Shown here: piece by piece, positions 1 to 64,000 of the stretch
Layout: every line of letters starts with the position of its first letter
Position numbering within the stretch: position 1 is the first letter of the stretch
Source of the DNA: Dietzia psychralcaliphila
Lineage (GTDB): Bacteria; Actinomycetota; Actinomycetes; Mycobacteriales; Mycobacteriaceae
Assembly (NCBI RefSeq): GCF_003096095.1
Contig: NZ_CP015453.1
Location: 620,001-684,000, forward strand
Direction: 5' to 3'
DNA length: 64,000 bases
The notes under the pieces: model-generated
Told to the model about the DNA's origin: nothing
Seen by the model: the letters and a program-made list of their open reading frames with translations, nothing else
Databases searched by the model: none
Made by a program: the position numbers and the translations under genes

Positions 1-1
1 C

Positions 2-112
2 GCCATCACCGACGAGGTCCGTCTCGACGGACCGTCCCTCCTGCGGGTGGTCTCGGTGGTCACCGACGGGGTGTACGCCTCCCGCTACCTCTACCGGTAC
101 GGACGGGGCTGA
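2..112 (+). CDS. C-terminal end of an unidentified protein (partial)
   Basis: An open frame runs from the window edge to a TGA at 110-112 and gives the last 36 residues of a protein. The fragment ends in VYASRYLYRYGRG and has no motif I recognise. It lies 48 bases upstream of the sigma factor gene on the same strand. It could be any small enzyme or ligand-binding fold; the function cannot be named from this piece. Confidence 0.5.
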   Translation, partial: AITDEVRLDGPSLLRVVSVVTDGVYASRYLYRYGRG

Positions 113-160
113 GCGGCGCGCGGGTCCGTCCGGGCGGCTCGGAACGGGGATGATGCGTGG

Positions 161-997
161 ATGGACCTGACCGGCGAGTTCGAGCACGAGCGGCCCAGAC
201 TCACGCGGATCGCGGCGCGGGTCCTCGGTGACCCGGCCGAGGCCGAGGACGCGGTCCAACAGGCGTGGCTGCGATTGGCGAGGACGGACGTCACCGCCGT
301 CGACAATCTGCCGGGGTGGCTGACCACCGTGGTCACCAGGGTGTGTCTGGATCGTCTCAAGGCGGCGGTGCCGGCGCCCCACGAACCGCCCGACCGTGCG
401 GGTGTCGATCCCGGCCCGGCCGAGGAGGTGGCCCTCGCCGACTCGGTGGGTTCGGCTCTGCACCTGGTGCTCGACCGGCTGACCCCGGCCGAGCGGGTGG
501 CGTTGGTCCTGCACGACTCCTTCGCGGTCGACTTCGCCACCATCGCCGGGATTCTGGACTGCACCCCGGTCGCCGCCCGCAAGCACGCGTCGAGGGCACG
601 GTCGAAGGTCGCGGCGCCGCCGGACGGACACGGATCGGTGGACTGGCAGGTGGTCGACGCCTTCCTCTCCGCGGCCAGGGACGGCGAGTTCTCCCGTCTA
701 CTGGAACTCCTCGCACCGGGGGTGGTGGTGGCCGGCGACCCGGTCGCGGTGGGCCTCGGCACCCCCGCGCGCATCGAGGGCCGCGACGCGGTGGCGGAGT
801 TCTTCGACGGCGCGGCGGCCGCCGCGTTGCCGGTGTTCGTCCTCGGCCGGCCGGGCGCGGCGTGGTTCGACCGCGGAGTCGCTCGGGTGGCGTTCGACTT
901 CCGCGTCTCGGCCGGATTGGTGACGCGCATCGACTTCCGAGCCGAACCGGAGGCGCTGGAGACCATCGACCGACGGCGGGACGGCGACCGGCGCTGA
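161..997 (+). CDS. ECF sigma factor with C-terminal SnoaL-like domain (SigJ/ECF41-like group)
   Basis: 278 residues. Residues 1-70 form sigma region 2, with DPAEAEDAVQQAWLRLAR and the core-binding stretch GWLTTVVTRVCLDRLKA. Residues about 110-155 form region 4, with a helix-turn-helix in LTPAERVALVLHDSFAVDFATIAGIL. The remaining ~110 residues look like a SnoaL/NTF2-like domain, as in SigJ-type ECF factors, where this domain controls activity in place of an anti-sigma factor. No anti-sigma gene is adjacent. The WLPEPL linker typical of ECF41 is not seen, so the subgroup is uncertain. It is followed after 96 bases by a DUF1059 gene, a possible target. Confidence 0.85.
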   Translation: MDLTGEFEHERPRLTRIAARVLGDPAEAEDAVQQAWLRLARTDVTAVDNLPGWLTTVVTRVCLDRLKAAVPAPHEPPDRAGVDPGPAEEVALADSVGSALHLVLDRLTPAERVALVLHDSFAVDFATIAGILDCTPVAARKHASRARSKVAAPPDGHGSVDWQVVDAFLSAARDGEFSRLLELLAPGVVVAGDPVAVGLGTPARIEGRDAVAEFFDGAAAAALPVFVLGRPGAAWFDRGVARVAFDFRVSAGLVTRIDFRAEPEALETIDRRRDGDRR

Positions 998-1093
998 CCC
1001 CCCCACCCGGGAGAGGTCACATCTCGGTCCCGCCGCTCGTCATCATGGTGAGGAGCGCACACCGCGCTACCCGGACACGGGAGGAACGATCAC

Positions 1094-1330
1094 ATGAAGA
1101 CCATGACCTGCAGAGACCTCGGCGGACCCTGCGACCTCGCGCATCGCGGCGAGACCGCGGACGACGTGATCAACGCCCAGGACGCCCACCTGAAGGAGCT
1201 CGTCAAGGGAGGCGACGAGGCGCACGGGCCCGCACGGAAGGAGATGAAGGGGCGGTGGATGCGGCCCCGGCAGGCGCTCGGGTGGTACAACGACGTCAAG
1301 ACGCGCTTCGCCGAACTACCGGAGGACTGA
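1094..1330 (+). CDS. Small DUF1059 family protein
   Basis: 78 residues beginning MKTMTCRDLGGPCDLAHRGE, the characteristic DUF1059 opening with two conserved cysteines (residues 6 and 13). The C-terminal half, with MKGRWMRPRQALGWYNDVK, is the extended actinobacterial form. A good ribosome site (GGGAGG, about 1079-1084) precedes the ATG. The biochemical function of the family is unknown to me. It sits alone between the sigma factor gene and a convergent amidase gene; co-regulation with the sigma factor is only an inference from position. Confidence 0.85.
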   Translation: MKTMTCRDLGGPCDLAHRGETADDVINAQDAHLKELVKGGDEAHGPARKEMKGRWMRPRQALGWYNDVKTRFAELPED

Positions 1331-1331
1331 C

Positions 1332-1476
1332 CGCGTCTCTCGAACGTCCCGCGCCTCTCGAAAGTCCCTGGTCTCTCGACCGTCGCGCGTCTCTCGGACG
1401 TCGCCGTGTCGCCTCAGGTCCCGGCCTGGTCGATCGCCCCGGCCTGGTCGATCGCGCCAGCCTGTTCGATCGCGCT
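1332..1476. repeat. Two short 18-bp tandem repeats at the 3' end of the amidase gene
   Basis: Positions 1332-1403 hold four degenerate 18-bp copies of the type CGCGTCTCTCGAACGTCC, lying between the DUF1059 stop and the amidase stop. Positions 1423-1476 hold three 18-bp copies of the type GGCCTGGTCGATCGCGCC inside the amidase gene, where they encode three AIDQAG hexapeptides at its C-terminus. The shared period of 18 keeps frame in the coding part. This looks like slippage-driven growth at a gene end. Confidence 0.8.
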
Positions 1477-2808
1477 GGCCAGTGCGAGCAGGGTCGTCTC
1501 CGAACCGGGACGACCGATGAGTTGCACCGAGGTGGGGAGGTCCCTGCCTGCGGGGGTCACGGTGCGACCGCACGGAACGGACATCGCGGGCCAGCCGAGC
1601 ACGTTGGCCAGTGGGGTGAACGGGGAGAACCGCATCGACGCCCAGAGTGAGCGGCCCCATGAACGCCGGTGCCATTCGGTGGCCTCGGGCGGCACGTCGG
1701 CCAGCGCCGGGGTGAGCCACACGTCCACTCCGGCGGCGTCCATCGCGCGTTCGACCTCGGTTCGCAACGCCTCGGTCGCCCGGTTCCACCTGGTGTCCCC
1801 GTCGTCGGCCCCGCCGTGTCGGAACACGGTGCGGCCCAGCAGTGCGTGGTGTCGGGTGCGGCGCTCCATCGCCGAGAGCGGGAGGTTCTCGTCCTCGGCG
1901 GCGCGGGCCACCGCGGAGGTCCACCGCGCCAGATAGAGCACCGGGTCGCGAGGGGACGGCAGGGGGGTCTCGACGACGACGAGGTCGCGCGCCCGCAGCA
2001 GGGCCGCAGCCTCCCGGGCCGCCCGCGTCCACGGCTCCCGGACACGCACGAGATCCCGGCCGAGCCGGATGGGGCTGATCGTGGACAGGCCCACACGCGT
2101 CCCGCCGGGCACGGGCCCGACGGAGGCGAGCTCAGGTCTCCCCGCCATCACGGACAGCGCCAGGGCCACGTCCCCGACGGTCCGGGCCAGGGGCCCAGAC
2201 TCCGCCAGCCGCCCCCAGTTGTCGCCGGCCAACCGGGTGGGGACGACTCCGGGCCCGGGCTTGATGGTGACGATCCCGCAGGCGGCGGCGGGGATCCGAA
2301 GGGAACCCATCCCGTCGTCACCCACCGCGAGCGGGACCATCCCGGACGCGACCGCCGCGGCCGATCCGCCGGAGGACCCGCCCGCGGACAGTGCCTCGTC
2401 GTGGGGGTTGCGGGTGATCCCGTGCTCCTCCGAGTCCGTCATCCCCCAGGTGCACAGCTGGGGCGCCGCGGTGATCCCCACCGGCACCGCGCCGGCCGCC
2501 AGCAGGGGCGCGATCACCGGATTGTCGAGGGACACGGTGCTCTTCACGGCCAGGGGGACCCCGGCCAGGGACAGTCCCGACCGTTCGGTCGCGTCCCGTG
2601 CGTCCACGGCGGCCGCGGCCGCACGGCCGTCCGCCCCCAGGAGCGTGGTGAAGGCACGGAGAGCCGGATCCAGGTGGGCGATCCGGCCCAGGGCCGCGTC
2701 GAGCGACTCCGTCGCCGTCGCGGCACCGGATCGCACCGCCTCTGCGATCCGGCTCGCGGGGGGAGTGGGGGTGGTCACGACCTCGATGGTACGGGGCGGA
2801 TACGACAC
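1414..2808 (-). CDS. Amidase signature family hydrolase
   Basis: 464 residues from a GTG at 2808; a GTG at 2778 is an alternative start. The Ser-cisSer-Lys triad of the family is visible: the lysine in [12 protein letters not shown] (about residue 89) and the serines in [16 protein letters not shown] (about 146-161). It hydrolyses carboxamides or related bonds; the substrate is unknown. The region after the signature is less like GatA, and no gatB or gatC is near, so it is not a tRNA amidotransferase subunit. The last 18 residues are an AIDQAG repeat that is probably disordered. It is convergent with the DUF1059 gene and divergent from ftsH. It is distinct from the second amidase at 46306. 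Confidence 0.85.
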
Positions 2809-2944
2809 CGCTGCCTGTCCGCCCTCGGCGATCAGCGCGGTCGGCCGTCGGGCCCCGCAGGTAGCCTGGGTCGATAAGCGACGACGTCGGTCGCATCACG
2901 AGGTCCGCCGACCGGCGGGGCCGTCCTTCGCACACGAGGACCGA

Positions 2945-5464
2945 ATGGAACGCAAGAGCAACACCGTTTTCCGCAACGTGGCGATCGCGGGCGTCATCAT
3001 CCTGGCGATCGTCGGTTTCTCGTTCTTCGCGAACGACGAGCGGGGGTACACCGAGGTCGACACCTCGGTGGCGCTCGCGCAGATCGACGCCGGGAACGTC
3101 ACGGAGGCGACGATCGAGGACCGCGAGCAGCAGCTGCGGCTCACCCTCGAGGCGCCGATCACCCCGGAAGAGGGTGCGGACGAGACCGACCAGCTCATCG
3201 CCAAGTACCCGGACCGGGCGGCGGACCAGATCTTCGACCGGATCGCCGCGGCGGAGCCGGAGAAGTACGACACCACCGTCACCCAGCAGGGCTTCTTCGC
3301 GCAGATGCTCTCGTTCCTGCTGCCCATGCTCATCCTCTTCGGGCTCCTGTTCTATTTCATGTCGCGCATGCAGGGCGGCAAGGGCGGGTTGTTCGGCGTC
3401 GGCAAGTCGCGTGCCGTGGAGTTCACCAAGGACATGCCCCAGACCACGTTCGCCGATGTCGCGGGCGAGGACGAGGCGGTCGAGGAGCTCAACGAGATCA
3501 AGGACTTCCTCCAGAACCCGGCGCGCTACGAGCGTCTCGGTGCCAAGATCCCCCGCGGCGTGCTGCTCTACGGCCCGCCCGGAACGGGCAAGACCCTGCT
3601 GGCGCGGGCGGTCGCGGGTGAGGCCGGTGTGCCGTTCTACTCCATCTCGGGTTCGGACTTCGTCGAGATGTTCGTCGGTGTCGGCGCCTCGCGGGTGCGC
3701 GACCTGTTCGAGAAGGCCAAGCAGAACGCTCCCTGCATCGTGTTCGTCGACGAGATCGACGCGGTGGGCCGGCACCGTGGTTCGGGGACCGGCGGCGGCC
3801 ACGACGAGCGGGAGCAGACGCTCAACCAGCTGCTGGTCGAGATGGACGGGTTCAGTGACCGCGAGACCGTCATCATGATCGCCGCGACCAACCGCCCGGA
3901 CGTCCTCGACCCGGCGCTACTGCGGCCGGGCCGGTTCGACCGCCAGGTCCCGGTCACCAATCCCGACCTCAAGGGCCGCGAGGCGATCCTCGCCGTCCAC
4001 TCCGCTGGTAAGCCGCTGGCCGAGGACGTCAACATGACCTCGCTGGCCAGGCGCACGATCGGCATGTCGGGCGCGGACCTGGCCAACGTGCTCAACGAGG
4101 GCGCCCTGCTCGCGGCCCGGCTGGGTCGCGACGAGATCGACATCGACATCCTCGAGGAGGCCACCGACCGGGTCGTGGGCGGCCCACGTCGCAAGCACCG
4201 GGTGATCAGCGAGCACGAGAAGAAGGTCACCGCCTACCACGAGTCCGGGCACGCCCTGGCGGCGTGGGCGATGGAGGATCTCGAGCCCGTCCACAAGGTC
4301 ACCATCCTCGCGCGCGGCCGCACCGGTGGTCACGCGTTGGTGGTCCCCGAGGACGACAAGTCCTTGATGACCCGGGCGGACATGATCGCCCGGGTGGTCA
4401 TGGCGATGGGTGGCCGCGCCGCCGAGGAGTACGTCTTCGGCGAGCCCACGTCGGGTGCCAGTTCGGATATCGAACAGGCCACCCGGATCGCGCGCACGAT
4501 GGTCGCCGAGTACGGCATGAGCGCGAAGCTCGGTGCGGTGAAGTACGGCGGTGAGGGCGGGGACCCGTTCCTCGGCCGCGGCGGATCCGCGGCAGGGGAG
4601 TACTCGCCCGAGGTCGCCAAGATCATCGACGACGAGGTGCGCCGGATCATCGACGCCGCGCACACCGAAGCGTGGCTCGTCCTCGAATCCAACCGGGAGA
4701 TCCTCGACTCGGTCGCGGGAGAGCTGCTCGAGAAGGAGACGCTCCGCCAGGAGGATCTCCAACGGCTGTTCGCGGACGTGGTCAAGCGGCCGAGGATCAC
4801 CGAGTTCGACGACTTCTCCGGTCGCGTCCCGTCGACCCGGCCGCCCATCAAGACACCGGGTGAGCTGGCCAAGGAACGCGGCGAGCCGTGGCCGCCACCG
4901 GTGAGCGACCCGTTCTCGATGCCCGTCCTCCCGGCGAGCCGCGAGTCCGGGGGCACCGGTCAGGACGGAGTCGCCGGGCAGGACGGAAGCACCGGTCAGG
5001 ACGGACACATCGGGCAGGCCGGGGGCCGGGGCCCAGTGGGCCGGACGGGCCCCGGGCGGGAGTCGGTACCAGCGGGTTCGTCGTCGGGCATCCCGGCCTA
5101 CGGCACCCCGCCGCCCCCCGGGTGGTCGGCCCCCGGGTGGCCCCCGCGGGGAACGACGCCGGGCACGGTCCGGACACCGGACCCGGGTCAGCGCGGTGGG
5201 CAGGGCCCCGACGGGAACCGGCCCCAGAACGGGACGTATGGTCCGAGCGGGTCCGAGACCACCCGGCTCCCTGCCGCTCCCGCAGCCCCGGAGACGACCC
5301 GCGAGGAGCCCGGTCACACGGGGGACGAGGACACGTCCCCGACCGTCTCCGACCAGTCGACGCGGGCGTGGTCGGCGGTGGACGGTGACGGACGCCGGAG
5401 CGGGTCCCGTCGTCGTGAGGACAAGGAACCCGGTTGGCGTGCCCCGTGGGAACGTGACGACTGA
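2945..5464 (+). CDS. ftsH: ATP-dependent zinc metalloprotease FtsH
   Basis: 839 residues from the ATG at 2945; the frame is open further upstream, but that part is antisense to the amidase. FtsH is a membrane AAA+ protease that degrades misfolded membrane proteins and some regulators. There is a membrane segment at residues 10-28, an extracytoplasmic domain, and a second segment near 120-140. Walker A GPPGTGKT is at 210-217, Walker B VFVDEID has D269 and E270, and the zinc motif HESGH begins at residue 432. About 180 residues beyond the peptidase domain form a Pro/Gly-rich tail with GQDG repeats (about 4950-5020), which is long for the family. It starts the folate operon region, as in mycobacteria. 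Confidence 0.97.
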
Positions 5465-5497
5465 CCCTCCGGTCGGTGACATGCGAGAAGAGGACTG

Positions 5498-6121
5498 ATG
5501 ACGAATCCAGACCACATCCCCGCGGCCGACGCCCGGTCGGAGTCCACCGGCCGAGTGTTCGATGCCGAGCGCGCCGAGTCCGCGGTCCGCGAGCTACTGA
5601 TCGCCGTGGGCGAGGACCCGGAACGTGAGGGCCTCCGGGACACCCCTGCGCGCGTGGCCCGCGCCTACCGCGAGGTGTTCGCGGGGATGTACACCGACCC
5701 GGCCGACGTGTTGTCCAAGACCTTTGACGAGGACCACCGCGAACTGGTGTTGGTGCGGGACATCCCCATCTACTCGACCTGTGAGCACCACCTGGTTCCG
5801 TTCCACGGCGTGGCGCACATCGGGTACATCCCGGGGCGCTCTGGTGCGGTGACCGGGTTGAGCAAGCTCGCCCGACTCGTGGACCTCTATGCCAAACGGC
5901 CGCAGGTCCAGGAGCGACTGACCAGCCAGGTAGCGGACGCGCTGGTGAACAAGCTCGCCCCGTCCGGCGTCCTCGTGGTGATCGAATGCGAGCACCTGTG
6001 CATGAGCATGCGTGGCATCCGTAAACCGGGCTCCGTCACCACCACCTCCGCGGTCAGGGGCAGCATGCGCACCAATGCGTCCACCAGGGCGGAGGCCCTC
6101 GGCCTCCTGCGCGGTACGTGA
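5498..6121 (+). CDS. folE: GTP cyclohydrolase I
   Basis: 207 residues. Converts GTP to 7,8-dihydroneopterin triphosphate, the first step of folate synthesis. The family signature [20 protein letters not shown] carries the zinc-binding Cys and His; the second zinc cysteine is in [14 protein letters not shown] near the C-terminus. The start is preceded by GAAGAGGA (about 5487-5494). Its TGA overlaps the GTG start of folP by four bases, so the two are probably translationally coupled. The length is typical. Confidence 0.97.
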
Positions 6122-7002
6122 GCCGTCCGTCTGACCCTCCGCGTCCCGCCGGTCTGCCGCGCCCCGACCGCTGCGCGGTGATGGGCATCGTCAACGTCAC
6201 GGAGGACTCCTTCTCCGACGGCGGGCGTCACCTCGCCCCGGAGGCCGCCCTCGCCCATGCGCGCCTCCTGGTCTCCCAGGGAGCCGACCTCCTCGATGTC
6301 GGCGGCGAGTCCACGAGACCGGGTGCGATCCGGGTCGACAGCACCGACGAGGCGGCCCGGGTGATCCCGCTGGTCCGTGCGCTCGTCGAGGACGGGGTCA
6401 CCGTCTCGGTCGACACCATGCGCGCCTCGGTCGCCGCCGAGGCCCTCGAGTCGGGAGCGGGGATCATCAACGACGTCTCCGGAGGCCTCGCCGACCCCGG
6501 GATGCTGCAGGTCGTCGCCGACCACGGTTGCCCCGTGATCCTCATGCACTGGGTGTCGCCGGACCAGTACCGGGCGGGCGCCGGCGGCCGGGCCGACTTC
6601 GCCGGGGACGTCGTGACCTCGGTCCGTGACCACCTCGCGCGCCGAGCCGACGCGGCAGTGGCCGCAGGCGTCGACGCCGATTCGATCGTGCTGGACCCCG
6701 GCCTCGGGTTCGCCAAGGACGCCGCAGACAACTGGGCGCTGCTCCACGGACTCGACGCCCTCACCGACCTCGGTTTCCCGGTGCTGGTGGCCGCCTCGCG
6801 CAAGCGTTTCCTGGGTTCACTCCTGGCGGATACCGGCGGCGTGCCACGAGCAGTGTCCGACCGCGACCCGGCCACGGCGGCCATCACCGCACTGGCGGCC
6901 GCGGCCGGCGCATGGGCGGTGCGCGTCCACGACGTCCCGCCCAGCGCCGATGCGGTACGAGTGGCGGGCGCGTGGGCGGCCGGAGGGGCGGAGCGGGACT
7001 GA
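6118..7002 (+). CDS. folP: Dihydropteroate synthase
   Basis: 294 residues from a GTG that overlaps the folE stop. Condenses 6-hydroxymethyl-dihydropterin diphosphate with p-aminobenzoate; the sulfonamide target. Visible motifs are [15 protein letters not shown] (pterin and phosphate site), [11 protein letters not shown], and the C-terminal SRKRFLG. It corresponds to mycobacterial FolP1 by motif and by position between folE and folB. The stop overlaps the folB ATG by one base. Confidence 0.96.
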
Positions 7003-7397
7003 TGGCGGACCGGATCGAACTCAGGGGGCTGCGAGTCCGCGGCAACCACGGCGTCTTCGAACACGAGAAGCGCGACGGCCAGGACTTCCTCGTCGACGTG
7101 GTCCTGTGGACCGACTTCACCGCTGCGGCGGCGTCCGACGACCTCGCGGACACGGTCGACTACGGTGCGCTGGCACTGTTCGCCCGGGACGTGGTGTCCG
7201 GGACACCACGCGACCTGATCGAGACCGTGGCCTCGCAGATCGCCGACGGGATCATGGACCTCGCCCCCCACGCGCACGCGGTCGAGGTGACACTGCACAA
7301 GCCGCAGGCTCCCATCCCGGCGGAGTTCGCAGATGTCGCGGTCGTGGCCCGGCGCTCGCGCATGGACGGGCGCGGCCAGACGGGTGAGGACCAGTGA
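7002..7397 (+). CDS. folB: Dihydroneopterin aldolase
   Basis: 131 residues from the ATG at 7002, which shares its A with the folP stop; longer upstream frames are shadows of folP. Cleaves 7,8-dihydroneopterin to hydroxymethyl-dihydropterin and glycolaldehyde. The N-terminus [19 protein letters not shown] and the later [11 protein letters not shown] are typical of FolB. Its TGA overlaps the folK GTG by four bases. Confidence 0.95.
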
Positions 7398-7918
7398 CCT
7401 GTCGGGCCGTCCTGTCGATCGGCGGAAACCAGGGAGATTCCCTCGAGCTCCTCCGTGGTGTGGTGGCCGCCGCCGCCGGGGACGGGACCCTCCGTCGCGT
7501 CTCGTCGGTCTATGCGACCCCTCCGTGGGGAGGGGTGGAGCAGGACGACTTCCTCAACGCGGTCCTCGTCGTCGAACACCCCGGTTCCCCGCGCGACGTG
7601 CTCGAATGGGGATTCGCGCGGGAGCGTGCCGCCGGCCGCACCCGCGAGGTCCGGTGGGGGCCGAGGTCCCTCGACGTGGACGTGGTGTCCGCGGAGATGG
7701 ACGGGACGCCGGTGAGCTCCCGGGACGAGTCCCTGACCCTGCCCCACCCGCGCGCAGCCGAGCGGGCGTTCGTCCTCGTCCCGTGGTCGGAGGTCGAGCC
7801 CGGGGCCCGGCTGGGCGGGCTCGCCCTCTCCACACACCTCGACGCCCTCGACCCCGCCGAGGTGGCCGCGGTCCGCCGAACGGCCGACCAGCTGGCCCCC
7901 GAAGGGTGGGTCTGCTGA
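7394..7918 (+). CDS. folK: 2-amino-4-hydroxy-6-hydroxymethyldihydropteridine diphosphokinase
   Basis: 174 residues from a GTG overlapping the folB stop. Transfers pyrophosphate from ATP to hydroxymethyl-dihydropterin, giving the FolP substrate. The HPPK pattern is clear: [13 protein letters not shown] at the start, [22 protein letters not shown], then [12 protein letters not shown] with the metal-binding aspartates, then [13 protein letters not shown]. All folate genes here follow one another with 1-4 base overlaps, which marks an operon. Confidence 0.96.
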
Positions 7919-7919
7919 C

Positions 7920-8396
7920 ATGGCTCGCATCGCGGTGTCCACCCTCGTCCTGGTCGCGCTCGTCGCCGGGGTGGCCGCCTACTTCCTGACAGGTTCGCTG
8001 CTCGGGTCGTTGCCTCCCATCGGGTGGGGATGGGTCACACTGCTGGTGGTAGCGCTGATCGACCTGCTGCTGGCACTCCGGGTCCGATCCGCGATCTCGG
8101 ACGGCGGGGTCGGGCAGGACCGCAGCCAGATGCATCCGCTGACGATCGCGCGGTGCGCGGCCCTCGGGCAGGCGTCGGCGGTCCTCGGGGCCGCGGCCGG
8201 AGGCCTGGGAACCGGGCTCGCCCTCTACTTCCTGCCGAGGTTGGGCGAGCTGGCTGCGGCCGGCGAGGAGCTGCCGGCGTCCTTGGCGGTACTGGTCTCC
8301 GGGGCCCTACTCGTGGGGGCCGGACTGTTCCTCGAGTCGGCGTGCGCGACCCCGCCCTCCGACGACGACGTCGGAGGACTTGCCCAGTCGACCTGA
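7920..8396 (+). CDS. DUF3180 membrane protein
   Basis: 158 residues starting two bases after the folK stop. Four hydrophobic segments are visible, at about residues 5-25, 36-55, 80-105 and 122-142, with the conserved-looking stretch RSQMHPLTIARCAALGQASA in between. It matches the actinobacterial DUF3180 family by sequence pattern and by its invariable place after folK (Rv3605c in M. tuberculosis). The function is unknown to me. A membrane role tied to folate genes is suggested only by synteny. Confidence 0.88.
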   Translation: MARIAVSTLVLVALVAGVAAYFLTGSLLGSLPPIGWGWVTLLVVALIDLLLALRVRSAISDGGVGQDRSQMHPLTIARCAALGQASAVLGAAAGGLGTGLALYFLPRLGELAAAGEELPASLAVLVSGALLVGAGLFLESACATPPSDDDVGGLAQST

Positions 8397-8487
8397 GCGG
8401 ATCGAGAAGTGGGCAGCCTGCGGCCTTCTCGAGGAACACGCGCTGGTTACCCGTGTGACTAGTGGTTCTCCGAGTATCATGCGGGGC

Positions 8488-9642
8488 ATGAGTTCCGACG
8501 GCGCGATCGACAAGCCCCGATCCGTTCGCCCTGTTCGCGGCGACGACCGCGGCCTGGCGGGGATCGCCCTCGGGGTGCTCCTGGCGCTGTCGCTCGTCGC
8601 AACCGTGGTGATGGTCTTCTCCGACAACCCGGTGTGGATGCGCATCGGCACCCTCTCGGCGCTGTGGGCGGCGTTCATCGGCGCGTTCCTCGTGGCCCGT
8701 TACCGGCGGCAGGCGGCGGCCGAGGCCGCTCGGGTACGCGACCTGCACACCGTGTACGAGCTGCAACTGGAGCGCGAGATCTCCGCTCGTCGCGAGCACG
8801 AGCTCGTGGTGGAGAAGGATCTGCGCGACTCCGTTCGCGCTGAGACCTCGGACTCCATCTACGCACTGCGTCACGAGATCGCGGCGTTGCGGGAGCAGCT
8901 CGGCCAGATGGGCGTCACCCTGACCGATGACCGTCTCGCCGTGGGCGGGGACACCGCCGCCGGGGAGCTCGGCGCCGGTTCGTCCCTGCCGTCCGTGCGG
9001 TCCGAACGGGTCGAACCCCGTCGTCGAGCCCCGGAATCGACCGTCACCACCCCGTCCGTCACCACCCAGTCCGCCACCACCCCGGCCGGCAGCTACCCGT
9101 CGGGTCGCCCGTCCAGCGCCTCCTCATCAAGCGCCCCCCCGTCGAGTGTCCCGGATTCGTCGACCACCTCCGGTCCGATCCGGTCCCGGTCGACCACGTC
9201 CGAGCCGACGGTCACTGGCGTCGGACGTGATGTCACACCGAGTACCGAGCGCACCGAGAAGCTCTCGCCGGTCGACGCGGAGAAGGCACGTTCCACCGAT
9301 TCCCGGGACGACAAGCCCCGCGGCCCGGCGGTCCGCCCCGTCGGCCGCTCGAGGTCGGAGCCGCAGACGCGGCCCGAGCCGCAGCAGTCCGCGACCGCGT
9401 CGGAGTCCGAACCGCCGAAGCAGCCAGCGACCGCGTCGGAGCCCGAGCCGAAGAAGCAGCCCGCGACCGCGCCCGAGCGCGCGCCGAAGCGTGCACCGAA
9501 GCCCGAGCCCGCTCCCGCCGACTCGGCGCCGCACAGCCGTCACGGTGAGGGAGGCGGCCTGTCCGTCGCCGAGCTCATGGCGCGTCTGGGTGGAGACGAG
9601 ACATCTGGTGGTGGCCGTCGCCACCGCCACTCCGCGGACTGA
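8488..9642 (+). CDS. DUF6779-type membrane protein with disordered C-terminal tail
   Basis: 384 residues from the ATG at 8488; an ATG at 8479 is also possible, and the frame is open back to 8380. Two transmembrane segments near residues 22-42 and 52-70 are followed by a charged coiled-coil-like stretch (about 75-150, RRQAAAEAARVRDLHTVYEL and on). A long Ser/Thr/Pro-rich tail follows, containing imperfect 12-13 residue repeats of the type EPEPKKQPATA (about 9360-9500). It ends in a short conserved element, GGGLSVAELMARLGGDE. It is the positional counterpart of Rv3604c; the function is unknown. The coiled coil and the tail suggest a cytoplasmic scaffold, which is inference. Confidence 0.8.
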   Translation: MSSDGAIDKPRSVRPVRGDDRGLAGIALGVLLALSLVATVVMVFSDNPVWMRIGTLSALWAAFIGAFLVARYRRQAAAEAARVRDLHTVYELQLEREISARREHELVVEKDLRDSVRAETSDSIYALRHEIAALREQLGQMGVTLTDDRLAVGGDTAAGELGAGSSLPSVRSERVEPRRRAPESTVTTPSVTTQSATTPAGSYPSGRPSSASSSSAPPSSVPDSSTTSGPIRSRSTTSEPTVTGVGRDVTPSTERTEKLSPVDAEKARSTDSRDDKPRGPAVRPVGRSRSEPQTRPEPQQSATASESEPPKQPATASEPEPKKQPATAPERAPKRAPKPEPAPADSAPHSRHGEGGGLSVAELMARLGGDETSGGGRRHRHSAD

Positions 9643-9815
9643 GGCGTCCCCTCACCTCCCGACGCGGTCGAGCACGGATGGCCGCGCCGACACGGGAATG
9701 TGAAGTACGCCACTCAGCCGTGCTGTCGCCGGAGAGTGCGACTACTCTCGCCCCCGAGATGTCCGGGACCCACCACGTGAGCGGGCCTGGAACGGATCGA
9801 GCACTGGAGCACCTC

Positions 9816-10772
9816 ATGATGGCCGAGTTCGGCGTCACCGGAACACCCCCTGCCCGCCTGTCCGTCGGCCTCGTGTCCGCAGGGCGCGTGGGCACGGCGA
9901 TCGGCGCTGCGCTGGAACGGCGTGGACACGTCGTCTCCGCGGTCGTCGCCCGGTCCGAGCGTTCCCGCGACCTGGCCTCCCGTCGGCTGCCGGAAGCGCG
10001 GTTCGGCGATGCGGTCGCGGTGGCCGAGGCCGGGGAATTGTTGATCCTCGCGGTACCCGACAAGGCGCTACCCGGGGTGGTCGCGGAACTGGCCGCTGCC
10101 GATGCCTTCCGCCCCGGCCACATCGTGGTCCACGTCGCCGGTGCAGTGGGCGCTGCCGTTCTCCGTCCCGCGGCGGACGCCGGTGCGGTCGTCGTGGCAG
10201 CACACCCCGCGATGACCTTCACGGGTGGCGACTCGGACATCGACCGCATGGAGGGGTGCTCGTGGGCGCTGACCTCCCCGGACGAGGTCGGTCTGGTCGT
10301 CGGGCAGATGCTGGTGATGGAGACCGGCGGCCTGCCCGTCACCGTCGCAGAATCCCACCGGGCGCTCTATCACGCGGCGCTCGCGCACGGTGCAAACCAC
10401 CTCGTCACCCTGGTCAACGACGCCGCCGAGGCGCTCGCGGCGTCGTTCTCTGTCCTGCCCGGTGGCGGGGTCGAGGGTGACCCGGACGGCATGCTCGGTT
10501 CGGACGCCGGGGCGCTCGCCCGCCGCACCCTCGAGCCGCTGCTGCGGGCCGCGCTCGACAACGTCCTGGCCTCCGGGGACTCGGCGCTGACCGGTCCCGT
10601 GATGCGCGGTGACGCGGTGACGGTGTCGCGCCACCTCGACGCGCTCGAGGACGTGGACAGCGGAATCGCCGCCGGCTACCGCGCGTTGGCGCTGCGGACG
10701 GCCGACCGCTGCGGTGCCGGCCGCGACGTCACCGACCTCCTGGCCCCCGACCTGACGGAGCAACTGCGATGA
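9816..10772 (+). CDS. DUF2520/Rossmann-like NAD(P)-binding protein
   Basis: 318 residues from the ATG at 9816, chosen because GGAG at 9806-9809 is well placed; the frame is open to 9678. The N-terminal Rossmann fold has [21 protein letters not shown] and later [11 protein letters not shown]. The C-terminal part is the helical DUF2520 domain, with [19 protein letters not shown]. The family resembles ProC- or ketopantoate-reductase-like dehydrogenases. It lies directly upstream of panC with an ATGA overlap, as in Rv3603c-panC. A role as ketopantoate reductase has been considered for such neighbours, but nothing here proves it. Confidence 0.85.
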
Positions 10773-11755
10773 CCACCTCGATCTACCCGGTACGCACGGC
10801 GGTCCCGGGACGGCCGGGCACCGGCTACACCCGCGGTGAGCTGACCGTCCACCACGAGCCCTCGGCGCTGCACGCGGTCACCGAGTCCCTGCGCAAGGTC
10901 GGCAAGCAGATCACCTTCGTCCCCACGATGGGCGCCCTTCACGAGGGGCACCTGGCGCTGGTCGAGGCCGCCCGCCGCACGCCCGGCTCCGTGGTGGTCG
11001 CGTCGATCTTCGTCAACCCACTCCAATTCGGACCCGGTGAGGACCTGGACGCGTACCCGCGCACCCTCGACGAGGACGTGGCCCGGCTCGCCGCGGCCGG
11101 GGTCGAGCTGGTCCTGGCCCCCAGCGCCGCCGCGATGTATCCCGACGGGCCGCGGACCACCGTCCAGCCCGGGCCGACGGGAGACATCCTCGACGGCGCC
11201 GCCCGTCCAGGTCACTTCGCCGGGATGCTCACCGTGGTGGCCAAGTTGCTCAACATCGTCGCTCCCCACCAGGCGTTCTTCGGGGAGAAGGACTACCAGC
11301 AGCTCGTGCTGATCCGTCAGATGGTGGCCGATCTGGACATGGACGTCCGGGTGGTGGGGGTTCCCACCGTCCGCGAGTCCGACGGTCTGGCCATGAGCTC
11401 ACGGAACCGCTATCTCTCCGAGGACGAGCGGGAGCTGGCCACCACCCTCAATGCCGCTCTCGTCGCCGGGACGTTCGCGGCCAAGGGTGGTCAGCAGGCC
11501 GTACTCGACGCCGCCCGGGCGGTCCTGGCGGAGCGACCGCAGATCTCGATCGACTACCTCGAACTCCGGGCCAGCGACCTCGGCGAGCCGCCGGTGGAGG
11601 GGCCGGGACGGCTCCTCGTGGCCGCCCGGATCGGCTCCGCCCGACTCATCGACAACGTCGGCGTGGCCATCGGCACCGGCTTCCTCGCCGCAGCCGAGGC
11701 GACCGTCGCCTCCCAGCAGGCCGAGCTGGCCGCAGACCTCCAGGAAGGCCTCTAG
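10769..11755 (+). CDS. panC: Pantothenate synthetase
   Basis: 328 residues, overlapping the previous stop by four bases. Joins pantoate and beta-alanine using ATP. The HIGH-like motif is in [16 protein letters not shown], followed by [21 protein letters not shown], then [14 protein letters not shown] and the KMSKS-like [10 protein letters not shown]. The N-terminus is about 35 residues longer than usual, so the true start may be further in. It is followed immediately by panD. Confidence 0.96.
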
Positions 11756-12181
11756 ATGCAGCGCACCATGCTCCACTCCAAGATCCACCGGGCGACCGTG
11801 ACCCAGGCCGACCTGCACTACGTCGGTTCCTGCACCATCGACGCGGACCTGATGGACGCCGCCGACCTGCTCGAGGGGCAGCAGATCGACATCGTCGACA
11901 TCGACAACGGTTCCCGTCTGACCACCTACGCCATCACGGGCGAGCGGAGTTCGGGGGTCATCAGCATCAACGGCGCGGCGGCGCATCTGGTCCATCCCGG
12001 CGATCTGGTGATCATCATCGCCTACGGGGTGATGGAGGATGCCGAGGCGCGCACCTACAAGCCACGCGTGGTGTTCGTGGACGAGCACAATCGGACGCTG
12101 ACCGAGGGTACGGATCCCGCGAACGTCCCCGAGGGGTCGGGACTGAAGAACCCGCGCGTCCCCGAGCCGGTCACCGTCTAG
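11756..12181 (+). CDS. panD: Aspartate 1-decarboxylase
   Basis: 141 residues beginning on the base after the panC stop. Makes beta-alanine from aspartate for PanC. The self-cleavage site is the GS in [14 protein letters not shown] (Gly24-Ser25), which generates the pyruvoyl cofactor. The catalytic-site lysine in MLHSKIHRA and Tyr in [10 protein letters not shown] are present. The C-terminal extension after about residue 115 is typical of actinobacterial PanD. Confidence 0.97.
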
Positions 12182-12197
12182 GTACCGGGGTAGGGCC

Positions 12198-12968
12198 GTG
12201 CTTCTCACCGTCGACGTCGGCAACACCCATATCCGGCTCGGCGTCTTCCCGGTGGACGGTGGTCCACTGGAGCGCACCTGGAGCATGCGGACGTCGCCGG
12301 CGGTGACCTCCGACGAGTTGGCGTTGACCATCCGGGGGTTGCTCGGGGAGTGCGCCGGGCGGCTCTCCGGTATCTCGGCGATGTCGGTCGTGCCGTCGGT
12401 GACCGGCGAACTGCGGCGGATGGCCGCCGACTACTGGCCCGACTTGCGCGCGGTGGTGGTGGCGCCCGGCGTGAAGACCGGCGTTCCGTTGCTGGTGGAC
12501 AATCCGCGGGAGGTCGGTTCCGACCGGGTGGTCAACGCCCTGGCCGCCCACACCCTGTTCGAGGGCGCCGTCATCGTCGTCGACGTGGACACGGCGACCA
12601 CGGTCGACGCCGTCTCCGAGCGTGGCGAGTTGCTCGGCGGTGCGATCGCGCCGGGAATCGACATCTCCGTGGACGCCCTCGCGGAGCGCGCGGCGGCGTT
12701 GCGCAAGATCGAGGTGGTGCGGCCCCGGGGCGCCCTGGGCAAGAACACCGTGGCCGCGCTGCAGGCCGGGATCGTGATCGGGTTCGCCGGGCAGATCGAC
12801 GCGCTGGTGGACCGTCTGCGGTCCGACGTTGCGGAGCTGGCCGACGCGGCGGTGGTGCTGACCGGGCTGCGCGCCGACGTCGTGGCGGAGGAGTCGCGGA
12901 CGATCACCGACGTCGAACCCGAGCTGGCGCTCGAGGGTCTGCGGCTGGTGTTCGAGAAGAACACCTGA
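12198..12968 (+). CDS. coaX: Type III pantothenate kinase
   Basis: 256 residues from a GTG at 12198, 16 bases after panD. Phosphorylates pantothenate in CoA synthesis. The ASKHA phosphate motif LLTVDVGNTHIRLG opens the protein; PREVGSDRVVNALAA and VVDVDTATTVDAVSERGELLGGAI carry the adenine- and pantothenate-site aspartates; GGAIAPGIDIS is typical. With panC and panD it forms a CoA precursor operon, in the same order as in mycobacteria. Confidence 0.95.
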   Translation: MLLTVDVGNTHIRLGVFPVDGGPLERTWSMRTSPAVTSDELALTIRGLLGECAGRLSGISAMSVVPSVTGELRRMAADYWPDLRAVVVAPGVKTGVPLLVDNPREVGSDRVVNALAAHTLFEGAVIVVDVDTATTVDAVSERGELLGGAIAPGIDISVDALAERAAALRKIEVVRPRGALGKNTVAALQAGIVIGFAGQIDALVDRLRSDVAELADAAVVLTGLRADVVAEESRTITDVEPELALEGLRLVFEKNT

Positions 12969-13008
12969 GTCCCGCCCCGGGCTCCGCGCCGGTGGCATGC
13001 TGTCCGCC

Positions 13009-13671
13009 ATGGACGGGGTCGGGAGGGAAGAGATCGACGACGACGAGGTGATCCGCAGGGACACCTCCGAGTTCGACCGCGGGCTGTCCTTCTTCGACGC
13101 CATCTACGGCTTCGCTGTCACGCTCCTCATCGTGAACGTCGACCTGCCGGAGCCGGAGGCGTGGCGGGACCTCGGCTCGTTGTCGAATTCCGGGCTGGGC
13201 CATCAGTTGTCCGGGGTCGTGTTGAGCTTCGTGGTGATCAGTGCGCTCTGGCGGGTCAACGTCAGGATGACCAAGGGACTCACCGGTCTCGACGGCCCGA
13301 TGGTGTTCACGAATCTGGTGGCGACCGGTCTGGTGGTCCTCGTGCCCTTCACCACGGACGCGATCAGCAACCCGGCCACTGCTGATCTCGCGTTGCCGAC
13401 CGCGTTCTACGCCCTCAACATCGCCGGGGTCGCTCTGGCCCAGGCGGCCGTGTACCAGCGTGGTCGCGCGGTCGGACTGGAACGTCGTGCCACGTCCGCG
13501 AGGGAGAACGGCATGCTGCTCCTCGCGGCGGCGGCCACGCCGGTGGTGTTCCTGTCGTCGGTCCCCGTGGCGGTGACGGTCGGCGCGGGGACCGCCCAGC
13601 TGATGTGGGTGTCGTTGGTCGTGCTGCTGCCGTTGACGGGTGGCCTCGCGAAACGGGCCAGGGGGACCTGA
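13009..13671 (+). CDS. TMEM175/DUF1211-like membrane protein
   Basis: 220 residues from the ATG at 13009; an in-frame ATG at 12997 is an alternative. The N-terminal motif FDRGLSFFDAIYGFAVTLLI corresponds to the RxxxFSDAVxAIAxTLL signature of the DUF1211/TMEM175 potassium channel family. About six hydrophobic segments follow. Channel function is inferred from family membership only; in this copy the usual FSD reads FFD. It starts shortly after coaX on the same strand and ends beside a tandem repeat. Confidence 0.75.
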   Translation: MDGVGREEIDDDEVIRRDTSEFDRGLSFFDAIYGFAVTLLIVNVDLPEPEAWRDLGSLSNSGLGHQLSGVVLSFVVISALWRVNVRMTKGLTGLDGPMVFTNLVATGLVVLVPFTTDAISNPATADLALPTAFYALNIAGVALAQAAVYQRGRAVGLERRATSARENGMLLLAAAATPVVFLSSVPVAVTVGAGTAQLMWVSLVVLLPLTGGLAKRARGT

Positions 13672-13681
13672 CGGCGCAGCG

Positions 13682-13780
13682 GGGTCGGGCTGCGCGTGGG
13701 GTCAGGCCGTGCGTGGGGTCAGGCTGCGCGTGCGGGTCAGGCCGTGCGTGGGGTCGGGCTGCGCGTGCGGGTCAGGCCGC
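13682..13780. repeat. 17-18 bp tandem repeat, about six copies
   Basis: Alternating copies of GGGTCAGGCCGTGCGTG and GGGTCGGGCTGCGCGTGC fill the gap between two convergent genes and run into the last codons of the dioxygenase gene, whose stop is at 13772-13774. The two unit types alternate regularly, so the higher-order period is about 35 bp. No hairpin terminator is seen here, although the repeat may act as one for the convergent transcripts. Confidence 0.85.
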
Positions 13781-14563
13781 GGAGCGGTAGCTCGTCATGG
13801 AGACCGACCCCCACGCGTACCCCTTGCTGAAGGCGTCCAGCGTCTCGCCGGATCCAGCTGCCATCCCCGCCGTGTAGAGCAGGGGCAGGAAGTGGTCGGC
13901 GCTGGGTACGGCCAGTCGGGCGTCGGGGTGTTCGAGCAGCGAGAGGGCGTCCTCCGGCCGCTCGGTGAGCAGTTCCTGGGCGTGGTCGTCGAATCGGTGG
14001 GCCCAGTCGGTCCCCGAGTCGCCGCGGGAGGGGTCCACGGCGGCCAGGTTGTGCACCACGTTCCCGCTTGCCAGTACCAGGACACCGGAGTCCCGCAGCG
14101 CCGACAGCTTGGTTCCCAGGTCGAAGTGGTAGCCGGCGGGCTTGGACGCGTCCACGGACAACTGGGCGACCGGGACGTCGGCGTCGGGGAAGACGTGGGT
14201 GAGGACGGACCAGGTGCCGTGGTCGAGGCCCCACGAGTCCCGGTCCTCGCCGACCCAGGTGGGCTTGACCACCTCGGCCACCTCGGAGGCGAGTTCGGGC
14301 GCGCCGGAGGCCGGATAGTCGAACTCGTTGAGTTCCCGCGGGAACCCGTAGAAGTCGTGGATCGTCCGGGGGTTCGCCATGGCGGTCACCGCGGTGGCGT
14401 TGATGTACCAGTGTGCCGAGACGGCCAGCACGGCCCGGGGGCGCTCGGGGAGGGAGTCTCCGAGCGCGGCCCATTCCCGGGTCCACTGGTTGACCTCGAG
14501 CGCGTTGAGGGGGACGCCGTGGCCGATGAAGACGGCGGGCTGGCGCGTGCGTGTAGTGGTCAT
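13772..14563 (-). CDS. ygiD: Class III extradiol ring-cleavage dioxygenase (4,5-DOPA dioxygenase/YgiD type)
   Basis: 263 residues. Cleaves catecholic rings next to the hydroxyl groups, using a non-haem metal. Metal-ligand candidates are the His in AVFIGHGVPLNAL (residue 15) and in VSAHWYINATAV (about 50), plus the conserved DHGTWSVLTHVFP. The best family match by pattern is the DODA/YgiD subgroup of about 260 residues, whose physiological substrate in bacteria is usually unclear. It is a single gene, convergent with the TMEM175-like gene. The start is supported by AGGAG about 7 bases upstream (rc of 14571-14575). Confidence 0.88.
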   Translation of the reverse strand: MTTTRTRQPAVFIGHGVPLNALEVNQWTREWAALGDSLPERPRAVLAVSAHWYINATAVTAMANPRTIHDFYGFPRELNEFDYPASGAPELASEVAEVVKPTWVGEDRDSWGLDHGTWSVLTHVFPDADVPVAQLSVDASKPAGYHFDLGTKLSALRDSGVLVLASGNVVHNLAAVDPSRGDSGTDWAHRFDDHAQELLTERPEDALSLLEHPDARLAVPSADHFLPLLYTAGMAAGSGETLDAFSKGYAWGSVSMTSYRSAA

Positions 14564-14711
14564 GATGCTCCTTAGCTCTGACTATATGATGCATCAACTA
14601 ACTGTGGAGCGCCAGTGGGGGCGGGGTCGGGTGTGGGGCCGGTCGTGTGGCGGGGTGTGCGACAGGGTGCGCGACGGGGTGTGTGGCGGGTGCCCGATGG
14701 GAAGTTCGCCC

Positions 14712-14741
14712 TTGCAGTAGATAGACCGGTCTGTCTACTAT
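14712..14741 (+). promoter_or_regulatory. Predicted sigma-70-type promoter of the rhodanese transcript
   Basis: TTGCAG (-35, 14712-14717) and TACTAT (-10, 14736-14741) are separated by 18 bases. The first ATG downstream is at 14749, only seven bases after the -10 hexamer, which predicts a leaderless transcript starting at or next to that ATG. The McbR-type palindrome at 14722-14737 covers the spacer and the start of the -10 box, the position expected for a repressor. Confidence 0.6.
14722..14737. promoter_or_regulatory. McbR-type operator (TAGAC-N6-GTCTA)
   Basis: TAGACCGGTCTGTCTA matches exactly the TAGAC-N6-GTCTA consensus known for McbR, the TetR-family master repressor of sulfur metabolism in Corynebacterium glutamicum. 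A second exact match lies at 28047-28062, before the sulfonate operon. The surrounding 23 bases are identical at 21 positions between the two sites, including the -10 region. The regulator gene itself is not in this window. Confidence 0.75.
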
Positions 14742-14748
14742 TGGTGTC

Positions 14749-14892
14749 ATGAACGCACGACGAATGCCCTCGGCCGGTCCGGTGGCTTCCGCGCGTGCGC
14801 AGCACTGGTGTCCCCGACCGGCAGTAGCCCCCGCGAGAGCAGCCCTCTCCAACCGACCAGCCGGGACCCACCTCGCCAGGAGCACCAGATGA
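14749..14892 (+). CDS. Possible 47-residue leader peptide upstream of the rhodanese-like gene
   Basis: An ATG seven bases after the predicted -10 box opens a 47-codon frame whose TGA overlaps the ATG of the rhodanese gene (ATGA). The peptide starts MNARRMPSAGPVA and contains a single cysteine, in QHWCPRP (Cys21). Its arginine-, alanine- and proline-rich make-up is not that of a typical stable protein. Short cysteine-containing leader ORFs before sulfur genes are known in actinobacteria, though those described usually have clustered cysteines. Leaderless translation and coupling to the next gene are inferences from spacing. Confidence 0.5.
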   Translation: MNARRMPSAGPVASARAQHWCPRPAVAPARAALSNRPAGTHLARSTR

Positions 14893-15332
14893 CCACTGTC
14901 GCCGTCACCATCCCCGACACCACCACCACCGTCACGATCACGGACACCGCCACCGTCACGCTGGATGTCTCGGACTACCGCAGCACCGTCGAGTCAGGTG
15001 CCCTCGTCGTGGACATCCGCTCCCGGGCCCAGCGCGAGCGGCAGGGCGTGTTGGCCGGCGCGGTCGCCGTCGAGGCCCGCCCCGTCGTCGACCTGCTCGA
15101 TCCCCGTTCCGCCGCGCCCCTCGCCGTCGTGGACGAGGGCCGCGAGGTCGTGTTGGTCAGCGACGACGGCCTCGATGCCGAACTGTTCGCGCTGGAACTG
15201 CACTCGCGCGGCGTGCGGGGAGTGCGTGCGGTGGACGGTGGGCACGATGCGCTCCGGGCGGCAGGGTCACTCGGCCTGCTCTCGAACGCCGAGCACCTGC
15301 TGCGCGAGCGGTCCGCGATCTCGGCGCACTGA
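14889..15332 (+). CDS. Rhodanese-like domain protein lacking the catalytic cysteine
   Basis: 147 residues from the ATG at 14889, with AGGAG at 14878-14882; an in-frame ATG at 14808 is less likely. The fold is recognisable from ALVVDIRSRAQRERQGVLAG near the start and VVLVSDDGLDAELFALELHS, where active rhodaneses have a cysteine loop (VVLCxxG). Here the loop reads VSDDG and the whole protein has no Cys, so sulfurtransferase activity is not expected. Related single-domain actinobacterial rhodaneses do carry the Cys. The McbR-type box upstream points to a sulfur-linked, perhaps regulatory or sensing, role. Thr/Val-rich repeats fill the first 30 residues. Confidence 0.75.
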   Translation: MTTVAVTIPDTTTTVTITDTATVTLDVSDYRSTVESGALVVDIRSRAQRERQGVLAGAVAVEARPVVDLLDPRSAAPLAVVDEGREVVLVSDDGLDAELFALELHSRGVRGVRAVDGGHDALRAAGSLGLLSNAEHLLRERSAISAH

Positions 15333-15390
15333 GCGCAGCACCACGCCCGACCGGGGGCGCGCCCGCGCCGACGCCGGTACGGTCGCGTCC

Positions 15391-16353
15391 ATGACGGACG
15401 ACATCACGGCAGACCTGCTTCTAGGCATCCTCGACGAGGTCCGTGACGATTCCTCGGGCGACCTGGTCCCGCACCTCGGCGACTACGAACACCCGAACCC
15501 CGACGCCCTGGCGATGGCGGTGTGCGACCTCGACGGCACCGTGACCTCCGCGGGGGACGACGGCATCCGCTTCGATCTCCAATCGGCCTCCAAGCCGTTC
15601 GTGTACGCCCTGGCACTGGACCAGAAGGGCGTCGACGAGGTGGCCAAGCGGATCGGCGTCGAACCCTCCGGGGACGCGTTCAACGAGATCTCCCTGGAGG
15701 CCGGCACCGGCCGGGCCCCCAACGGTCTGGTGAACGCCGGGGCGTTGGCCGCCCACGCTCTCGTCGGGGACACCGACGACGACGAGGTCTCGCGCTTCGA
15801 ACACATCCGCGCGCTGTTCTCCCGCCTCGTCGGCCGCGAGGTGGAGGTGGACGAGGAGATCGCGGACATCGAGGCCAAGAGCGCGCACCGCAACCAGGCG
15901 CTCGCCCACCTGCTGGCCGAGGAGGGCAATCTCGCGGACGACCCGCACGAGGTGGTGGCGGGGTACGGGCGCCAGTGCGCGGTCCGCGTGGACGTCCGCG
16001 AACTCGCCCACATGGCCGCCATGTTCGCGAACGGCGGTCTGAAACCCGGGAGTGACGAACGGATCCTCGGGCGCAAGGCGGTGCGCTACGCCAACAGCGT
16101 GATGTTCACCTGCGGCATGTACGACGCGGCCGGCGACTGGGTCTACCAGGTGGGACTGCCCGCGAAGAGCGGGGTGTCGGGGTGTCTGTTCGCGGTGGTT
16201 CCCGGCAAGTTCGGGATCGCGGCCTACTCGCCCCGACTGGACGAGCACGGCAACAGCGTGCGGGCGGCGGCTGCGATCGAAGAGCTGTCGGACAGGTTTG
16301 ACCTCCACGTCCTGGACCACGTGCACGACGACGGGTTCGGCCCCGCCGCATAG
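15391..16353 (+). CDS. glsA: Glutaminase
   Basis: 320 residues from the ATG at 15391; the frame is open further upstream inside the rhodanese region as a shadow. Hydrolyses glutamine to glutamate and ammonia. It belongs to the serine-dependent beta-lactamase-like fold: the catalytic pair is Ser65 and Lys68 in DLQSASKPFVYAL. Other markers are NGLVNAGALAAHAL, VRELAHMAAMFANGG and PAKSGVSGCLFAVVPGKFGI. Length and motifs fit GlsA/YbgJ glutaminases. It is followed after 21 bases by lysS. Confidence 0.92.
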   Translation: MTDDITADLLLGILDEVRDDSSGDLVPHLGDYEHPNPDALAMAVCDLDGTVTSAGDDGIRFDLQSASKPFVYALALDQKGVDEVAKRIGVEPSGDAFNEISLEAGTGRAPNGLVNAGALAAHALVGDTDDDEVSRFEHIRALFSRLVGREVEVDEEIADIEAKSAHRNQALAHLLAEEGNLADDPHEVVAGYGRQCAVRVDVRELAHMAAMFANGGLKPGSDERILGRKAVRYANSVMFTCGMYDAAGDWVYQVGLPAKSGVSGCLFAVVPGKFGIAAYSPRLDEHGNSVRAAAAIEELSDRFDLHVLDHVHDDGFGPAA

Positions 16354-16374
16354 GGGCGACTATCCTCGGGAGCC

Positions 16375-17994
16375 GTGACCGACTCGACTCCCGCCGCGCC
16401 CGGGGCCGCCTCGAACGAGCCCGCCGACGACACCCCCGAGCAGCTGCGTATCCGCCGCGACAAGCGGCAGCGCATCCTCGATTCCGGCGTCGACGCCTAC
16501 CCGGTCGACGTCCCGCGGACGCACGGCCTGGTCGAGATCGCCTCGGACCCGCGCTTCGTCGCCCTCGAGCCAGGGGAGGAGACCGACGTCGAGGTCTCCG
16601 TGGCGGGCCGGGTGCTGTTCGTCCGCAACACCGGCAAACTCTGCTTCGTCCGCCTCCAGGACGGCGTGGACCCGGCGGCGACGCTGTCCGCCCCGGCAGC
16701 CGAGGGCGGACCGGACGCGTTCGCCCCTCAACTGCAGGTGATGCTCTCGCTGGCCAACGTCGGTGAGGAGCGGCTCGAGGCGTGGAAGCAGGACGCGGAC
16801 CTCGGTGACCACGTCTCGGTGACCGGCCGGGTGGTGCGGTCCAAGCGCGGCGAGCTGTCCGTCATGGCCGACTCCTGGGTGATGGCGGCCAAGTCTCTTC
16901 GCCCGCTGCCGGTCGCACACAAGGAGCTGAGCGAGGACACGCGCGTCCGTCAGCGCTACACCGACCTCATCATGCGCGACACCGCCCGGCGCAACGCGAT
17001 CACCCGCATCAAGGTCGTCCGGGCACTGCGGGACGCCCTCGACAGGCGCGGGTTCCTCGAGGTGGAGACGCCCATGTTGCAGACGCTTCACGGCGGCGCG
17101 GCCGCCCGGCCGTTCGTCACGCACTCCAACGCCCTGGACCTCGACCTCTACCTGCGCATCGCCCCGGAGTTGTACCTCAAGCGCTGCGTGGTGGGCGGGA
17201 TCGAGCGGGTCTTCGAGATCAACCGCAACTTCCGGAACGAGGGCGTGGACTCCTCGCACAGTCCCGAGTTCGCGATGCTCGAGACCTACCAGGCCTACGG
17301 GGACTACGACACGTCCGCCACGATGATCCGTGAGGTCATCCAGGAGGTCGCGCTGGAGGTCTTCGGTTCCACCACGGTGACGCTGGCCGACGGCACCGAG
17401 TACGACCTGGGTGGGCAGTGGCGTGAGATGCGCATGTACCCCTCGCTCAACGAGGCCCTCCGCGCGCGGCACCCTGAACTCGACGCGGAGGTGACGGTGG
17501 ACTCCACGGTCTCCGAACTCACCGACCTGGCGGGGAAGGTCGGGCTCGAGGTGCCGTCGGGCAGGGGTTGGCTGCACGGCAAACTGGTCGAGGAACTCTG
17601 GGAGCACCTGTGCGGTGACCAGCTCGAGGGGCCGGTTTTCGTCCGCGATTTCCCTGTGGAGACCTCCCCGCTGACCCGCGATCACCGCACTGATCGGGGG
17701 GTCACCGAGAAGTGGGACCTCTACGTCCGTGGGTTCGAGTTGGCGACCGGGTACTCGGAGCTCGTCGACCCGGTGATCCAGCGTCGGCGGTTCGAGGACC
17801 AGGCGAGGCTCGCCGCGGCCGGCGACGACGAGGCGATGGTGCTGGACGAGGACTTCCTGGCCGCGATGGAGCAGGGGATGCCGCCCACCACCGGGTTGGG
17901 CATGGGGATCGACCGTCTGCTCATGGCGCTCACCGGGCTGGGAATCAGGGAGACCATCCTGTTCCCGATGGTCAAGCCGCTGCCGCGGGACTGA
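16375..17994 (+). CDS. lysS: Lysine--tRNA ligase (class II)
   Basis: 539 residues from a GTG at 16375. Charges tRNA-Lys. Class II motif 2 is in [20 protein letters not shown] and motif 3 in [13 protein letters not shown]; the N-terminal OB-fold anticodon-binding domain covers about residues 60-165. It is some 30 residues longer than usual, and [22 protein letters not shown] is typical. A TATCCT hexamer at 16361-16366 lies eight bases before the GTG, so a leaderless transcript is possible. In mycobacteria lysS is followed by lsr2 and clpC; here other genes intervene. Confidence 0.96.
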
Positions 17995-18021
17995 CGCCGC
18001 GACCACCAGGGAACGCGCAAG

Positions 18022-18639
18022 CTAGCCCGCGCGCGACCAGGCGGCTGCCACGAGATCCCGGAGCACCTGTTCGTCGATCCGGGCCAGGGTCGTCACGTAC
18101 AGGCACCCCTTGCCGGTCTTGTGCGGTCCCAGAGTCGCGAGCAGCGCATCGGCCCCCGGGGCCTCGAGCAGGCCGTAGAGGGTGAGAGCGGAGGAGCGGG
18201 GACTGAAGCCCACCCGGAGGGTGTCACCCTCGCGGCCGCTGTCGTACACGTAGTGGTGAGTGCCGTAGCCCACGATCGAGGGGCCCCACATGGCGGGCTG
18301 TTCGCCGGTGACGTCCAGTAGTCGCAGGCCGTCCTGCACACGTCGGGCGGTGGGCAGCCCCTCGATCCACTCCCGGGGAGAACCCGGTGCCGCGAGAAAC
18401 GCCGTGTTGTCGTTGCGGCCGGTGGCCCGGGGTCGGGCGACCGGCTCACTGAAGGACAGGCCCGCCGCGGTCAGCGCGTCCCGTAGCACCCCGAGCTGGG
18501 CGGGGCCGATGCCGTGCAGTGCCAACACGTCCTTCTCGGCCATGCCGTCGAACTGGCGGAGGTCGGTGATCCCGGCGTCGTCCAGGGCGCGGGTCGCAGG
18601 GGCGGAGAGCCGGGGGAGGGGAAGCGGTGAGTCGCTCAT
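18022..18639 (-). CDS. DUF1801-type protein with N-terminal helix-hairpin-helix region
   Basis: 205 residues from the ATG at 18639; the frame is open to 18738. The N-terminal 65 residues (LPRLSAPATRALDDAGITDL and GMAEKDVLALHGIGPAQL) resemble the helix-hairpin-helix of the RNA polymerase alpha C-terminal domain or Pol-associated proteins. The C-terminal part, with PAMWGPSIVGYGTHHYVYDS and HKTGKGCLYVTTLARIDEQV, is a DUF1801 domain, a family related to the bacterial frataxin-like YdhG fold. This fusion is seen in actinobacteria, but its role is unknown to me. It is convergent with lysS. Confidence 0.78.
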   Translation of the reverse strand: MSDSPLPLPRLSAPATRALDDAGITDLRQFDGMAEKDVLALHGIGPAQLGVLRDALTAAGLSFSEPVARPRATGRNDNTAFLAAPGSPREWIEGLPTARRVQDGLRLLDVTGEQPAMWGPSIVGYGTHHYVYDSGREGDTLRVGFSPRSSALTLYGLLEAPGADALLATLGPHKTGKGCLYVTTLARIDEQVLRDLVAAAWSRAG

Positions 18640-18741
18640 GATGCAGACGCTAGCCCCCGCGCGCGGTACCGGGCCCGGTCGAGATCCGAACGTGACTCCG
18701 AGTCGCCCGTCCAGGTGACCTGCCCCGGACATAATCACTGC

Positions 18742-19368
18742 ATGAGGAGAAACCCATCACGTGTGTTGGTCGGTCTGGTGGCCGCTCTGCTGGTCGCGGG
18801 GACCTCGACCTCCGGTGCCTCGGCCCAGGTCCCGCTGCCACTGCCGCCGGAGTTCCAGCAGGCACTCGATCAGGCCCAGGCCGGATCGGCGCAGGCGGAC
18901 GCGGACCTGCGCACCGCGGCCGGCGGCTGGCTGGAGTCGGCGGGGATCGCTCCTCCGCCCGGGTTCGTGCCTCCTCCGCCTGCACCGCCGCCGCCCCCAC
19001 CGCCGCCGGACCTGACCCCGGAGAGCCCGTGTCCACGTACCGCCGCGGCGTGCGTGGACCTCGACGGGAACCGGACCTGGCTGCAGTCGGGAGAGCGGTT
19101 GAGCTACGGGCCGGTGCGGATGTCCCACGGCAAGGCCGGGTGGGAGACCCCTCGCGGGACCTACCAGGTCACACGGAAGGTGCGACACGAGGTCAGCCGT
19201 CTGTTCAACGACGCCCCGATGCCGTACTCGGTGTATTTCGTGGGCGGGATCGCGTTCCACGAGGGCGATCCCGCCTACGAGTCCCACGGCTGTATCCGGA
19301 TGGATCAGCCCGCTGCGGCCACCTACTTCGAGAGGCTGCAGGTCGGGGACACGGTGGTGGTGTTCTGA
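18742..19368 (+). CDS. L,D-transpeptidase (YkuD domain), secreted
   Basis: 208 residues. Residues 1-28 form a Sec signal peptide ending SGASA. A proline-rich linker (about 72-90, a run of Pro residues) leads to the YkuD domain. Its catalytic motif is YESHGCIRMDQPAAATYFERL, with the Cys acylated by the peptidoglycan tetrapeptide and the His activating it. The domain is short, like the ErfK/YbiS-type members that lack an Ig-like region. It makes or edits 3-3 peptidoglycan cross-links or attaches proteins. It overlaps nothing and is convergent with a membrane protein gene four bases beyond its stop. Confidence 0.85.
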   Translation: MRRNPSRVLVGLVAALLVAGTSTSGASAQVPLPLPPEFQQALDQAQAGSAQADADLRTAAGGWLESAGIAPPPGFVPPPPAPPPPPPPPDLTPESPCPRTAAACVDLDGNRTWLQSGERLSYGPVRMSHGKAGWETPRGTYQVTRKVRHEVSRLFNDAPMPYSVYFVGGIAFHEGDPAYESHGCIRMDQPAAATYFERLQVGDTVVVF

Positions 19369-19372
19369 CGAC

Positions 19373-19927
19373 TCACGAGTCCTTGAACATGCGGGCTTCG
19401 GCACGGTCCGGCAGGAGGTACTCGGCGGACTTGGCCGCCAACGCGGATCCGGCGATCACGAGTACGAATCCGATCGCGGCGACGAACGGCCCGTAGGTTA
19501 CCGAGGTGCCGTCGGGCAGTCCCGCCAGCATCGGATCGGCGGTGTCGGTCGAGTTGAACAGGACCCAGACAAAGATGAGGTGGGCGATCAGGACGAGGGA
19601 GGCGAGTACCGCGTTGGCGGCCGCGAAGAATCCCAGGCGGGTGAACAGCGTGACCGCCACCAGGACCGACAGCACGAGCAGGCCGAGGAAGTTCAGGGGC
19701 GCCATGGTGCGCAGGTCCAGTATCTCAGTGAGGTCGAGCGCGCTGATCCCACCTCCGGTCTCCGTGGACAGCCAGGGGAGGTACAGGCTGAGCAGGGCGA
19801 GCGCCAGTCCGACGAAGGCGATCAGTCCGCCGATGCGGTTACGCAGGTGGGGGATGATCTTGCCGCCGGCCGGGGTGCGGGTCGGCGAGGGCGAGTCGTG
19901 GGTGACAGGCGTGGTCTGTGCGGCCAT
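19373..19927 (-). CDS. Four-helix membrane protein (paralogue A of a tandem pair)
   Basis: 184 residues. After a 30-residue cytoplasmic tail there are hydrophobic segments at about 34-53, 79-98, 102-125 and 143-163. Markers shared with the next gene are RNRIGxLxAxxGLALALLSLYLPWLST, EILDLRTMAPLNFLGLLVL and VTYGPFVAAIGFVLVIAGSA. I do not recognise a named family. TATCAT on the minus strand (19982-19977), about 50 bases before the ATG, is a likely -10 box and is shared with the paralogue. Confidence 0.7.
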   Translation of the reverse strand: MAAQTTPVTHDSPSPTRTPAGGKIIPHLRNRIGGLIAFVGLALALLSLYLPWLSTETGGGISALDLTEILDLRTMAPLNFLGLLVLSVLVAVTLFTRLGFFAAANAVLASLVLIAHLIFVWVLFNSTDTADPMLAGLPDGTSVTYGPFVAAIGFVLVIAGSALAAKSAEYLLPDRAEARMFKDS

Positions 19928-20016
19928 GGTGGGTGCCCCTTAGTCGGACCGGAGTCATCGATGTGAATTAAGTCACATGATAGGCGCGGTTTTCCGGATG
20001 TGCCACAACGGTGTGT

Positions 20017-20553
20017 TCACTCCGGATCGCGCACCGACTTCACGTACCGCGCCGACCGGGCGGCCCACGCCGACCCCGCCGCCACCATCACGAACCCGAG
20101 TGCGGCCACATAGGGCCCGAAGGTCACCGTTGCATCGGCCGGCAGTCCCGACAATGCCGGTTCCGTGGTCCCCGTCGACAGGATGAGGGTCCAGACAAAG
20201 GCGAGGTGTCCCGCCAGGACCCCGACCGCCACCACTGTCGCCGCGACTGCGAATGCGCCCAGGCGGGTGAGCGCGGTGACCGACACCAGGAGGGACAGGA
20301 CCAGCAGTCCGAGGAACAGCACCGGTGCGACGCTGCGGACGTCGATGATCTCGGTGATCCCCAGGGCGGAGATCCGTTCGCTCTCGCCGGTGGAGAGCCA
20401 CGGCAGGTAGAGGCTGAGCAGCGCCAGGGCCAGGCCGGTGAGGGCCATGAGGGCCCCGATCCGGTTCCGGGCGTGCGGGATCGTCTTGGTCCGTGCCGGC
20501 GTCCTCGTCGGGAGGGGGACACGGTGGGGTGCGGGCGGTGTGTACGCGGTCAT
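20017..20553 (-). CDS. Four-helix membrane protein (paralogue B of a tandem pair)
   Basis: 178 residues from the ATG at 20553; a GTG at 20562 sits too close to the AGAGGG ribosome site. The layout and motifs are the same as in paralogue A: ALLSLYLPWLST, EIIDVRSVAPVLFLGLLVL, VTFGPYVAALGFVMVAAGSA. The genes are tandem in one orientation, 89 bases apart, and each carries TATCATGTGA about 50 bases before its start (here 20608-20599), so the promoter was duplicated with the gene. The function is unknown. The spacer between them holds paralogue A's promoter. Confidence 0.7.
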   Translation of the reverse strand: MTAYTPPAPHRVPLPTRTPARTKTIPHARNRIGALMALTGLALALLSLYLPWLSTGESERISALGITEIIDVRSVAPVLFLGLLVLSLLVSVTALTRLGAFAVAATVVAVGVLAGHLAFVWTLILSTGTTEPALSGLPADATVTFGPYVAALGFVMVAAGSAWAARSARYVKSVRDPE

Positions 20554-20665
20554 GGCGATCACCCTCTGGCAGGAGTCGACGGGCGCAGGTGCGCCTGATC
20601 ACATGATATGAGCCGAGTCCCTCCGGGGCATTGCAGAAACCCGGTTCGTTATGGTAATGGGATCC

Positions 20666-23221
20666 TCATCGCCGTCTGTTGGTCCGGCGCGTGGGCTCCG
20701 CGTCCATCGGGTCCTCCGGCCACGGGTGCCTGGGGTAGCGGCCCCGCATCTCGGCCCGCACGCCGGGATAGGCCTCGCGCCAGAAGAACTCCAGGTCGCG
20801 GGTCACGGCGAGTGGTCGGCCGGCGGGGGAGAGCAGGTGGACCGTCACGGGAACCCGTCCGTCGCAGATCCGGGGCGAGGCGGTCCAGCCGAAGCACTCC
20901 TGCAGTTTGACCGCCAGCACGGGGGCGGCGTCGGACCCCGGTTCCGGGTAGTCGACGCGGTATGACGACGAGCTGGGCACCTGTAGCCGGTCGGGCAGCA
21001 GTTCGTCGAACCTGGAGGCCTCCGGCCACGGGAGCAGGCGTCGCAGCGCGGAGCCGACGTCGCGACCCGTCATCTTCCCGCCGCCCGCGAGAGCGTCGAC
21101 CTCCGGCCCGAGCCACTCCGTGAGCCGATCCGCGAGCGCGTCGGCGGACACCTCCGGCCAGGGGGCCCCGAGCTCGCGATGGGCCAGGGCCAACCGGTGC
21201 CAGAGGCGTGACGCGTCGTCGTCGGGCCCGAGTGCGGGCAGTCCGCCCGTCCGGACGGCGGCCGCCACGGCCGACACGGCGGCGGCGGGCCCCGGACGCA
21301 CGGGAGTGGCGGAGAGCTCGATCGCCCCGAGCCGTCGGATCCGGCGGCCTGTCAGTGCGCCGCCCGAGAAGGTGGCCGTCTCGTCGTCGTCGAGCAGTCC
21401 CGACGCCGCTCGCTCGGCTCCCTCCCGGTCCAGGGGCGCGGCGGCCCGGATTACCGCCCCCGCCTCCCCGGCGGCCCGCCCGGACGCACGGGCGACCTCG
21501 GCCACCGCCAGCCACTCGTGCCCGGTGAGGGCGGACCCGGGCGGGAGGACCGCCCCGGTCCCCGACGCGAACGTGTACTGCCCGCCCCGGCGGCGCGCGA
21601 CGCGGTCGGGATGGGCGAGCGCGACGACCAGACCGACGGCCTCCGCCGGCGGGATCCCGCCCCGGCCGTCACCGGTGTGGACCAGCCGCTCCAGACGGCG
21701 GGCCTCGCGCTCCCAGGTCCCGGAGTCGGCGGCTCGGCCCTCGCGCAGTGCCCGCAGGTCCGCCACCAGGTCGCCCGCGGGGGAGCGACGGCCCGAGGCC
21801 AGCAACGCCACCACCTCGGCGGCCATCCCGCGGCCGACGACGGGGGCGCCGTCGAGCAACGCGCGGGCGTGCCGCGGATCCACGGGGACCCGCGCCAGGT
21901 CGCGTCCGCGGTCGGTGGCCCGGCCCCGTGCGTCGAGCGCGCCCAACCCCTGCAGTACCGACTGCGCGCGGTGGATCTCCCCGGCCGGCGGGGCGTCGGG
22001 CAGGGCCAGCCCCTCGCCGCGCGGCGCGCCCCAGCAGGCCACGTCCAGCGCGAAGGTCGTCAGGTCCGAGGTGGCGATCGCCGGGGTGCGGTGCGGTGGC
22101 AGTCGCGAGAACTCGTCCTCGGACAGGCAGCGCACCGCGATCCCCGGGCCGAGACGGGCGGCGCGGCCCGAGCGCTGCACGCAGGAGTCGCGGGAGGCCG
22201 ACACCGTGACGAGCCCGGTCATGTCGCGCGCGGCGTCCCTGCGGGGTTCGCGGCTCAGGCACGCGTCCACCACCACCCGAACCCCCGGCACCGTGAGGGA
22301 GGACTCCGCCAGGTCCGTCGAGACCACCACCCGTGGCCGCGGTCCGGCCCCGCTCCGGTCCGGGGCGGGGTCCCCGCGTCCGGATCCCGAGACCGCCCGG
22401 TCCTGCGCGGCCGCGTCGAGCCCGCCGTGCAGGGGCAGGACCTCGGCGCGCTCACCCAGCCGGGCCGAGAGTGCGCGCACCACGCGGTCGATCTCGCGGA
22501 CCCCGGGGAGGAAGACCAGGGTGTCGGTACCGCTCGCGGACACCTCGGCGGCGGTCACCGCGGCCACGTGGTCCAGGAAACCGTCGGTCACCCCGCGGGG
22601 GTCCAGGCGGGGCACCGGTGGAAGGGAGTAGCGGATCTCCAGGGGGTGCAGGACGGCCGGGATGTCGATCACCGGTGCCGTTCCCGGGTCACCCAGCAGT
22701 CGGGCGAAACGCTCGGCCTCGACGGTCGCGGACATGGCCACCACCGGCAGGTCGTCGCGGAGTTGGCGTAGCTCGCAGAGCAGGGCCAGGGCGAGGTCTG
22801 ACTCGACGTCCCGTTCGTGGACCTCGTCGAGCACCACCGCGCCGATCCCGGGCAGGTCGGGGTCGGCGATCAACCGCCGCACCAGCACCCCCGGTGTCAC
22901 GAACTCCACGAGGGTGTCCCGGCCGAGGCGGGTGTCCCCGCGCACGGAGTAGCCCACCACGGTTCCGACGTCCGTCCCCGTCAGCGTGGCCAGTCGTCGC
23001 GCCGCCGAGCGGGCGGCCACCCGTCGGGGCTGGGTGACGACGACCCGCCCCGCGATCCCGTCCGCCGAGGCGACCGCCGGTGGCGCGAGAGTGGTCTTAC
23101 CGGTGCCGGGCGGAGCCTGGACCACCGCGGTGCCCGTCGTGGCGAGGGCGTCGAGCAGTGCGGGCAGGGCGGCCGCGAAGGGCAGGCCGTGGCCGATGCG
23201 ATCCAGATCGAACGGACTCAT
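20666..23221 (-). CDS. hrpB: ATP-dependent helicase HrpB
   Basis: 851 residues. A DEAH-box helicase: Walker A is VVQAPPGTGKTTLAPPAVA (about residues 33-51), motif II VVLDEVHERDVESDLALAL, motif III AMSATVEAERFARL, and motif VI QRSGRAARLGPGIAVRC. The C-terminal HrpB domain ends with the characteristic DLEFFWREAYPGVRAEMRGR YPRHPWPEDP region. HrpB is found widely in bacteria; its substrate is not settled, though RNA is assumed. It lies between the duplicated membrane genes and clpC, where M. tuberculosis has no equivalent, so it is an insertion relative to that order. Confidence 0.92.
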   Translation of the reverse strand: MSPFDLDRIGHGLPFAAALPALLDALATTGTAVVQAPPGTGKTTLAPPAVASADGIAGRVVVTQPRRVAARSAARRLATLTGTDVGTVVGYSVRGDTRLGRDTLVEFVTPGVLVRRLIADPDLPGIGAVVLDEVHERDVESDLALALLCELRQLRDDLPVVAMSATVEAERFARLLGDPGTAPVIDIPAVLHPLEIRYSLPPVPRLDPRGVTDGFLDHVAAVTAAEVSASGTDTLVFLPGVREIDRVVRALSARLGERAEVLPLHGGLDAAAQDRAVSGSGRGDPAPDRSGAGPRPRVVVSTDLAESSLTVPGVRVVVDACLSREPRRDAARDMTGLVTVSASRDSCVQRSGRAARLGPGIAVRCLSEDEFSRLPPHRTPAIATSDLTTFALDVACWGAPRGEGLALPDAPPAGEIHRAQSVLQGLGALDARGRATDRGRDLARVPVDPRHARALLDGAPVVGRGMAAEVVALLASGRRSPAGDLVADLRALREGRAADSGTWEREARRLERLVHTGDGRGGIPPAEAVGLVVALAHPDRVARRRGGQYTFASGTGAVLPPGSALTGHEWLAVAEVARASGRAAGEAGAVIRAAAPLDREGAERAASGLLDDDETATFSGGALTGRRIRRLGAIELSATPVRPGPAAAVSAVAAAVRTGGLPALGPDDDASRLWHRLALAHRELGAPWPEVSADALADRLTEWLGPEVDALAGGGKMTGRDVGSALRRLLPWPEASRFDELLPDRLQVPSSSSYRVDYPEPGSDAAPVLAVKLQECFGWTASPRICDGRVPVTVHLLSPAGRPLAVTRDLEFFWREAYPGVRAEMRGRYPRHPWPEDPMDAEPTRRTNRRR

Positions 23222-23292
23222 CCCCCGGTCCCGTCCACCTGTGCCATGTCCACGACCCTAGATGTCCGTGTCGTACGGCACGGATTCACGGC

Positions 23293-23306
23293 GTTCGCTG
23301 TCGGCG
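23293..23306 (+). promoter_or_regulatory. ClgR-like binding motif upstream of clpC
   Basis: GTTCGCTGTCGGCG matches the GTTCGC-N5-GCG pattern described for ClgR, the actinobacterial activator of clp genes. It lies 133 bases before the clpC ATG, and about 95 bases before a possible -10 TAGAGT at 23402-23407. The HrpB gene diverges at 23221, so the site could also serve that promoter. Binding is inferred from the motif only. Confidence 0.5.
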
Positions 23307-23438
23307 TACACGGATCTGCAATGGTTCCCCGACCTGCCGCGTTGAACCCTGGTGACGGACCCGCTCCCGCTCCTGCGGTGCAGCGCGTCAGACACGGCCA
23401 CTAGAGTGGACGAAACCCGAGGAATGTGAGGTAGCACG

Positions 23439-26087
<2,649 letters not shown>

Positions 26088-26163
26088 TCGGGTCTCGCCA
26101 GTGCTCCGGCACAGCGACTGACTGGAAGAACGGCGCCTGGCACGAATAGCAGCGCCTGACACG

Positions 26164-26197
26164 AAGAACGGCCCCCGCTCCGGCGGGGGCCGTTCTT
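26164..26197. terminator. Intrinsic, probably bidirectional terminator
   Basis: A perfect 15-bp stem: AAGAACGGCCCCCGC (26164-26178) pairs with GCGGGGGCCGTTCTT (26183-26197) around a TCCG loop. The outer A/T-rich bases give a U-rich tail on both strands, so it can end clpC and the convergent flavin reductase transcript. Confidence 0.92.
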
Positions 26198-26262
26198 CTG
26201 CTGTGTCCGTCGCACGCTCTGCCCGAGAGGCGGGAACTCAGCGGGCATCCGGACTGGCCTGG

Positions 26263-26784
26263 TCAGTCAGCGGCCGATGGGATCGTCCGGAGCCCGCCAT
26301 CCACGATGACGAGCGGATCGATCGGCTCGTCGTCGAACCAGGCGTCGAGCAGCCGGGCGATCACCAGGACGTGGTCGCCCGCCGGTACGAGGCGGTCCAG
26401 GGCTACTCGCAGTCGTGCCCGACCACCGTGGAGGAGTGGCTCTCCGGTCTCGGACCGGGTCCACAGTGAGTTGTCGGCGAATCGCAGGTGAGAAGGGCCC
26501 GCGAACCGGAGGGCGAGGGGCCGGTCGGCCTCGCCGAGCAGGTGGATCACCGCGGTCCGGGCATCGAGTACCGCTGCCAGGCTGGACGACGAGATCCCGA
26601 CGTTGAAGCTCACCAGCGCGGGCTCCGACGACAGGCTGGACGGCGACGAGGCGGTGAAGCCCACCGGCCCGTCGGCGCCGTCGAGGGTGATGATCGTGAC
26701 GCCGGCCGGATGCATACGCATCGCCCGACGGTGGGTCTCCGCCGAGACGGAGTGGTGCGCGGTGGAGGGGCTGCGTTCGGTCAT
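26263..26784 (-). CDS. Flavin reductase-like FMN-binding protein, probable SsuD partner
   Basis: 173 residues. Flavin reductase domain (HpaC type) with AMRMHPAGVTIITLDGADG, GFTASSPSSLSSEPALVSFN and the C-terminal DAWFDDEPIDPLVIVDGGLR. Such proteins reduce FMN with NAD(P)H and feed two-component monooxygenases. It sits 63 bases downstream of ssuR on the same strand, facing away from the FMNH2-dependent monooxygenase SsuD, so supplying FMNH2 for desulfonation is the natural reading. It is not related to the SsuE NADPH-FMN flavodoxin fold. The function is inferred from family and context. Confidence 0.82.
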   Translation of the reverse strand: MTERSPSTAHHSVSAETHRRAMRMHPAGVTIITLDGADGPVGFTASSPSSLSSEPALVSFNVGISSSSLAAVLDARTAVIHLLGEADRPLALRFAGPSHLRFADNSLWTRSETGEPLLHGGRARLRVALDRLVPAGDHVLVIARLLDAWFDDEPIDPLVIVDGGLRTIPSAAD

Positions 26785-26847
26785 ACGAGAAGTCTGTGGC
26801 CGGGCGCTACGGATGTCGAACTTTCCGCTCGCGGTGACCGGAACGGG

Positions 26848-28023
26848 TCAGGACGCCGTCAGCAGCCCCGCCCGCAGAGCACCCGTGGGGTCGGCGGAGA
26901 TGGTGTCGAGCGCTACCGCCATGGCCGCGAACTGCTGGATCCGCCCACCCGCCGTCGACACCCTGAGTTCGGGCTCCCCACCCGTCAGTGGAGTCTCCCG
27001 CGACGCTCGCAGAAGGGGGCCCAGGTATCGCGGATGGTCGGTGAAGGCCTGGCCGCAGAGCACGACCGAGTCGGGGCGTGTGATGGCCGAGACCAGTCCC
27101 ACCAGGCGGCCGAGGATCGTCGCCCGCTCGACGAGGATCGCGTCGGCCATCGGGTCGCGGTGTGCCCGGGCTGCGAGCTCTGGCACCGACTCGACGGTGA
27201 TGCCGCGGGTGGCCGCGGCGCGGACGAGCCCGGAGTCGCCCACCACATCCAGTAGGCCGCGGCCGCGGTCGTCGAGGTAGGTGGTGGGACCCACGGGGAG
27301 GTGGGCGAGTTCGGACGACCCGGCGCGGGGCAGGTGGACGGCGCCGTCGATCACGAGGGCGGAGCCGAGATGCTCGCGCGCGTAGACGACCAGGGTCGTC
27401 CCCCGATGGGACTCGTGCCCCACGAGGAGCTCGGCGGCGGCCATCGCCTCGACGTGGGGCGCCAAGGAGAAGGGCACCCCGATCCGGTCGGTGAACAGGT
27501 CCGCCACGGGAACGTCGCGCCATCCCAGCAGGTCGTGGTCGATCCTTCCCGGCGCGGTGATCCGCGCGGCCGTGGCCACACCGCCCCAGACCAGCCGGCG
27601 CCCTCGGTGGCCGTCGAGGAGCCGGAACGCGATCGCGGTCAATTCGTCGGCGATCAGCTCCGGATCCCTGCCGGGGGTGGGGATCGCGTAGTCGGACAGG
27701 ATCCGGCATCCGAGGTCACTGATGGCCACGACGCAGCGGCTGAGGCCGATGTGGACGGCCACGACCACCGGCCCGGAGGGATCGATCTCCACCGGGATGC
27801 TCGGCCGACCGACCGAACCGTCGTGCATGAGCTCCGGCCGCTCGCGGATGACCCCGGCGGACAGTAGTGCTGCCGTGGCACGGCCGACCGTCGCCACCGA
27901 CAAGCCGGTGGATGTCGCGACCTCCGGACGGGTCACCGGCCCGCGGAACCGGATCGTGCGCATGACCCGCGCCGAGCTCACGTCGGACAAGCGCAGGTCA
28001 GGTGCCGGTGATCGGGTCGTCAT
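26848..28023 (-). CDS. ssuR: ROK-family transcriptional regulator, SsuR-like
   Basis: 391 residues. An N-terminal winged helix-turn-helix (about 20-75, VTRPEVATSTGLSVATVGRA) is followed by a ROK/ASKHA ligand-binding domain (VVAVHIGLSRCVVAISDLGC near 103-122). The canonical ROK zinc motif CxCGxxGC is absent. It is divergent from ssuDCBA. In C. glutamicum the sulfonate genes are activated by the ROK protein SsuR, whose own gene is repressed by McbR; the McbR-type box at 28047-28062, just upstream of this start, fits that circuit closely. The ortholog assignment rests on family plus position. Confidence 0.78.
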   Translation of the reverse strand: MTTRSPAPDLRLSDVSSARVMRTIRFRGPVTRPEVATSTGLSVATVGRATAALLSAGVIRERPELMHDGSVGRPSIPVEIDPSGPVVVAVHIGLSRCVVAISDLGCRILSDYAIPTPGRDPELIADELTAIAFRLLDGHRGRRLVWGGVATAARITAPGRIDHDLLGWRDVPVADLFTDRIGVPFSLAPHVEAMAAAELLVGHESHRGTTLVVYAREHLGSALVIDGAVHLPRAGSSELAHLPVGPTTYLDDRGRGLLDVVGDSGLVRAAATRGITVESVPELAARAHRDPMADAILVERATILGRLVGLVSAITRPDSVVLCGQAFTDHPRYLGPLLRASRETPLTGGEPELRVSTAGGRIQQFAAMAVALDTISADPTGALRAGLLTAS

Positions 28024-28046
28024 GCCGAGGAGACTAACACAGGCAA

Positions 28047-28062
28047 TAGACCGATCAGTCTA
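28047..28062. promoter_or_regulatory. McbR-type operator in the ssuR-ssuD divergent promoter region
   Basis: TAGACCGATCAGTCTA is an exact TAGAC-N6-GTCTA match. TACTAT at 28061-28066 is a likely -10 box for the ssuD direction and overlaps the end of the palindrome. The site begins 24 bases before the ssuR start codon, so repression of either or both genes is possible. Compare the near-identical site at 14722-14737. Confidence 0.75.
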
Positions 28063-28171
28063 CTATTGTTAAGTGTTTCTCTCGGCCTGACGCCAATGGT
28101 GGCCACCCGCCGCCGTCCGGCCCCACGATGTGTCGGTCCGCACTCCGATCCGAGACACCGAGGAGCCATCC

Positions 28172-29389
28172 GTGGCCACCGACCCGACACATCCGTCCGC
28201 CGACCACGCGGGGTTGCACTTCCACTGGTTTCTGCCCACCTACGGGGATTCGCGCAACCTCGTGGCCGGAGGGCACGGCACGCTGATGTCGGGGGACCGC
28301 CCCGCGACCCTGGCCTACCTGCGGCAGGTGGTGGCGGCGGCGGAACACAACGGGTTCGAGTCCCTCCTCACACCCACCGGTGCCTGGTGCGAGGACGCGC
28401 TGATCACCGCCGCGTTGCTCGCCGACTCGAGCGAACGAATCAAGTTCCTCGTCGCCCTGCGCCCGGGGCTCATGAGCCCGGCCCTCGCCGCGCAGATGGC
28501 GACCACTTTCCAGTGGCAGACCGATGGCCGGTTGCTGCTCAACGTGGTGACCGGCGGGGAGTCACGCGAGCAGCGCGCGTACGGGGACTTCCTGGACAAG
28601 GAGGGGCGCTATGTCAGGGCCGACGAGTTCCTCGACATCGTGCGAGGACTGTGGAGTTCGCAGGATGCGCTGTCCTACAGCGGCGAGCACCTCGCCGTCG
28701 AGGGTTCCGTTCTCGCCCGTCGACCCGACCCGGTGCCGCCGATCTTCTTCGGCGGCTCGTCGGCGGCCGGGATCCGCGTCGCCGCCCGCCACGCCGACAC
28801 GTACCTGACCTGGGGTGAACCGCCGGCCGCGGTCGCCGAGAAGCTCGACCGGGTCCGCGGCGCGGCGGCCGTCCACGGCCGCACCCCGTCGTTCGGGATC
28901 CGACTCCACGTGATCTCGAGAGACACCTCGGAGCAGGCGTGGGCGGAAGCCGAGCGTCTCCTGGCGGGGATCGACCCCGAGGACGTGGCCCGCGTCCAGG
29001 CCTCGCTGGCGGCGAGCGAATCGGAGGGACAACGCCGCATGCTCGACCTGCACGGCGGCCGGACCGATTCGCTGGAGGTCTCGCCGAACCTGTGGGCCGG
29101 GGTCGGCCTGGTCCGCGGGGGAGCGGGAACCGCGCTCGTCGGATCCCACGAGGAGGTGGCCGACCGGATCGCCGAGTACGCGGGGCTGGGGCTCAGCCAC
29201 TTCGTCCTCTCCGGGTACCCGCACCTGGAGGAGACGTACAGCTTCGGCGAGGGTGTACTGCCCATCCTGGCCCGTCGCGGGTTGTGGTCGTCGGGCGAGC
29301 GCCGTGAGGACACCGTGTCCGTCCCGTTCACCACCGTTGCCACCGTCGCCGACATCCGGTCCGGGGAGCCCGCCTCCGTCGGCGGGTGA
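28172..29389 (+). CDS. ssuD: FMNH2-dependent alkanesulfonate monooxygenase
   Basis: 405 residues from a GTG at 28172, chosen for the AGGAG at 28161-28165; an ATG at 28130 is an alternative. Luciferase-like fold. Oxidises alkanesulfonates to aldehyde and sulfite. Family markers are FHWFLPTYGDSRNLVAGGHG, AEHNGFESLLTPTGAWCEDA, FLVALRPGLMSPALAAQMAT, LLNVVTGG and the C-terminal HFVLSGYPHLEETYSFGEGVLP. The gene order D-C-B-A equals the C. glutamicum ssuD1CBA cluster. FMNH2 probably comes from the reductase at 26263. Confidence 0.93.
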   Translation: MATDPTHPSADHAGLHFHWFLPTYGDSRNLVAGGHGTLMSGDRPATLAYLRQVVAAAEHNGFESLLTPTGAWCEDALITAALLADSSERIKFLVALRPGLMSPALAAQMATTFQWQTDGRLLLNVVTGGESREQRAYGDFLDKEGRYVRADEFLDIVRGLWSSQDALSYSGEHLAVEGSVLARRPDPVPPIFFGGSSAAGIRVAARHADTYLTWGEPPAAVAEKLDRVRGAAAVHGRTPSFGIRLHVISRDTSEQAWAEAERLLAGIDPEDVARVQASLAASESEGQRRMLDLHGGRTDSLEVSPNLWAGVGLVRGGAGTALVGSHEEVADRIAEYAGLGLSHFVLSGYPHLEETYSFGEGVLPILARRGLWSSGERREDTVSVPFTTVATVADIRSGEPASVGG

Positions 29390-29409
29390 CGTGACGAGGA
29401 GACATCACC

Positions 29410-30264
29410 ATGACCACTGTTCTCGCCTCTACGCCGCCGGAGACTCCTCCCGTGGCGACCGGCCCCGCCACGGATGCCCTGCCATCCGGGCGCGGTGATC
29501 CGAAGCGCCGTCGACCCCGTCGCCGGACCACCTGGCTGCGATGGCTCAGCCCCGTCCTGTTGATCCTGATCTGGCAGGTCGCCGGCGCCACCGGCGTCCT
29601 GCCGGAGCGGATCCTGCCAGCCCCGCAGCTCATCGCCGAGTCCGCTCTGGAGCTCATCGCCTCCGGCGAACTCGCGGACGCGCTGGCCGTATCGAGCGTG
29701 CGCGTGGTCCAGGGGTTCGTCCTGGGTGCCGTGGCCGGGCTCGTCCTGGGGGTGGTCGTGGGGACCTCGCGGATCGCGGACGCCCTCGTCGACCCCCCGC
29801 TCCAGATGCTCCGCGCGTTGCCCCACCTGGGGTTGATCCCGTTGTTCATCCTCTGGTTCGGCATCGGTGAGACCCCCAAGGTGCTGCTCATCGCGCTCGG
29901 AGTGGTCTTCCCGATCTACCTCAACACGGCCTCCGGACTGCGTCAGGTGGATCCCCGGCTGCAGGACATGGCGACGGTGTTCGGGTTCAGCCGACGGCAG
30001 CGACTGACCGAGGTGATCCTGCCGTCGATCGCGCCCCAGGTGCTGGTCGGGGTCCGGCAGTCGCTCGCGATCGCCTGGCTCACGCTCATCGTGGCCGAGC
30101 AGCTCAACGCGACCAACGGCATCGGCTACCTCATCATGAACGCCCGCGACTACTTCCGGATCGACGTGATCATCGTCGGACTGGTCGTCTACGCGCTGCT
30201 CGGCATCCTCACCGACGCGGTCGTCCGCGTCGCCGAGGCCCGCGCCCTGCGCCACTACCGCTGA
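29410..30264 (+). CDS. ssuC: Sulfonate ABC transporter permease
   Basis: 284 residues with six predicted membrane segments in the C-terminal 240 residues. The ABC permease loop that contacts the ATPase is FGFSRRQRLTEVILPSIAPQVLVG (about residues 194-217). RGTxxxLG-like PLQMLRALPHLGLIPLFILW and the late AEQLNATNGIGYLIMNARDY are typical of the SsuC/TauC family. A charged N-terminal tail of about 45 residues with RRPRRR is present. It starts 20 bases after ssuD, with AGGAGA upstream. Confidence 0.93.
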   Translation: MTTVLASTPPETPPVATGPATDALPSGRGDPKRRRPRRRTTWLRWLSPVLLILIWQVAGATGVLPERILPAPQLIAESALELIASGELADALAVSSVRVVQGFVLGAVAGLVLGVVVGTSRIADALVDPPLQMLRALPHLGLIPLFILWFGIGETPKVLLIALGVVFPIYLNTASGLRQVDPRLQDMATVFGFSRRQRLTEVILPSIAPQVLVGVRQSLAIAWLTLIVAEQLNATNGIGYLIMNARDYFRIDVIIVGLVVYALLGILTDAVVRVAEARALRHYR

Positions 30265-30293
30265 CACCCGCTCACAGCTCAGGAGACACAGGT

Positions 30294-31028
30294 ATGACCA
30301 CCACCCTCGCCCCCGCGGGCGCTCTGCGCGGCGTCACCCGCAGCTTCGGCGACACCATCGTCCTCCGGGACCTCGACCTGACCGTCCCCCGCGGAGACAT
30401 CGTCGCGCTGCTCGGGCGGAGCGGGAGTGGCAAGTCCACCGCGCTGCGGATCCTCGCCGGACTGGATCGGGATCTCGACGGCGGGAGTGTCCACATCGAC
30501 GGCGCCCCGGCGGTCGTGTTCCAGGACTCCCGACTGCTGCCCTGGCGGACCGTCGCCGAGAACGTGCGGCACGGCCTCAACCGGGTCGGGGTCGGGCGTG
30601 GGGAGAAGTCCGCCCGGGTCACCGGGATCCTCGCCGAGGTGGGGCTCGAGGGCCGTGAGGGCGCCTACCCGGGGGAGCTCTCCGGTGGGCAGGCGCAGCG
30701 GACCTCGCTCGCCCGGGCGCTCGTCGCGGAGCCCGCGTTATTGCTCCTCGACGAGCCGTTCGGCGCGCTCGACGCCCTCACCAGGCGGACCATGCACCGT
30801 CTCCTGCTGCGGTTGTGGGCCCACCACGGCTTCGGCGTCCTCCTGGTGACGCACGACGTCGACGAGGCGGTTGCCCTGGCCGATCGTGTGCTCGTCCTGG
30901 ACGACGGCGTAGTCGGCCACACCGAGACCATCGACCGACCCCGGGGCGGGGGCGAGACGAGCCACCACCGCCGCCGCCTACTCGACGCGCTGGGCGTCGA
31001 CCACACAGACGAGGACTACTCGATATGA
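30294..31028 (+). CDS. ssuB: Sulfonate ABC transporter ATP-binding protein
   Basis: 244 residues. Walker A GRSGSGKS is at 41-48, the Q-loop in VVFQDSRLLPWRTVAENV, the signature LSGGQAQRTSLARALV, and Walker B LLLLDEPFGALDALTR, followed by the H-loop VTHDVDEAV. The DSRLLPW element after the Q-loop is typical of the nitrate/sulfonate/taurine importer ATPases. Its TGA overlaps the ssuA ATG. Confidence 0.94.
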   Translation: MTTTLAPAGALRGVTRSFGDTIVLRDLDLTVPRGDIVALLGRSGSGKSTALRILAGLDRDLDGGSVHIDGAPAVVFQDSRLLPWRTVAENVRHGLNRVGVGRGEKSARVTGILAEVGLEGREGAYPGELSGGQAQRTSLARALVAEPALLLLDEPFGALDALTRRTMHRLLLRLWAHHGFGVLLVTHDVDEAVALADRVLVLDDGVVGHTETIDRPRGGGETSHHRRRLLDALGVDHTDEDYSI

Positions 31029-32077
31029 CCACGACCCTCCCCCCGATCGATCGACGATCCGCGATCCCCGCCGCCCTTCTCGCCCTGGCGTTGATCGTGG
31101 TGCTCGTCGGCGCCGGATGCGCCACCCGCGACTCCGAGGCCGCGGCCCCGGTCCCCGAGCGCGTCGACCTGGCGGGCCTGTCCGACCTCGTCCTGCGGGT
31201 GGGGGACCAGAAGGGCGGCACCCAGGCCCTGCTCACCGCGGCGGGGCAGCTCGACGACCTGCCGTACGAGGTCGAGTTCTCCACCTTCACCTCCGGGCCG
31301 CCGCAGGTCGAGGCGCTCAACGCCGGGCAGATCGACGTTGCCGTCACCGGCAACACCCCACCGGTGTTCGGGGCGGCCGCCGGGGCGCGGGCGTCGATCG
31401 TCTCCGCGTACGCCAACGGAGGTGAGGGTGACAGGATCCTCGTCCCCGGCGACTCGCCCGTGCAGTCGGTGGCCGACCTGGCGGGCCGGACGGTATTGGT
31501 GGCCAAGGGGACCTCCGCCCACGGGCATCTCCTGCTCCAGCTCCGCAAGGCCGGGGTCGCGCCGGAGTCCGTCGAGTTGGTCTTTCTCCAGCCGGCCGAG
31601 GCGGGTTCCGCGTTCTCCCGCGGCGACGCCGATGCCTGGGCGATCTGGGACCCGTACACGGCCATCACACAGACCACCACCGACGCCCGGACCATCGCGA
31701 CCGCGGCCGGGGCGTCCAACGGGTTCTGGTTCGGGCTCGCCTCCCACGACGCCCTCGCGGACGCGCGGCGCCAGACCGCGATCGCGGACTTCCTGGTCCG
31801 GCTGGCGGAGGCGGGGACCTGGAGCGCGGAGAACCCGGCGCAGTGGGCCGCGTTCTACGGCGAGGCGGTGGGGTTGACCCCCGAGGCCGCCGAGCTCTCG
31901 CAGAGCCGGAGCACTCGACAGCCGGTGGCGCTGACGGACACGGTGGCCAGCGAGCAGGAGCTCGCCGACGTCTTCACCGAGGACGGGCAGATCGACCCGG
32001 TGGACATCGACCACCTGGTCGACGACAGGTTTCAGGACGTGCTCGGGCCGGTGGTCGGGCCCTTGCCCGAGAAGTAG
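31025..32077 (+). CDS. ssuA: Sulfonate-binding lipoprotein of the ABC transporter
   Basis: 350 residues from the ATG at 31025, which overlaps ssuB by four bases; longer upstream frames are shadows. A signal peptide with lipobox LVGAGC places the lipidated Cys near residue 32. The NMT1/SsuA fold shows as LRVGDQKGGTQALLTAAG, NAGQIDVAVTGNTPPVFGAA, VAKGTSAHGHLLLQLRKAGV and AWAIWDPYTAITQTTTDART. It delivers aliphatic sulfonates to SsuBC. It is the last gene of the operon; no clear hairpin follows in the 58 bases before the convergent membrane gene. Confidence 0.92.
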   Translation: MTTTLPPIDRRSAIPAALLALALIVVLVGAGCATRDSEAAAPVPERVDLAGLSDLVLRVGDQKGGTQALLTAAGQLDDLPYEVEFSTFTSGPPQVEALNAGQIDVAVTGNTPPVFGAAAGARASIVSAYANGGEGDRILVPGDSPVQSVADLAGRTVLVAKGTSAHGHLLLQLRKAGVAPESVELVFLQPAEAGSAFSRGDADAWAIWDPYTAITQTTTDARTIATAAGASNGFWFGLASHDALADARRQTAIADFLVRLAEAGTWSAENPAQWAAFYGEAVGLTPEAAELSQSRSTRQPVALTDTVASEQELADVFTEDGQIDPVDIDHLVDDRFQDVLGPVVGPLPEK

Positions 32078-32135
32078 CGGACCGTGAGCGGTCGGTCTGC
32101 GCGGTCTGTCCACACGGTCGGTTCACGAGGTCGGT

Positions 32136-32528
32136 CTACGAGGTGATCCCCGACCAGAGGGTGGCGATCGCCGCCCAGCCGACCATTCCGACGGTGGAGT
32201 AGAGCAACGCCCACATGAGCCCACCCACGGTCACCGCGGGCAGGTACCGGGTCAGCGGCATGCGGGTGAACCCGGCGCTGAAGTTGATCGCCGTCTGCAC
32301 GCCCACGGTGAGGAAGGACAGCGGCACCGCGATCACCCCGTAGCGGGCCGACAGCCGCTGTGCCCGCTGCATGTGCCGCCCGTCCAGGTGGCGGGCCGCT
32401 CTACGGCTCAGTCTGCCGCCGCTCAGTGCCCCCCGGCCGAGCCAGTAGGTGGCATTGGCGCGCAGCATCACTATGACGAAGAGCGCGCCGAAGGCGATGG
32501 GATACGGCTGTTCCGAGATCCGGTCCAC
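32136..32528 (-). CDS. Short VTT/DedA-like membrane protein
   Basis: 130 residues with hydrophobic segments near 10-25, 63-85 and 100-122. The stretch ARYGVIAVPLSFLTVGVQTA through the following NFSAGFTRMPLTRYLPA resembles the core of the SNARE-associated (VTT/DedA) domain, but the protein is much shorter than a full DedA. I would call it a VTT-like small membrane protein of unknown function. It lies between the convergent ssuA and the upstream mhuD gene on the same strand. Confidence 0.65.
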   Translation of the reverse strand: MDRISEQPYPIAFGALFVIVMLRANATYWLGRGALSGGRLSRRAARHLDGRHMQRAQRLSARYGVIAVPLSFLTVGVQTAINFSAGFTRMPLTRYLPAVTVGGLMWALLYSTVGMVGWAAIATLWSGITS

Positions 32529-32565
32529 GTGAGGTGTCTGGGTGCGCCGGTGGAGGTGCCGGGGG

Positions 32566-32874
32566 TCAGGCGGAGGGCTTGACGTCCAACACGACGTCGA
32601 ACTCGAGGAGGTTGGCCCCCTCGGCGACGGGCTTGCCGTGCTGGCCGGCGTGGGCGGTCCGGGCGTCGCCGTCGCGCCATGCGGCGAAGGACGCCTCGTC
32701 CTCCCAGGTGGTCACCACGAAGTAGCGGTCCTCGCCGGCGGTGGGACGCAGCAGCTGGAAGCCTAGGAACCCGGGGGAGTTCTCCACGGTGTGCGCGCGC
32801 TCGGCGAACCGGCGCTCGAGCTCGGCACCGGCCTGGGTCGGTACGGACAGGGCATTGATCTTCACGACGGCCAT
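32566..32874 (-). CDS. mhuD: Heme-degrading monooxygenase MhuD
   Basis: 102 residues. Antibiotic-biosynthesis-monooxygenase fold; MhuD opens heme and releases iron, forming mycobilin in mycobacteria. The three residues known to be required in M. tuberculosis MhuD occur at the same numbers: Asn7 (VVKINAL), Trp66 (ASFAAWRDG) and His75 (ARTAHAGQH). The motif ENSPGFLGFQLLRPT is nearly identical to MhuD. Position next to mutY and canB matches Rv3592. An IdeR-like iron box abuts the start codon. Confidence 0.93.
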   Translation of the reverse strand: MAVVKINALSVPTQAGAELERRFAERAHTVENSPGFLGFQLLRPTAGEDRYFVVTTWEDEASFAAWRDGDARTAHAGQHGKPVAEGANLLEFDVVLDVKPSA

Positions 32875-32893
32875 GTAGGTGAGCCTACGCTTT
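32875..32893. promoter_or_regulatory. IdeR/DtxR-like iron box at the mhuD promoter
   Basis: GTAGGTGAGCCTACGCTTT agrees with the DtxR/IdeR consensus TTAGGTTAGCCTAACCTAA at 13 of 19 positions and at 11 of 12 in the core TAGGTNAGCCTA. It lies immediately before the mhuD ATG on the minus strand. Repression by iron-loaded IdeR would make heme degradation iron-starvation induced. Only the motif supports this. Confidence 0.55.
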
Positions 32894-32913
32894 GGTGTCG
32901 CGGCCCCGGCCGG

Positions 32914-33783
32914 TCAACCCGGCAGCGAGTACCGGTCCCCGGCCCGCACCATCAACCCGTCGGCGACCAGCGAATCGAGCGCGCGCTCGCGCTGGACCGC
33001 GTCCGGCCAGACCGCGTCCAGACGGTCCCGGTCGGCTGCTCCGTCGCCGTCGCGCAGGACGTCGAGGAGCAGGCCGCGGACCTGACGGTCGGTGCCGGCG
33101 AAGGTCTGGGTCCGGCGCCGGGGCCCGTCCCACTCGGGTCTGCCGGCGGCCAGCCACGCGCAGGAGGGGGCGAGGGGGCAGTCGTCGCACCGCGGCACCC
33201 GGGCGGTGCAGACCAGCGCGCCGAGCTCCATCAGGGCCACGGAGAAGGCGACCGCCCGTTCGCGGCCCGCCGGCAGCAGGGCGTCGACCGCCGAGAGGTC
33301 GCGTCGGGTGGACGGCGGCCCGGCCTCGGCGGCCCCGCCCACCGCCCGTGCGACCACCCGCCGCACGTTGGTGTCGACCACGGGGACGCGCTGACCGTGG
33401 GCGAAGCACGCCACCGCGCGGGCGGTGTAGTCGCCGACGCCCGGTAGTGCGAGCAGGGCCTCGACGTCGGTGGGGACCTCGCCGCCGTGGTGATCGACGA
33501 CGACGAGGGCGCACTCCTGCAGCCGGAGGGCGCGACGGGGATAGCCGAGTTTGCCCCACATCCGGATCACCTCGGCGGGGGATGCCGCGGCCAGTTCGGC
33601 CGGACCGGGCCACCGCTCGAGCCACGCCCGCCAGACCGGTTCCACCCGCGCGACGGGGGTCTGCTGGCTCATGACCTCGCAGAGCAGGATCTCCCACGCG
33701 CTGACGTCCGGCCCGCGCCAGGGCAGGGGTCGGCCCGCACGGTCGAACCAGGAGAGGAGAGCGGGTGTGTCGACGGAGGTCAC
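32914..33783 (-). CDS. mutY: Adenine DNA glycosylase MutY
   Basis: 289 residues from a GTG at 33783, preceded by GGAG with six bases spacing; a TTG at 33813 also opens the frame. Removes adenine mispaired with 8-oxoguanine. The N-terminal LPWRGPDVSAWEILLCEVMSQ carries the catalytic Glu, the helix-hairpin-helix is LPGVGDYTARAVACFAHG, the conserved Asp is in VVDTNVRRVVARAV, and the 4Fe-4S cluster is CTARVPRCDDCPLAPSC (C-x6-C-x2-C-x5-C). The C-terminal part is short: the MutT-like domain of long MutY proteins is missing, as in other mycobacterial-type MutY. Confidence 0.94.
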   Translation of the reverse strand: MTSVDTPALLSWFDRAGRPLPWRGPDVSAWEILLCEVMSQQTPVARVEPVWRAWLERWPGPAELAAASPAEVIRMWGKLGYPRRALRLQECALVVVDHHGGEVPTDVEALLALPGVGDYTARAVACFAHGQRVPVVDTNVRRVVARAVGGAAEAGPPSTRRDLSAVDALLPAGRERAVAFSVALMELGALVCTARVPRCDDCPLAPSCAWLAAGRPEWDGPRRRTQTFAGTDRQVRGLLLDVLRDGDGAADRDRLDAVWPDAVQRERALDSLVADGLMVRAGDRYSLPG

Positions 33784-33821
33784 CGTGGCTCCACGGTGGC
33801 GGAGTGTGCACAATATGAGTC

Positions 33822-34475
33822 ATGCCTCATACCGATCCCATCAAGGCCTGGGCCTCGCTCCGCGACGGCAACCATCGATTCGTCGAAGGGCAGATGCGTC
33901 ATCCCAGCCAGAATACCGAGCGGCGGGAGAAGCTCGTCGCGGCGCAGCACCCCAAGGCCGTGCTGTTCGGCTGCTCGGACTCCCGGGTGGCGGCCGAGAT
34001 CATCTTCGATCAGGGCCTCGGCGACCTCTTCGTGATCCGCACCGCCGGCCACATCAGCGACTCGGCGGTGCTCGGGTCGATCGAGTACGCGGTCCACGTG
34101 CTCGACACCCCGCTCATCGTGGTGCTCGGCCACGACAGCTGTGGCGCCGTCAAGGCCACCGTCGATGCGCTGAACACCGGGGAGATCCCGCCCGGGTTCC
34201 TGCGCGACGTGGTGGAGAAGGTCTCGCCCTCGATCCTCAACGGGCGCCGTGAGGGGCTCAGCACCATCGACGACTTCGAGGCGCGCCACGTCCTGGAGAC
34301 CGGTGAACTGCTCAAGCAGCGCTCCAAGATCATCAGCGACCGCATCGAGGAGGGTCGCCTCGCCATCGTCGGTGTGACCTACAAGCTCTCCGACGGGCGC
34401 GCATACCTGCGCAGCGCGTTGGGGGAGGTCGAGGACACCCCCCACGGTCCGGGCGAGGAGATGATCGCGGTCTGA
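33822..34475 (+). CDS. canB: Beta-class carbonic anhydrase
   Basis: 217 residues. Interconverts CO2 and bicarbonate. Zinc ligands are in LFGCSDSRVAAE (Cys51, with the Asp-Arg dyad) and VLGHDSCGAVKA (His and Cys). It is divergent from mutY, as in Rv3589-Rv3588c. The length is normal and the start ATG is clear. The 33784-33821 gap contains both promoters. Confidence 0.95.
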   Translation: MPHTDPIKAWASLRDGNHRFVEGQMRHPSQNTERREKLVAAQHPKAVLFGCSDSRVAAEIIFDQGLGDLFVIRTAGHISDSAVLGSIEYAVHVLDTPLIVVLGHDSCGAVKATVDALNTGEIPPGFLRDVVEKVSPSILNGRREGLSTIDDFEARHVLETGELLKQRSKIISDRIEEGRLAIVGVTYKLSDGRAYLRSALGEVEDTPHGPGEEMIAV

Positions 34476-34545
34476 TGAACGCGGTCTAGGGACACGCCGC
34501 GAGGGGGATCCGGCGCGGCGCGCCCTCGGCCCTAGAGTTGGGCCC

Positions 34546-35196
34546 GTGCACGAACCCCAGGGCTCCCTACCGCGCGAAGTCTATGTGCGTCGCCGCGTCG
34601 CCGCCGTCGCCATCGCGGTCGTCGCCGTCCTGGCGGTGGTGCTGGCGCTGTTCCTGGCCTCCCGGGACAGCGGCACGGACACCCAGGACTCGGCGGCGGG
34701 CGGCGAGATCGACTCGGCCGAGGCGGCCACCACCTCGGAGACGACGACGTCCGAGACCACCGCCCGGGACGACGGCGGGGCCTCGCGGGGACGGTGCGCG
34801 GACGAGGACCTGAGCCTGGAGGTCTGGTCCGCCGAGCCCAACGTGCCCGTCGGGGAGGACGTCCGGTTCTTCGTCAACATCCTCAACACCTCGGACACCA
34901 CGTGCGATCGCGACCTCGCCGAGGCGCCGCTGTCCTTCGAGGTCTACCGCCTGGACACGAACGTCAAGGTCTGGTCGAGCATCGACTGCACCACCCCCCG
35001 GGACGAGGACGAGGTCGACCTGCGGCCCGGTGAGCCCGAGCCCCGTCAGATCGACTGGACCGGCCGCAGCTCCGCGGAGGGCGCCTGCTCGGAGGCCGAT
35101 CGGACGCCCGTCGAGGTCGGCGCCTACCAGGTCTACGCGCTGGTCGGGAACGTCTTCAGCCCGGCCGCCACCTTCAACGTGGTCGAGGGAGACTGA
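34546..35196 (+). CDS. Conserved membrane-anchored protein of the Rv3587c type
   Basis: 216 residues from a GTG at 34546. One transmembrane helix (about 20-40, AAVAIAVVAVLAVVLALFLA) is followed by a Thr/Ser/Glu-rich linker and a ~125-residue extracytoplasmic domain with five cysteines (RGRCADEDLSLEVWSA, TTCDRDL, IDCTTPR, GACSEADR). Spaced cysteines suggest disulphides outside the cell. The position between canB and disA equals Rv3587c. The function is unknown to me. Confidence 0.75.
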   Translation: MHEPQGSLPREVYVRRRVAAVAIAVVAVLAVVLALFLASRDSGTDTQDSAAGGEIDSAEAATTSETTTSETTARDDGGASRGRCADEDLSLEVWSAEPNVPVGEDVRFFVNILNTSDTTCDRDLAEAPLSFEVYRLDTNVKVWSSIDCTTPRDEDEVDLRPGEPEPRQIDWTGRSSAEGACSEADRTPVEVGAYQVYALVGNVFSPAATFNVVEGD

Positions 35197-35257
35197 CGTC
35201 CGGTGTGACCAACGCTCGGGGTGACCTGCGACGGCGTCCGGCCCCCGGGCATCACGC

Positions 35258-36310
35258 CTAGGTCGACCCCAGGCCGGTGAGCCACTGGCGGACGTGTCGG
35301 GCCCACAGGGCGCCCACCCCCTCCACGTCCGCGAAGTCGGTCTGTTCGGCGGCCAACAGTGCCGGAACCGATCCGAACCGTTCGACCAGAGCGGAGATCT
35401 GGACGGGCCGGAGTCTGGGGATGTGGGCGAGCATCCGGTGTCCACGCGCGGTGACGTGCTCGTCGAGGTCCTCCGGCTCCGCGGGCAGGCCCAGGCAGCG
35501 GGCGACGGGGCCGGGGAGGAGGAGGTCGGCGTCGGTGAGGGCGGCCAGGCGCTCGAGGCCGTTCGTCACCTGCTCGGCCGTGGGGACCGGGTTTCCGCCG
35601 GTGGGGTCCACGGCGAGGTGGTCGGCGACGAGGCCCCACAGCTCGTCCGGGGTGTCGGCCAGCAGCTCCTCGAGCTGGAGCGTGGTCTGACGCCCGTACT
35701 CGCCCATCTCCACGGTGAGTTCGGCCAGTTCGGCCCCGAGACGATCCAACCGGATCAGGCGCTGCGCCATCGTCACGACGTCGCGGACGGAGGCGTACCC
35801 GCCGATCTCCGCGCGGTCGAGTCGGGCGCGGGCTCGGGCGGTGCGGGCACCGTGGCGTTCCATGGTGGCCACGGTCTGGTCCGCGCGGGCCAACAGGACC
35901 ACGGGGTCGGCCAGGACCCGGGCCTGCCCTTCCGCGTAGACGGTCACGGTGGTCATCGAGGCGGACACCGCCACCGACGGGACCCCGGTGTGCAGCGCGG
36001 TGCGCTCGGCCGCTCGGTGACGGGTCCCGGTCTCCACCGCCGGCAGGGTGGGGTCGGGGACCAGGTGGACGTTGGCGTGGGTGATGCGCGTGCCGTCCGT
36101 GGACAGCACCACGGCGCCGTCCATCTTGCTCAGCTCACGCAGCCGCGCCGGGGTGAACTCGACGTCCAGGGCCACGCCGCCGTCGCAGATCTCCTGGACG
36201 GCGGGGTCGTCGCCCAGGACGACGAGACCGCCGGTACCGCTGCGTCGGATGCGGTCCAGGGCGTCACGTAGTGGAGTGCCCGGGGCGAGACGCCGGAGGA
36301 CGGCGCGCAC
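35258..36310 (-). CDS. disA: Diadenylate cyclase DisA, DNA integrity scanning protein
   Basis: 350 residues if it begins at the GTG at 36310; the frame is open to 36556, but no other ATG, GTG or TTG occurs between and the upstream part overlaps lpqE in another frame. Family length (about 357) supports 36310, though no good ribosome site is seen. Makes cyclic di-AMP. The DAC domain has SKMDGAVVLSTDG (DGA motif) and ESGTRHR-like VETGTRHRAAERTAL (RHR motif); a helical linker follows; the C-terminal helix-hairpin-helix for branched DNA ends VEGVGALWARHVRQWL. In M. tuberculosis radA lies between disA and lpqE; here it is absent. Confidence 0.9.
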   Translation of the reverse strand: MRAVLRRLAPGTPLRDALDRIRRSGTGGLVVLGDDPAVQEICDGGVALDVEFTPARLRELSKMDGAVVLSTDGTRITHANVHLVPDPTLPAVETGTRHRAAERTALHTGVPSVAVSASMTTVTVYAEGQARVLADPVVLLARADQTVATMERHGARTARARARLDRAEIGGYASVRDVVTMAQRLIRLDRLGAELAELTVEMGEYGRQTTLQLEELLADTPDELWGLVADHLAVDPTGGNPVPTAEQVTNGLERLAALTDADLLLPGPVARCLGLPAEPEDLDEHVTARGHRMLAHIPRLRPVQISALVERFGSVPALLAAEQTDFADVEGVGALWARHVRQWLTGLGST

Positions 36311-36362
36311 GGCCGCGTCGACGGGTGATCCGTCGGCCGCGCGGGCGGACAGGGCGGACGTC

Positions 36363-36926
36363 TCAGTGCCCCTCGGCGTGGGTCTCGACCGGACGGGTGT
36401 ACTCGTCGCTGGCCGGGACCTCGGCGATGACGGCCGCGTCCATCTCGATCTGGTCGCCGTTGGAGAAGGAGACGGTGGCCGGCACCGAGGTGCCGATGTC
36501 GAGGTCGTCGGCTCCGGGGAGGGTGGCGGTGGTCCGCTCGACGCAGAGGTCGTCACCGGCGGGGACGGGCTCGGCGTCGGCGGCCGCCGAGACGATCAGT
36601 GAACACCCGCGACCGAGGGGCTGCGTCTCGCCGATCTGGGCCTCCATACCGTCGATCTCGACCCGGTCGAGGGAGACGGACTCACCGATACCGGAACCGG
36701 TGTAGGAGGCGGCGAACCCGAGCCGGGCCTCACCCGTCTCGGGGAGGACCACCACGAGGTCGTTGACGTAGAGATCGCCCGCGGAACCCTGTCCACCGTC
36801 CACCGCGGCGACCTGGCTGGCCGTCTGGGAGACCTGGCCGGCGCCACACGCGGACATGCCGACGGCGGTACCCACGGCCAGGACTACGAGCGCGGTGCGG
36901 CGCAGGCCGGTGTTCGGTGAAGTCAC
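36363..36926 (-). CDS. lpqE: LpqE-like lipoprotein
   Basis: 187 residues. A signal peptide with lipobox MSAC precedes GAGQVSQTASQVAAVDGG; the CGAGQxSQTA beginning of the mature protein is the same as in mycobacterial LpqE (Rv3584). The rest is a beta-rich domain, with DLYVNDLVVVLPETGEARLG and VSLDRVEIDGMEAQIGETQP, and resembles copper-chaperone-like PCuAC folds loosely. The function is not established. It is divergent from carD as in mycobacteria. Confidence 0.82.
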   Translation of the reverse strand: MTSPNTGLRRTALVVLAVGTAVGMSACGAGQVSQTASQVAAVDGGQGSAGDLYVNDLVVVLPETGEARLGFAASYTGSGIGESVSLDRVEIDGMEAQIGETQPLGRGCSLIVSAAADAEPVPAGDDLCVERTTATLPGADDLDIGTSVPATVSFSNGDQIEMDAAVIAEVPASDEYTRPVETHAEGH

Positions 36927-37090
36927 GTCAGGCTCCTCGGGGGATGGTCGTTCTCAGGCCGGTCTCATCGTAGTCCACGGCTGGTCATGACCGGCGTCAG
37001 AGTGCGCCCCTCACACCCCCCGGATTCACCAGCCGGGCCATTCGGGTTTCTGACCTGCATAAACGGATAACCCCAGCGCTGAGGGCGTGC

Positions 37091-37096
37091 TAAGAT
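37091..37096 (+). promoter_or_regulatory. Predicted -10 box of the carD promoter
   Basis: TAAGAT, with a G two bases further, lies about 27 bases before the carD ATG and is followed by the ribosome site AAAGGGGA. No good -35 element is seen, which is common for actinobacterial housekeeping promoters that depend on CarD and RbpA. Confidence 0.5.
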
Positions 37097-37123
37097 GGCT
37101 CAGTCGAAAGGGGAAAGCCACTC

Positions 37124-37621
37124 ATGGAGTTCAAGGTCGGCGACACTGTCGTCTACCCGCATCACGGCGCCGCAAGTATCCAGGCGATCGAGATGCGGAC
37201 GGTCAAGGGCACCGAGAAGGAATACCTCGTCCTCAAGGTTTCACAGGGCGATCTCACGGTCCGGGTACCGGCCGAGAACGCCGAGTACGTGGGCGTACGC
37301 GATGTGGTCGACGAGGCGGGGCTCGACAAGGTCTTCGATGTCCTGCGCACCGAGCACGCGGAGGAGCCGACCAACTGGTCGCGCCGCTACAAGGCGAACG
37401 GGGAGAAGCTGGCCTCGGGGGACGTGAACAAGGTCGCCGAGGTCGTCCGCGACCTGTGGCGTCGCGATCTGGACCGCGGTCTGTCCGCGGGCGAGAAGCG
37501 CATGCTCGCCAAGGCGCGGCAGGTCCTGGTGGGTGAGCTCGCGCTGGCCGACCGTGCCGACGAGCACCGTGCGGACGAGCTCCTCGAGCAGGTCCTGGCG
37601 TCCGCGGCCGCACCGGCCTGA
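37124..37621 (+). CDS. carD: RNA polymerase-binding regulator CarD
   Basis: 165 residues. CarD binds the RNA polymerase beta subunit and stabilises open complexes. The N-terminal Tudor-like RNAP-interaction domain is [20 protein letters not shown]; the C-terminal helical DNA-binding part includes [13 protein letters not shown] and the conserved tryptophan in [20 protein letters not shown] that wedges into the promoter. Length and position, upstream of ispD, are as in M. tuberculosis Rv3583c. Confidence 0.97.
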
Positions 37622-37650
37622 CGCGACCTGCGCGAGTGACCCGGTACTAG

Positions 37651-38433
37651 GTGACGCAGCACGAGTCGAGTGGCCACCCCGCCCCCACGGGCAGGGTGGC
37701 CGCCGTCGTTCCCGCGGCAGGGTCCGGTGTCAGGCTGGGAGCCGGTGTGCCCAAGGCGTTCGTCGAGGTGTCCGGCCGGACGATGCTCGAGCGGGCCGTC
37801 GCCGGGCTGCTGGCGAGCGGGGCCGTCGACGACGTCGTGGCAGTGGTCCCGGGGGACCGCGTGGCCGAGGCGGAGGAGCTGCTCGCACCGCTCCGCTCCG
37901 GGGACCACCTCGTCGTCGTCACCACGGGTGGGGCGCAGCGCACCGACTCGGTGCGGAACGGGCTCGCGGTCCTCACCGCCTCCCTCGCGCGATCCGGGAC
38001 CTCGGTCCACGACGTGGTCCTGGTCCATGACGCGGCGCGCTGCCTCACCCCCGCGGCACCGATCCTGCGCGTCGTCGAGGCCGTCAGGTCGGGGGAGGGC
38101 GCGGTGGTGCCCGTTCTCCCCGTCATCGACACCGTCAAGCAGGTCGACGCCGGCGGGTACGTGGTGGGGACGCCTGACCGCGCCGCCCTGCGGGCCGTCC
38201 AGACACCACAGGGGTTCGCGCCCGACGTGCTCCTCGCCGCCTACGACGCGGCCGGGGACGTGGCCACCGATGACGCCGGGCTGGTCGAGCGACTGGGCAG
38301 GCGGGTCGCGACGGTCGCCGGAGACGTGCTGTCGTTCAAGATCACCACGGCGTCCGACCACGCCCGTGCGCTGGAAGAAGTCCGTGCGCTGGAAGAATCC
38401 GTGCACCGGAAGAACTCGAAGGAGGATCCGTGA
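37651..38433 (+). CDS. ispD: 2-C-methyl-D-erythritol 4-phosphate cytidylyltransferase
   Basis: 260 residues from a GTG at 37651. MEP-pathway isoprenoid enzyme. The nucleotide-binding loop is [19 protein letters not shown], the substrate aspartate is in [12 protein letters not shown], and [18 protein letters not shown] is conserved. Near the C-terminus [12 protein letters not shown] is a small duplicated stretch. The TGA overlaps the ispF GTG. Confidence 0.95.
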
Positions 38434-38912
38434 CCGGACCCGTGATCCCGCGCGTGGGCATCGGCACCGACGCCCACCAGGTGCAGCCGGGCAAGCCCTG
38501 CATGATGGCCTGCCTGCACTTCCCGGACGACGCCGGCTGCGAGGGGCACTCCGACGGCGACGTCGTGGCACACGCTCTGGTCGACGCCCTCCTGTCCGCG
38601 GCGGGCCTGGGCGACCTCGGCACCCTGGTCGGCACCGGCCGCGCCGAGTACGACGACGTCTCCGGAGAGCGACTGCTCCGCGAGGCGGTGGCGGAACTCG
38701 CCGGACACGGGTGGGCGATAGGCAACGCGGCCGTACAGATGGTGGGCAACCGGCCCAAGATGGGTCCGCGACGGCTCGAGGCGCAGGACACACTCTCCGC
38801 GATCATCGGCGCCCCGGTCTCCGTGTCGGCCACCACGACCGACGGAATGGGCTTCACCGGTCGCGGCGAAGGGGTCTCCGCCGTGGCGACCGCTCTGGTG
38901 TTCCGGAGCTGA
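38430..38912 (+). CDS. ispF: 2-C-methyl-D-erythritol 2,4-cyclodiphosphate synthase
   Basis: 160 residues from a GTG overlapping ispD. Forms the cyclic diphosphate of the MEP pathway. Zinc ligands are in [10 protein letters not shown] (Asp, His) and [26 protein letters not shown] and the C-terminal [19 protein letters not shown] are typical. It is in the conserved carD-ispD-ispF-cysS order. Confidence 0.96.
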
Positions 38913-38954
38913 CGAAGCGGGCGGGAGGGTTCCTCACCGGTAGACTCGCTACCC

Positions 38955-40370
38955 GTGACGCTCCATCTGTACGACACCGCCTCCCGCTCCCTCCGGGAGT
39001 TCACCCCTGTCCGGGAGGGGCACGCGTCCGTCTACCTCTGTGGGGCCACCCCTCAGTCCGTCCCGCACATCGGCCACGTCCGGTCCGGCGTCGCCTTCGA
39101 CGTGCTGCGCCGCTGGCTGCTGGCGACGGGTTACGACGTGGCGTTCGTCCGCAACGTCACCGACATCGACGACAAGATCCTGACCAAGGCCGCCGAGAAC
39201 GGTCGACCGTGGTGGGAGTGGGTCGCCACCCACGAACGGGAGTTCACCAGAGCCTATGACGCCCTCGGGGTCCTGCCGCCGTCCACCGAGCCGCGGGCGA
39301 CCGGGCACGTCACGCAGATGGTCGACTACATGGAGCGGCTCATCGAGCGCGGTTTCGCCTACCCGGCCGAGGGGAGCGTCTACTTCGACGTGGCCGCCTG
39401 GTCGACCGCCCCGGAGGGCGACTACGGGCACCTGTCGGGTCACCGCCTGGACGAGGTCGACCAGGGTGAGGCGGCGGACCTGCGCGGGAAGCGCGACAGC
39501 CGCGACTTCGCCCTGTGGAAGGCGGCCAAGCCGGGCGAGCCCAGCTGGCCCACCCCGTGGGGCGAGGGCCGGCCGGGCTGGCACCTCGAGTGCTCGGCCA
39601 TGGCGACCTGGTACCTCGGTGGGACCTTTGACATCCACGGCGGTGGCCTCGACCTGCAGTTCCCGCACCACGAGAACGAGGCGGCCCAGTCGCACGCGGC
39701 CGGCGACGGGTTCGCCCGGTACTGGCTGCACAACGGGTGGGTGACCATGGCCGGGGAGAAGATGAGCAAGTCCCTGGGCAATGTGCTCAGCGTGCCCAAC
39801 ATCCTCACCGCGGTGCGCCCCGTCGAACTGCGCTACTACCTGGGCAGCGCCCACTACCGGTCGATGCTCGAGTACTCGCCGGAGGCGCTGCAGGAGGCGG
39901 CCGCCGGCTACCGGAGGATCGAGGCGTTCGTGCGGCGTGTGGCCGAGGCCGGTGGCGAGGTGCCCGTGGGACGGTGGACCGACGGCTTCGCCGCGGCGAT
40001 GGACGACGACCTCGGGGTCCCCGCCGCACTGGCGGAGATCCACGGCCGGGTGCGTGCGGGGAACTCCGCCCTGGCGTCCGGCGACCACGACGCGGCGCTG
40101 GCCGCCGCATCGGCGGTCCGGGCCATGACGGCCGTGCTGGGCGTCGACCCCCTCGACCCCCACTGGGTCGCCGACGGTGGCGCGGACGACGCGGTCACCA
40201 CAGCGCTCGACTCGCTCGTGCGCGCAGAACTCGAGGCGCGCGACGAGGCGCGCTCGAACAAGGACTTCGCCACCTCCGATGCCATCCGGGACCGCCTGGT
40301 CACCGCCGGCATCGAGGTGGCCGATACCGCGGACGGCCAGAAATGGTCGCTCGCCAACCGGAAGGACTGA
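38955..40370 (+). CDS. cysS: Cysteine--tRNA ligase
   Basis: 471 residues from a GTG at 38955. The HIGH motif is in [20 protein letters not shown] with the zinc cysteine, the other zinc ligands are in WHLECSAMA and [11 protein letters not shown], and the KMSKS motif is [16 protein letters not shown] at 38941-38946 ends eight bases before the GTG, a spacing that would give a leaderless mRNA. It is not MshC, which has a different HIGH region. It is followed one base later by rlmB. Confidence 0.96.
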
Positions 40371-40371
40371 C

Positions 40372-41340
40372 ATGGCTGGCAATTCGAGCCGACGCGGCGC
40401 GATCCGCAAATCCGGCACCAAGAAGGGCCAGGTCGTGGGCTCCGGCGGGCAGCGACGACGGGGACTCGAGCCCCGCGGCGCCACCCCCAAGGCCGAGGAC
40501 CGGACCTATCACTCGGCGCACCGCAAGGCCAACGCCGCCTCGCGCAAGGCGGACACCACGCAGCAGCGCCGCCGGTATGCGCAGAAGCAGGCCGATGGGC
40601 CGGAGTACGTGGTGGGCCGCAACCCGGTGGTGGAGTGCCTCCGCGCCGGCGTGCCCGCGACCGCGCTGTACGTGGCGATCGGCTCGGAGGCCGACGAGCG
40701 GCTGACCGAGGCCGTCCACCTCTGTGCGGACAAGGGGATCTCGATCCTCGAGGTGCCGCGCACCGACCTCGACCGCATGGTCTCGAACGGCATGCACCAG
40801 GGGATCGGTCTGCAGGTGCCGCCGTACCAGTACACGGACCCCAAGGACCTGCTCGACATCGCGATGGGGTCGTCCCAGCCCGCTCTGCTCGTGGCGCTGG
40901 ACAACATCACCGACACCCGCAACCTCGGGGCCGTCATCCGTTCGACCGCCGCGTTCGGTGGGCACGGCGTCCTCATCCCCGAGCGGCGCAGCGCGTCCAT
41001 CACGGCCGTGGCGTGGCGCGCCTCCGCCGGTGCCGCCGCCCGGCTGCCGGTGGCCAGGGCCACCAACCTCAACCGCACTCTGCTCGACTGGGCCAAGGCC
41101 GGGGTACAGCTCGTGGGGCTGGACGCCGACGGCGACACCACCCTGGACAGCTACGACGGCACCGGTCCCACGGTCGTGGTGGTGGGATCCGAGGGCAAGG
41201 GCCTCTCGCGGCTCGTGCGCGAGAACTGTGACTCGATCCTGTCCATCCCGATCACCGGGGGAGTGGAGAGCCTCAACGCGTCCGTCGCGGCCGGCGTCGT
41301 GCTCTCGGAGTTCTCGCGTCAGCGGCGCGTCAAGGGATAG
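40372..41340 (+). CDS. rlmB: 23S rRNA (guanosine-2'-O-)-methyltransferase RlmB-type (SpoU/TrmH family)
   Basis: 322 residues from the ATG at 40372; the frame is open upstream as a shadow of cysS. A basic N-terminal tail of about 70 residues ([20 protein letters not shown]) precedes the substrate-binding domain [17 protein letters not shown]. The SPOUT knot has [21 protein letters not shown] (motif 1), [14 protein letters not shown] (motif 2) and [20 protein letters not shown] (motif 3). It is the counterpart of Rv3579c. A tRNA substrate cannot be excluded. Confidence 0.9.
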
Positions 41341-41359
41341 CGGCCACCTCGGAGCCCGC

Positions 41360-42307
41360 TCACGCCCGCGGGCGGCGGGGAGACCGGCACCGGTCGAACG
41401 TCGCCCGCGCGTACTCCCACGTCTCCTCGCCGTAGTAGAGGTGGCCGACGACCATGTAGAGCCCGGCGAATCGTTGATAGGTCCACGCCCGGTCGAGGAA
41501 GGTGTGGTCGATCCCGCCGACGTAGTGCGCCACCACCTCGTCGACGAATCGCGGCCCGTACTCGTACAGTTCGGCGAAGTCGACCGCCGGGTCGCCGAGG
41601 CACATGTCGGTGAAGTCGATGAGCCCCAGCCGACCCGGCGACGTCTCCCGATCCCAGTACAGGTGGCGTGTGTAGACGTCGTTGTGCAGGAAGACCCGCG
41701 GTAGCAGGGTGGACTGCAACGCGGCGACCTCGTCGCAGATCTCCTGCGCGGTCCGCAGCTCGTCGCCGGTGAACACCGCTGGGAGGTCGTTGGCCACTAT
41801 CCCTCGTACGAAGTCGAGGTTCTCGGGCTGATAGGAGTCCGGGACCCGGTCAAGCGGGGGCGTGGAGGTGTCGGCCACGTGCAGTGCCGCCAGCAGCGCA
41901 CCGAGTTGCCCGGCGACCGATGTCCTGTCCGTCGTGGGCAGGCTGCGGAGCAGTGCCGGGGTGAGCCTCTCCCCACGCACCAGCGGGTACCCGGCGAATC
42001 CGCCGTCCGCCGGAACGTGGGTGTACCGGGGCATCGCGGCCTCGACCCTGGGGGCCAGGTGGTCGAGGACGGCGACCTCCTGCGGTAGCTGCGCGAGCGC
42101 CTGCTCGTCCGTCGGGAACCGGAACACCAGGTCCCGGTGCCCGAGGGAGTCGACCCCGCCGCACCCGCGACAGATCACCACGACGTGGTCCCAGCCCTCG
42201 TCGATCCGCTGCGCCGAATCCCAGGTGAGTGTCGGGAACGCGGCGCGGATCGCGTCGAGCTCAGCCGGGCTGTCGGCGGGGCGGTCGAGGTCGCGGTCGG
42301 TAGGCAC
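41360..42307 (-). CDS. Aminoglycoside phosphotransferase-family protein (paralogue 1)
   Basis: 315 residues from a GTG at 42307. Kinase-like APH fold: the N-lobe contains RIDEGWDHVVVICRG and VFRFPTDEQALAQLPQEVAV; the catalytic Brenner motif is VFLHNDVYTRHLYWD and the metal-binding aspartate is in GLIDFTDMCLGDPAVDFAEL. It ends TFDRCRSPRRPRA. A second member with the same layout and ending lies at 61940-62938 in the same orientation. Members phosphorylate aminoglycosides, macrolides or metabolites; the substrate is unknown, and resistance should not be assumed. Confidence 0.85.
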   Translation of the reverse strand: MPTDRDLDRPADSPAELDAIRAAFPTLTWDSAQRIDEGWDHVVVICRGCGGVDSLGHRDLVFRFPTDEQALAQLPQEVAVLDHLAPRVEAAMPRYTHVPADGGFAGYPLVRGERLTPALLRSLPTTDRTSVAGQLGALLAALHVADTSTPPLDRVPDSYQPENLDFVRGIVANDLPAVFTGDELRTAQEICDEVAALQSTLLPRVFLHNDVYTRHLYWDRETSPGRLGLIDFTDMCLGDPAVDFAELYEYGPRFVDEVVAHYVGGIDHTFLDRAWTYQRFAGLYMVVGHLYYGEETWEYARATFDRCRSPRRPRA

Positions 42308-42436
42308 CCATCAGACGGTAGTCATGCGTCCCCGTCCGTGCTGATCCCGCGGCCGTGAGGTGCCCCGCCACGGAGCGGATTGCCGGGGCGGATTGCCGGG
42401 GCGGGTTCCTGGGCAGGGTCTGGGTCCGGCGCGGGG

Positions 42437-43285
42437 TCAGCGCCGTACCGCGGCGACCGCCCGGCATGCCAGGTAGATGACGAACGAGATGGTGGTGACG
42501 AACACCGAGACCGGCACCCCGGGCGCGAGCGAGAGCAGCATCCCGCCGACCGCCGCGATCTGGGCGAACAGGATCGTCAGTGCGATCGCCCGCCCCGGGC
42601 TGGAGGTGACCGCGGCGGCGGCCGCGGCCGGCGTGATGAGCAGCGAGAGCACGAGTAGCGCACCCACCACCTGGACCGCCTGGGCGGCCGCGAGCCCCAC
42701 CAGCACCGCGAAGATCAGGTTGATGGCGCGCACCGGCACGCCCCGCGCCTCGGCGACCTCGGGGTCCGCGGAGGAGAAGACCAGCGGCCGGTAGAGCGCG
42801 ATCAGCGTGACGCAGATGATCGCCGCGACCACCGCCATCTGGATCATGCCGTTCTCGGACACACCCACGATCTGCCCGGTGAGCAGCGAGAAGCTGGTTC
42901 CCGACCGGCCCGGGTAGAGGTGGATGAACAGCACGGCCATGCCCAGGCCGAACGCCATGACCACGCCTATAGAGCTGTCGCGTTGGGAGGCGCGGGAGCC
43001 CATGAGCCCGAAGATCAGCGCGGCCACCACGGAACCGAGGATCGCACCCAGGCCCAGGTTCAGACCGAAAAGCAGGGCGGCGGCGGCTCCGGTCAGGGCG
43101 AGTTCGCTGGCCCCGTGGACGGAGAACGACATCTGTCTCATCACGATGAACGGACCGATCGCACCCGCCAACAGACCGAGCAGCGCGATCGCGACCAGAC
43201 CGTAGAGCACGAAGTCCTGCCTGAGCAGGTGCGCGGTGACCTCGGTGTCGGCGATAGATCCGGCGATCTCGAGCAGGCGGTCCAT
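42437..43285 (-). CDS. znuB: Zinc/manganese ABC transporter permease (ZnuB family)
   Basis: 282 residues, eight to nine hydrophobic segments. ABC-3 family pattern: VLYGLVAIALLGLLAGAIGP, FIVMRQMSFSVHGASELALTG, and the late QVVGALLVLSLLITPAAAAA. It is the third gene of a binding protein-ATPase-permease operon, with two bases between it and the ATPase gene. The metal is inferred as zinc from the His-rich partner proteins; manganese is possible. Confidence 0.88.
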   Translation of the reverse strand: MDRLLEIAGSIADTEVTAHLLRQDFVLYGLVAIALLGLLAGAIGPFIVMRQMSFSVHGASELALTGAAAALLFGLNLGLGAILGSVVAALIFGLMGSRASQRDSSIGVVMAFGLGMAVLFIHLYPGRSGTSFSLLTGQIVGVSENGMIQMAVVAAIICVTLIALYRPLVFSSADPEVAEARGVPVRAINLIFAVLVGLAAAQAVQVVGALLVLSLLITPAAAAAAVTSSPGRAIALTILFAQIAAVGGMLLSLAPGVPVSVFVTTISFVIYLACRAVAAVRR

Positions 43286-43287
43286 CG

Positions 43288-44172
43288 TTAGGCTCCGTGT
43301 CCGGGGTGGGTGTCATCGTGATGGTGGTGGCCGGTCGACCAGGGTTCGGCGCACAGGTGTTGGGTGTCGCCCACCACGATGATCTGGCCGCGCACCCGCA
43401 GTACCTCGACGGGGGAGGAATAGAGGTCGGACATGACCTCGGTGGTGAACACCTCCTCCGGGGTGCCGATGCGGTGGCGCCCGTCCACCAGGTAGACGAT
43501 CCGGTCGACCATCGGCAGGACCGGGTTGATCTCGTGGGTGACGAAGAGGACGGCGGTCCCGTGTTGCCGGCGACGGTGGTCGAGCACGGCGGCGACGGTG
43601 CGCTGGCCGGTGAGATCCAGGCTGAGCAGTGGCTCGTCGCAGAGCATGACGCACGGGTCGCAGGCGATGGACTGGGCCACTCTGACGCGTTGCTGCTCGC
43701 CTCCGGACATTCGCCCGAGCGGCTTGTCCGCCAGCGCACCGGCCCCGAGGCGGTCCAGCGCGTCCTCGACCACCCGACGCTTCTCGCCACGTCCGGACGG
43801 CCATCCCGGGCCCCAGCGGGTGCCGTCGATCCCGAGCCCCACCAGGTCGCGCCCACGCAGGGTGATGCCGGGATCGAACGCCCGCTGCTGCGGGACGTAT
43901 CCCAGGTGGGTTCCCCGGTCGCCCGGGGCGCGGCCGTCGACGAGGACGGTCCCGGAATCGGGCGACAGTTCACCGAGCAGCACCTTGAGCAGGGTGGTCT
44001 TGCCGGCCCCGTTGGGGCCGAGCACCGCGACGAACTCGCCGGCGGCCACCTCGAGGTCGAGGTCGCGGATGAGGGTGCGCCCCCCGCGTGAGACCGTCAC
44101 CGACTCCAGTGAGACGACGGGCCCGGGGCCGGGGGTGCCGCGGAAGTGGGGTGACACCGGGTCAGTGCCCAC
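43288..44172 (-). CDS. znuC: Zinc/manganese ABC transporter ATP-binding protein
   Basis: 294 residues from a GTG at 44172 that overlaps the binding-protein gene by 11 bases. Walker A GPNGAGKT is at 52-59, the Q-loop in LGYVPQQRAFDPGITLRGRD, the signature MSGGEQQRVRVAQSIA, and Walker B VMLCDEPLLSLDLTGQ. The C-terminus has a histidine-rich end (STGHHHHDDTHPGHGA) that may bind the transported metal. Confidence 0.9.
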   Translation of the reverse strand: MGTDPVSPHFRGTPGPGPVVSLESVTVSRGGRTLIRDLDLEVAAGEFVAVLGPNGAGKTTLLKVLLGELSPDSGTVLVDGRAPGDRGTHLGYVPQQRAFDPGITLRGRDLVGLGIDGTRWGPGWPSGRGEKRRVVEDALDRLGAGALADKPLGRMSGGEQQRVRVAQSIACDPCVMLCDEPLLSLDLTGQRTVAAVLDHRRRQHGTAVLFVTHEINPVLPMVDRIVYLVDGRHRIGTPEEVFTTEVMSDLYSSPVEVLRVRGQIIVVGDTQHLCAEPWSTGHHHHDDTHPGHGA

Positions 44173-45265
44173 CGTCGGCGACCGGGGTCGCCCCGGCGAG
44201 GGCCGAGGACAGCGAGTCGACGATGCCGGTCATCCAGGTGGTGTAGTCCACGCCTTCGGGGAGGGTCTCGGTGAGGTCGACGACGGCGACGTCCGCTGAC
44301 TCGGCAGCGTCACGGACCCGGGCGGTGACGGGGGTCTCGGTCTGGTTGTTGAACGCGAGGAACGCGACCTCTCGCTCGGCGATCAGGTCGAGCATGGCGG
44401 AGAGGTCGGCCGCGGACGGGTCGGTGTCGTCCTCGATCGAGGACAGGAAACCGCGCGGGGTCCGGTCGACCATGTGGGCGGCGTCGAACAGGTGGGCGCC
44501 GACCCGCTCGGTCTGCGCGTAGGGGAAGTGACCGCGGTCGTGGATCACGTCGAGTTGCTCCTCGAGCGGGGTGAGGGTCTCGGCGAAGCGGCGGGCGTTG
44601 TCCCGGTACTCCTCCGCGTTCTCCTCGTCGATCGTCGCCAGCTCCTCCGCCACCCGTTCGGCCACCGCCGCTGCGGTGGGCAGGCTGAACCAGACGTGCT
44701 CGTTGGTGTCGGAGGTGTGGTCGTGGCCCTCGTGGTCATCCTCGGTGCCGTGGTCGTCCGCGGCTCCGTGCTCGTCGTCCCCGCCGTGGTCGTCGTGATC
44801 GCCGTCGTGATCGTCCGCGGCCCCGTGCTCGTCGTCGTGTGAGTGCTCGGCGACCGTCTCGCCGGTCACGCGCGCGTACTCGTCGACCGCCCGCACCACC
44901 GGGACGTCCGCGGCGTTCTCCAGGGCCCGGTCCACGAAGGCGTCGTAGCCGGCTCCGTTGTAGACCACGAGGTCCGCGTCGGCGACCGCCGCGGCATCGG
45001 CCGGGCTCGCCTCGTAGGAGTGCGGGTCGGCGGCCGGGTCGTAGATCACGGACTCGACGGTCGCGTTGTCGCCGGCGACCTGCTCGGCGATGTCGGCGTA
45101 GACGGTGGTGGAGGCCACGAGGTTCAGGCCGCCGGCGGCGGTCCCGTCGTCCGTGCCGTCCTCGGACCCGCAGGCGGTGAGGACGGCCCCTCCGACGAGT
45201 GCGGCCATGGTGAGGGCGGCCGCCCTCGTCAGGCGGGGACGGCGGGGGAAGGGGGATGACGACAT
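44162..45265 (-). CDS. znuA: Zinc-binding lipoprotein of the ABC transporter (ZnuA/AztC family)
   Basis: 367 residues from the ATG at 45265; the frame is open to 46036 as a shadow of otsB. A signal peptide with lipobox LTAC leads to LNLVASTTVYADIAEQVAGD. Metal ligands are in YDPAADPHSYEASPAD, then NEHVWFSLPTAA, then RVGAHLFDAAH-like regions. Between them lies a loop of about 45 residues rich in His and Asp (EHSHDDEHGAADDHDGDH and on, DNA about 44715-44860), a hallmark of zinc-specific members. It is the first gene of the znuACB operon. Confidence 0.9.
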   Translation of the reverse strand: MSSSPFPRRPRLTRAAALTMAALVGGAVLTACGSEDGTDDGTAAGGLNLVASTTVYADIAEQVAGDNATVESVIYDPAADPHSYEASPADAAAVADADLVVYNGAGYDAFVDRALENAADVPVVRAVDEYARVTGETVAEHSHDDEHGAADDHDGDHDDHGGDDEHGAADDHGTEDDHEGHDHTSDTNEHVWFSLPTAAAVAERVAEELATIDEENAEEYRDNARRFAETLTPLEEQLDVIHDRGHFPYAQTERVGAHLFDAAHMVDRTPRGFLSSIEDDTDPSAADLSAMLDLIAEREVAFLAFNNQTETPVTARVRDAAESADVAVVDLTETLPEGVDYTTWMTGIVDSLSSALAGATPVADGGH

Positions 45266-45285
45266 CACGAGTACCGCTCTCGTAG

Positions 45286-45306
45286 TAATGGGAACCGTTG
45301 TCGTTA
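45286..45306. promoter_or_regulatory. Fur/Zur-like imperfect palindrome upstream of znuA
   Basis: TAATGGGAACC-G-TTGTCGTTA is an inverted repeat with 15 of 21 positions symmetric, 20 bases before the znuA start. A/T-flanked palindromes of this size before zinc uptake genes are typical Zur boxes. The sequence is only a moderate fit to published actinobacterial Zur sites, so the assignment rests on symmetry and location. Confidence 0.45.
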
Positions 45307-45345
45307 AGTGTACGGCGACGACCGCTCCCGGGTGCAATCCGGGCG

Positions 45346-46170
45346 TCAGGCCCGCAGTTCGGCGAGCTGGGAGAGCAACCCGACCACCGCCGGGATGTCG
45401 GCCACGCGGTAGGCCGCGAGCGTCTGGCCGTCTCCGACCTTGATGCCGACATCCCCGTCCCGGAGGCGCGCGAAACCGCGCTCGTCGGTCACGTCGTCGC
45501 CGATGAAGATCGCGATCTCCGCCCCGGTCTGCTCGACCAGCTTCTCGATCGCCGCGCCCTTGCTGGCCTCGCGGACCGCGATCTCCACGACGTTCTTGCC
45601 CTCGGTCACGAAGACGCCGTCGAGGGCAGCGGGTCCGGCCATGGCCTCGGCCATCGCCTTCTGACGCAGGGCCGGGTCCTCGACCGGGCGGACGTGCAGG
45701 ACGGCGGCCGTGGGCTTGGGTTCGACGTGCGCCCCGGGGGTGCGCGAGACGATCTCCTCGAGCTCGGAACCCACACGGGCGAGCCGCGCGAGCTCGTCGT
45801 CGTCCAGGGGCGTGTCGAACCCGCCCTCCCACTCCGACCCGTGGCTGCCCACCAGGGCCACCGGAGCGACGGCGCCGCTCACCTGGGCCAGTGCGGCGCG
45901 GTTGCGGCCGGACAGCAGGGCGACGGTGGTCCGCGGGAGCCCGGCGAGGCGTTCGATGGCGTCGATGGCGCCGGGCGCCGGGACGGCGAGAGTCGGGTCG
46001 TCGACGAACGGCGCCAGGGTGCCGTCGTAGTCGCACGCGATCACGAGGGTGGGCGTCTCCGCAGCTCTGCGCAGGGCCTCGGCGAGCTCGGGGGGGAGGT
46101 CGACGGCGGGAGGGGTTCCGGTGGGGTGGGCGGACGTGCCGTCGGGGGTGCTGTCGTCAGCTGGGGTCAT
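45346..46170 (-). CDS. otsB: Trehalose-6-phosphate phosphatase
   Basis: 274 residues. HAD-fold phosphatase: motif I ACDYDGTLAP with nucleophile Asp47 and acid Asp49, motif II ALLSGRNRAALAQ, the substrate region GSHGSEWEGG, motif III lysine in EASKGAAIEKLV, and motif IV FIGDDVTDERGF. The trehalose synthase partner OtsA is not in the window. The gene is shorter than mycobacterial OtsB2, having only the catalytic domain. It is divergent from the GntR-controlled amidase. Confidence 0.92.
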   Translation of the reverse strand: MTPADDSTPDGTSAHPTGTPPAVDLPPELAEALRRAAETPTLVIACDYDGTLAPFVDDPTLAVPAPGAIDAIERLAGLPRTTVALLSGRNRAALAQVSGAVAPVALVGSHGSEWEGGFDTPLDDDELARLARVGSELEEIVSRTPGAHVEPKPTAAVLHVRPVEDPALRQKAMAEAMAGPAALDGVFVTEGKNVVEIAVREASKGAAIEKLVEQTGAEIAIFIGDDVTDERGFARLRDGDVGIKVGDGQTLAAYRVADIPAVVGLLSQLAELRA

Positions 46171-46274
46171 GGCTCCCAGATTAGGAGGCGAACCCGCCCG
46201 GGGTTGTGATGTCCGGATCAGCGCCCGCGGATTCGGGGTGACCGGAGTGTTGACGACGAGGGGGCCGACTGTAG

Positions 46275-46288
46275 GATTGTCGACAATC
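46275..46288. promoter_or_regulatory. GntR/FCD-type operator, site 1
   Basis: GATTGTCGACAATC is a perfect 14-bp palindrome ending 17 bases before the amidase ATG. Its core TTGTCNACAA fits the TTGTnnACAA-type sites of FadR-subfamily GntR regulators. The operon it precedes encodes such a regulator, so autoregulation is likely. A near-identical copy is at 58532-58545. Confidence 0.72.
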
Positions 46289-46305
46289 TGACGGAAGGTA
46301 CACGG

Positions 46306-47778
46306 ATGACTTCTTCCCTGACGGCCCTGGAGCTCTCCGAGCGCTTCCGGAGCGGCTCGCTCTCACCGGTCGACGCCGCGGAGCACGCGCTGGAGGCGAT
46401 CGAGCGGGTCAACGGCGAGATCAACGCCTTCTGCCACCTCGATCGAGAGGCGACCCTCGCGTCCGCCCGCCGATCGGAGGACCGGTACCGGCGGGGTGAA
46501 CCCCTCGGCCCGATCGACGGCGTCCCCACCTCGATCAAGGACATCTTCTACACCCGCGGGGTCCCGACACTGCGTGGATCGCGCCTGCTGGCCGACAAGG
46601 CCGGGGCCGCCGACCCCGACTCGTGGCCCGACGACGCCCCGGTGACCTCCGCGGTGCACGAGGCCGGCTGCGTGGTGATCGGCAAGACCACGACCCCGGA
46701 GTTCGCCTGGAAGGGGGTCACCGACAACACGCTCACCGGCATCACCCGCAACCCGCACGACACGGCGCTCACCCCGGGCGGCTCGAGCGGAGGGGCGTCG
46801 GCCGCGGTCGCCGCCGGGCTCGGGCCCCTCGCCCTGGGCACCGACGGTGGCGGCTCGGTCCGGATCCCCGCGGCGTTCTGCGGGATCGTCGCGCTCAAAC
46901 CCACGTACGGCGTGATCCCCATGTTCCCGTCGAGCCCGTTCGGCACACTCGCCCACGCCGGCCCGATGACGCGCACCGTGGCCGACACCGCCGCGTTCAT
47001 GGACGCGCTGCTCCGTCCGGATCCCCGGGACTGGTCGGCGGTGCCGGCCCGCGCCACGACCCCCGGCCCGGGCGGGTACCTCGCGGCGGCCACCGAGGGC
47101 GCCGGCGGGGATCGTCCGCTCGAGGGTCTGCGTGTCGCGTACAGCCCCGACCTGGGCTTCGGCACCAACGACCCCGAGGTGGAGCGCGAGGTGGCGCGCG
47201 CGGTCGACGTCCTGGCGTCGCTGGGCGCGCGCGTCGAGTCGGTGGACCCCGGGGTCACCGATCCCGTCGACGCCTTCCACGTGCTGTGGTTCGCCGGCCT
47301 CGCGGCGGTCCTGGCGCCGCACGGCCCTGACGCGATCGACCACGTCGACCCGTCGATGCGTGAGGCGCTGGGCCGGTATCACGACCACTCCGCCGCCGAC
47401 TACCTCGACGCGGTGGCGGTCCGGATGGCGCTGGGCGCACGGATGGCCGACTTCCACCAGAGTCACGACATCCTGATCACACCCACCACCCCGATCCCCG
47501 CGTTCGCCGCCGGATCGGACGTGCCACCGGGCTGGCACAGCCCCGACTGGACCTCGTGGACCCCGTACACCTATCCGTTCAACATGACCCAGCAGCCGGC
47601 ACTGAGCATTCCCTGTGGGACCACCGACGCGGGGCTGCCGGTGGGGATCCAGATCGTGGGGGCCAGGTTCGACGACCGGCTCGTCGTGCGGGTCGGTGCG
47701 GCTCTCGAGGCGGCGCTGGGCCGGGTGGTCCCCGCCCCACGGGTCCACGCGGGCGCCGCCGGAGGTGCCGGGGGATGA
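46306..47778 (+). CDS. Amidase signature family hydrolase (catabolic cluster)
   Basis: 490 residues, ATG at 46306 with GGAAGG upstream. The catalytic triad is complete: Lys in IDGVPTSIKDIFYTRG (about residue 78), and the two Ser in LTPGGSSGGASAAVAAG (about 157-173). It resembles GatA-like and aryl-acylamidase-like enzymes. The last codons overlap gntR (ATGA), and the EhuBCDA transporter follows, so it probably hydrolyses an amide taken up by that transporter. The substrate is unknown. It shares little beyond the signature region with the amidase at 1414. Confidence 0.88.
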   Translation: MTSSLTALELSERFRSGSLSPVDAAEHALEAIERVNGEINAFCHLDREATLASARRSEDRYRRGEPLGPIDGVPTSIKDIFYTRGVPTLRGSRLLADKAGAADPDSWPDDAPVTSAVHEAGCVVIGKTTTPEFAWKGVTDNTLTGITRNPHDTALTPGGSSGGASAAVAAGLGPLALGTDGGGSVRIPAAFCGIVALKPTYGVIPMFPSSPFGTLAHAGPMTRTVADTAAFMDALLRPDPRDWSAVPARATTPGPGGYLAAATEGAGGDRPLEGLRVAYSPDLGFGTNDPEVEREVARAVDVLASLGARVESVDPGVTDPVDAFHVLWFAGLAAVLAPHGPDAIDHVDPSMREALGRYHDHSAADYLDAVAVRMALGARMADFHQSHDILITPTTPIPAFAAGSDVPPGWHSPDWTSWTPYTYPFNMTQQPALSIPCGTTDAGLPVGIQIVGARFDDRLVVRVGAALEAALGRVVPAPRVHAGAAGGAGG

Positions 47779-48476
47779 CCGCGCTCGGACCGGACCCTGG
47801 TCCGGAGGCCGCCGCCGGGCTGGAGCCCGTCGTCCGGGAATCGACCCCCGCGCTCATCGCGCGCACCCTCCGCCGGGCGATCTCGGACGGCACGTTCCCC
47901 CCGGGTACGCAGCTCGGGGAGGCCGCGCTGGCGAGGTCGCTCGGCGTGAGCCGCGGGCCGTTGCGGGAGGCCATGCAACGGTTGACGCAGGAGGGGCTGC
48001 TCGTCTCACACCGCAACCGGGGACTGTTCGTCGCCGACCTCTCCGCCGAGGCGGTCGAGGACATGTACCTGCTGCGCACGACCGTCGAGACCGCCGCGCT
48101 GGACCGGGTGCTCGACCTCGGGCTGGGCGTCGTCACCGCCGACGCGCTCGACGCCGCCGTCGACGCGATGGCCTCCCTCGCCGACGAACCGCGGTCGGAG
48201 GCCATGGTCGCCGCGGATCTGGACTTCCACCACGTCCTGGTCGAGGCGGCCCGGAGCCCACGCCTGTCGAGGGTCCACGAGACCGTGCTGGTCGAGACGA
48301 GCATGTGCCTGCACGCCATGCGCGGCACCTACTCGGACGCGGCGTCAAGGCTCATCGAACACCGTGCGATCGCCGACGCCGTGCGTGCCGGGGACCCGGA
48401 TCGGGCCAGGGCGTTGCTGGTCGACCACATGAGGGACGGGCTCGTCCGGGTCCGCGAGGGTGGCGAGGCCCGTTGA
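47775..48476 (+). CDS. GntR-family regulator, FadR/FCD subfamily
   Basis: 233 residues. The winged helix covers about 25-90 (ALIARTLRRAISDGTFPPGT, then LGVSRGPLREAMQRL), and the FCD ligand domain has DLDFHHVLVEAARSPRL and RLIEHRAIADAVRAGD with the metal/ligand histidines. It is translationally coupled to the amidase and followed by the transporter genes. It probably binds GATTGTCNACAATC at 46275 and 58532 and responds to a cluster metabolite. Confidence 0.9.
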   Translation: MTALGPDPGPEAAAGLEPVVRESTPALIARTLRRAISDGTFPPGTQLGEAALARSLGVSRGPLREAMQRLTQEGLLVSHRNRGLFVADLSAEAVEDMYLLRTTVETAALDRVLDLGLGVVTADALDAAVDAMASLADEPRSEAMVAADLDFHHVLVEAARSPRLSRVHETVLVETSMCLHAMRGTYSDAASRLIEHRAIADAVRAGDPDRARALLVDHMRDGLVRVREGGEAR

Positions 48477-48581
48477 GGTTCATTGTTACGGCGAGGTCAC
48501 GCTTGTCGCGTTAGGTGATGGACCCGGACCGCCCGGCCATACGGTCGATGAACCGTTAACTTCAACCCGACGGAGGCACCG

Positions 48582-49460
48582 ATGAACACCACCATCTCGC
48601 GAAGGCAACTGTTCCGGGGAGCACTGGCACTGGGCGGGGTGGTCGCGGTCGGTGGATCCCTCGCCGCCTGCACCACCACGGAGACCGGCGGCCCCGAGGC
48701 CGGCGGAGGCGGCGGCCTCCTCGAGCGGGCCCGACAGCAGGGCCTGCGGATCGCCATCGGCAACGAGCCGCCCTACACCGAGCTCGCTCCGGACGGCACC
48801 GTCACCGGCGCGGAGCCGGACGTCGTCAGGGCCGTCGCCGCGCGGATGGGGATCGACAGGGTCGAGGGCATCGTCTCCGGCTACGACGCGATGATCCCGG
48901 GGCTCAAGGCCAACAGGTGGGACACCATCGCCGCGGGGTTGTTCATGAAGCAGTCACGCTGCCGCGAGGTCGCCTACGCCTCACCCGTGATCGTCTCCAC
49001 CGAGTCGTTCGGTGTGCGGCCCGGCAACCCGGAGAACATCCTCACCATCGCCGACGTCCTGGAGCGGCCGGACCTGCGCGTGGGTGTGGTCCCCGGCGGG
49101 TTCGAACAGGGCATCCTCGAGACGGCGGGAGTCGGGGCCGGCCAGATCATCAACGTCACCGACGCCCGCGGCGGCGCCGACGCGCTCAACGCGGATCGTA
49201 TCGACGCCTTCCTCCTGCCCACGCTGTCCCTGCGCGAGCTCGAGGGCGTCGAGGTCACCGAGCCGATCGAGGACGCCCCCAGCACGGGTTCGTCCGCCGC
49301 GTTCCGGACCGAGGACCAGGACTTCCTCGACGCCTACAACGAGGAGCTCGAGTCGTTCAAGACCGAGCCCGAGTTTGCCGAGATACTCGAGAAGTGGGGA
49401 TTCGACCCCACCGTCGTCGAGGGCGTGACGACCGAGGAACTCTGCGCCGTCGACGGCTGA
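48582..49460 (+). CDS. ehuB: EhuB-like amino-acid/compatible-solute binding lipoprotein
   Basis: 292 residues. The N-terminus SRRQLFRGALALGG has a twin-arginine pattern and is followed by lipobox SLAAC, so it is a probable Tat-exported lipoprotein. The SBP type 3 domain reads LRIAIGNEPPYTELAPDGTV, SGYDAMIPGLKANRWDTIAA and GLFMKQSRCREVAYASPVIV, which closely follows EhuB of the ectoine/hydroxyectoine importer. The specificity may differ: no ectoine hydrolase or deacetylase genes are seen nearby. It is 105 bases after gntR and could have its own promoter. Confidence 0.82.
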   Translation: MNTTISRRQLFRGALALGGVVAVGGSLAACTTTETGGPEAGGGGGLLERARQQGLRIAIGNEPPYTELAPDGTVTGAEPDVVRAVAARMGIDRVEGIVSGYDAMIPGLKANRWDTIAAGLFMKQSRCREVAYASPVIVSTESFGVRPGNPENILTIADVLERPDLRVGVVPGGFEQGILETAGVGAGQIINVTDARGGADALNADRIDAFLLPTLSLRELEGVEVTEPIEDAPSTGSSAAFRTEDQDFLDAYNEELESFKTEPEFAEILEKWGFDPTVVEGVTTEELCAVDG

Positions 49461-49470
49461 CCGGCGATCG

Positions 49471-50166
49471 ATGGACGCTATCGCCGAATACCTCCCTCTC
49501 ATCCGGCAGGGCTTCATCACCACCGTCCAGGTGACGGTCCTCGGCGCGGCGCTCGCGCTGGTCGTGGCCTTCGCCCTGGGCCTGGCGCGCCTGTCCACCC
49601 ACCGCTGGGTGCGCTGGCCGGCGGCGTGCACCGTGGAGTTCCTCCGCGGCACGTCGCTGGTGGTGCAGCTCTTCTGGCTGTTCTTCGCCCTCCCGTTCTT
49701 CGGGGTCCAGCTCACCGCCATCTTCGCCGGTGTCCTCGCGCTGGGCCTCAACGAGGGCGCGTACGCCTCGGAGGTGGTCCGCGGGTCCATCGCGTCCCGG
49801 CCGAAGGGCCAGACGGAGGCCGCGATCGCGCTCAACATGACGCCCGCCCAGCGGATGCGCCGCATCCTGCTGCCGCAGTCGATCCCGGCGATGCTGCCGC
49901 CCATGGGCAACGTCATGGTGGACCTGCTCAAGAACAGCTCACTGGTCTCCCTGGTGACGGTGGCGGACCTGACCTTCAACGCGGGGCTCATCCGGTCCGC
50001 CACCGGTGAGACCGCCCTGATCTACGGGATCATCCTGCTCCTGTACTTCGTCCTGAGTCTGGTCATCTCGGTGATCATCGCGCTCCTGGAGCGGCGGTTC
50101 TCACCGACCCGTGAGCGCCGGTCGCTGCTCACCGCCCTCACCGGCCGGACGCAGGGGGTGAGCTGA
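49471..50166 (+). CDS. ehuC: Ehu-type ABC transporter permease 1
   Basis: 231 residues with five membrane segments; polar-amino-acid permease family. TVEFLRGTSLVVQLFWLFFA and the following LPFFGVQL closely resemble EhuC. The ATPase-contact loop is SRPKGQTEAAIALNMTPAQR. It starts ten bases after ehuB and its TGA shares one base with the next ATG. Confidence 0.85.
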   Translation: MDAIAEYLPLIRQGFITTVQVTVLGAALALVVAFALGLARLSTHRWVRWPAACTVEFLRGTSLVVQLFWLFFALPFFGVQLTAIFAGVLALGLNEGAYASEVVRGSIASRPKGQTEAAIALNMTPAQRMRRILLPQSIPAMLPPMGNVMVDLLKNSSLVSLVTVADLTFNAGLIRSATGETALIYGIILLLYFVLSLVISVIIALLERRFSPTRERRSLLTALTGRTQGVS

Positions 50167-50822
50167 TGATCTGGGACAACGCCTTCGCGATCAGCATCAT
50201 CCCGGACCTGCTCCGGGGGCTGGTCACCACGGTGCAGATCACCTTCGCCGGCATGGCCATCGCGGCTGTCCTCGGGTTGCTCGTGGCCGTGTTCAGATAC
50301 CTGCGGATCCCGGTGGTCTCGCAGATCCTGGGATTTCTCGTGTACTTCATCCGTGGGACTCCGTTGCTCGTCCAGGCGTTCTTCGTGTTCTACGTCCTGC
50401 CGGAGTACGGCGTCACCATGAGCGCGCTGGTCACCGGCATCATCGTGATCGGCGTCAACTACAGCGCCTATACGGCCGAGGTCTACCGGTCCGGTATCGA
50501 GGGGATCCCGGTGGGTCAGTGGGAGGCCGCCACGGCCCTCAATCTGCCGGGCGGACGCACCTGGACACGGATCGTCCTGCCCCAGGCGGTGCGACGGGTG
50601 GTCCCCCTGTTGGGCAACTACCTCATCCAGATGTTCAAGGACTCGGCCATCCTGTCCGCCATCACCGTCTACGAACTCATGTCCGTGGCCAAGGCGATCG
50701 GGCAGTCGGAGTTCCGCTACATCGAACCCTTCACCATCGCGGCGCTGCTCTACCTCGTCGTGAGCGTCCCGTGCACACTCGTCCTACGTCGATTGGAGAC
50801 CCGCTATGGCACCGTCCACTGA
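50166..50822 (+). CDS. ehuD: Ehu-type ABC transporter permease 2
   Basis: 218 residues with five membrane segments. Markers are FIRGTPLLVQAFFVFYVLPE, GVNYSAYTAEVYRSGIEGIP, VGQWEAATALNLPGGRTWTR and LLGNYLIQMFKDSAILSAIT, the EhuD pattern. It overlaps ehuC by one base and the ATPase gene by 17 bases. Confidence 0.85.
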   Translation: MIWDNAFAISIIPDLLRGLVTTVQITFAGMAIAAVLGLLVAVFRYLRIPVVSQILGFLVYFIRGTPLLVQAFFVFYVLPEYGVTMSALVTGIIVIGVNYSAYTAEVYRSGIEGIPVGQWEAATALNLPGGRTWTRIVLPQAVRRVVPLLGNYLIQMFKDSAILSAITVYELMSVAKAIGQSEFRYIEPFTIAALLYLVVSVPCTLVLRRLETRYGTVH

Positions 50823-51603
50823 GCTCGGCGAGCCAGGGGAACCGATGGTCCGCTTCGAGAAGGTCAGCAAGAACTGGGGGGAGAACAAGGTCCTGCGGGA
50901 GCTCGACTTCACTGTTGCCAAGGGCGAGAAGATCTCGATCATCGGTCCGTCCGGTTCCGGCAAGACCACGATCCTGCGAGTGCTCATGACCCTCGAGTAC
51001 CCGACCTCGGGACGCGTCCTGGTCGAGGGCGACGAGTTGTGGAACACCGACGTCGCGAGGAAGAGGCCCCGCGAGACCAAGCGGATGAGGCAGATCCGCA
51101 GCCGGATCGGCATGGTGTTCCAGCAGTTCAACCTGTTCCCACACATGACCGCGCTGGAGAACGTCATGGAGGCGCCGGTGCACGTGCTGGGCAAGGACAA
51201 GGCGACGGCGCGGCAGGAGGCGGAGGAGCTGCTCGCGCTCGTCGGCCTGGCCGACCATTCAGCCAAGAAGCCGCCGCAGCTGTCCGGTGGCCAGCAACAG
51301 CGCGTGGCGATCGCCCGGGCCATGGCCACGAAGCCGGACATCATGCTCTTCGACGAACCCACCTCGGCCCTGGATCCCGAGCTCGTGGGGGAGGTGCTCA
51401 AGGTGATCCGGGACCTCGCCAACGACTCGACCATGACGATGCTCATGGTCACCCACGAGATGAACTTCGCCCGGGAGATCTCCGACCGGGTGGTGATGTT
51501 CGACGAGGGCGTCGCGGTCGAGTCGGCGCCGCCCGCGCAGTTCTTCGACTCGCCCGGCCACGAGCGCACCCGGAGATTCCTCGGCGCTGTACTGGGGTAC
51601 TGA
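50806..51603 (+). CDS. ehuA: Ehu-type ABC transporter ATP-binding protein
   Basis: 265 residues. Walker A GPSGSGKT is at 47-54; the Q-loop is in IGMVFQQFNLFPHMTALENV, the signature in PQLSGGQQQRVAIARAMA and Walker B in IMLFDEPTSALDPELV. It is a standard polar amino acid importer ATPase. Last gene of the amidase-gntR-transporter transcription unit; its end is five bases from the convergent response-regulator gene, with no hairpin visible. Confidence 0.9.
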   Translation: MAPSTELGEPGEPMVRFEKVSKNWGENKVLRELDFTVAKGEKISIIGPSGSGKTTILRVLMTLEYPTSGRVLVEGDELWNTDVARKRPRETKRMRQIRSRIGMVFQQFNLFPHMTALENVMEAPVHVLGKDKATARQEAEELLALVGLADHSAKKPPQLSGGQQQRVAIARAMATKPDIMLFDEPTSALDPELVGEVLKVIRDLANDSTMTMLMVTHEMNFAREISDRVVMFDEGVAVESAPPAQFFDSPGHERTRRFLGAVLGY

Positions 51604-51607
51604 ACGC

Positions 51608-52225
51608 TCAGCGGGTGACCGCGAGCCCGCTCCGCATCGCCCAGGCCACCGCCTGCGGTCTGGTCGTCACGCCGATCTTGCGGTACGCGTCCCGGATGTA
51701 GGTCTTGACCGTGTTGATCGACAGGTAGCACGCAGAGGCGATCTCCTCGTTGGACCTGCCCTGGGCGATCAGCGCGAGCATCTCCGATTCGCGGGGGCTC
51801 AGACCCGCCTCGCCGGTCGGCCACAATCCGGCGGAGGCGTACTCGCCGTCGTGGCCGAGTAGCCGGACCTGCTCGCCCGCCGCGACACGTTCGACGGCCC
51901 CGACCAGATCCTCACCGGACAGTGACTTGGACAGATACCCCGTGACCCCCGAGGCGAAGGCCTCCTCGACGGCCCGCGGGTCGGTGACGAACGAGTACAC
52001 GGCCACGGCGCCGATCGTCGGATCGAGGACCATGGACGAGCACCGGGCCCGCCAGTTCACCGGGGAGGCGAAGGTGTCGAACAGCAGGACGTCCACGGGT
52101 ACACCGTCGCGGGAACCGGGCCCGTTGACCACCACCTCGACCCGGTCGGGGTAGGGGGCGAGCAGCGCGTGCACGCCGGCGATGACCACCGTGTAGTCGT
52201 TTACCACCGAAACCCTGACGGCCAT
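51608..52225 (-). CDS. LuxR/NarL-type response regulator, orphan and degenerate
   Basis: 205 residues. The receiver domain is unusual: the acidic pair is ND (VSVVNDYTVVIAGV), the phospho-site candidate is the Asp in VDVLLFDTFASP, and the Lys in GYLSKSLSGEDLV is kept. The LuxR helix-turn-helix is LSPRESEMLALIAQGRSNEE with YLSINTVKTYIRDAYRKIGV. No sensor kinase is adjacent. It is divergent from a WhiB gene; the 94-base gap holds a CACCCCTGGGGGTG palindrome. Whether it acts without phosphorylation is open. Confidence 0.82.
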   Translation of the reverse strand: MAVRVSVVNDYTVVIAGVHALLAPYPDRVEVVVNGPGSRDGVPVDVLLFDTFASPVNWRARCSSMVLDPTIGAVAVYSFVTDPRAVEEAFASGVTGYLSKSLSGEDLVGAVERVAAGEQVRLLGHDGEYASAGLWPTGEAGLSPRESEMLALIAQGRSNEEIASACYLSINTVKTYIRDAYRKIGVTTRPQAVAWAMRSGLAVTR

Positions 52226-52254
52226 CCGCGAATTTTATCAGTTGTGACCCATCC

Positions 52255-52268
52255 CACCCCTGGGGGTG
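52255..52268. promoter_or_regulatory. Palindrome between the response regulator and whiB genes
   Basis: CACCCC-TG-GGGGTG is a 6-bp inverted repeat around two bases, 30 bases upstream of the LuxR-type gene and 52 before the WhiB gene. ACCCC/GGGGT tracts are the kind of site used by the LuxR-type regulator RamA in corynebacteria; that comparison is loose. It could be the binding site of the neighbouring regulator. Confidence 0.35.
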
Positions 52269-52319
52269 TGCCGAACAACCTGGCGCGTGCAAGAAGCTGG
52301 ATCCGACGGGGGGAGAAGC

Positions 52320-52592
52320 ATGACGACCGCTACCAGCAGGATCGACGAACGATGGGCATGGGCCGAGTACGGGATGTGCCAGGACGTGCCGGACCTGTTC
52401 TACAACACCGAGGACGAGTCGAAGAGCCTGCGTCGACGCAAGGAGACGGCGGCGAAGAAGCTGTGCGCGCAGTGTCCGGTGATCGACAGGTGCCGCGCGC
52501 ACGCGGTGGCACACCGCGAGCTCTACGGCGTCTGGGGCGGGATGTCGGAGTCCGAGCGGCACCGTCTCGCCGGCCGCGTCCGCACCGGCTGA
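52320..52592 (+). CDS. WhiB-family iron-sulfur regulator
   Basis: 90 residues from the ATG at 52320, with GGGGAGAAG just upstream. Four cluster cysteines: one in EYGMCQDVPDLFYN and three in LCAQCPVIDRC (C-x2-C-x5-C). The GVWGG turn is in LYGVWGGMSESER, followed by a basic end, RHRLAGRVRTG. Size and layout suit a WhiB1- or WhiB2-like Wbl protein that binds the primary sigma factor. Which paralogue it is cannot be said. It is paired head-to-head with a LuxR-type regulator. Confidence 0.92.
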   Translation: MTTATSRIDERWAWAEYGMCQDVPDLFYNTEDESKSLRRRKETAAKKLCAQCPVIDRCRAHAVAHRELYGVWGGMSESERHRLAGRVRTG

Positions 52593-52641
52593 CAGCCCAC
52601 CCGGTGCCCGCCTGACCGGCGCCCGGCCCCGTGGGCGCCGG

Positions 52642-54105
52642 TCAGCGGACCGGGATCGCCACGAGCTTGGTCTCCACGAACTCCTCGATGCCCGTCAGCC
52701 CGCCCTCGCGGCCCAGGCCGGACTGCTTGATGCCTCCGAACGGGGCGGCCGGATTGGAGACGATCCCGGTGTTGATGCCCACCATCCCGGCCTGCAGGCG
52801 CTCGGACATGGTCATCGCGCGGTCGAGATTCTCGGTCATCACGTAGGAGACCAGGCCGAACTCGGTGTCGTTGGCCATGGCCACGGCCTCGTCGTCGGAG
52901 TCGAACGGGATCAGGGCGGCCACGGGGCCGAAGATCTCGGTGGACATCAGGTCGGAGTCGGCGGCCACCCCGCTCAGGACGGTGGGTGGGTAGAAGTATC
53001 CGGGGCCCTCGACGCGCGAACCGCCGCACAGCACCTCGGCGCCGCGCTCCACGGCGTCGTCGACCAGCTCGACCACCTTCGTCACGGCCTTCTCCTCGAC
53101 GAGCGGGCCCACGTCGGTGCCCTCTCGCGTGCCGTCGCCGACGGTCAGGGCGGACATCTTCTCGGTGAGGCGTCGTCCGAACTCGTCCAGTACCGACCGG
53201 TGCACGAGGATCCTGTTGGCCGAGGTGCAGGCCTCGCCCATGTTCCGCATCTTGGCTGCCATCGCGGCGCCCACGGCGGTGTCCATGTCCGCGTCCTCGC
53301 ACACCACGAACGGCGCGTTCCCGCCGAGCTCCATCGATGTGCGCAGCACGCCGCGCGCGCACTGCTCGAGAAGCATGCGGCCGACGGGTGTGGATCCGGT
53401 GAAGGACAGCTTGCGGGCGATGCCGGAGTCGATCCACGGCTCCACCACACCGCCCGGGTCGGTGGTGCACACCACGTTGAGCACGCCGTCGGGAAGTCCG
53501 GCCTCGCGCAGGACGTCCACCACGTACAACGAGGTCAGGGGGGTGAGGTTGGCCGGTTTGAACACCATGGTGCAGCCGGCGGCGATGGCCGGGCCGATCT
53601 TGCGGGTGGCCATGGCCAGGGGGAAGTTCCACGGGGTGATGAGGATGCAGGGGCCGACGGGCTCGTGGGTCACCATGAGCCTGGTCTTGCCGTCAGGCGA
53701 GCGGCGGGCGTCGCCCCGGACGCGGCAGGTCTCCTCGGAGAACCAGCGGAAGAACTCGGCGCCGTACGCCACCTCCCCCTTCGCCTCGGCCAGTGGTTTT
53801 CCCATCTCCGTGGTCATGAGCAGCGCCAACTCGTCGGCGCGGTCGACTATCAGCTCATACGCCCGGCGCAGGATCTCGGCCCGCTCACGCGCCGGCACCG
53901 CGGCCCACGAGGCCTGGGTGCGGCCCGCGCACCCGATCGCGGCGGCGGCGTCATCGGCTCCTCCGTCGGCCACGGTCGCGATTACCTCGCCGGTGGCGGG
54001 GTTGACCACCTCGAAGGTGGCGCCGGAGGCGGCATCGCTCCACTGCCCGTCGACGTGGACGCCGGTGCCGAGCGCGGCGATGATGTCGGTGACGGAGCGG
54101 GTCAT
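52642..54105 (-). CDS. Succinate-semialdehyde dehydrogenase-like aldehyde dehydrogenase
   Basis: 487 residues. ALDH superfamily, GabD group: cofactor-site Lys in TMVFKPANLTPLTSL (about 183), catalytic Glu259 in SMELGGNAPFVVCEDADM, and nucleophile Cys293 in GEACTSANRILVH. The usual GabD GQTC reads GEAC. It is the third gene of an operon: its ATG overlaps the stop of the FAD/Fe-S dehydrogenase by four bases, and AGGAGG lies just upstream (rc of 54111-54116). It probably oxidises the semialdehyde made by the aminotransferase encoded two genes upstream. The chain length of the substrate is unknown. Confidence 0.88.
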   Translation of the reverse strand: MTRSVTDIIAALGTGVHVDGQWSDAASGATFEVVNPATGEVIATVADGGADDAAAAIGCAGRTQASWAAVPARERAEILRRAYELIVDRADELALLMTTEMGKPLAEAKGEVAYGAEFFRWFSEETCRVRGDARRSPDGKTRLMVTHEPVGPCILITPWNFPLAMATRKIGPAIAAGCTMVFKPANLTPLTSLYVVDVLREAGLPDGVLNVVCTTDPGGVVEPWIDSGIARKLSFTGSTPVGRMLLEQCARGVLRTSMELGGNAPFVVCEDADMDTAVGAAMAAKMRNMGEACTSANRILVHRSVLDEFGRRLTEKMSALTVGDGTREGTDVGPLVEEKAVTKVVELVDDAVERGAEVLCGGSRVEGPGYFYPPTVLSGVAADSDLMSTEIFGPVAALIPFDSDDEAVAMANDTEFGLVSYVMTENLDRAMTMSERLQAGMVGINTGIVSNPAAPFGGIKQSGLGREGGLTGIEEFVETKLVAIPVR

Positions 54106-57100
54106 GTGGGCCTCCTGGTGGGCACGGGGTTAAGGGGCACGGGGTTAAGGGGCACGGGGTTAAGGGACACGGGGTTAAACGGCACGGGGTCGGGGCTGTG
54201 ATCGGGATCAGGGTCGAGGAGTTCGAACAGGTGGAGGCCGGCGCGGCCGGATCCGGTGGTGGGGTCGGTGGCACCGAGGTGGCCGACCTGGGTGGCGCAG
54301 GAGAAGCCGTCGGTGAGCACGGGCGCGTCCCGGTCGGCCCGCAGGGCGGGGGCCAGCGCCTGCTCGGCGACGGCGGCGGTCACGGCCTCGTGTCCGGCGG
54401 TGAACCCGAAGTCGCCGGCGACACCGCAGCACCCGGTGGCCTCCCGGACCGAGCCCACCCCGAGCGCGGTGAGGGTCGCCCTCTGCACGCGGTTGCCGAA
54501 GGTCGCGTACTCGTGGCAGTGGGTCTGCACCGTGACCCGGTCCGGGGCCGTACCGCCGGGCCAGGCGGGGGCACGCCCTTCGCCGGCGAGTCGGCCCAGG
54601 TGATCGGCCGCCGACCGGATGCGGGCCGCGACGCGGCGGGCGGTGTCGGCGTCCGGGGTGTCGGCGAGCAGGCGGGGGAGGTCCTCGCGGAGGGTGGCCG
54701 CGCAGCTGGGTTCGACGACGACGACGGGGACCTCGCCCCCGTCCGGACCGCGGATCGCGTCGAGGTGCCGGGCGGTCGCACCCATGGTGCGGCGTGCGGC
54801 GGAGAGCCTGCCGGTGGTGACGTGGGTCAACCCGCAGCAGTGGCTGGCGCTGCACGCGACGGAGGTGTGCACGCCGCCCAGGACGCGGGCGGCGGCGCCG
54901 GCGACCGTGGGGCGCAGTCCGCGGGTGAAGGAGTCGAGGAACAGCACGATCTCGGCCGAGGTCCGCCCTTCCGGATGACCCTGTCCGCGTATCGTCCACA
55001 CGCTGTCCGGGACGCGGGAGAGTTCGCGCCGCAGCTCGGAGGCGGAGGTGAAGCGCGGCAGGGTGCGGTCCGTCGCGAGGCCGCCCAGTCGTGCGGCGGC
55101 CCGGCCGGCGCGGGTGCCGAGCACGGCGTTGAGTGGTCGGGCGGCCCGCGCCGTGCCGCGCAGCCACAGTGGGAGCAGTCCGAGGGAGTAGTGGGCCACG
55201 GGCCGGACTCTGCGCCTGTAGCGCCGGTGTAGCGCCTCGGACTTGAAGGCGGCCATGTCCACGCCGGTGGGGCAGTCCGAGGAGCAGGCCTTGCACGCGA
55301 GGCACAGCTCCAGCGAGTCCTCGACCGCCGGGTCGTCGATGGGGAGTGTCCCGCGGACCACCTCCTGCAGTACGCGGGCCCGGCCGCGGGTGGAGTCCTT
55401 CTCGTCGCCCGTGGCGCGGAAGGACGGGCACATCACGCCGCCGGTGGACGTGCGGCAGCGGCCCACCCCGATGCAGGCCTGGACGGGGTGTGCACCGTCG
55501 GCGGAGGTCAGCAGGCCCAGGTCGCGCCTGCCCACCCCGGCGAGGGCGAGGTCGGCGTCGAGTGGCCGTGTGGCGGTCAGCCCGCCCGGGGCGAGGATTC
55601 CCGAGGGGTCCCAGATGCGGGCGAATCGGGCGAAGGTGTCCAGCATCTCGGGCGAATACATGACCGGCAGCAGTTCCGAGCGTGCCCGGCCGTCGCCGTG
55701 CTCCCCGGAGAGCGACCCGCCGTGGCTCACCGCGAGGTGGGCGGCGTCGGTGCAGAAGGCGCGCATGACGCCCCGGCCCTCCTCGGACCGCAGGTCGAAG
55801 CTGATGCGGATGTGCATGCATCCGGCGCCGAAGTGCCCGTACATGACTCCGGTGAGGCCGTGCCGCCCGAGCAGTCCCCGGAAGTCGTCGAGGTAGTCCG
55901 CCAGGCGCTCGGGGGCGACGGCCGAGTCCTCCCAGCCGGGCCAGGATTCGATGGTCGCGCCGGTCGCGGGGTCGGTGAGCCGCGAGCTCAGCCCGGCGCC
56001 GTCCTCGCGCACCCGCCACAGGTCCGCGCGGGCCACCGGATCCGTCACGACGAGAGCCTCGACCGCGTGGCCGTCGCCGGTGAGGTCCGCGGCGAGTCCG
56101 GCCACCCGGTCGTCGAGCGTTCCGGCCCGCGAGCCCGACCCGTCGTCGGCGTCGGCGTTGGCGTTGCCGTCGCCGTCGTCGTCGAGTTCCACGAACAGCC
56201 ACGCCCTGCCCGCGGGGAGGGCGGCCACGGCGTCGGCGCCGCGCCGCTCGCGCATGGTCTCGACGATCACCTCGTCGATCCCCTCGACAGCGGTGGGGTG
56301 GTGCCGCAGGATCGCGGGCACGTCCCGGGCGGCGTCCACGACGTCCGCGTAGCCCACGACCAGCAGTCCGGTCCGGGCGGAGCGGGGTACGGCGCGCATG
56401 GTCGCGGCGGTGACCACCGCGCAGGTGCCCTCGGAGCCGACGAGGGACCGCGCCACGTCGAATCCCTCCTCGGGCAGCAGGTGCCGTAGGTGGTAGCCGG
56501 ACACCTGGCGGGGCAGCCGTCCGAGTTCGGTGCGGATGGCGGCCAGGTGGTCGGCGGCCAGGTCGCGCAGCTGCGCGGTCAGGTGCTCGGCACGTGCGGT
56601 CGCCGCCGCGTCCGACGGGTCGGTGGCCTCGATGCCGCTGCGGGTGGCGGTCAGGCGCAGGCCGTCGGCGGTGACGATCCGCAGCGACTCCACGTGGTCC
56701 GCGGTCCGGCCGTGGCGCACCGAGTGGTTGCCGCAGGCGTCGTTGCCGATCGCTCCGCCCAGGCAGGCGCGGGACTGGCTGGAGGGGTCGGGGGCGAAGG
56801 TCAGCCGGGAATCGGTGGCGGTGTGGACGGCCGCGCGCAGGGCGGTCAGGACGCACCCGGCCTCGGCGGTGACGGTCCGGGCGCCCTCGTCCACCCCGAG
56901 GACCCGGTTCATGTGCCGCGACAGGTCCAGCACCAGGCCGGTGCCGATCGCGTTGCCGGCCATGGACGTCCCGCCGCCGCGCGCGGTGGCCGGCACGCCC
57001 AGCCGGTGGCACACGGCCAACGCGGTGGCGACCTCGGCCTCCGTCCGCGGGAACAGGACGGCCGCCGGCACGACCCGGTAGTTGGAGGCGTCATAGGAGT

Positions 57101-57218
57101 ACTCGGCGATCCGGCGGGGGTCGGCCTCGGGCGCCAGACCCGCATCCACGAGCGCCGCCACCAGCGCCTCGACGGGCGCCTGTCCGGCGTCAACCGACGC
57201 GGCGACGCGGGAGGTCAT
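54102..57218 (-). CDS. FAD-linked, Fe-S cluster 2-hydroxyacid dehydrogenase (YdiJ/D-2-hydroxyglutarate dehydrogenase-like)
   Basis: 1038 residues from the ATG at 57218; the frame is open to 57368. The FAD-binding domain has PRTEAEVATALAVCHRLGVP, RGGGTSMAGNAIGTGLVLDL and GGAIGNDACGNHSVRHGRTA. The FAD-oxidase C domain includes MYGHFGAGCMHIRISFDLRS and SGEHGDGRARSELLP. An Fe-S domain has CIGVGRCR and CLACKACSSDCPTGVDM, and two CCG domains have ACSASHCCGLTHV and EATGCCGVAGDFG. E. coli YdiJ has the same order and size and oxidises D-2-hydroxyglutarate. Both ends overlap their neighbours by four bases. The C-terminus ends in NPVPL repeats. Confidence 0.88.
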   Translation of the reverse strand: MTSRVAASVDAGQAPVEALVAALVDAGLAPEADPRRIAEYSYDASNYRVVPAAVLFPRTEAEVATALAVCHRLGVPATARGGGTSMAGNAIGTGLVLDLSRHMNRVLGVDEGARTVTAEAGCVLTALRAAVHTATDSRLTFAPDPSSQSRACLGGAIGNDACGNHSVRHGRTADHVESLRIVTADGLRLTATRSGIEATDPSDAAATARAEHLTAQLRDLAADHLAAIRTELGRLPRQVSGYHLRHLLPEEGFDVARSLVGSEGTCAVVTAATMRAVPRSARTGLLVVGYADVVDAARDVPAILRHHPTAVEGIDEVIVETMRERRGADAVAALPAGRAWLFVELDDDGDGNANADADDGSGSRAGTLDDRVAGLAADLTGDGHAVEALVVTDPVARADLWRVREDGAGLSSRLTDPATGATIESWPGWEDSAVAPERLADYLDDFRGLLGRHGLTGVMYGHFGAGCMHIRISFDLRSEEGRGVMRAFCTDAAHLAVSHGGSLSGEHGDGRARSELLPVMYSPEMLDTFARFARIWDPSGILAPGGLTATRPLDADLALAGVGRRDLGLLTSADGAHPVQACIGVGRCRTSTGGVMCPSFRATGDEKDSTRGRARVLQEVVRGTLPIDDPAVEDSLELCLACKACSSDCPTGVDMAAFKSEALHRRYRRRVRPVAHYSLGLLPLWLRGTARAARPLNAVLGTRAGRAAARLGGLATDRTLPRFTSASELRRELSRVPDSVWTIRGQGHPEGRTSAEIVLFLDSFTRGLRPTVAGAAARVLGGVHTSVACSASHCCGLTHVTTGRLSAARRTMGATARHLDAIRGPDGGEVPVVVVEPSCAATLREDLPRLLADTPDADTARRVAARIRSAADHLGRLAGEGRAPAWPGGTAPDRVTVQTHCHEYATFGNRVQRATLTALGVGSVREATGCCGVAGDFGFTAGHEAVTAAVAEQALAPALRADRDAPVLTDGFSCATQVGHLGATDPTTGSGRAGLHLFELLDPDPDHSPDPVPFNPVSLNPVPLNPVPLNPVPTRRPT
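54121..54195. repeat. 15-bp tandem repeat, five copies, in the 3' end of the FAD dehydrogenase gene
   Basis: GGCACGGGGTTAAGG is repeated at 54121, 54136 and 54151 without change, then in two diverged copies at 54166 and 54181. On the minus strand it encodes NPVPL pentapeptides at the C-terminus. The period keeps frame, so copy number could vary without breaking the gene. It ends next to the ribosome site of the following dehydrogenase gene. Confidence 0.9.
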
Positions 57219-58504
57219 GCGGCCCCGTCGCACACCCGGTGGACCGCACGGGTGAACCTCTCGACGCCGGCGTCCACCTCGTCCGCTGTCACCACCAGGG
57301 CCGGGATGAGGCGAACCACCGAACCCGTGGGACCGCAGGTGAGGGTGAGCAGGTCCTCGTCGACGCACGCCTGCTGCACGGCGCCGGCCAGGCGCGCGGC
57401 CTCCACCGCTCCTACACTGCCGGCGGGCGCGGTGGGGTCGCCGAACTCGACGCCCAGCATGAGCCCGGTCCCGCGGATGTCGCAGATCTCGCCCACGTCG
57501 CCGAGGCTACGCCGCAGTCCCTCGAGGAGCTGGGTTCCGCGCTCGGCCGAGTTGGCCACCAGGCCTTCCCTCTCCACCACTCCCAGGGTCGCCACGCCGG
57601 CCGCGGCCGCCACGGCGTTGCCGCCGTAGGTGCCGCCCTGGGATCCGGGCCAGGCCTTGGCCATGATCGCCTCGGGCGCGGCGATCGCGGAGATGGGGAA
57701 GCCCGAGGCGATTCCCTTGGCGGTGATGATGATGTCCGGGACCAGGCCGTCGGTGTGCTGGTGGCCCCAGAAACGGCCCGTGCGCCCGATGCCGGCCTGG
57801 ACCTCGTCGAGCACGAGCAGCGCACCGGTCCGGTCGGCGCGGTCGCGCAGTCCCTGCAGGTAGCGCGGCGGGGTGGCCATGTAGCCACCGTCGCCGAGCA
57901 CCGGCTCGATGAGGAACGCCGCGATCTCGCGGGCGTCCACGCGGGAGGCCATGAGGTAGTCCAGCTCGGCGAGCGCGAAGTCGATCGCCTCGTCCTCGCT
58001 CCACCCGTGGCGCAGGGCGTGCGGGAACGGGGTCATCACCACGCCGCCCATGAGGGGGGAGAAGCCGGCGGAGAAGCGCGTGCCGGCGGTGGTGAGGCTC
58101 GCCGCGGCCACGGTCCTGCCGTGGAAGCCGCCCTGGACGGTGACGATGTTGGGCCGGCCGGTGGCCATACGGGCCAGTCGGACCGCGGCCTCGACCGCTT
58201 CGGATCCCGAGTTGGCGTAGAAGACCGAGTCGATCCCCTCCGGCAGGTGCTCGCCCAGTTTCTCCGTGAGTTGCAGCAGCGGCTGGTGCATGACGGTCGT
58301 GTACTGCGCGTGGATGATCTTCCCGCACTGCTCCCGCGCGGCCTCGACCACGTCGGGGTGGCAGTGCCCGGTGCTGGTCACGCCGATTCCGGTCGTGAAG
58401 TCGAGGTAGGCGCGGCCGTCCGTGCCGTGGATCCACGAACCGAGTGCGTGGTCCACCACGACGGGTGTGGCCTGCTTGAGGTGGGGCGACAGGTGCGCGG
58501 TCAT
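57215..58504 (-). CDS. Class III (omega-amino acid) PLP aminotransferase
   Basis: 429 residues from the ATG at 58504. Fold type I class III: the PLP lysine is Lys263 (IIITAKGIASGFPIS), with Asp233 in LLVLDEVQAGIGRTG pairing with the pyridine nitrogen, and YANSGSEAVEAAVRLAR binding the phosphate. It resembles GABA, 5-aminovalerate and diaminobutyrate transaminases, which produce a semialdehyde. As first gene of the operon with the FAD dehydrogenase and the aldehyde dehydrogenase, it would feed the latter. A GntR-type palindrome lies 28 bases upstream. Confidence 0.9.
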   Translation of the reverse strand: MTAHLSPHLKQATPVVVDHALGSWIHGTDGRAYLDFTTGIGVTSTGHCHPDVVEAAREQCGKIIHAQYTTVMHQPLLQLTEKLGEHLPEGIDSVFYANSGSEAVEAAVRLARMATGRPNIVTVQGGFHGRTVAAASLTTAGTRFSAGFSPLMGGVVMTPFPHALRHGWSEDEAIDFALAELDYLMASRVDAREIAAFLIEPVLGDGGYMATPPRYLQGLRDRADRTGALLVLDEVQAGIGRTGRFWGHQHTDGLVPDIIITAKGIASGFPISAIAAPEAIMAKAWPGSQGGTYGGNAVAAAAGVATLGVVEREGLVANSAERGTQLLEGLRRSLGDVGEICDIRGTGLMLGVEFGDPTAPAGSVGAVEAARLAGAVQQACVDEDLLTLTCGPTGSVVRLIPALVVTADEVDAGVERFTRAVHRVCDGAA

Positions 58505-58531
58505 GAGGCCAGTCTGTGACCGATCCCGGCA

Positions 58532-58545
58532 GATTGTCAACAATC
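58532..58545. promoter_or_regulatory. GntR/FCD-type operator, site 2
   Basis: GATTGTCAACAATC differs from the site at 46275 by one base. It lies between the divergent aminotransferase operon (start 58504) and the hydroxyacid dehydrogenase gene (start 58591), so one regulator could control both. Confidence 0.7.
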
Positions 58546-58590
58546 AGACGATGTGTGGGGGTTCCGGACCGGTCGCGCTACGGTGTGTCC

Positions 58591-59580
58591 ATGACGCAGC
58601 CCCACCGGGACCCGGGCGCCCGACCGACAGTCGTCCTCCTCACCGCCGACGGCGTCGTCCCGCCCACCCACCTCGAGGAACTCCGTGGACTCGCCGACGT
58701 GCGCGAGTGCACCGCCGACACCCTGGCCGAGGCGCTACCGGGCGCCGAGGTCCTGTTCGTGTGGGACATCTTCTCCGGCGCGCTGGCCTCCGCCTGGCAC
58801 GCCGCCGACGCGCTGCGGTGGGTCCACGTGGCCGCCGCCGGGGTCGACGCGCTGCTGTTCGACGGGCTCCGGGACTCCGACGTCGTGGTCACCAACGCCC
58901 GCGGCGTGTTCGACGGCCCCATCGCCGAATACGTCCTGGCCTGCGTTCTCGCCCACGACAAGCAGCTGCACCACACCGAGAGGCTGCAACGCGCCGGCGT
59001 GTGGCGCCACCGCGAGACCACCCGGGTGGCGGGACGCCGCGTACTCGTCGTGGGAACCGGGGGGATCGGACGGGCCACCGCGCGGCTGCTGAGGGCGGTG
59101 GGGACGGACGTCCGTGGGGCGGGGCGCCGACCATCCGACGACGACGAGGACTTCGGCGTCGTCCTGGACTCGGCCCGACTGGTCGAGCACCTGGGCGACG
59201 TCGACCACCTGGTCATGGTGGCCCCGCTGACCGAGGCGACGCGCGGGATGCTGGGGGAGGCCGAGTTGGCCGCGCTCCCGGACGGCGCCCACGTGATCAA
59301 CGTGGGCAGGGGCCAGCTCGTGGATCAGGACGCGCTCACGCGCGAGATCGCCGCGGGCAGGCTCTCGGCGCACCTGGACGTCCTCGTCGTCGAACCGCTC
59401 CCCGACGGCGACCCACTGTGGACCCTCGACGGCGCGCACGTCAGCCCCCACATGTCGGGCGACGTGGTGGGCTGGCGGGACACCCTGTCCGAACAGTTCC
59501 GGGACCACCTGAGCACGTGGGCGCGCGGCGGAGTGCCCGGCCCGGTGGTCGACAAGAGTCGGGGGTACGTGAGCGGCTGA
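58591..59580 (+). CDS. D-isomer-specific 2-hydroxyacid dehydrogenase
   Basis: 329 residues from the ATG at 58591; the frame is open to 58516. The NAD-binding loop is RVLVVGTGGIGRATARLL, the catalytic Arg is in INVGRGQLVDQDAL, the Glu in VVEPLPDGDPLW and the His in HVSPHMSGDVVGW. Interconverts a 2-oxo acid and a D-2-hydroxy acid with NAD(P)H. It is divergent from the aminotransferase operon and shares its operator. With the FAD-linked hydroxyacid dehydrogenase it suggests a D-2-hydroxy acid intermediate in the pathway. Confidence 0.88.
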   Translation: MTQPHRDPGARPTVVLLTADGVVPPTHLEELRGLADVRECTADTLAEALPGAEVLFVWDIFSGALASAWHAADALRWVHVAAAGVDALLFDGLRDSDVVVTNARGVFDGPIAEYVLACVLAHDKQLHHTERLQRAGVWRHRETTRVAGRRVLVVGTGGIGRATARLLRAVGTDVRGAGRRPSDDDEDFGVVLDSARLVEHLGDVDHLVMVAPLTEATRGMLGEAELAALPDGAHVINVGRGQLVDQDALTREIAAGRLSAHLDVLVVEPLPDGDPLWTLDGAHVSPHMSGDVVGWRDTLSEQFRDHLSTWARGGVPGPVVDKSRGYVSG

Positions 59581-59616
59581 TCGAGTGCGTCTACAGGATT
59601 CGTCGACAGGGTGCGT

Positions 59617-60528
59617 CTACGGGGCACCCAGCCCCAGCCCGAGGGCGGCCTCGGTGAACGCTTCGACGAAGGCGTGCAGCGGCCGGCGGCGGTCGTCCCG
59701 CTCGCGGTAGGCGATCGAGACGGTCCTGGTGAGGGCGTCGCTCAGCGGAAGCACGTCGACGTCCGCGGGGGAGGTGCTCAACCCGAGGTCGGAGGCCAGT
59801 GTCACGCCGAGGCCGGCGGCGACGAGTGCGAGTGCCGTCGACTGCTCACCGGCCTCGTGACGGATGTGCGGCTCGAACCCGGCCTCCCGGCACGCGATCC
59901 GCACCGCCCTGCCGAAGTGTGAGCGCGGGTGGGCCAGCACCCAGGGCTTGCCCTCGAGGTCGCGTAACGACACCTCGCCGGCGTCGATCGACCCGCGGGG
60001 GGCCACGAGGTGCAGCGATTCCACGGCGATGGGCGTCCGGGTGAGTTCGGGGACCCGAGCCATCGGATAGCTGGAGTAGTCCAGGACGAAGGCCAGGTCG
60101 AGTGAGCCGTCCCGGACCGCGCCCGTGGTGTCCTCCGGGGCGAGCTCGCGGCTCCGCACCTCGATCCCCGGGTGGTCCCGCGCGAGCACGTGGATCCCGG
60201 CCGGCAGGAGTGTCGAGGCCACCGACGCCCACACCCCCGCCGTGAGAGTGGTCCCGACCCCGGCCCGCGCCGATTCCATCGCGTGACCGGCGTCCTCCAC
60301 CGCGGCCAGGATGGTCTCCGCGTGCCCGGCCAGGACCAGCCCGGCATCGGTGAGTCCGATCCGCCGGCCGCGCCGCTCGAACAGCGGGGTCCCCGCCTCC
60401 CGTTCGAGCAACGCGAGCTGCTGTGACACGGCGGAGACCGTGTAGTCCAGCGCCCCCGCGACCGCGGTCACGGTCCCGCGCCGCTCCAGTTCGCGGAGCA
60501 GTCTGAGTCGGTGTAGTGACGGCTCCAT
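59617..60528 (-). CDS. LysR-family transcriptional regulator
   Basis: 303 residues from the ATG at 60528; the frame is open to 60684. The N-terminal winged helix is HRLRLLRELERRGTVTAVAG with YTVSAVSQQLALLEREAGTP; the C-terminal effector domain follows (TAGVWASVASTLLPAGIHVL, LDLAFVLDY, EAGEQSTALALVAAGLGVTL). It is divergent from the Glu/Leu-type dehydrogenase, the usual arrangement for a LysR protein and its target. It is convergent with the hydroxyacid dehydrogenase. Confidence 0.9.
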   Translation of the reverse strand: MEPSLHRLRLLRELERRGTVTAVAGALDYTVSAVSQQLALLEREAGTPLFERRGRRIGLTDAGLVLAGHAETILAAVEDAGHAMESARAGVGTTLTAGVWASVASTLLPAGIHVLARDHPGIEVRSRELAPEDTTGAVRDGSLDLAFVLDYSSYPMARVPELTRTPIAVESLHLVAPRGSIDAGEVSLRDLEGKPWVLAHPRSHFGRAVRIACREAGFEPHIRHEAGEQSTALALVAAGLGVTLASDLGLSTSPADVDVLPLSDALTRTVSIAYRERDDRRRPLHAFVEAFTEAALGLGLGAP

Positions 60529-60677
60529 GGACCCGAGCGTAGGGCCTGACCGGGGACAGTGCAGAAAAAGTGAACGGTCGGGTCCATCGATTCTCGCTGG
60601 ACCGGCGGCCGTGCGCTGTCCCATGCTTGGGGGACCCCGCAGGAGAGTCGGGGAGAGGCGCTGAGGAGGCGAGCACC

Positions 60678-61913
60678 ATGACATCCATCGAGATTCCGGG
60701 TTTCACTGCGACAACCGGGTCGGCGCCGGTGGCCGTGCCGGCTCCACCCGCGGCGGGGTCCGCCACCCGCGAGCCGTACCTGAGGCTGCACTGGAAAGAC
60801 GACATCACGGGAGCCCGCGGCTTTCTCGTCGTGGACACCCTCACCGGTGGCCTCGCCACCGGCGGGACCAGGATGCGGGCCGGGTGCACCCTGGGGGAGG
60901 TGGAGGACCTGGCTCGCGGCATGACCCGCAAGACCGCCGCGTTCGATCTCCCCGTCGGTGGGGCCAAGGGCGGAATCGACTTCGATCCCAAGGACCCCCG
61001 CGCCGTCGAGGTGCTCTCCCGTTTCTGCGAGGCGATGCGCCCGTTCCTGGACCGCCACTGGGTGACTGCCGAGGACCTGGGCGTACCGCAGCACCTGATC
61101 GACGAGGTCTTCGCCGGTCTGGGGATGCGGCAGTCCTACCACGCCGCCATCGAGCGGTCCGACGATCCCGCCGCGACTGCCGGACGCATCTTCCGCGGGC
61201 TCACCGCCGAGGTCCCGGGCGGGCTGCTCGGCGACGTGATCGGCGGGTACGGGGTGGCGCAGGCCTGCCTGGCCGCCGCGTACGTGCGCGGCTGGGACGT
61301 GGGACGCACCACCGTCGCGGTCCAGGGCGTGGGCACGATGGGTGGCGCCGCGGCCTGGTATCTGCACGAGGCCGGGATGACGGTGGTGGCGGTCGCCGAC
61401 GCCGCCGGGACGCTCTACGACCCGGCGGGCCTCGACATCCCCGCGCTGCTGGCCACCCGCGACCGCTTCGGCGAGATCGACCGCGATGCCGTCCCCGCAC
61501 GGGTGCAGCGACTGGCGCGTGACGAGGTGATCGGGATGGACGTCGACGTCCTGGTCCCCGCCGCGGTCTCGTACGCGATCACCGCGGACAACTGCGCCTC
61601 CGTCACCGCACCGATCGTGGTGGAGGCCGCCAACGCCGCCACCACCATCGACGCCGAACTCGACCTGACGGCACGCGGGATCGCGGTGTTGCCGGACTTC
61701 GTGGCCAATGCCGGCGCGGTGGCCTGGGCCTGGTGGTTGATCCTCGGAGAGGTCGACGACCAGCCCGAGACCTCGTTCCTGAGGCTCAGCCGGGAGATGA
61801 CGGCCAAGGTGGCGGACCTGCTCACCGACTGGAGCCCTGCGGACGGCCCGGTGCGCTGGACGGCCGACGTCTCGCACCTGGTGCGTGAGGTCCCGACGGT
61901 CATGGTGCCCTGA
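60678..61913 (+). CDS. Glu/Leu/Phe/Val dehydrogenase family protein
   Basis: 411 residues from the ATG at 60678, with GAGGAGGCGAG upstream. The dimerisation/catalytic domain has GGTRMRAGCTLGEVEDLARG, the catalytic Lys in DLPVGGAKGGIDFDPKDPRA and the Asp in HWVTAEDLGVPQHL; the Rossmann domain has VAVQGVGTMGGAAAWYLHEAG. Oxidatively deaminates an amino acid with NAD(P). The usual first 40 residues are replaced by an Ala/Pro-rich stretch. Substrate cannot be read from sequence. The divergent LysR gene is its likely regulator. Confidence 0.88.
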   Translation: MTSIEIPGFTATTGSAPVAVPAPPAAGSATREPYLRLHWKDDITGARGFLVVDTLTGGLATGGTRMRAGCTLGEVEDLARGMTRKTAAFDLPVGGAKGGIDFDPKDPRAVEVLSRFCEAMRPFLDRHWVTAEDLGVPQHLIDEVFAGLGMRQSYHAAIERSDDPAATAGRIFRGLTAEVPGGLLGDVIGGYGVAQACLAAAYVRGWDVGRTTVAVQGVGTMGGAAAWYLHEAGMTVVAVADAAGTLYDPAGLDIPALLATRDRFGEIDRDAVPARVQRLARDEVIGMDVDVLVPAAVSYAITADNCASVTAPIVVEAANAATTIDAELDLTARGIAVLPDFVANAGAVAWAWWLILGEVDDQPETSFLRLSREMTAKVADLLTDWSPADGPVRWTADVSHLVREVPTVMVP

Positions 61914-61939
61914 CCCGGTTCGGCCGGAGCTGCGCCCGG

Positions 61940-62938
61940 TCAGACCCTCGGCCGTCTCGACGAACGGCACCGGTCGAAGGTCTCGCGGGCGCGGGCCCAG
62001 GACTGCTTCCCCAGTTCGACGTGGTCGGTGAGCATGTACACGGCGACGAGTCGCTGGTGGTCCCATGCCCGGTCGAGTAGCCCGTCGAGCAGTCGCTCGT
62101 CCCGGGGTCCGCGGTACCGCGCGAACACCTCGTCGACGAACCGCGGCCCGTACTCGAACAGTTCCGCGAAGTCGATCGCGGGATCGCCGAGACACATGTC
62201 GGCGAAGTCGATCACTCCGAGTCGGCCGGGCGTCACCGGGGACATTCCGGGAGCGCGGGAGCGGCCCGGCTCCCAGAACAGGTGGGCGGAGTAGACGTCA
62301 CCGTGCAGGAACACCGGGGTCACAGGCGCATCGAGCAGCTCGTCCAGCCCGTCGAGGATCAGGTGTACCTCCCTCATCTCGTCGGCGGTGAGCCGCGACG
62401 GCAACTCCTTGGTGGCGATCTCGCGGAGGTGGTGGCGGTCCTCGTGCGGCCACGCCGGAGGCAGTCGATCCAGCGGTGGCCTCGAGGTGTCCTGCCGGTG
62501 CAACTCGGTGAGCAGTCCGCCGAGCCGATCGGTGATCGTCGTGACATCGGCGCGGGGGAGAGCCCCGAGCACCCCGGGTGTCAGTCGGTCGCCCCGGATG
62601 GTGGGGTAGCCCCCGAACACCGGGACGCCGCGGGCGGCGGAGATGTGCTCCCTGTGCGAGTAACGCGGAACCGTGACCTCGACGAGCGGGGCCACCAGAT
62701 CCAGGGCGGCGACCTCCGTCTCGAGCAGGGGCGCGTACTCACCGTCGGGGAAGCGGAACACCAGGTCGGTGTGGCCCCGCGCGTCAGGGCCGGAGCAGCC
62801 ACCCAGCAGGAGCACGACGTGGTCCCAGCCCTCCGTGACGCGCCGGGCGGTGCGCCAGCTCAGCTCCGGGTAGTGGAGTCGGAGCAGGTCGAGTTCGGAC
62901 TGGTCCGTAGGTCCGGGCACGGTCGCGTCGTCCCGCAT
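61940..62938 (-). CDS. Aminoglycoside phosphotransferase-family protein (paralogue 2)
   Basis: 332 residues. Same plan as the protein at 41360-42307: VTEGWDHVVLLLGGCSGPDA, VFLHGDVYSAHLFWEPGRSR (catalytic Asp), LGVIDFADMCLGDPAIDFAE and EYGPRFVDEVFARYRG, ending TFDRCRSSRRPRV. The usual HxD is present (HGD). It lies between the dehydrogenase (convergent) and kstR. The pair of paralogues brackets the accessory block. The substrate is unknown. Confidence 0.85.
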   Translation of the reverse strand: MRDDATVPGPTDQSELDLLRLHYPELSWRTARRVTEGWDHVVLLLGGCSGPDARGHTDLVFRFPDGEYAPLLETEVAALDLVAPLVEVTVPRYSHREHISAARGVPVFGGYPTIRGDRLTPGVLGALPRADVTTITDRLGGLLTELHRQDTSRPPLDRLPPAWPHEDRHHLREIATKELPSRLTADEMREVHLILDGLDELLDAPVTPVFLHGDVYSAHLFWEPGRSRAPGMSPVTPGRLGVIDFADMCLGDPAIDFAELFEYGPRFVDEVFARYRGPRDERLLDGLLDRAWDHQRLVAVYMLTDHVELGKQSWARARETFDRCRSSRRPRV

Positions 62939-63029
62939 GGCCCCATGGTCGCACGGGATGCGGGCACCGATCCTGCTATCTCCGGACGCCGCCCGCGCCC
63001 ACTCCGGACGCCGGCCGCGCTGTCGCAGC

Positions 63030-63755
63030 TCAGGCCTCGGGCTCGGCTGCCGCCGCCGCGTTCCCCTCGGTATCCCCGTTGCTCTTGCCGATGGCGGTGT
63101 GCAGGCGCGCCCGGCGGGGGGAGTCGTCGGTGCCCAGCAGGAGGTCGATGGTCAGACCCAGCCGACTGTTGACGTCGGCGGCCGACGACCGCCTGGTGAG
63201 CCAGGCGACGAGGTTCGACATCCACACGTCCGAGACGACGCGGGCGATCGAGAGCTGGACCTCGTCCGGCTCCCCCTCAGCCATGGCGCGCGCGATGATC
63301 CGGTCCATGTGGAAGCCCACCTCCTCGACCTCGTTGGCCACGGAGGCGTCGGCGAACATGAACGCGCGGGTCATGGCCTCGGTGAGGTTGGGGTCGCGCT
63401 GCATCGACTTGGTGATCATGTCCACCACGACCTTCATGCGCTCCTGTGCGGTGTCCCCGGGCGGGGCCGAGCGCTCGGTCCGCTGGTCCAGGCGGCGGAA
63501 CTCGCGGGCCAGAGCCGAGACCAACAGGTGGACCTTGGAGGGGAAGTAGCGGTAGAGCGTGCCCACCGCGACCTCGGCCTTCTCGGCCACGGCACGCATC
63601 TGTACCGCCTCGTACCCGCCCTTGGCGGCCAGGGCCAGCGTGGCGTCGAGGATGCGGCGACGGCGCTCCCGCTGCGACGAGGTACTGGGTTCGTCACCGC
63701 GGGTCGCTGAGTCGGACGCGGCAGGACCGGAACCGGTCTCGGTCGACTTTGTCAT
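63030..63755 (-). CDS. kstR: TetR-family repressor of cholesterol catabolism KstR
   Basis: 241 residues. The helix-turn-helix is in RRILDATLALAAKGGYEAVQ and AEKAEVAVGTLYRYFPSKVH. The ligand domain has MTKSMQRDPNLTEAMTRAFM and the C-terminal VVSDVWMSNLVAWLTRRSSA, as in mycobacterial KstR, which binds 3-oxo-cholestenoyl-CoA-type thioesters. It is divergent from fadE34 exactly as Rv3574-Rv3573c. The regulon itself lies mostly outside the window. Confidence 0.93.
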   Translation of the reverse strand: MTKSTETGSGPAASDSATRGDEPSTSSQRERRRRILDATLALAAKGGYEAVQMRAVAEKAEVAVGTLYRYFPSKVHLLVSALAREFRRLDQRTERSAPPGDTAQERMKVVVDMITKSMQRDPNLTEAMTRAFMFADASVANEVEEVGFHMDRIIARAMAEGEPDEVQLSIARVVSDVWMSNLVAWLTRRSSAADVNSRLGLTIDLLLGTDDSPRRARLHTAIGKSNGDTEGNAAAAAEPEA

Positions 63756-63841
63756 GAGGCGAGCCTCCTGGGCTGGCGAGCGGCCGACGGGGGCCGGGTT
63801 CGGTGTTCACGTCCTGCTGGTGCATTCTAGAACACGGTTGT

Positions 63842-63855
63842 TAGAACACGTTCTA
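63842..63855. promoter_or_regulatory. KstR operator between kstR and fadE34
   Basis: TAGAACACGTTCTA is a perfect fit to the KstR consensus TnnAACnnGTTnnA. It overlaps the first bases of a likely -10 TACTAT (63854-63859) for fadE34. A second, degenerate half (TAGAACACGGTT, from 63828) lies 14 bases upstream, over a possible kstR promoter, so both divergent genes could be controlled. Confidence 0.88.
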
Positions 63856-63921
63856 CTATGGGGGAGTGCGCCGGTCCGCGAATCCGCGCCGGTTCGAACC
63901 CCGTCTCGACGAGGAGCCACC

Positions 63922-64000
63922 GTGAGCATCGCCACCACCCCGGATCAGACCGAGATCCAGAACTCGATCAAGTCCTGGGCGAAGTCAGTCGATCCCGTGG
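63922..64000 (+). CDS. fadE34: Acyl-CoA dehydrogenase FadE34 (N-terminal start, partial)
   Basis: A GTG at 63922 with GAGGAG six bases upstream opens a frame that runs off the window. The 26 residues visible, starting VSIATTPDQTEIQNSIKSWA, match the beginning of FadE34, a subunit-fused acyl-CoA dehydrogenase acting on the cholesterol side chain. Position beside kstR and the KstR operator support this. Confidence 0.82.
   Translation, partial: MSIATTPDQTEIQNSIKSWAKSVDPV

Follow-up and report, generated by a model that had tools for sequence, protein, structure and literature searches.

A predicted GntR/FCD regulon of Dietzia and other Actinomycetota that probably breaks down ectoine-type salt protectants by an unusual route

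Gene cluster and operator sites in Dietzia

The window (the whole 64,000-nucleotide stretch analysed, from the soil actinobacterium Dietzia psychralcaliphila) contains a cluster of catabolic and transport genes accompanied by a regulator gene and two palindromic operators (Table 1). Start and stop codons overlap at the amidase–gntR, gabT–fad and fad–aldh junctions. The assignments agree with the original prediction, which had named an amidase, a GntR regulator, an EhuABCD importer, an aminotransferase, a YdiJ-like FAD/Fe-S enzyme, a GabD-like enzyme and a D-2-hydroxyacid dehydrogenase. The gntR product has an N-terminal winged-helix GntR domain (61.7 bits) and a C-terminal FCD domain (73 bits), both over their Pfam cut-offs, and none of the NCBIfam models reaches its cut-off with this protein. 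The aldehyde dehydrogenase scores 568.4 bits on the succinate-semialdehyde dehydrogenase model TIGR01780, below the cut-off of 646.35, and the FAD enzyme scores 406.1 bits on the D-2-hydroxyglutarate dehydrogenase (YdiJ) model NF049975, far below the cut-off of 1350. The neighbouring lysR–gdh pair was rejected as a regulon member because no operator is present there; gdh orthologues (68–69% identity) lie on another contig or more than 2 Mb from the cluster in genomes G060, G097 and G156. An Rfam scan of the window gave no matches.

Table 1. Features of the Dietzia cluster, in window coordinates; Ehu cut-offs are those of the equivalog models
Feature	Position	Strand	Remarks
Sigma-70-like promoter, TTGACG-16-TAGGAT	46250..46277	+	Overlaps operator 1; one found, shuffle mean 0.0
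Operator 1, GATTGTCGACAATC	46275..46288		Perfect palindrome; ends 17 bases 5' of the amidase ATG (46306)
Amidase	46306..47778	+	Amidase signature (AS) family; over the cut-off of NF004815/PRK06169
GntR regulator with FCD ligand domain (gntR), predicted repressor	47775..48476	+	Pfam domains
EhuB-like substrate-binding protein	48582..49460	+	223.3 bits, cut-off 190.9
EhuC-like permease	49471..50166	+	261 bits, cut-off 196.95
EhuD-like permease	50166..50822	+	264.9 bits, cut-off 205.2
EhuA-like ATPase	50806..51603	+	338 bits, just below the cut-off of 345.4
Aldehyde dehydrogenase (aldh), GabD/SSADH-like	52642..54105	-	Profile scores
FAD/4Fe-4S D-2-hydroxyacid dehydrogenase-like protein (fad)	54102..57218	-	Profile scores
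Class-III omega-aminotransferase, GabT-like (gabT)	57215..58504	-	Profile scores
Operator 2, GATTGTCAACAATC	58532..58545		One mismatch in reverse reading; between gabT and d2hdh
NAD-dependent D-2-hydroxyacid dehydrogenase (d2hdh)	58591..59580	+	Profile scores

The pattern GATTGTC[G/A]ACAATC matches exactly at the two operators and nowhere else in the genome (3,904,836 bases), the third-best match in the whole-genome search having one mismatch. Among the genome matches listed, two are to the core ATTGTYRACAAT and none is to the reversed control pattern. Within the window, 14 palindrome matches with up to three mismatches were found (6.2 expected), and none of 100 shuffles gave 14 or more. Shuffling, genome-wide uniqueness and conservation upstream of the same genes in relatives led us to reject a chance palindrome. 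Both palindromes lie where they had been reported, before the amidase and between the aminotransferase operon and d2hdh; the latter site occupies an 86-base gap between the divergent gabT and d2hdh starts. A sigma-70-like promoter was sought at operator 2 and none was found. As predicted and conserved sites, the operators show the palindromic GT..AC form near regulated promoters that is typical of FadR/FCD-type GntR regulators.

Within the genus, gntR is present in 20 of 23 genomes. Operator 1 recurs as an identical 14-mer in all 13 Dietzia neighbourhoods fetched, and TTGTNNACAA is kept at operator 2 in all ten that reach so far, in eight of them as GATTGTYRACAATC. In four Dietzia loci (L103, L104, L108 and L115), whose stretches extend only about 0.8–1.6 kb upstream of the amidase, no adjoining Ehu genes were detected.

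Recurrence of the gene set and sites in Actinomycetota

Among 74 named loci from genera other than Dietzia, TTGTNNACAA lies upstream of 39/39 gabT, 35/36 d2hdh, 9/9 ehuB, 42/46 eutA1 and 28/36 eutA2 genes, a site between divergent genes being counted for both. The chance level estimated from mean density is 0.04 per upstream stretch, and three control patterns combined occur in 3 of 576 such stretches. A matrix built only from these relatives ranks the two Dietzia sites top in the window; its sites were chosen by TTGTNNACAA, which fixes the core by construction. For the EutD-like gene (m24) the upstream count of 0/38 is spurious, the query being extended at its N terminus; in Arthrobacter L139 and L140 the site is located 26–27 bases before the m24 match. 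These observations strongly support the original claim of a single GntR regulon, with a predicted binding site conserved before the same genes across Actinomycetota. Of 20 further stretches from relatives carrying the 12-base core, only four contain regulon genes. In Arthrobacter Hiyo8 an aminotransferase, a GabD fragment and a tartrate dehydrogenase lie near a split gntR.

The relatives add genes for an EutD-like hydrolase, an M20 deacylase, an alpha-aminotransferase (at12), two EutA-like enzymes and a DUF3830 protein. Gene set and sites recur together, complete in four Arthrobacter loci (L139, L140, L142 and L145). The Dietzia set belongs to a large regulon that appears to be undescribed. 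Gene counts per locus are lower bounds, since many loci end at contig ends. The genes fall into two groups. In 64 loci, m24 and at12 co-occur in 36 and one is seen without the other in a single locus; amidase and DUF3830 co-occur in 29, with amidase alone of the two in six. None of the 18 loci that have the amidase and lack m24 contains at12, and d2hdh occurs with either group. Two modules, read as entry modules, are delineated in this way, module 1 comprising the EutD-like hydrolase, M20 deacylase and alpha-aminotransferase and module 2 the amidase, two EutA-like proteins and DUF3830.

Judged from its genomes, Dietzia appears to retain only the amidase entry, and its regulon would consist of amidase–gntR–(ehuBCDA), gabT–fad–aldh and d2hdh. 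EutD, the hydrolase that characterises ectoine clusters of the EutD/DoeA type, was found in none of eight Dietzia genomes (that of the window and seven others), and neither an EutA2 homologue, DUF3830 nor an alpha-aminotransferase above 28% identity was found in any of seven. These absences were counted against the ectoine reading, since they leave ring opening in Dietzia without an explanation. Two Gordonia loci (L121 and L122, 20-kb stretches) likewise have the amidase entry and lack EutA, DUF3830 and EutD.

The enzyme proposed for the last step differs among loci. A tartrate/D-malate dehydrogenase (TTC-type) gene is present in 11 loci and directly follows aldh in nine of them; the one TTC-type protein scored is over the TTC cut-off. 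An FAD enzyme with at least 38% identity is present in none of the five named TTC loci, a comparison made from the per-locus gene listing, since the fad filter of the module co-occurrence count admitted weak matches. This is the arrangement of the Amycolatopsis-type clusters, where the tartrate/D-malate dehydrogenase gene abuts aldh and no FAD enzyme was seen. Eight of nine Mycobacterium/Mycolicibacterium loci have neither enzyme in the stretch (only 3.9 kb in L178), and the remaining one, L166, has the FAD enzyme at 42% identity.

Probable substrate and proposed catabolic route

Ectoines occur widely, both as protectants against salt and as nutrients. All three regulon EhuB proteins scored (that of the window and two other types) exceed the EhuB equivalog cut-off; since these include the second type, used by other Dietzia, an ectoine-like ligand is suggested for the Dietzia importers. 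At the positions taken to bind ectoine in 2q88 (Glu, Phe, Tyr, Phe and Arg), the aligned window EhuB has Glu, Tyr (in place of Phe), Tyr, Phe and Arg. Among 28 aligned EhuB sequences, duplicates included, Glu, Tyr and Arg are present in 28, and an aromatic residue stands at the third position in 28 and at the fourth in 23. The m24 product aligns with Ruegeria EutD (6twk) at 349 bits, and the EutD-like proteins of the regulon score 412–432 bits on the EutD model, below its cut-off of 613. One member of the EutA-like pair has one conserved Cys and an Asp and the other has two Cys (pooled sets, duplicates included).

Beyond Actinomycetota, an ectoine-like context was found in only two of seven examined stretches with a d2hdh or EutA2 match. 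The closest plasmid-borne EutA2 adjoins genes for Ehu, an EctB-type diaminobutyrate transaminase, an ALDH, an M20 protein and a 2-hydroxyacid-dehydrogenase-type protein, and in Mesorhizobium an amidase (47% identity) is situated beside genes for EhuR, Ehu, a DoeA homologue, an EutA-like protein and a 2-hydroxyacid dehydrogenase. No ectoine-like cluster was seen at two haloarchaeal 2-hydroxyacid dehydrogenase, two haloarchaeal EutA and one cyanobacterial 2-hydroxyacid dehydrogenase matches; in Tistrella the amidase accompanies racemase-like genes, with no Ehu in the stretch, and a search of the plasmid collection for DUF3830 gave nothing. The gntR matches in Phyllobacterium and Microvirga fall within clusters of the peptide-importer type; in Microvirga, genes listed as hydroxypyruvate reductase, aldehyde dehydrogenase and tartrate dehydrogenase are present in the stretch as well. 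Classical ectoine catabolism is not known to require D-2-hydroxyacid steps, and this was counted against the ectoine reading.

On balance we consider it somewhat more likely than not that an FCD-type GntR repressor, which would occupy the GATTGTYRACAATC sites, governs how an ectoine-type zwitterion is taken up and broken down through two entry modules and one lower route. In this lower route the 2-hydroxyacid dehydrogenase would reduce a 4-amino-2-oxo acid to the D-4-amino-2-hydroxy acid, which the class-III aminotransferase would convert to a semialdehyde and the aldehyde dehydrogenase to a D-malate-type acid, probably the end point of the shared steps. The FAD/Fe-S enzyme, or the tartrate/D-malate dehydrogenase in its stead, would then yield oxaloacetate or pyruvate. 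The route from a 2-hydroxy omega-amino acid proposed originally stands in outline. Its C4 version (4-amino-2-hydroxybutyrate to malate) is favoured and its C5 version, through 2-hydroxyglutarate, is disfavoured and was set aside, because a tartrate/D-malate dehydrogenase abuts aldh where the FAD enzyme is missing. The description as an isolated, undescribed amide/amine pathway gives way to a variant of ectoine-type catabolism, because the relatives' regulon carries an ectoine-hydrolase homologue and EutA-like genes; ectoines had already been named there among the substrates to test.

Several other explanations could account for part of these data. The class-III aminotransferase and ALDH might make aspartate from diaminobutyrate in classical ectoine catabolism, in DoeD and DoeC roles, with the alpha-aminotransferase, 2-hydroxyacid dehydrogenase and FAD enzyme handling oxo acid and redox afterwards. 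GabT/ALDH pairs do convert diaminobutyrate to aspartate in the DoeABCD pathway (PMC5320631), and the EutD-like and M20 deacylase genes of the regulon would fit as well. This explanation is nevertheless judged unlikely. Against it stand the site upstream of nearly every d2hdh, often common to a divergent gene, and the presence of d2hdh with either module; in addition, at12 tracks m24 almost perfectly and was seen in none of the amidase loci without m24, a pattern not expected of a step after aspartate. We regard as similarly doubtful the reading, that of the original model, in which the Dietzia regulon serves a different substrate from those of its relatives: the amidase would cleave an N-acyl omega-amino-2-hydroxy acid, or the lactam of such an acid, and the same lower enzymes would process the product. 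The remaining steps are all compatible with such a substrate, and the amidase entry kept in Dietzia and the two Gordonia loci would suit it; the scores of both Dietzia EhuB types point instead to an ectoine-like ligand, and a natural substrate of that kind was not identified in this analysis.

Pantothenate breakdown is very improbable. Pantothenase yields beta-alanine and pantoate, a D-2-hydroxy acid, so the enzyme classes would fit, with the amidase as pantothenase, beta-alanine passing to the aminotransferase and ALDH and pantoate to the dehydrogenases; dimethylmalate would be a possible substrate for a TTC-like enzyme. The EutD-like, M20, alpha-aminotransferase, EutA-like and Ehu genes would be left unaccounted for.

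Within the favoured reading of an ectoine-type substrate, a more specific scheme is offered tentatively, as rather unlikely to hold in full: a novel actinobacterial route for ectoine and 5-hydroxyectoine under one FCD-type GntR repressor, in which the two modules meet at 4-amino-2-oxobutanoate. Module 1 would take ectoine to diaminobutyrate and, by alpha-transamination, to 4-amino-2-oxobutanoate. Module 2 would start from hydroxyectoine: the EutA-like pair would abstract the alpha proton and eliminate the hydroxyl, and the amidase would remove the remaining acyl group. In the shared lower route, D-4-amino-2-hydroxybutanoate, D-malate semialdehyde and D-malate would follow. If true, this route would assign EutA a chemical role.

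Comparison with known systems

According to PMC8739950, it is not known exactly which activities EutABC have when hydroxyectoine is used. The near-unique operator, modular gene set and candidate D-malate route make this role, and ectoine use by Gram-positive bacteria, testable in culturable soil bacteria, and the GntR protein and its operator form a candidate sensor pair for ectoine-type compounds. GntR and FCD domains are common to the FadR subfamily, and the operator fits the form NyGTM-N0-1-KACNy given for that subfamily (PMC4494728). A class-III aminotransferase and a GabD-like dehydrogenase are shared with GabT–GabD catabolism of GABA, but here they score below the GABA transaminase and SSADH model cut-offs and are linked to 2-hydroxyacid dehydrogenases.

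The EhuABCD–EutABCDE/DoeABCD systems with EnuR/EhuR (Sinorhizobium, Ruegeria and Halomonas) share the EhuBCDA-type importer, class-III aminotransferase and SSADH-like ALDH and, with the relatives of Dietzia, also the EutD-like hydrolase, a deacylase and EutA-like proteins; EutD was not found in Dietzia itself. EutB, EutC and EutE do not figure among the recurrent genes that were scanned and identified. The linked regulator is of the FCD-type GntR class here rather than MocR-type EnuR, the deacylase is an M20 protein, and the amidase, DUF3830, alpha-aminotransferase, NAD-dependent 2-hydroxyacid dehydrogenase and FAD enzyme or tartrate/D-malate dehydrogenase are additional. Boas Lichty et al. 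(2026; PMC13188858) were, as they themselves state, the first to propose that Gram-positive bacteria use ectoines, and did so solely from sequence. The terms 'GntR', 'amidase', 'hydroxyacid', 'Dietzia' and 'Arthrobacter' are absent from the main text of that paper, whose Actinomycetota clusters are in its figures; the Bacillales clusters are described as pucR–eutBCD–atf with abgB–thrA–adh. Its putative Gram-positive ectoine clusters have in common with the regulon described here EutD homologues, an amidohydrolase (abgB), an aldehyde dehydrogenase and sometimes EhuABCD.

Operators and genes in the window

Both palindromes of the original prediction, which proposed one GntR regulon with a shared operator, were confirmed at their positions, and exact matches to GATTGTCNACAATC occur in these two places only in the whole genome (3,904,836 bases scanned). 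The 12-base core ATTGTYRACAAT has two occurrences genome-wide and its reversed control none. A promoter-like match was searched for at operator 2 and none was found. With a matrix built from 163 operator sites of non-Dietzia loci, the two sites score 33.2 and 30.6; the next best in the window scores 11.1, and the maximum over 20 shuffled windows is 11.5.

Features with coordinates, in the window unless a locus is named
Feature	Position	Observation
Operator 1	46275-46288	Overlaps a sigma-70-like promoter; 3' end 17 bases before the amidase ATG
Operator 2	58532-58545	Inside the 86-base gabT-d2hdh gap
Third-best matrix site	33799-33818	Score about equal to the best shuffled score
LuxR/NarL-type regulator	51608-52225	Between ehuA and aldh; in 9/13 fetched Dietzia loci and few other loci
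lysR and Glu/Leu/Phe/Val-type dehydrogenase	59617-61913	Adjoin d2hdh in Dietzia and two Gordonia, without operator; orthologues unlinked in genomes G060, G097 and G156
Two similar proteins	41360-42307; 61940-62938	About 20 kb apart, seen by eye in translations; presumably phosphotransferase-like
d2hdh match, Dietzia locus L104	10682-11667	In two overlapping frames; frameshift or sequencing error
EutA1, locus L037	10240-11785	One Cys kept in 75/76, Asp at the second position in 74/76 (duplicates included)

The amidase exceeds the cut-off of NF004815 (667 versus 506 bits), as EhuB, EhuC and EhuD do theirs, with EhuA narrowly below. The regulator has GntR and FCD domains and reaches no NCBIfam model. 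The aldehyde dehydrogenase (aldh) is SSADH-like (568 versus 646 bits required), the FAD/4Fe-4S protein (fad) is YdiJ-like (406 versus 1350 bits required), the aminotransferase (gabT) is of class III with neighbours of GABA/acetylornithine type, and the 2-hydroxyacid dehydrogenase (d2hdh) is distant from every named model. At three junctions (amidase-gntR, gabT-fad and fad-aldh) the stop codon of one gene overlaps the start codon of the next, which suggests translational coupling.

Conservation of the operator

The gntR gene is present in 20/23 genomes of the genus, the window genome included. All 13 neighbourhoods fetched from the 19 others have the amidase adjoining gntR and the identical 14-mer GATTGTCGACAATC upstream of the amidase. 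Between gabT and d2hdh, all ten neighbourhoods that extend far enough (L112, L113 and L114 are too short) retain the site as TTGTNNACAA; it reads GATTGTYRACAATC in eight, lacks the first G in L107 and has AG at the centre in L115. The importer is not fixed across these loci: gntR is followed by orthologous ehuBCDA in L109, L110, L111 and L114 and by a second Ehu type, whose EhuB shows ∼35% identity, in L112 and L113. L105-L107 have Ehu genes of identity similar to the second type on the upstream side of the amidase, truncated where the stretches end, and in L103, L104, L108 and L115, whose stretches include little sequence before the amidase, no Ehu genes were observed. Of the second type, one EhuB was scored, that of L112; it exceeds the EhuB cut-off (210 versus 190.9), so the kind of ligand seems to have been kept and the transporter exchanged. 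The exchange involves two divergent Ehu-type importers around the same locus of a single genus.

Across the order, gntR has a match with E ≤ 1e-20 in 65/200 genomes. All 40 neighbourhoods fetched contain the TTGTNNACAA pattern; d2hdh occurs in 30 of them and the amidase, aldh and gabT in 25 each, three of the gabT matches having 29-32% identity; none has the FAD enzyme. Named genomes were also scanned and gave 521 loci, the best 80 of which (Dietzia, Gordonia, Williamsia, Arthrobacter, Kocuria, Mycolicibacterium, Amycolatopsis, Kribbella, Cryobacterium and others) include 75 with the pattern. Among the 74 non-Dietzia loci of these 80, the stretch -250/+20 of each gene holds the site for gabT (39/39), d2hdh (35/36), ehuB (9/9), the EutA-like eutA1 (42/46) and eutA2 (28/36), amidase (20/37), aldh (22/51), mhs (15/35) and gntR (19/73). 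The genes at12 (alpha-aminotransferase; n = 36), m20 (deacylase; 38), duf3830 (31) and ttc (tartrate/D-malate dehydrogenase; 5), mostly internal to units, have it in just 0-2 stretches each. The expectation from mean density, which itself includes true sites, is 0.04 per stretch, and three control patterns gave 3/576 upstream stretches.

The association with the regulator has exceptions. Of four genomes in which gntR has no match, one still has the site; G119 and G169, whose match is weaker, lack it; the reversed core occurs in 1/38 genomes. Only four of 20 further core-centred stretches from relatives (L083, L092, L093 and L098) contain regulon genes, so larger genomes also carry the core outside the regulon, which is what a common FadR-type operator would lead one to expect.

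Proposed entry modules and lower route

The regulon's gene set stands in one stretch in Arthrobacter loci L139, L140, L142 and L145, which have ehuBCDA; eutA2 and eutA1; amidase-DUF3830-gntR; m20-at12-m24; d2hdh; and gabT-fad-aldh, with sites preceding the units (L139 and L140 were mapped in detail). The eutA2 and eutA1 products match Pfam AMDase and fall below the EutA cut-off; EutA2 keeps both Cys in 61/61 sequences (duplicates included). The EutD-like hydrolase m24 of L140 aligns nearly full-length with Ruegeria EutD (6twk; 349 bits) and scores 412 bits, below the EutD equivalog cut-off of 613; m20 is of ArgE/DapE type, and at12 is nearest to alpha-aminoadipate/kynurenine-type alpha-aminotransferases.

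Among the 64 non-Dietzia loci of at least 15 kb from the best 80 of 521, m24 and at12 occur together in 36 and apart in one, amidase with DUF3830 in 29 and without it in six, and amidase and eutA1 together in 33 and apart in ten. Amidase and m24 coincide in 17 loci; 19 have m24 only, 18 amidase only and ten neither. Our reading of these groups, which occur alone or together, is that two entry modules would feed one lower route; d2hdh, gabT and aldh are found with either.

A tartrate/D-malate dehydrogenase (TTC) abuts the aldh 3' end in Amycolatopsis-type clusters (9/11 loci holding the TTC group); that of L045 scores 520 bits against the TIGR02089 cut-off of 470, and 404 bits to 3flk. The Dietzia FAD enzyme likewise adjoins aldh, but on the 5' side, and none at ≥38% identity was found in the five named TTC loci from the best 80 of 521. 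Most simply, this arrangement suggests that the enzyme following the aldehyde dehydrogenase would act on a D-malate-type acid. Counting against this is the absence of both enzymes, within the available DNA, from 8/9 Mycobacterium/Mycolicibacterium loci (from the best 80 of 521). Of the C4 and C5 routes originally proposed, a D-malate-type acid favours the former and fits a diaminobutyrate (ectoine) origin, with step order and substrates that we infer.

Possible relation to ectoine catabolism

EutD was found in 0/8 Dietzia genomes, an EutA2 homologue and DUF3830 in 0/7 each by searches that both matched G116 and G156, and an at12 homologue above 28% identity in 0/7. Candidates for the Dietzia substrate are an ectoine that an unlinked enzyme opens, an acylated intermediate and some other zwitterion; since all 12 genomes tested, the window genome included, have ectoine synthase, self-made ectoine is another possible substrate.

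Predicted ectoine consumers have been counted among Proteobacteria (PMC5924519), putative ectoine clusters are reported in Actinomycetota (PMC13188858) and the precise EutABC activities are stated to be unknown (PMC8739950). A literature search by title found none describing this regulon. Of seven stretches picked outside Actinomycetota by d2hdh or EutA2 match, two (L078 and L203) are ectoine-like and the other five are of other kinds, so the ectoine-type gene combination is not general there. The Microvirga plasmid stretch L077, with a GntR relative, has hydroxypyruvate reductase, aldehyde dehydrogenase and tartrate dehydrogenase beside a peptide-type importer.

Mesorhizobium sp. AR07 has EhuR (594 versus cut-off 480), EhuBACD, a DoeA homologue (606 versus 613), an M20 protein with weak DoeB2 similarity (216 versus 550), a EutA-like protein (200 versus 318), a 2-hydroxyacid dehydrogenase and an amidase of 47% identity. 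Sinorhizobium CCBAU 05631 has Ehu, an EctB-equivalog diaminobutyrate transaminase (620 versus 552), ALDH, M20, a EutA2-like protein (38%) and a gene of 2-hydroxyacid-dehydrogenase type that, at just 226 aa, may be incomplete. Identities to the window's enzymes are 26% for the Mesorhizobium 2-hydroxyacid dehydrogenase and aminotransferase and 36% for the Sinorhizobium aldehyde dehydrogenase; as the enzymes are mostly this distant, it is the combination that recurs and not the sequences.
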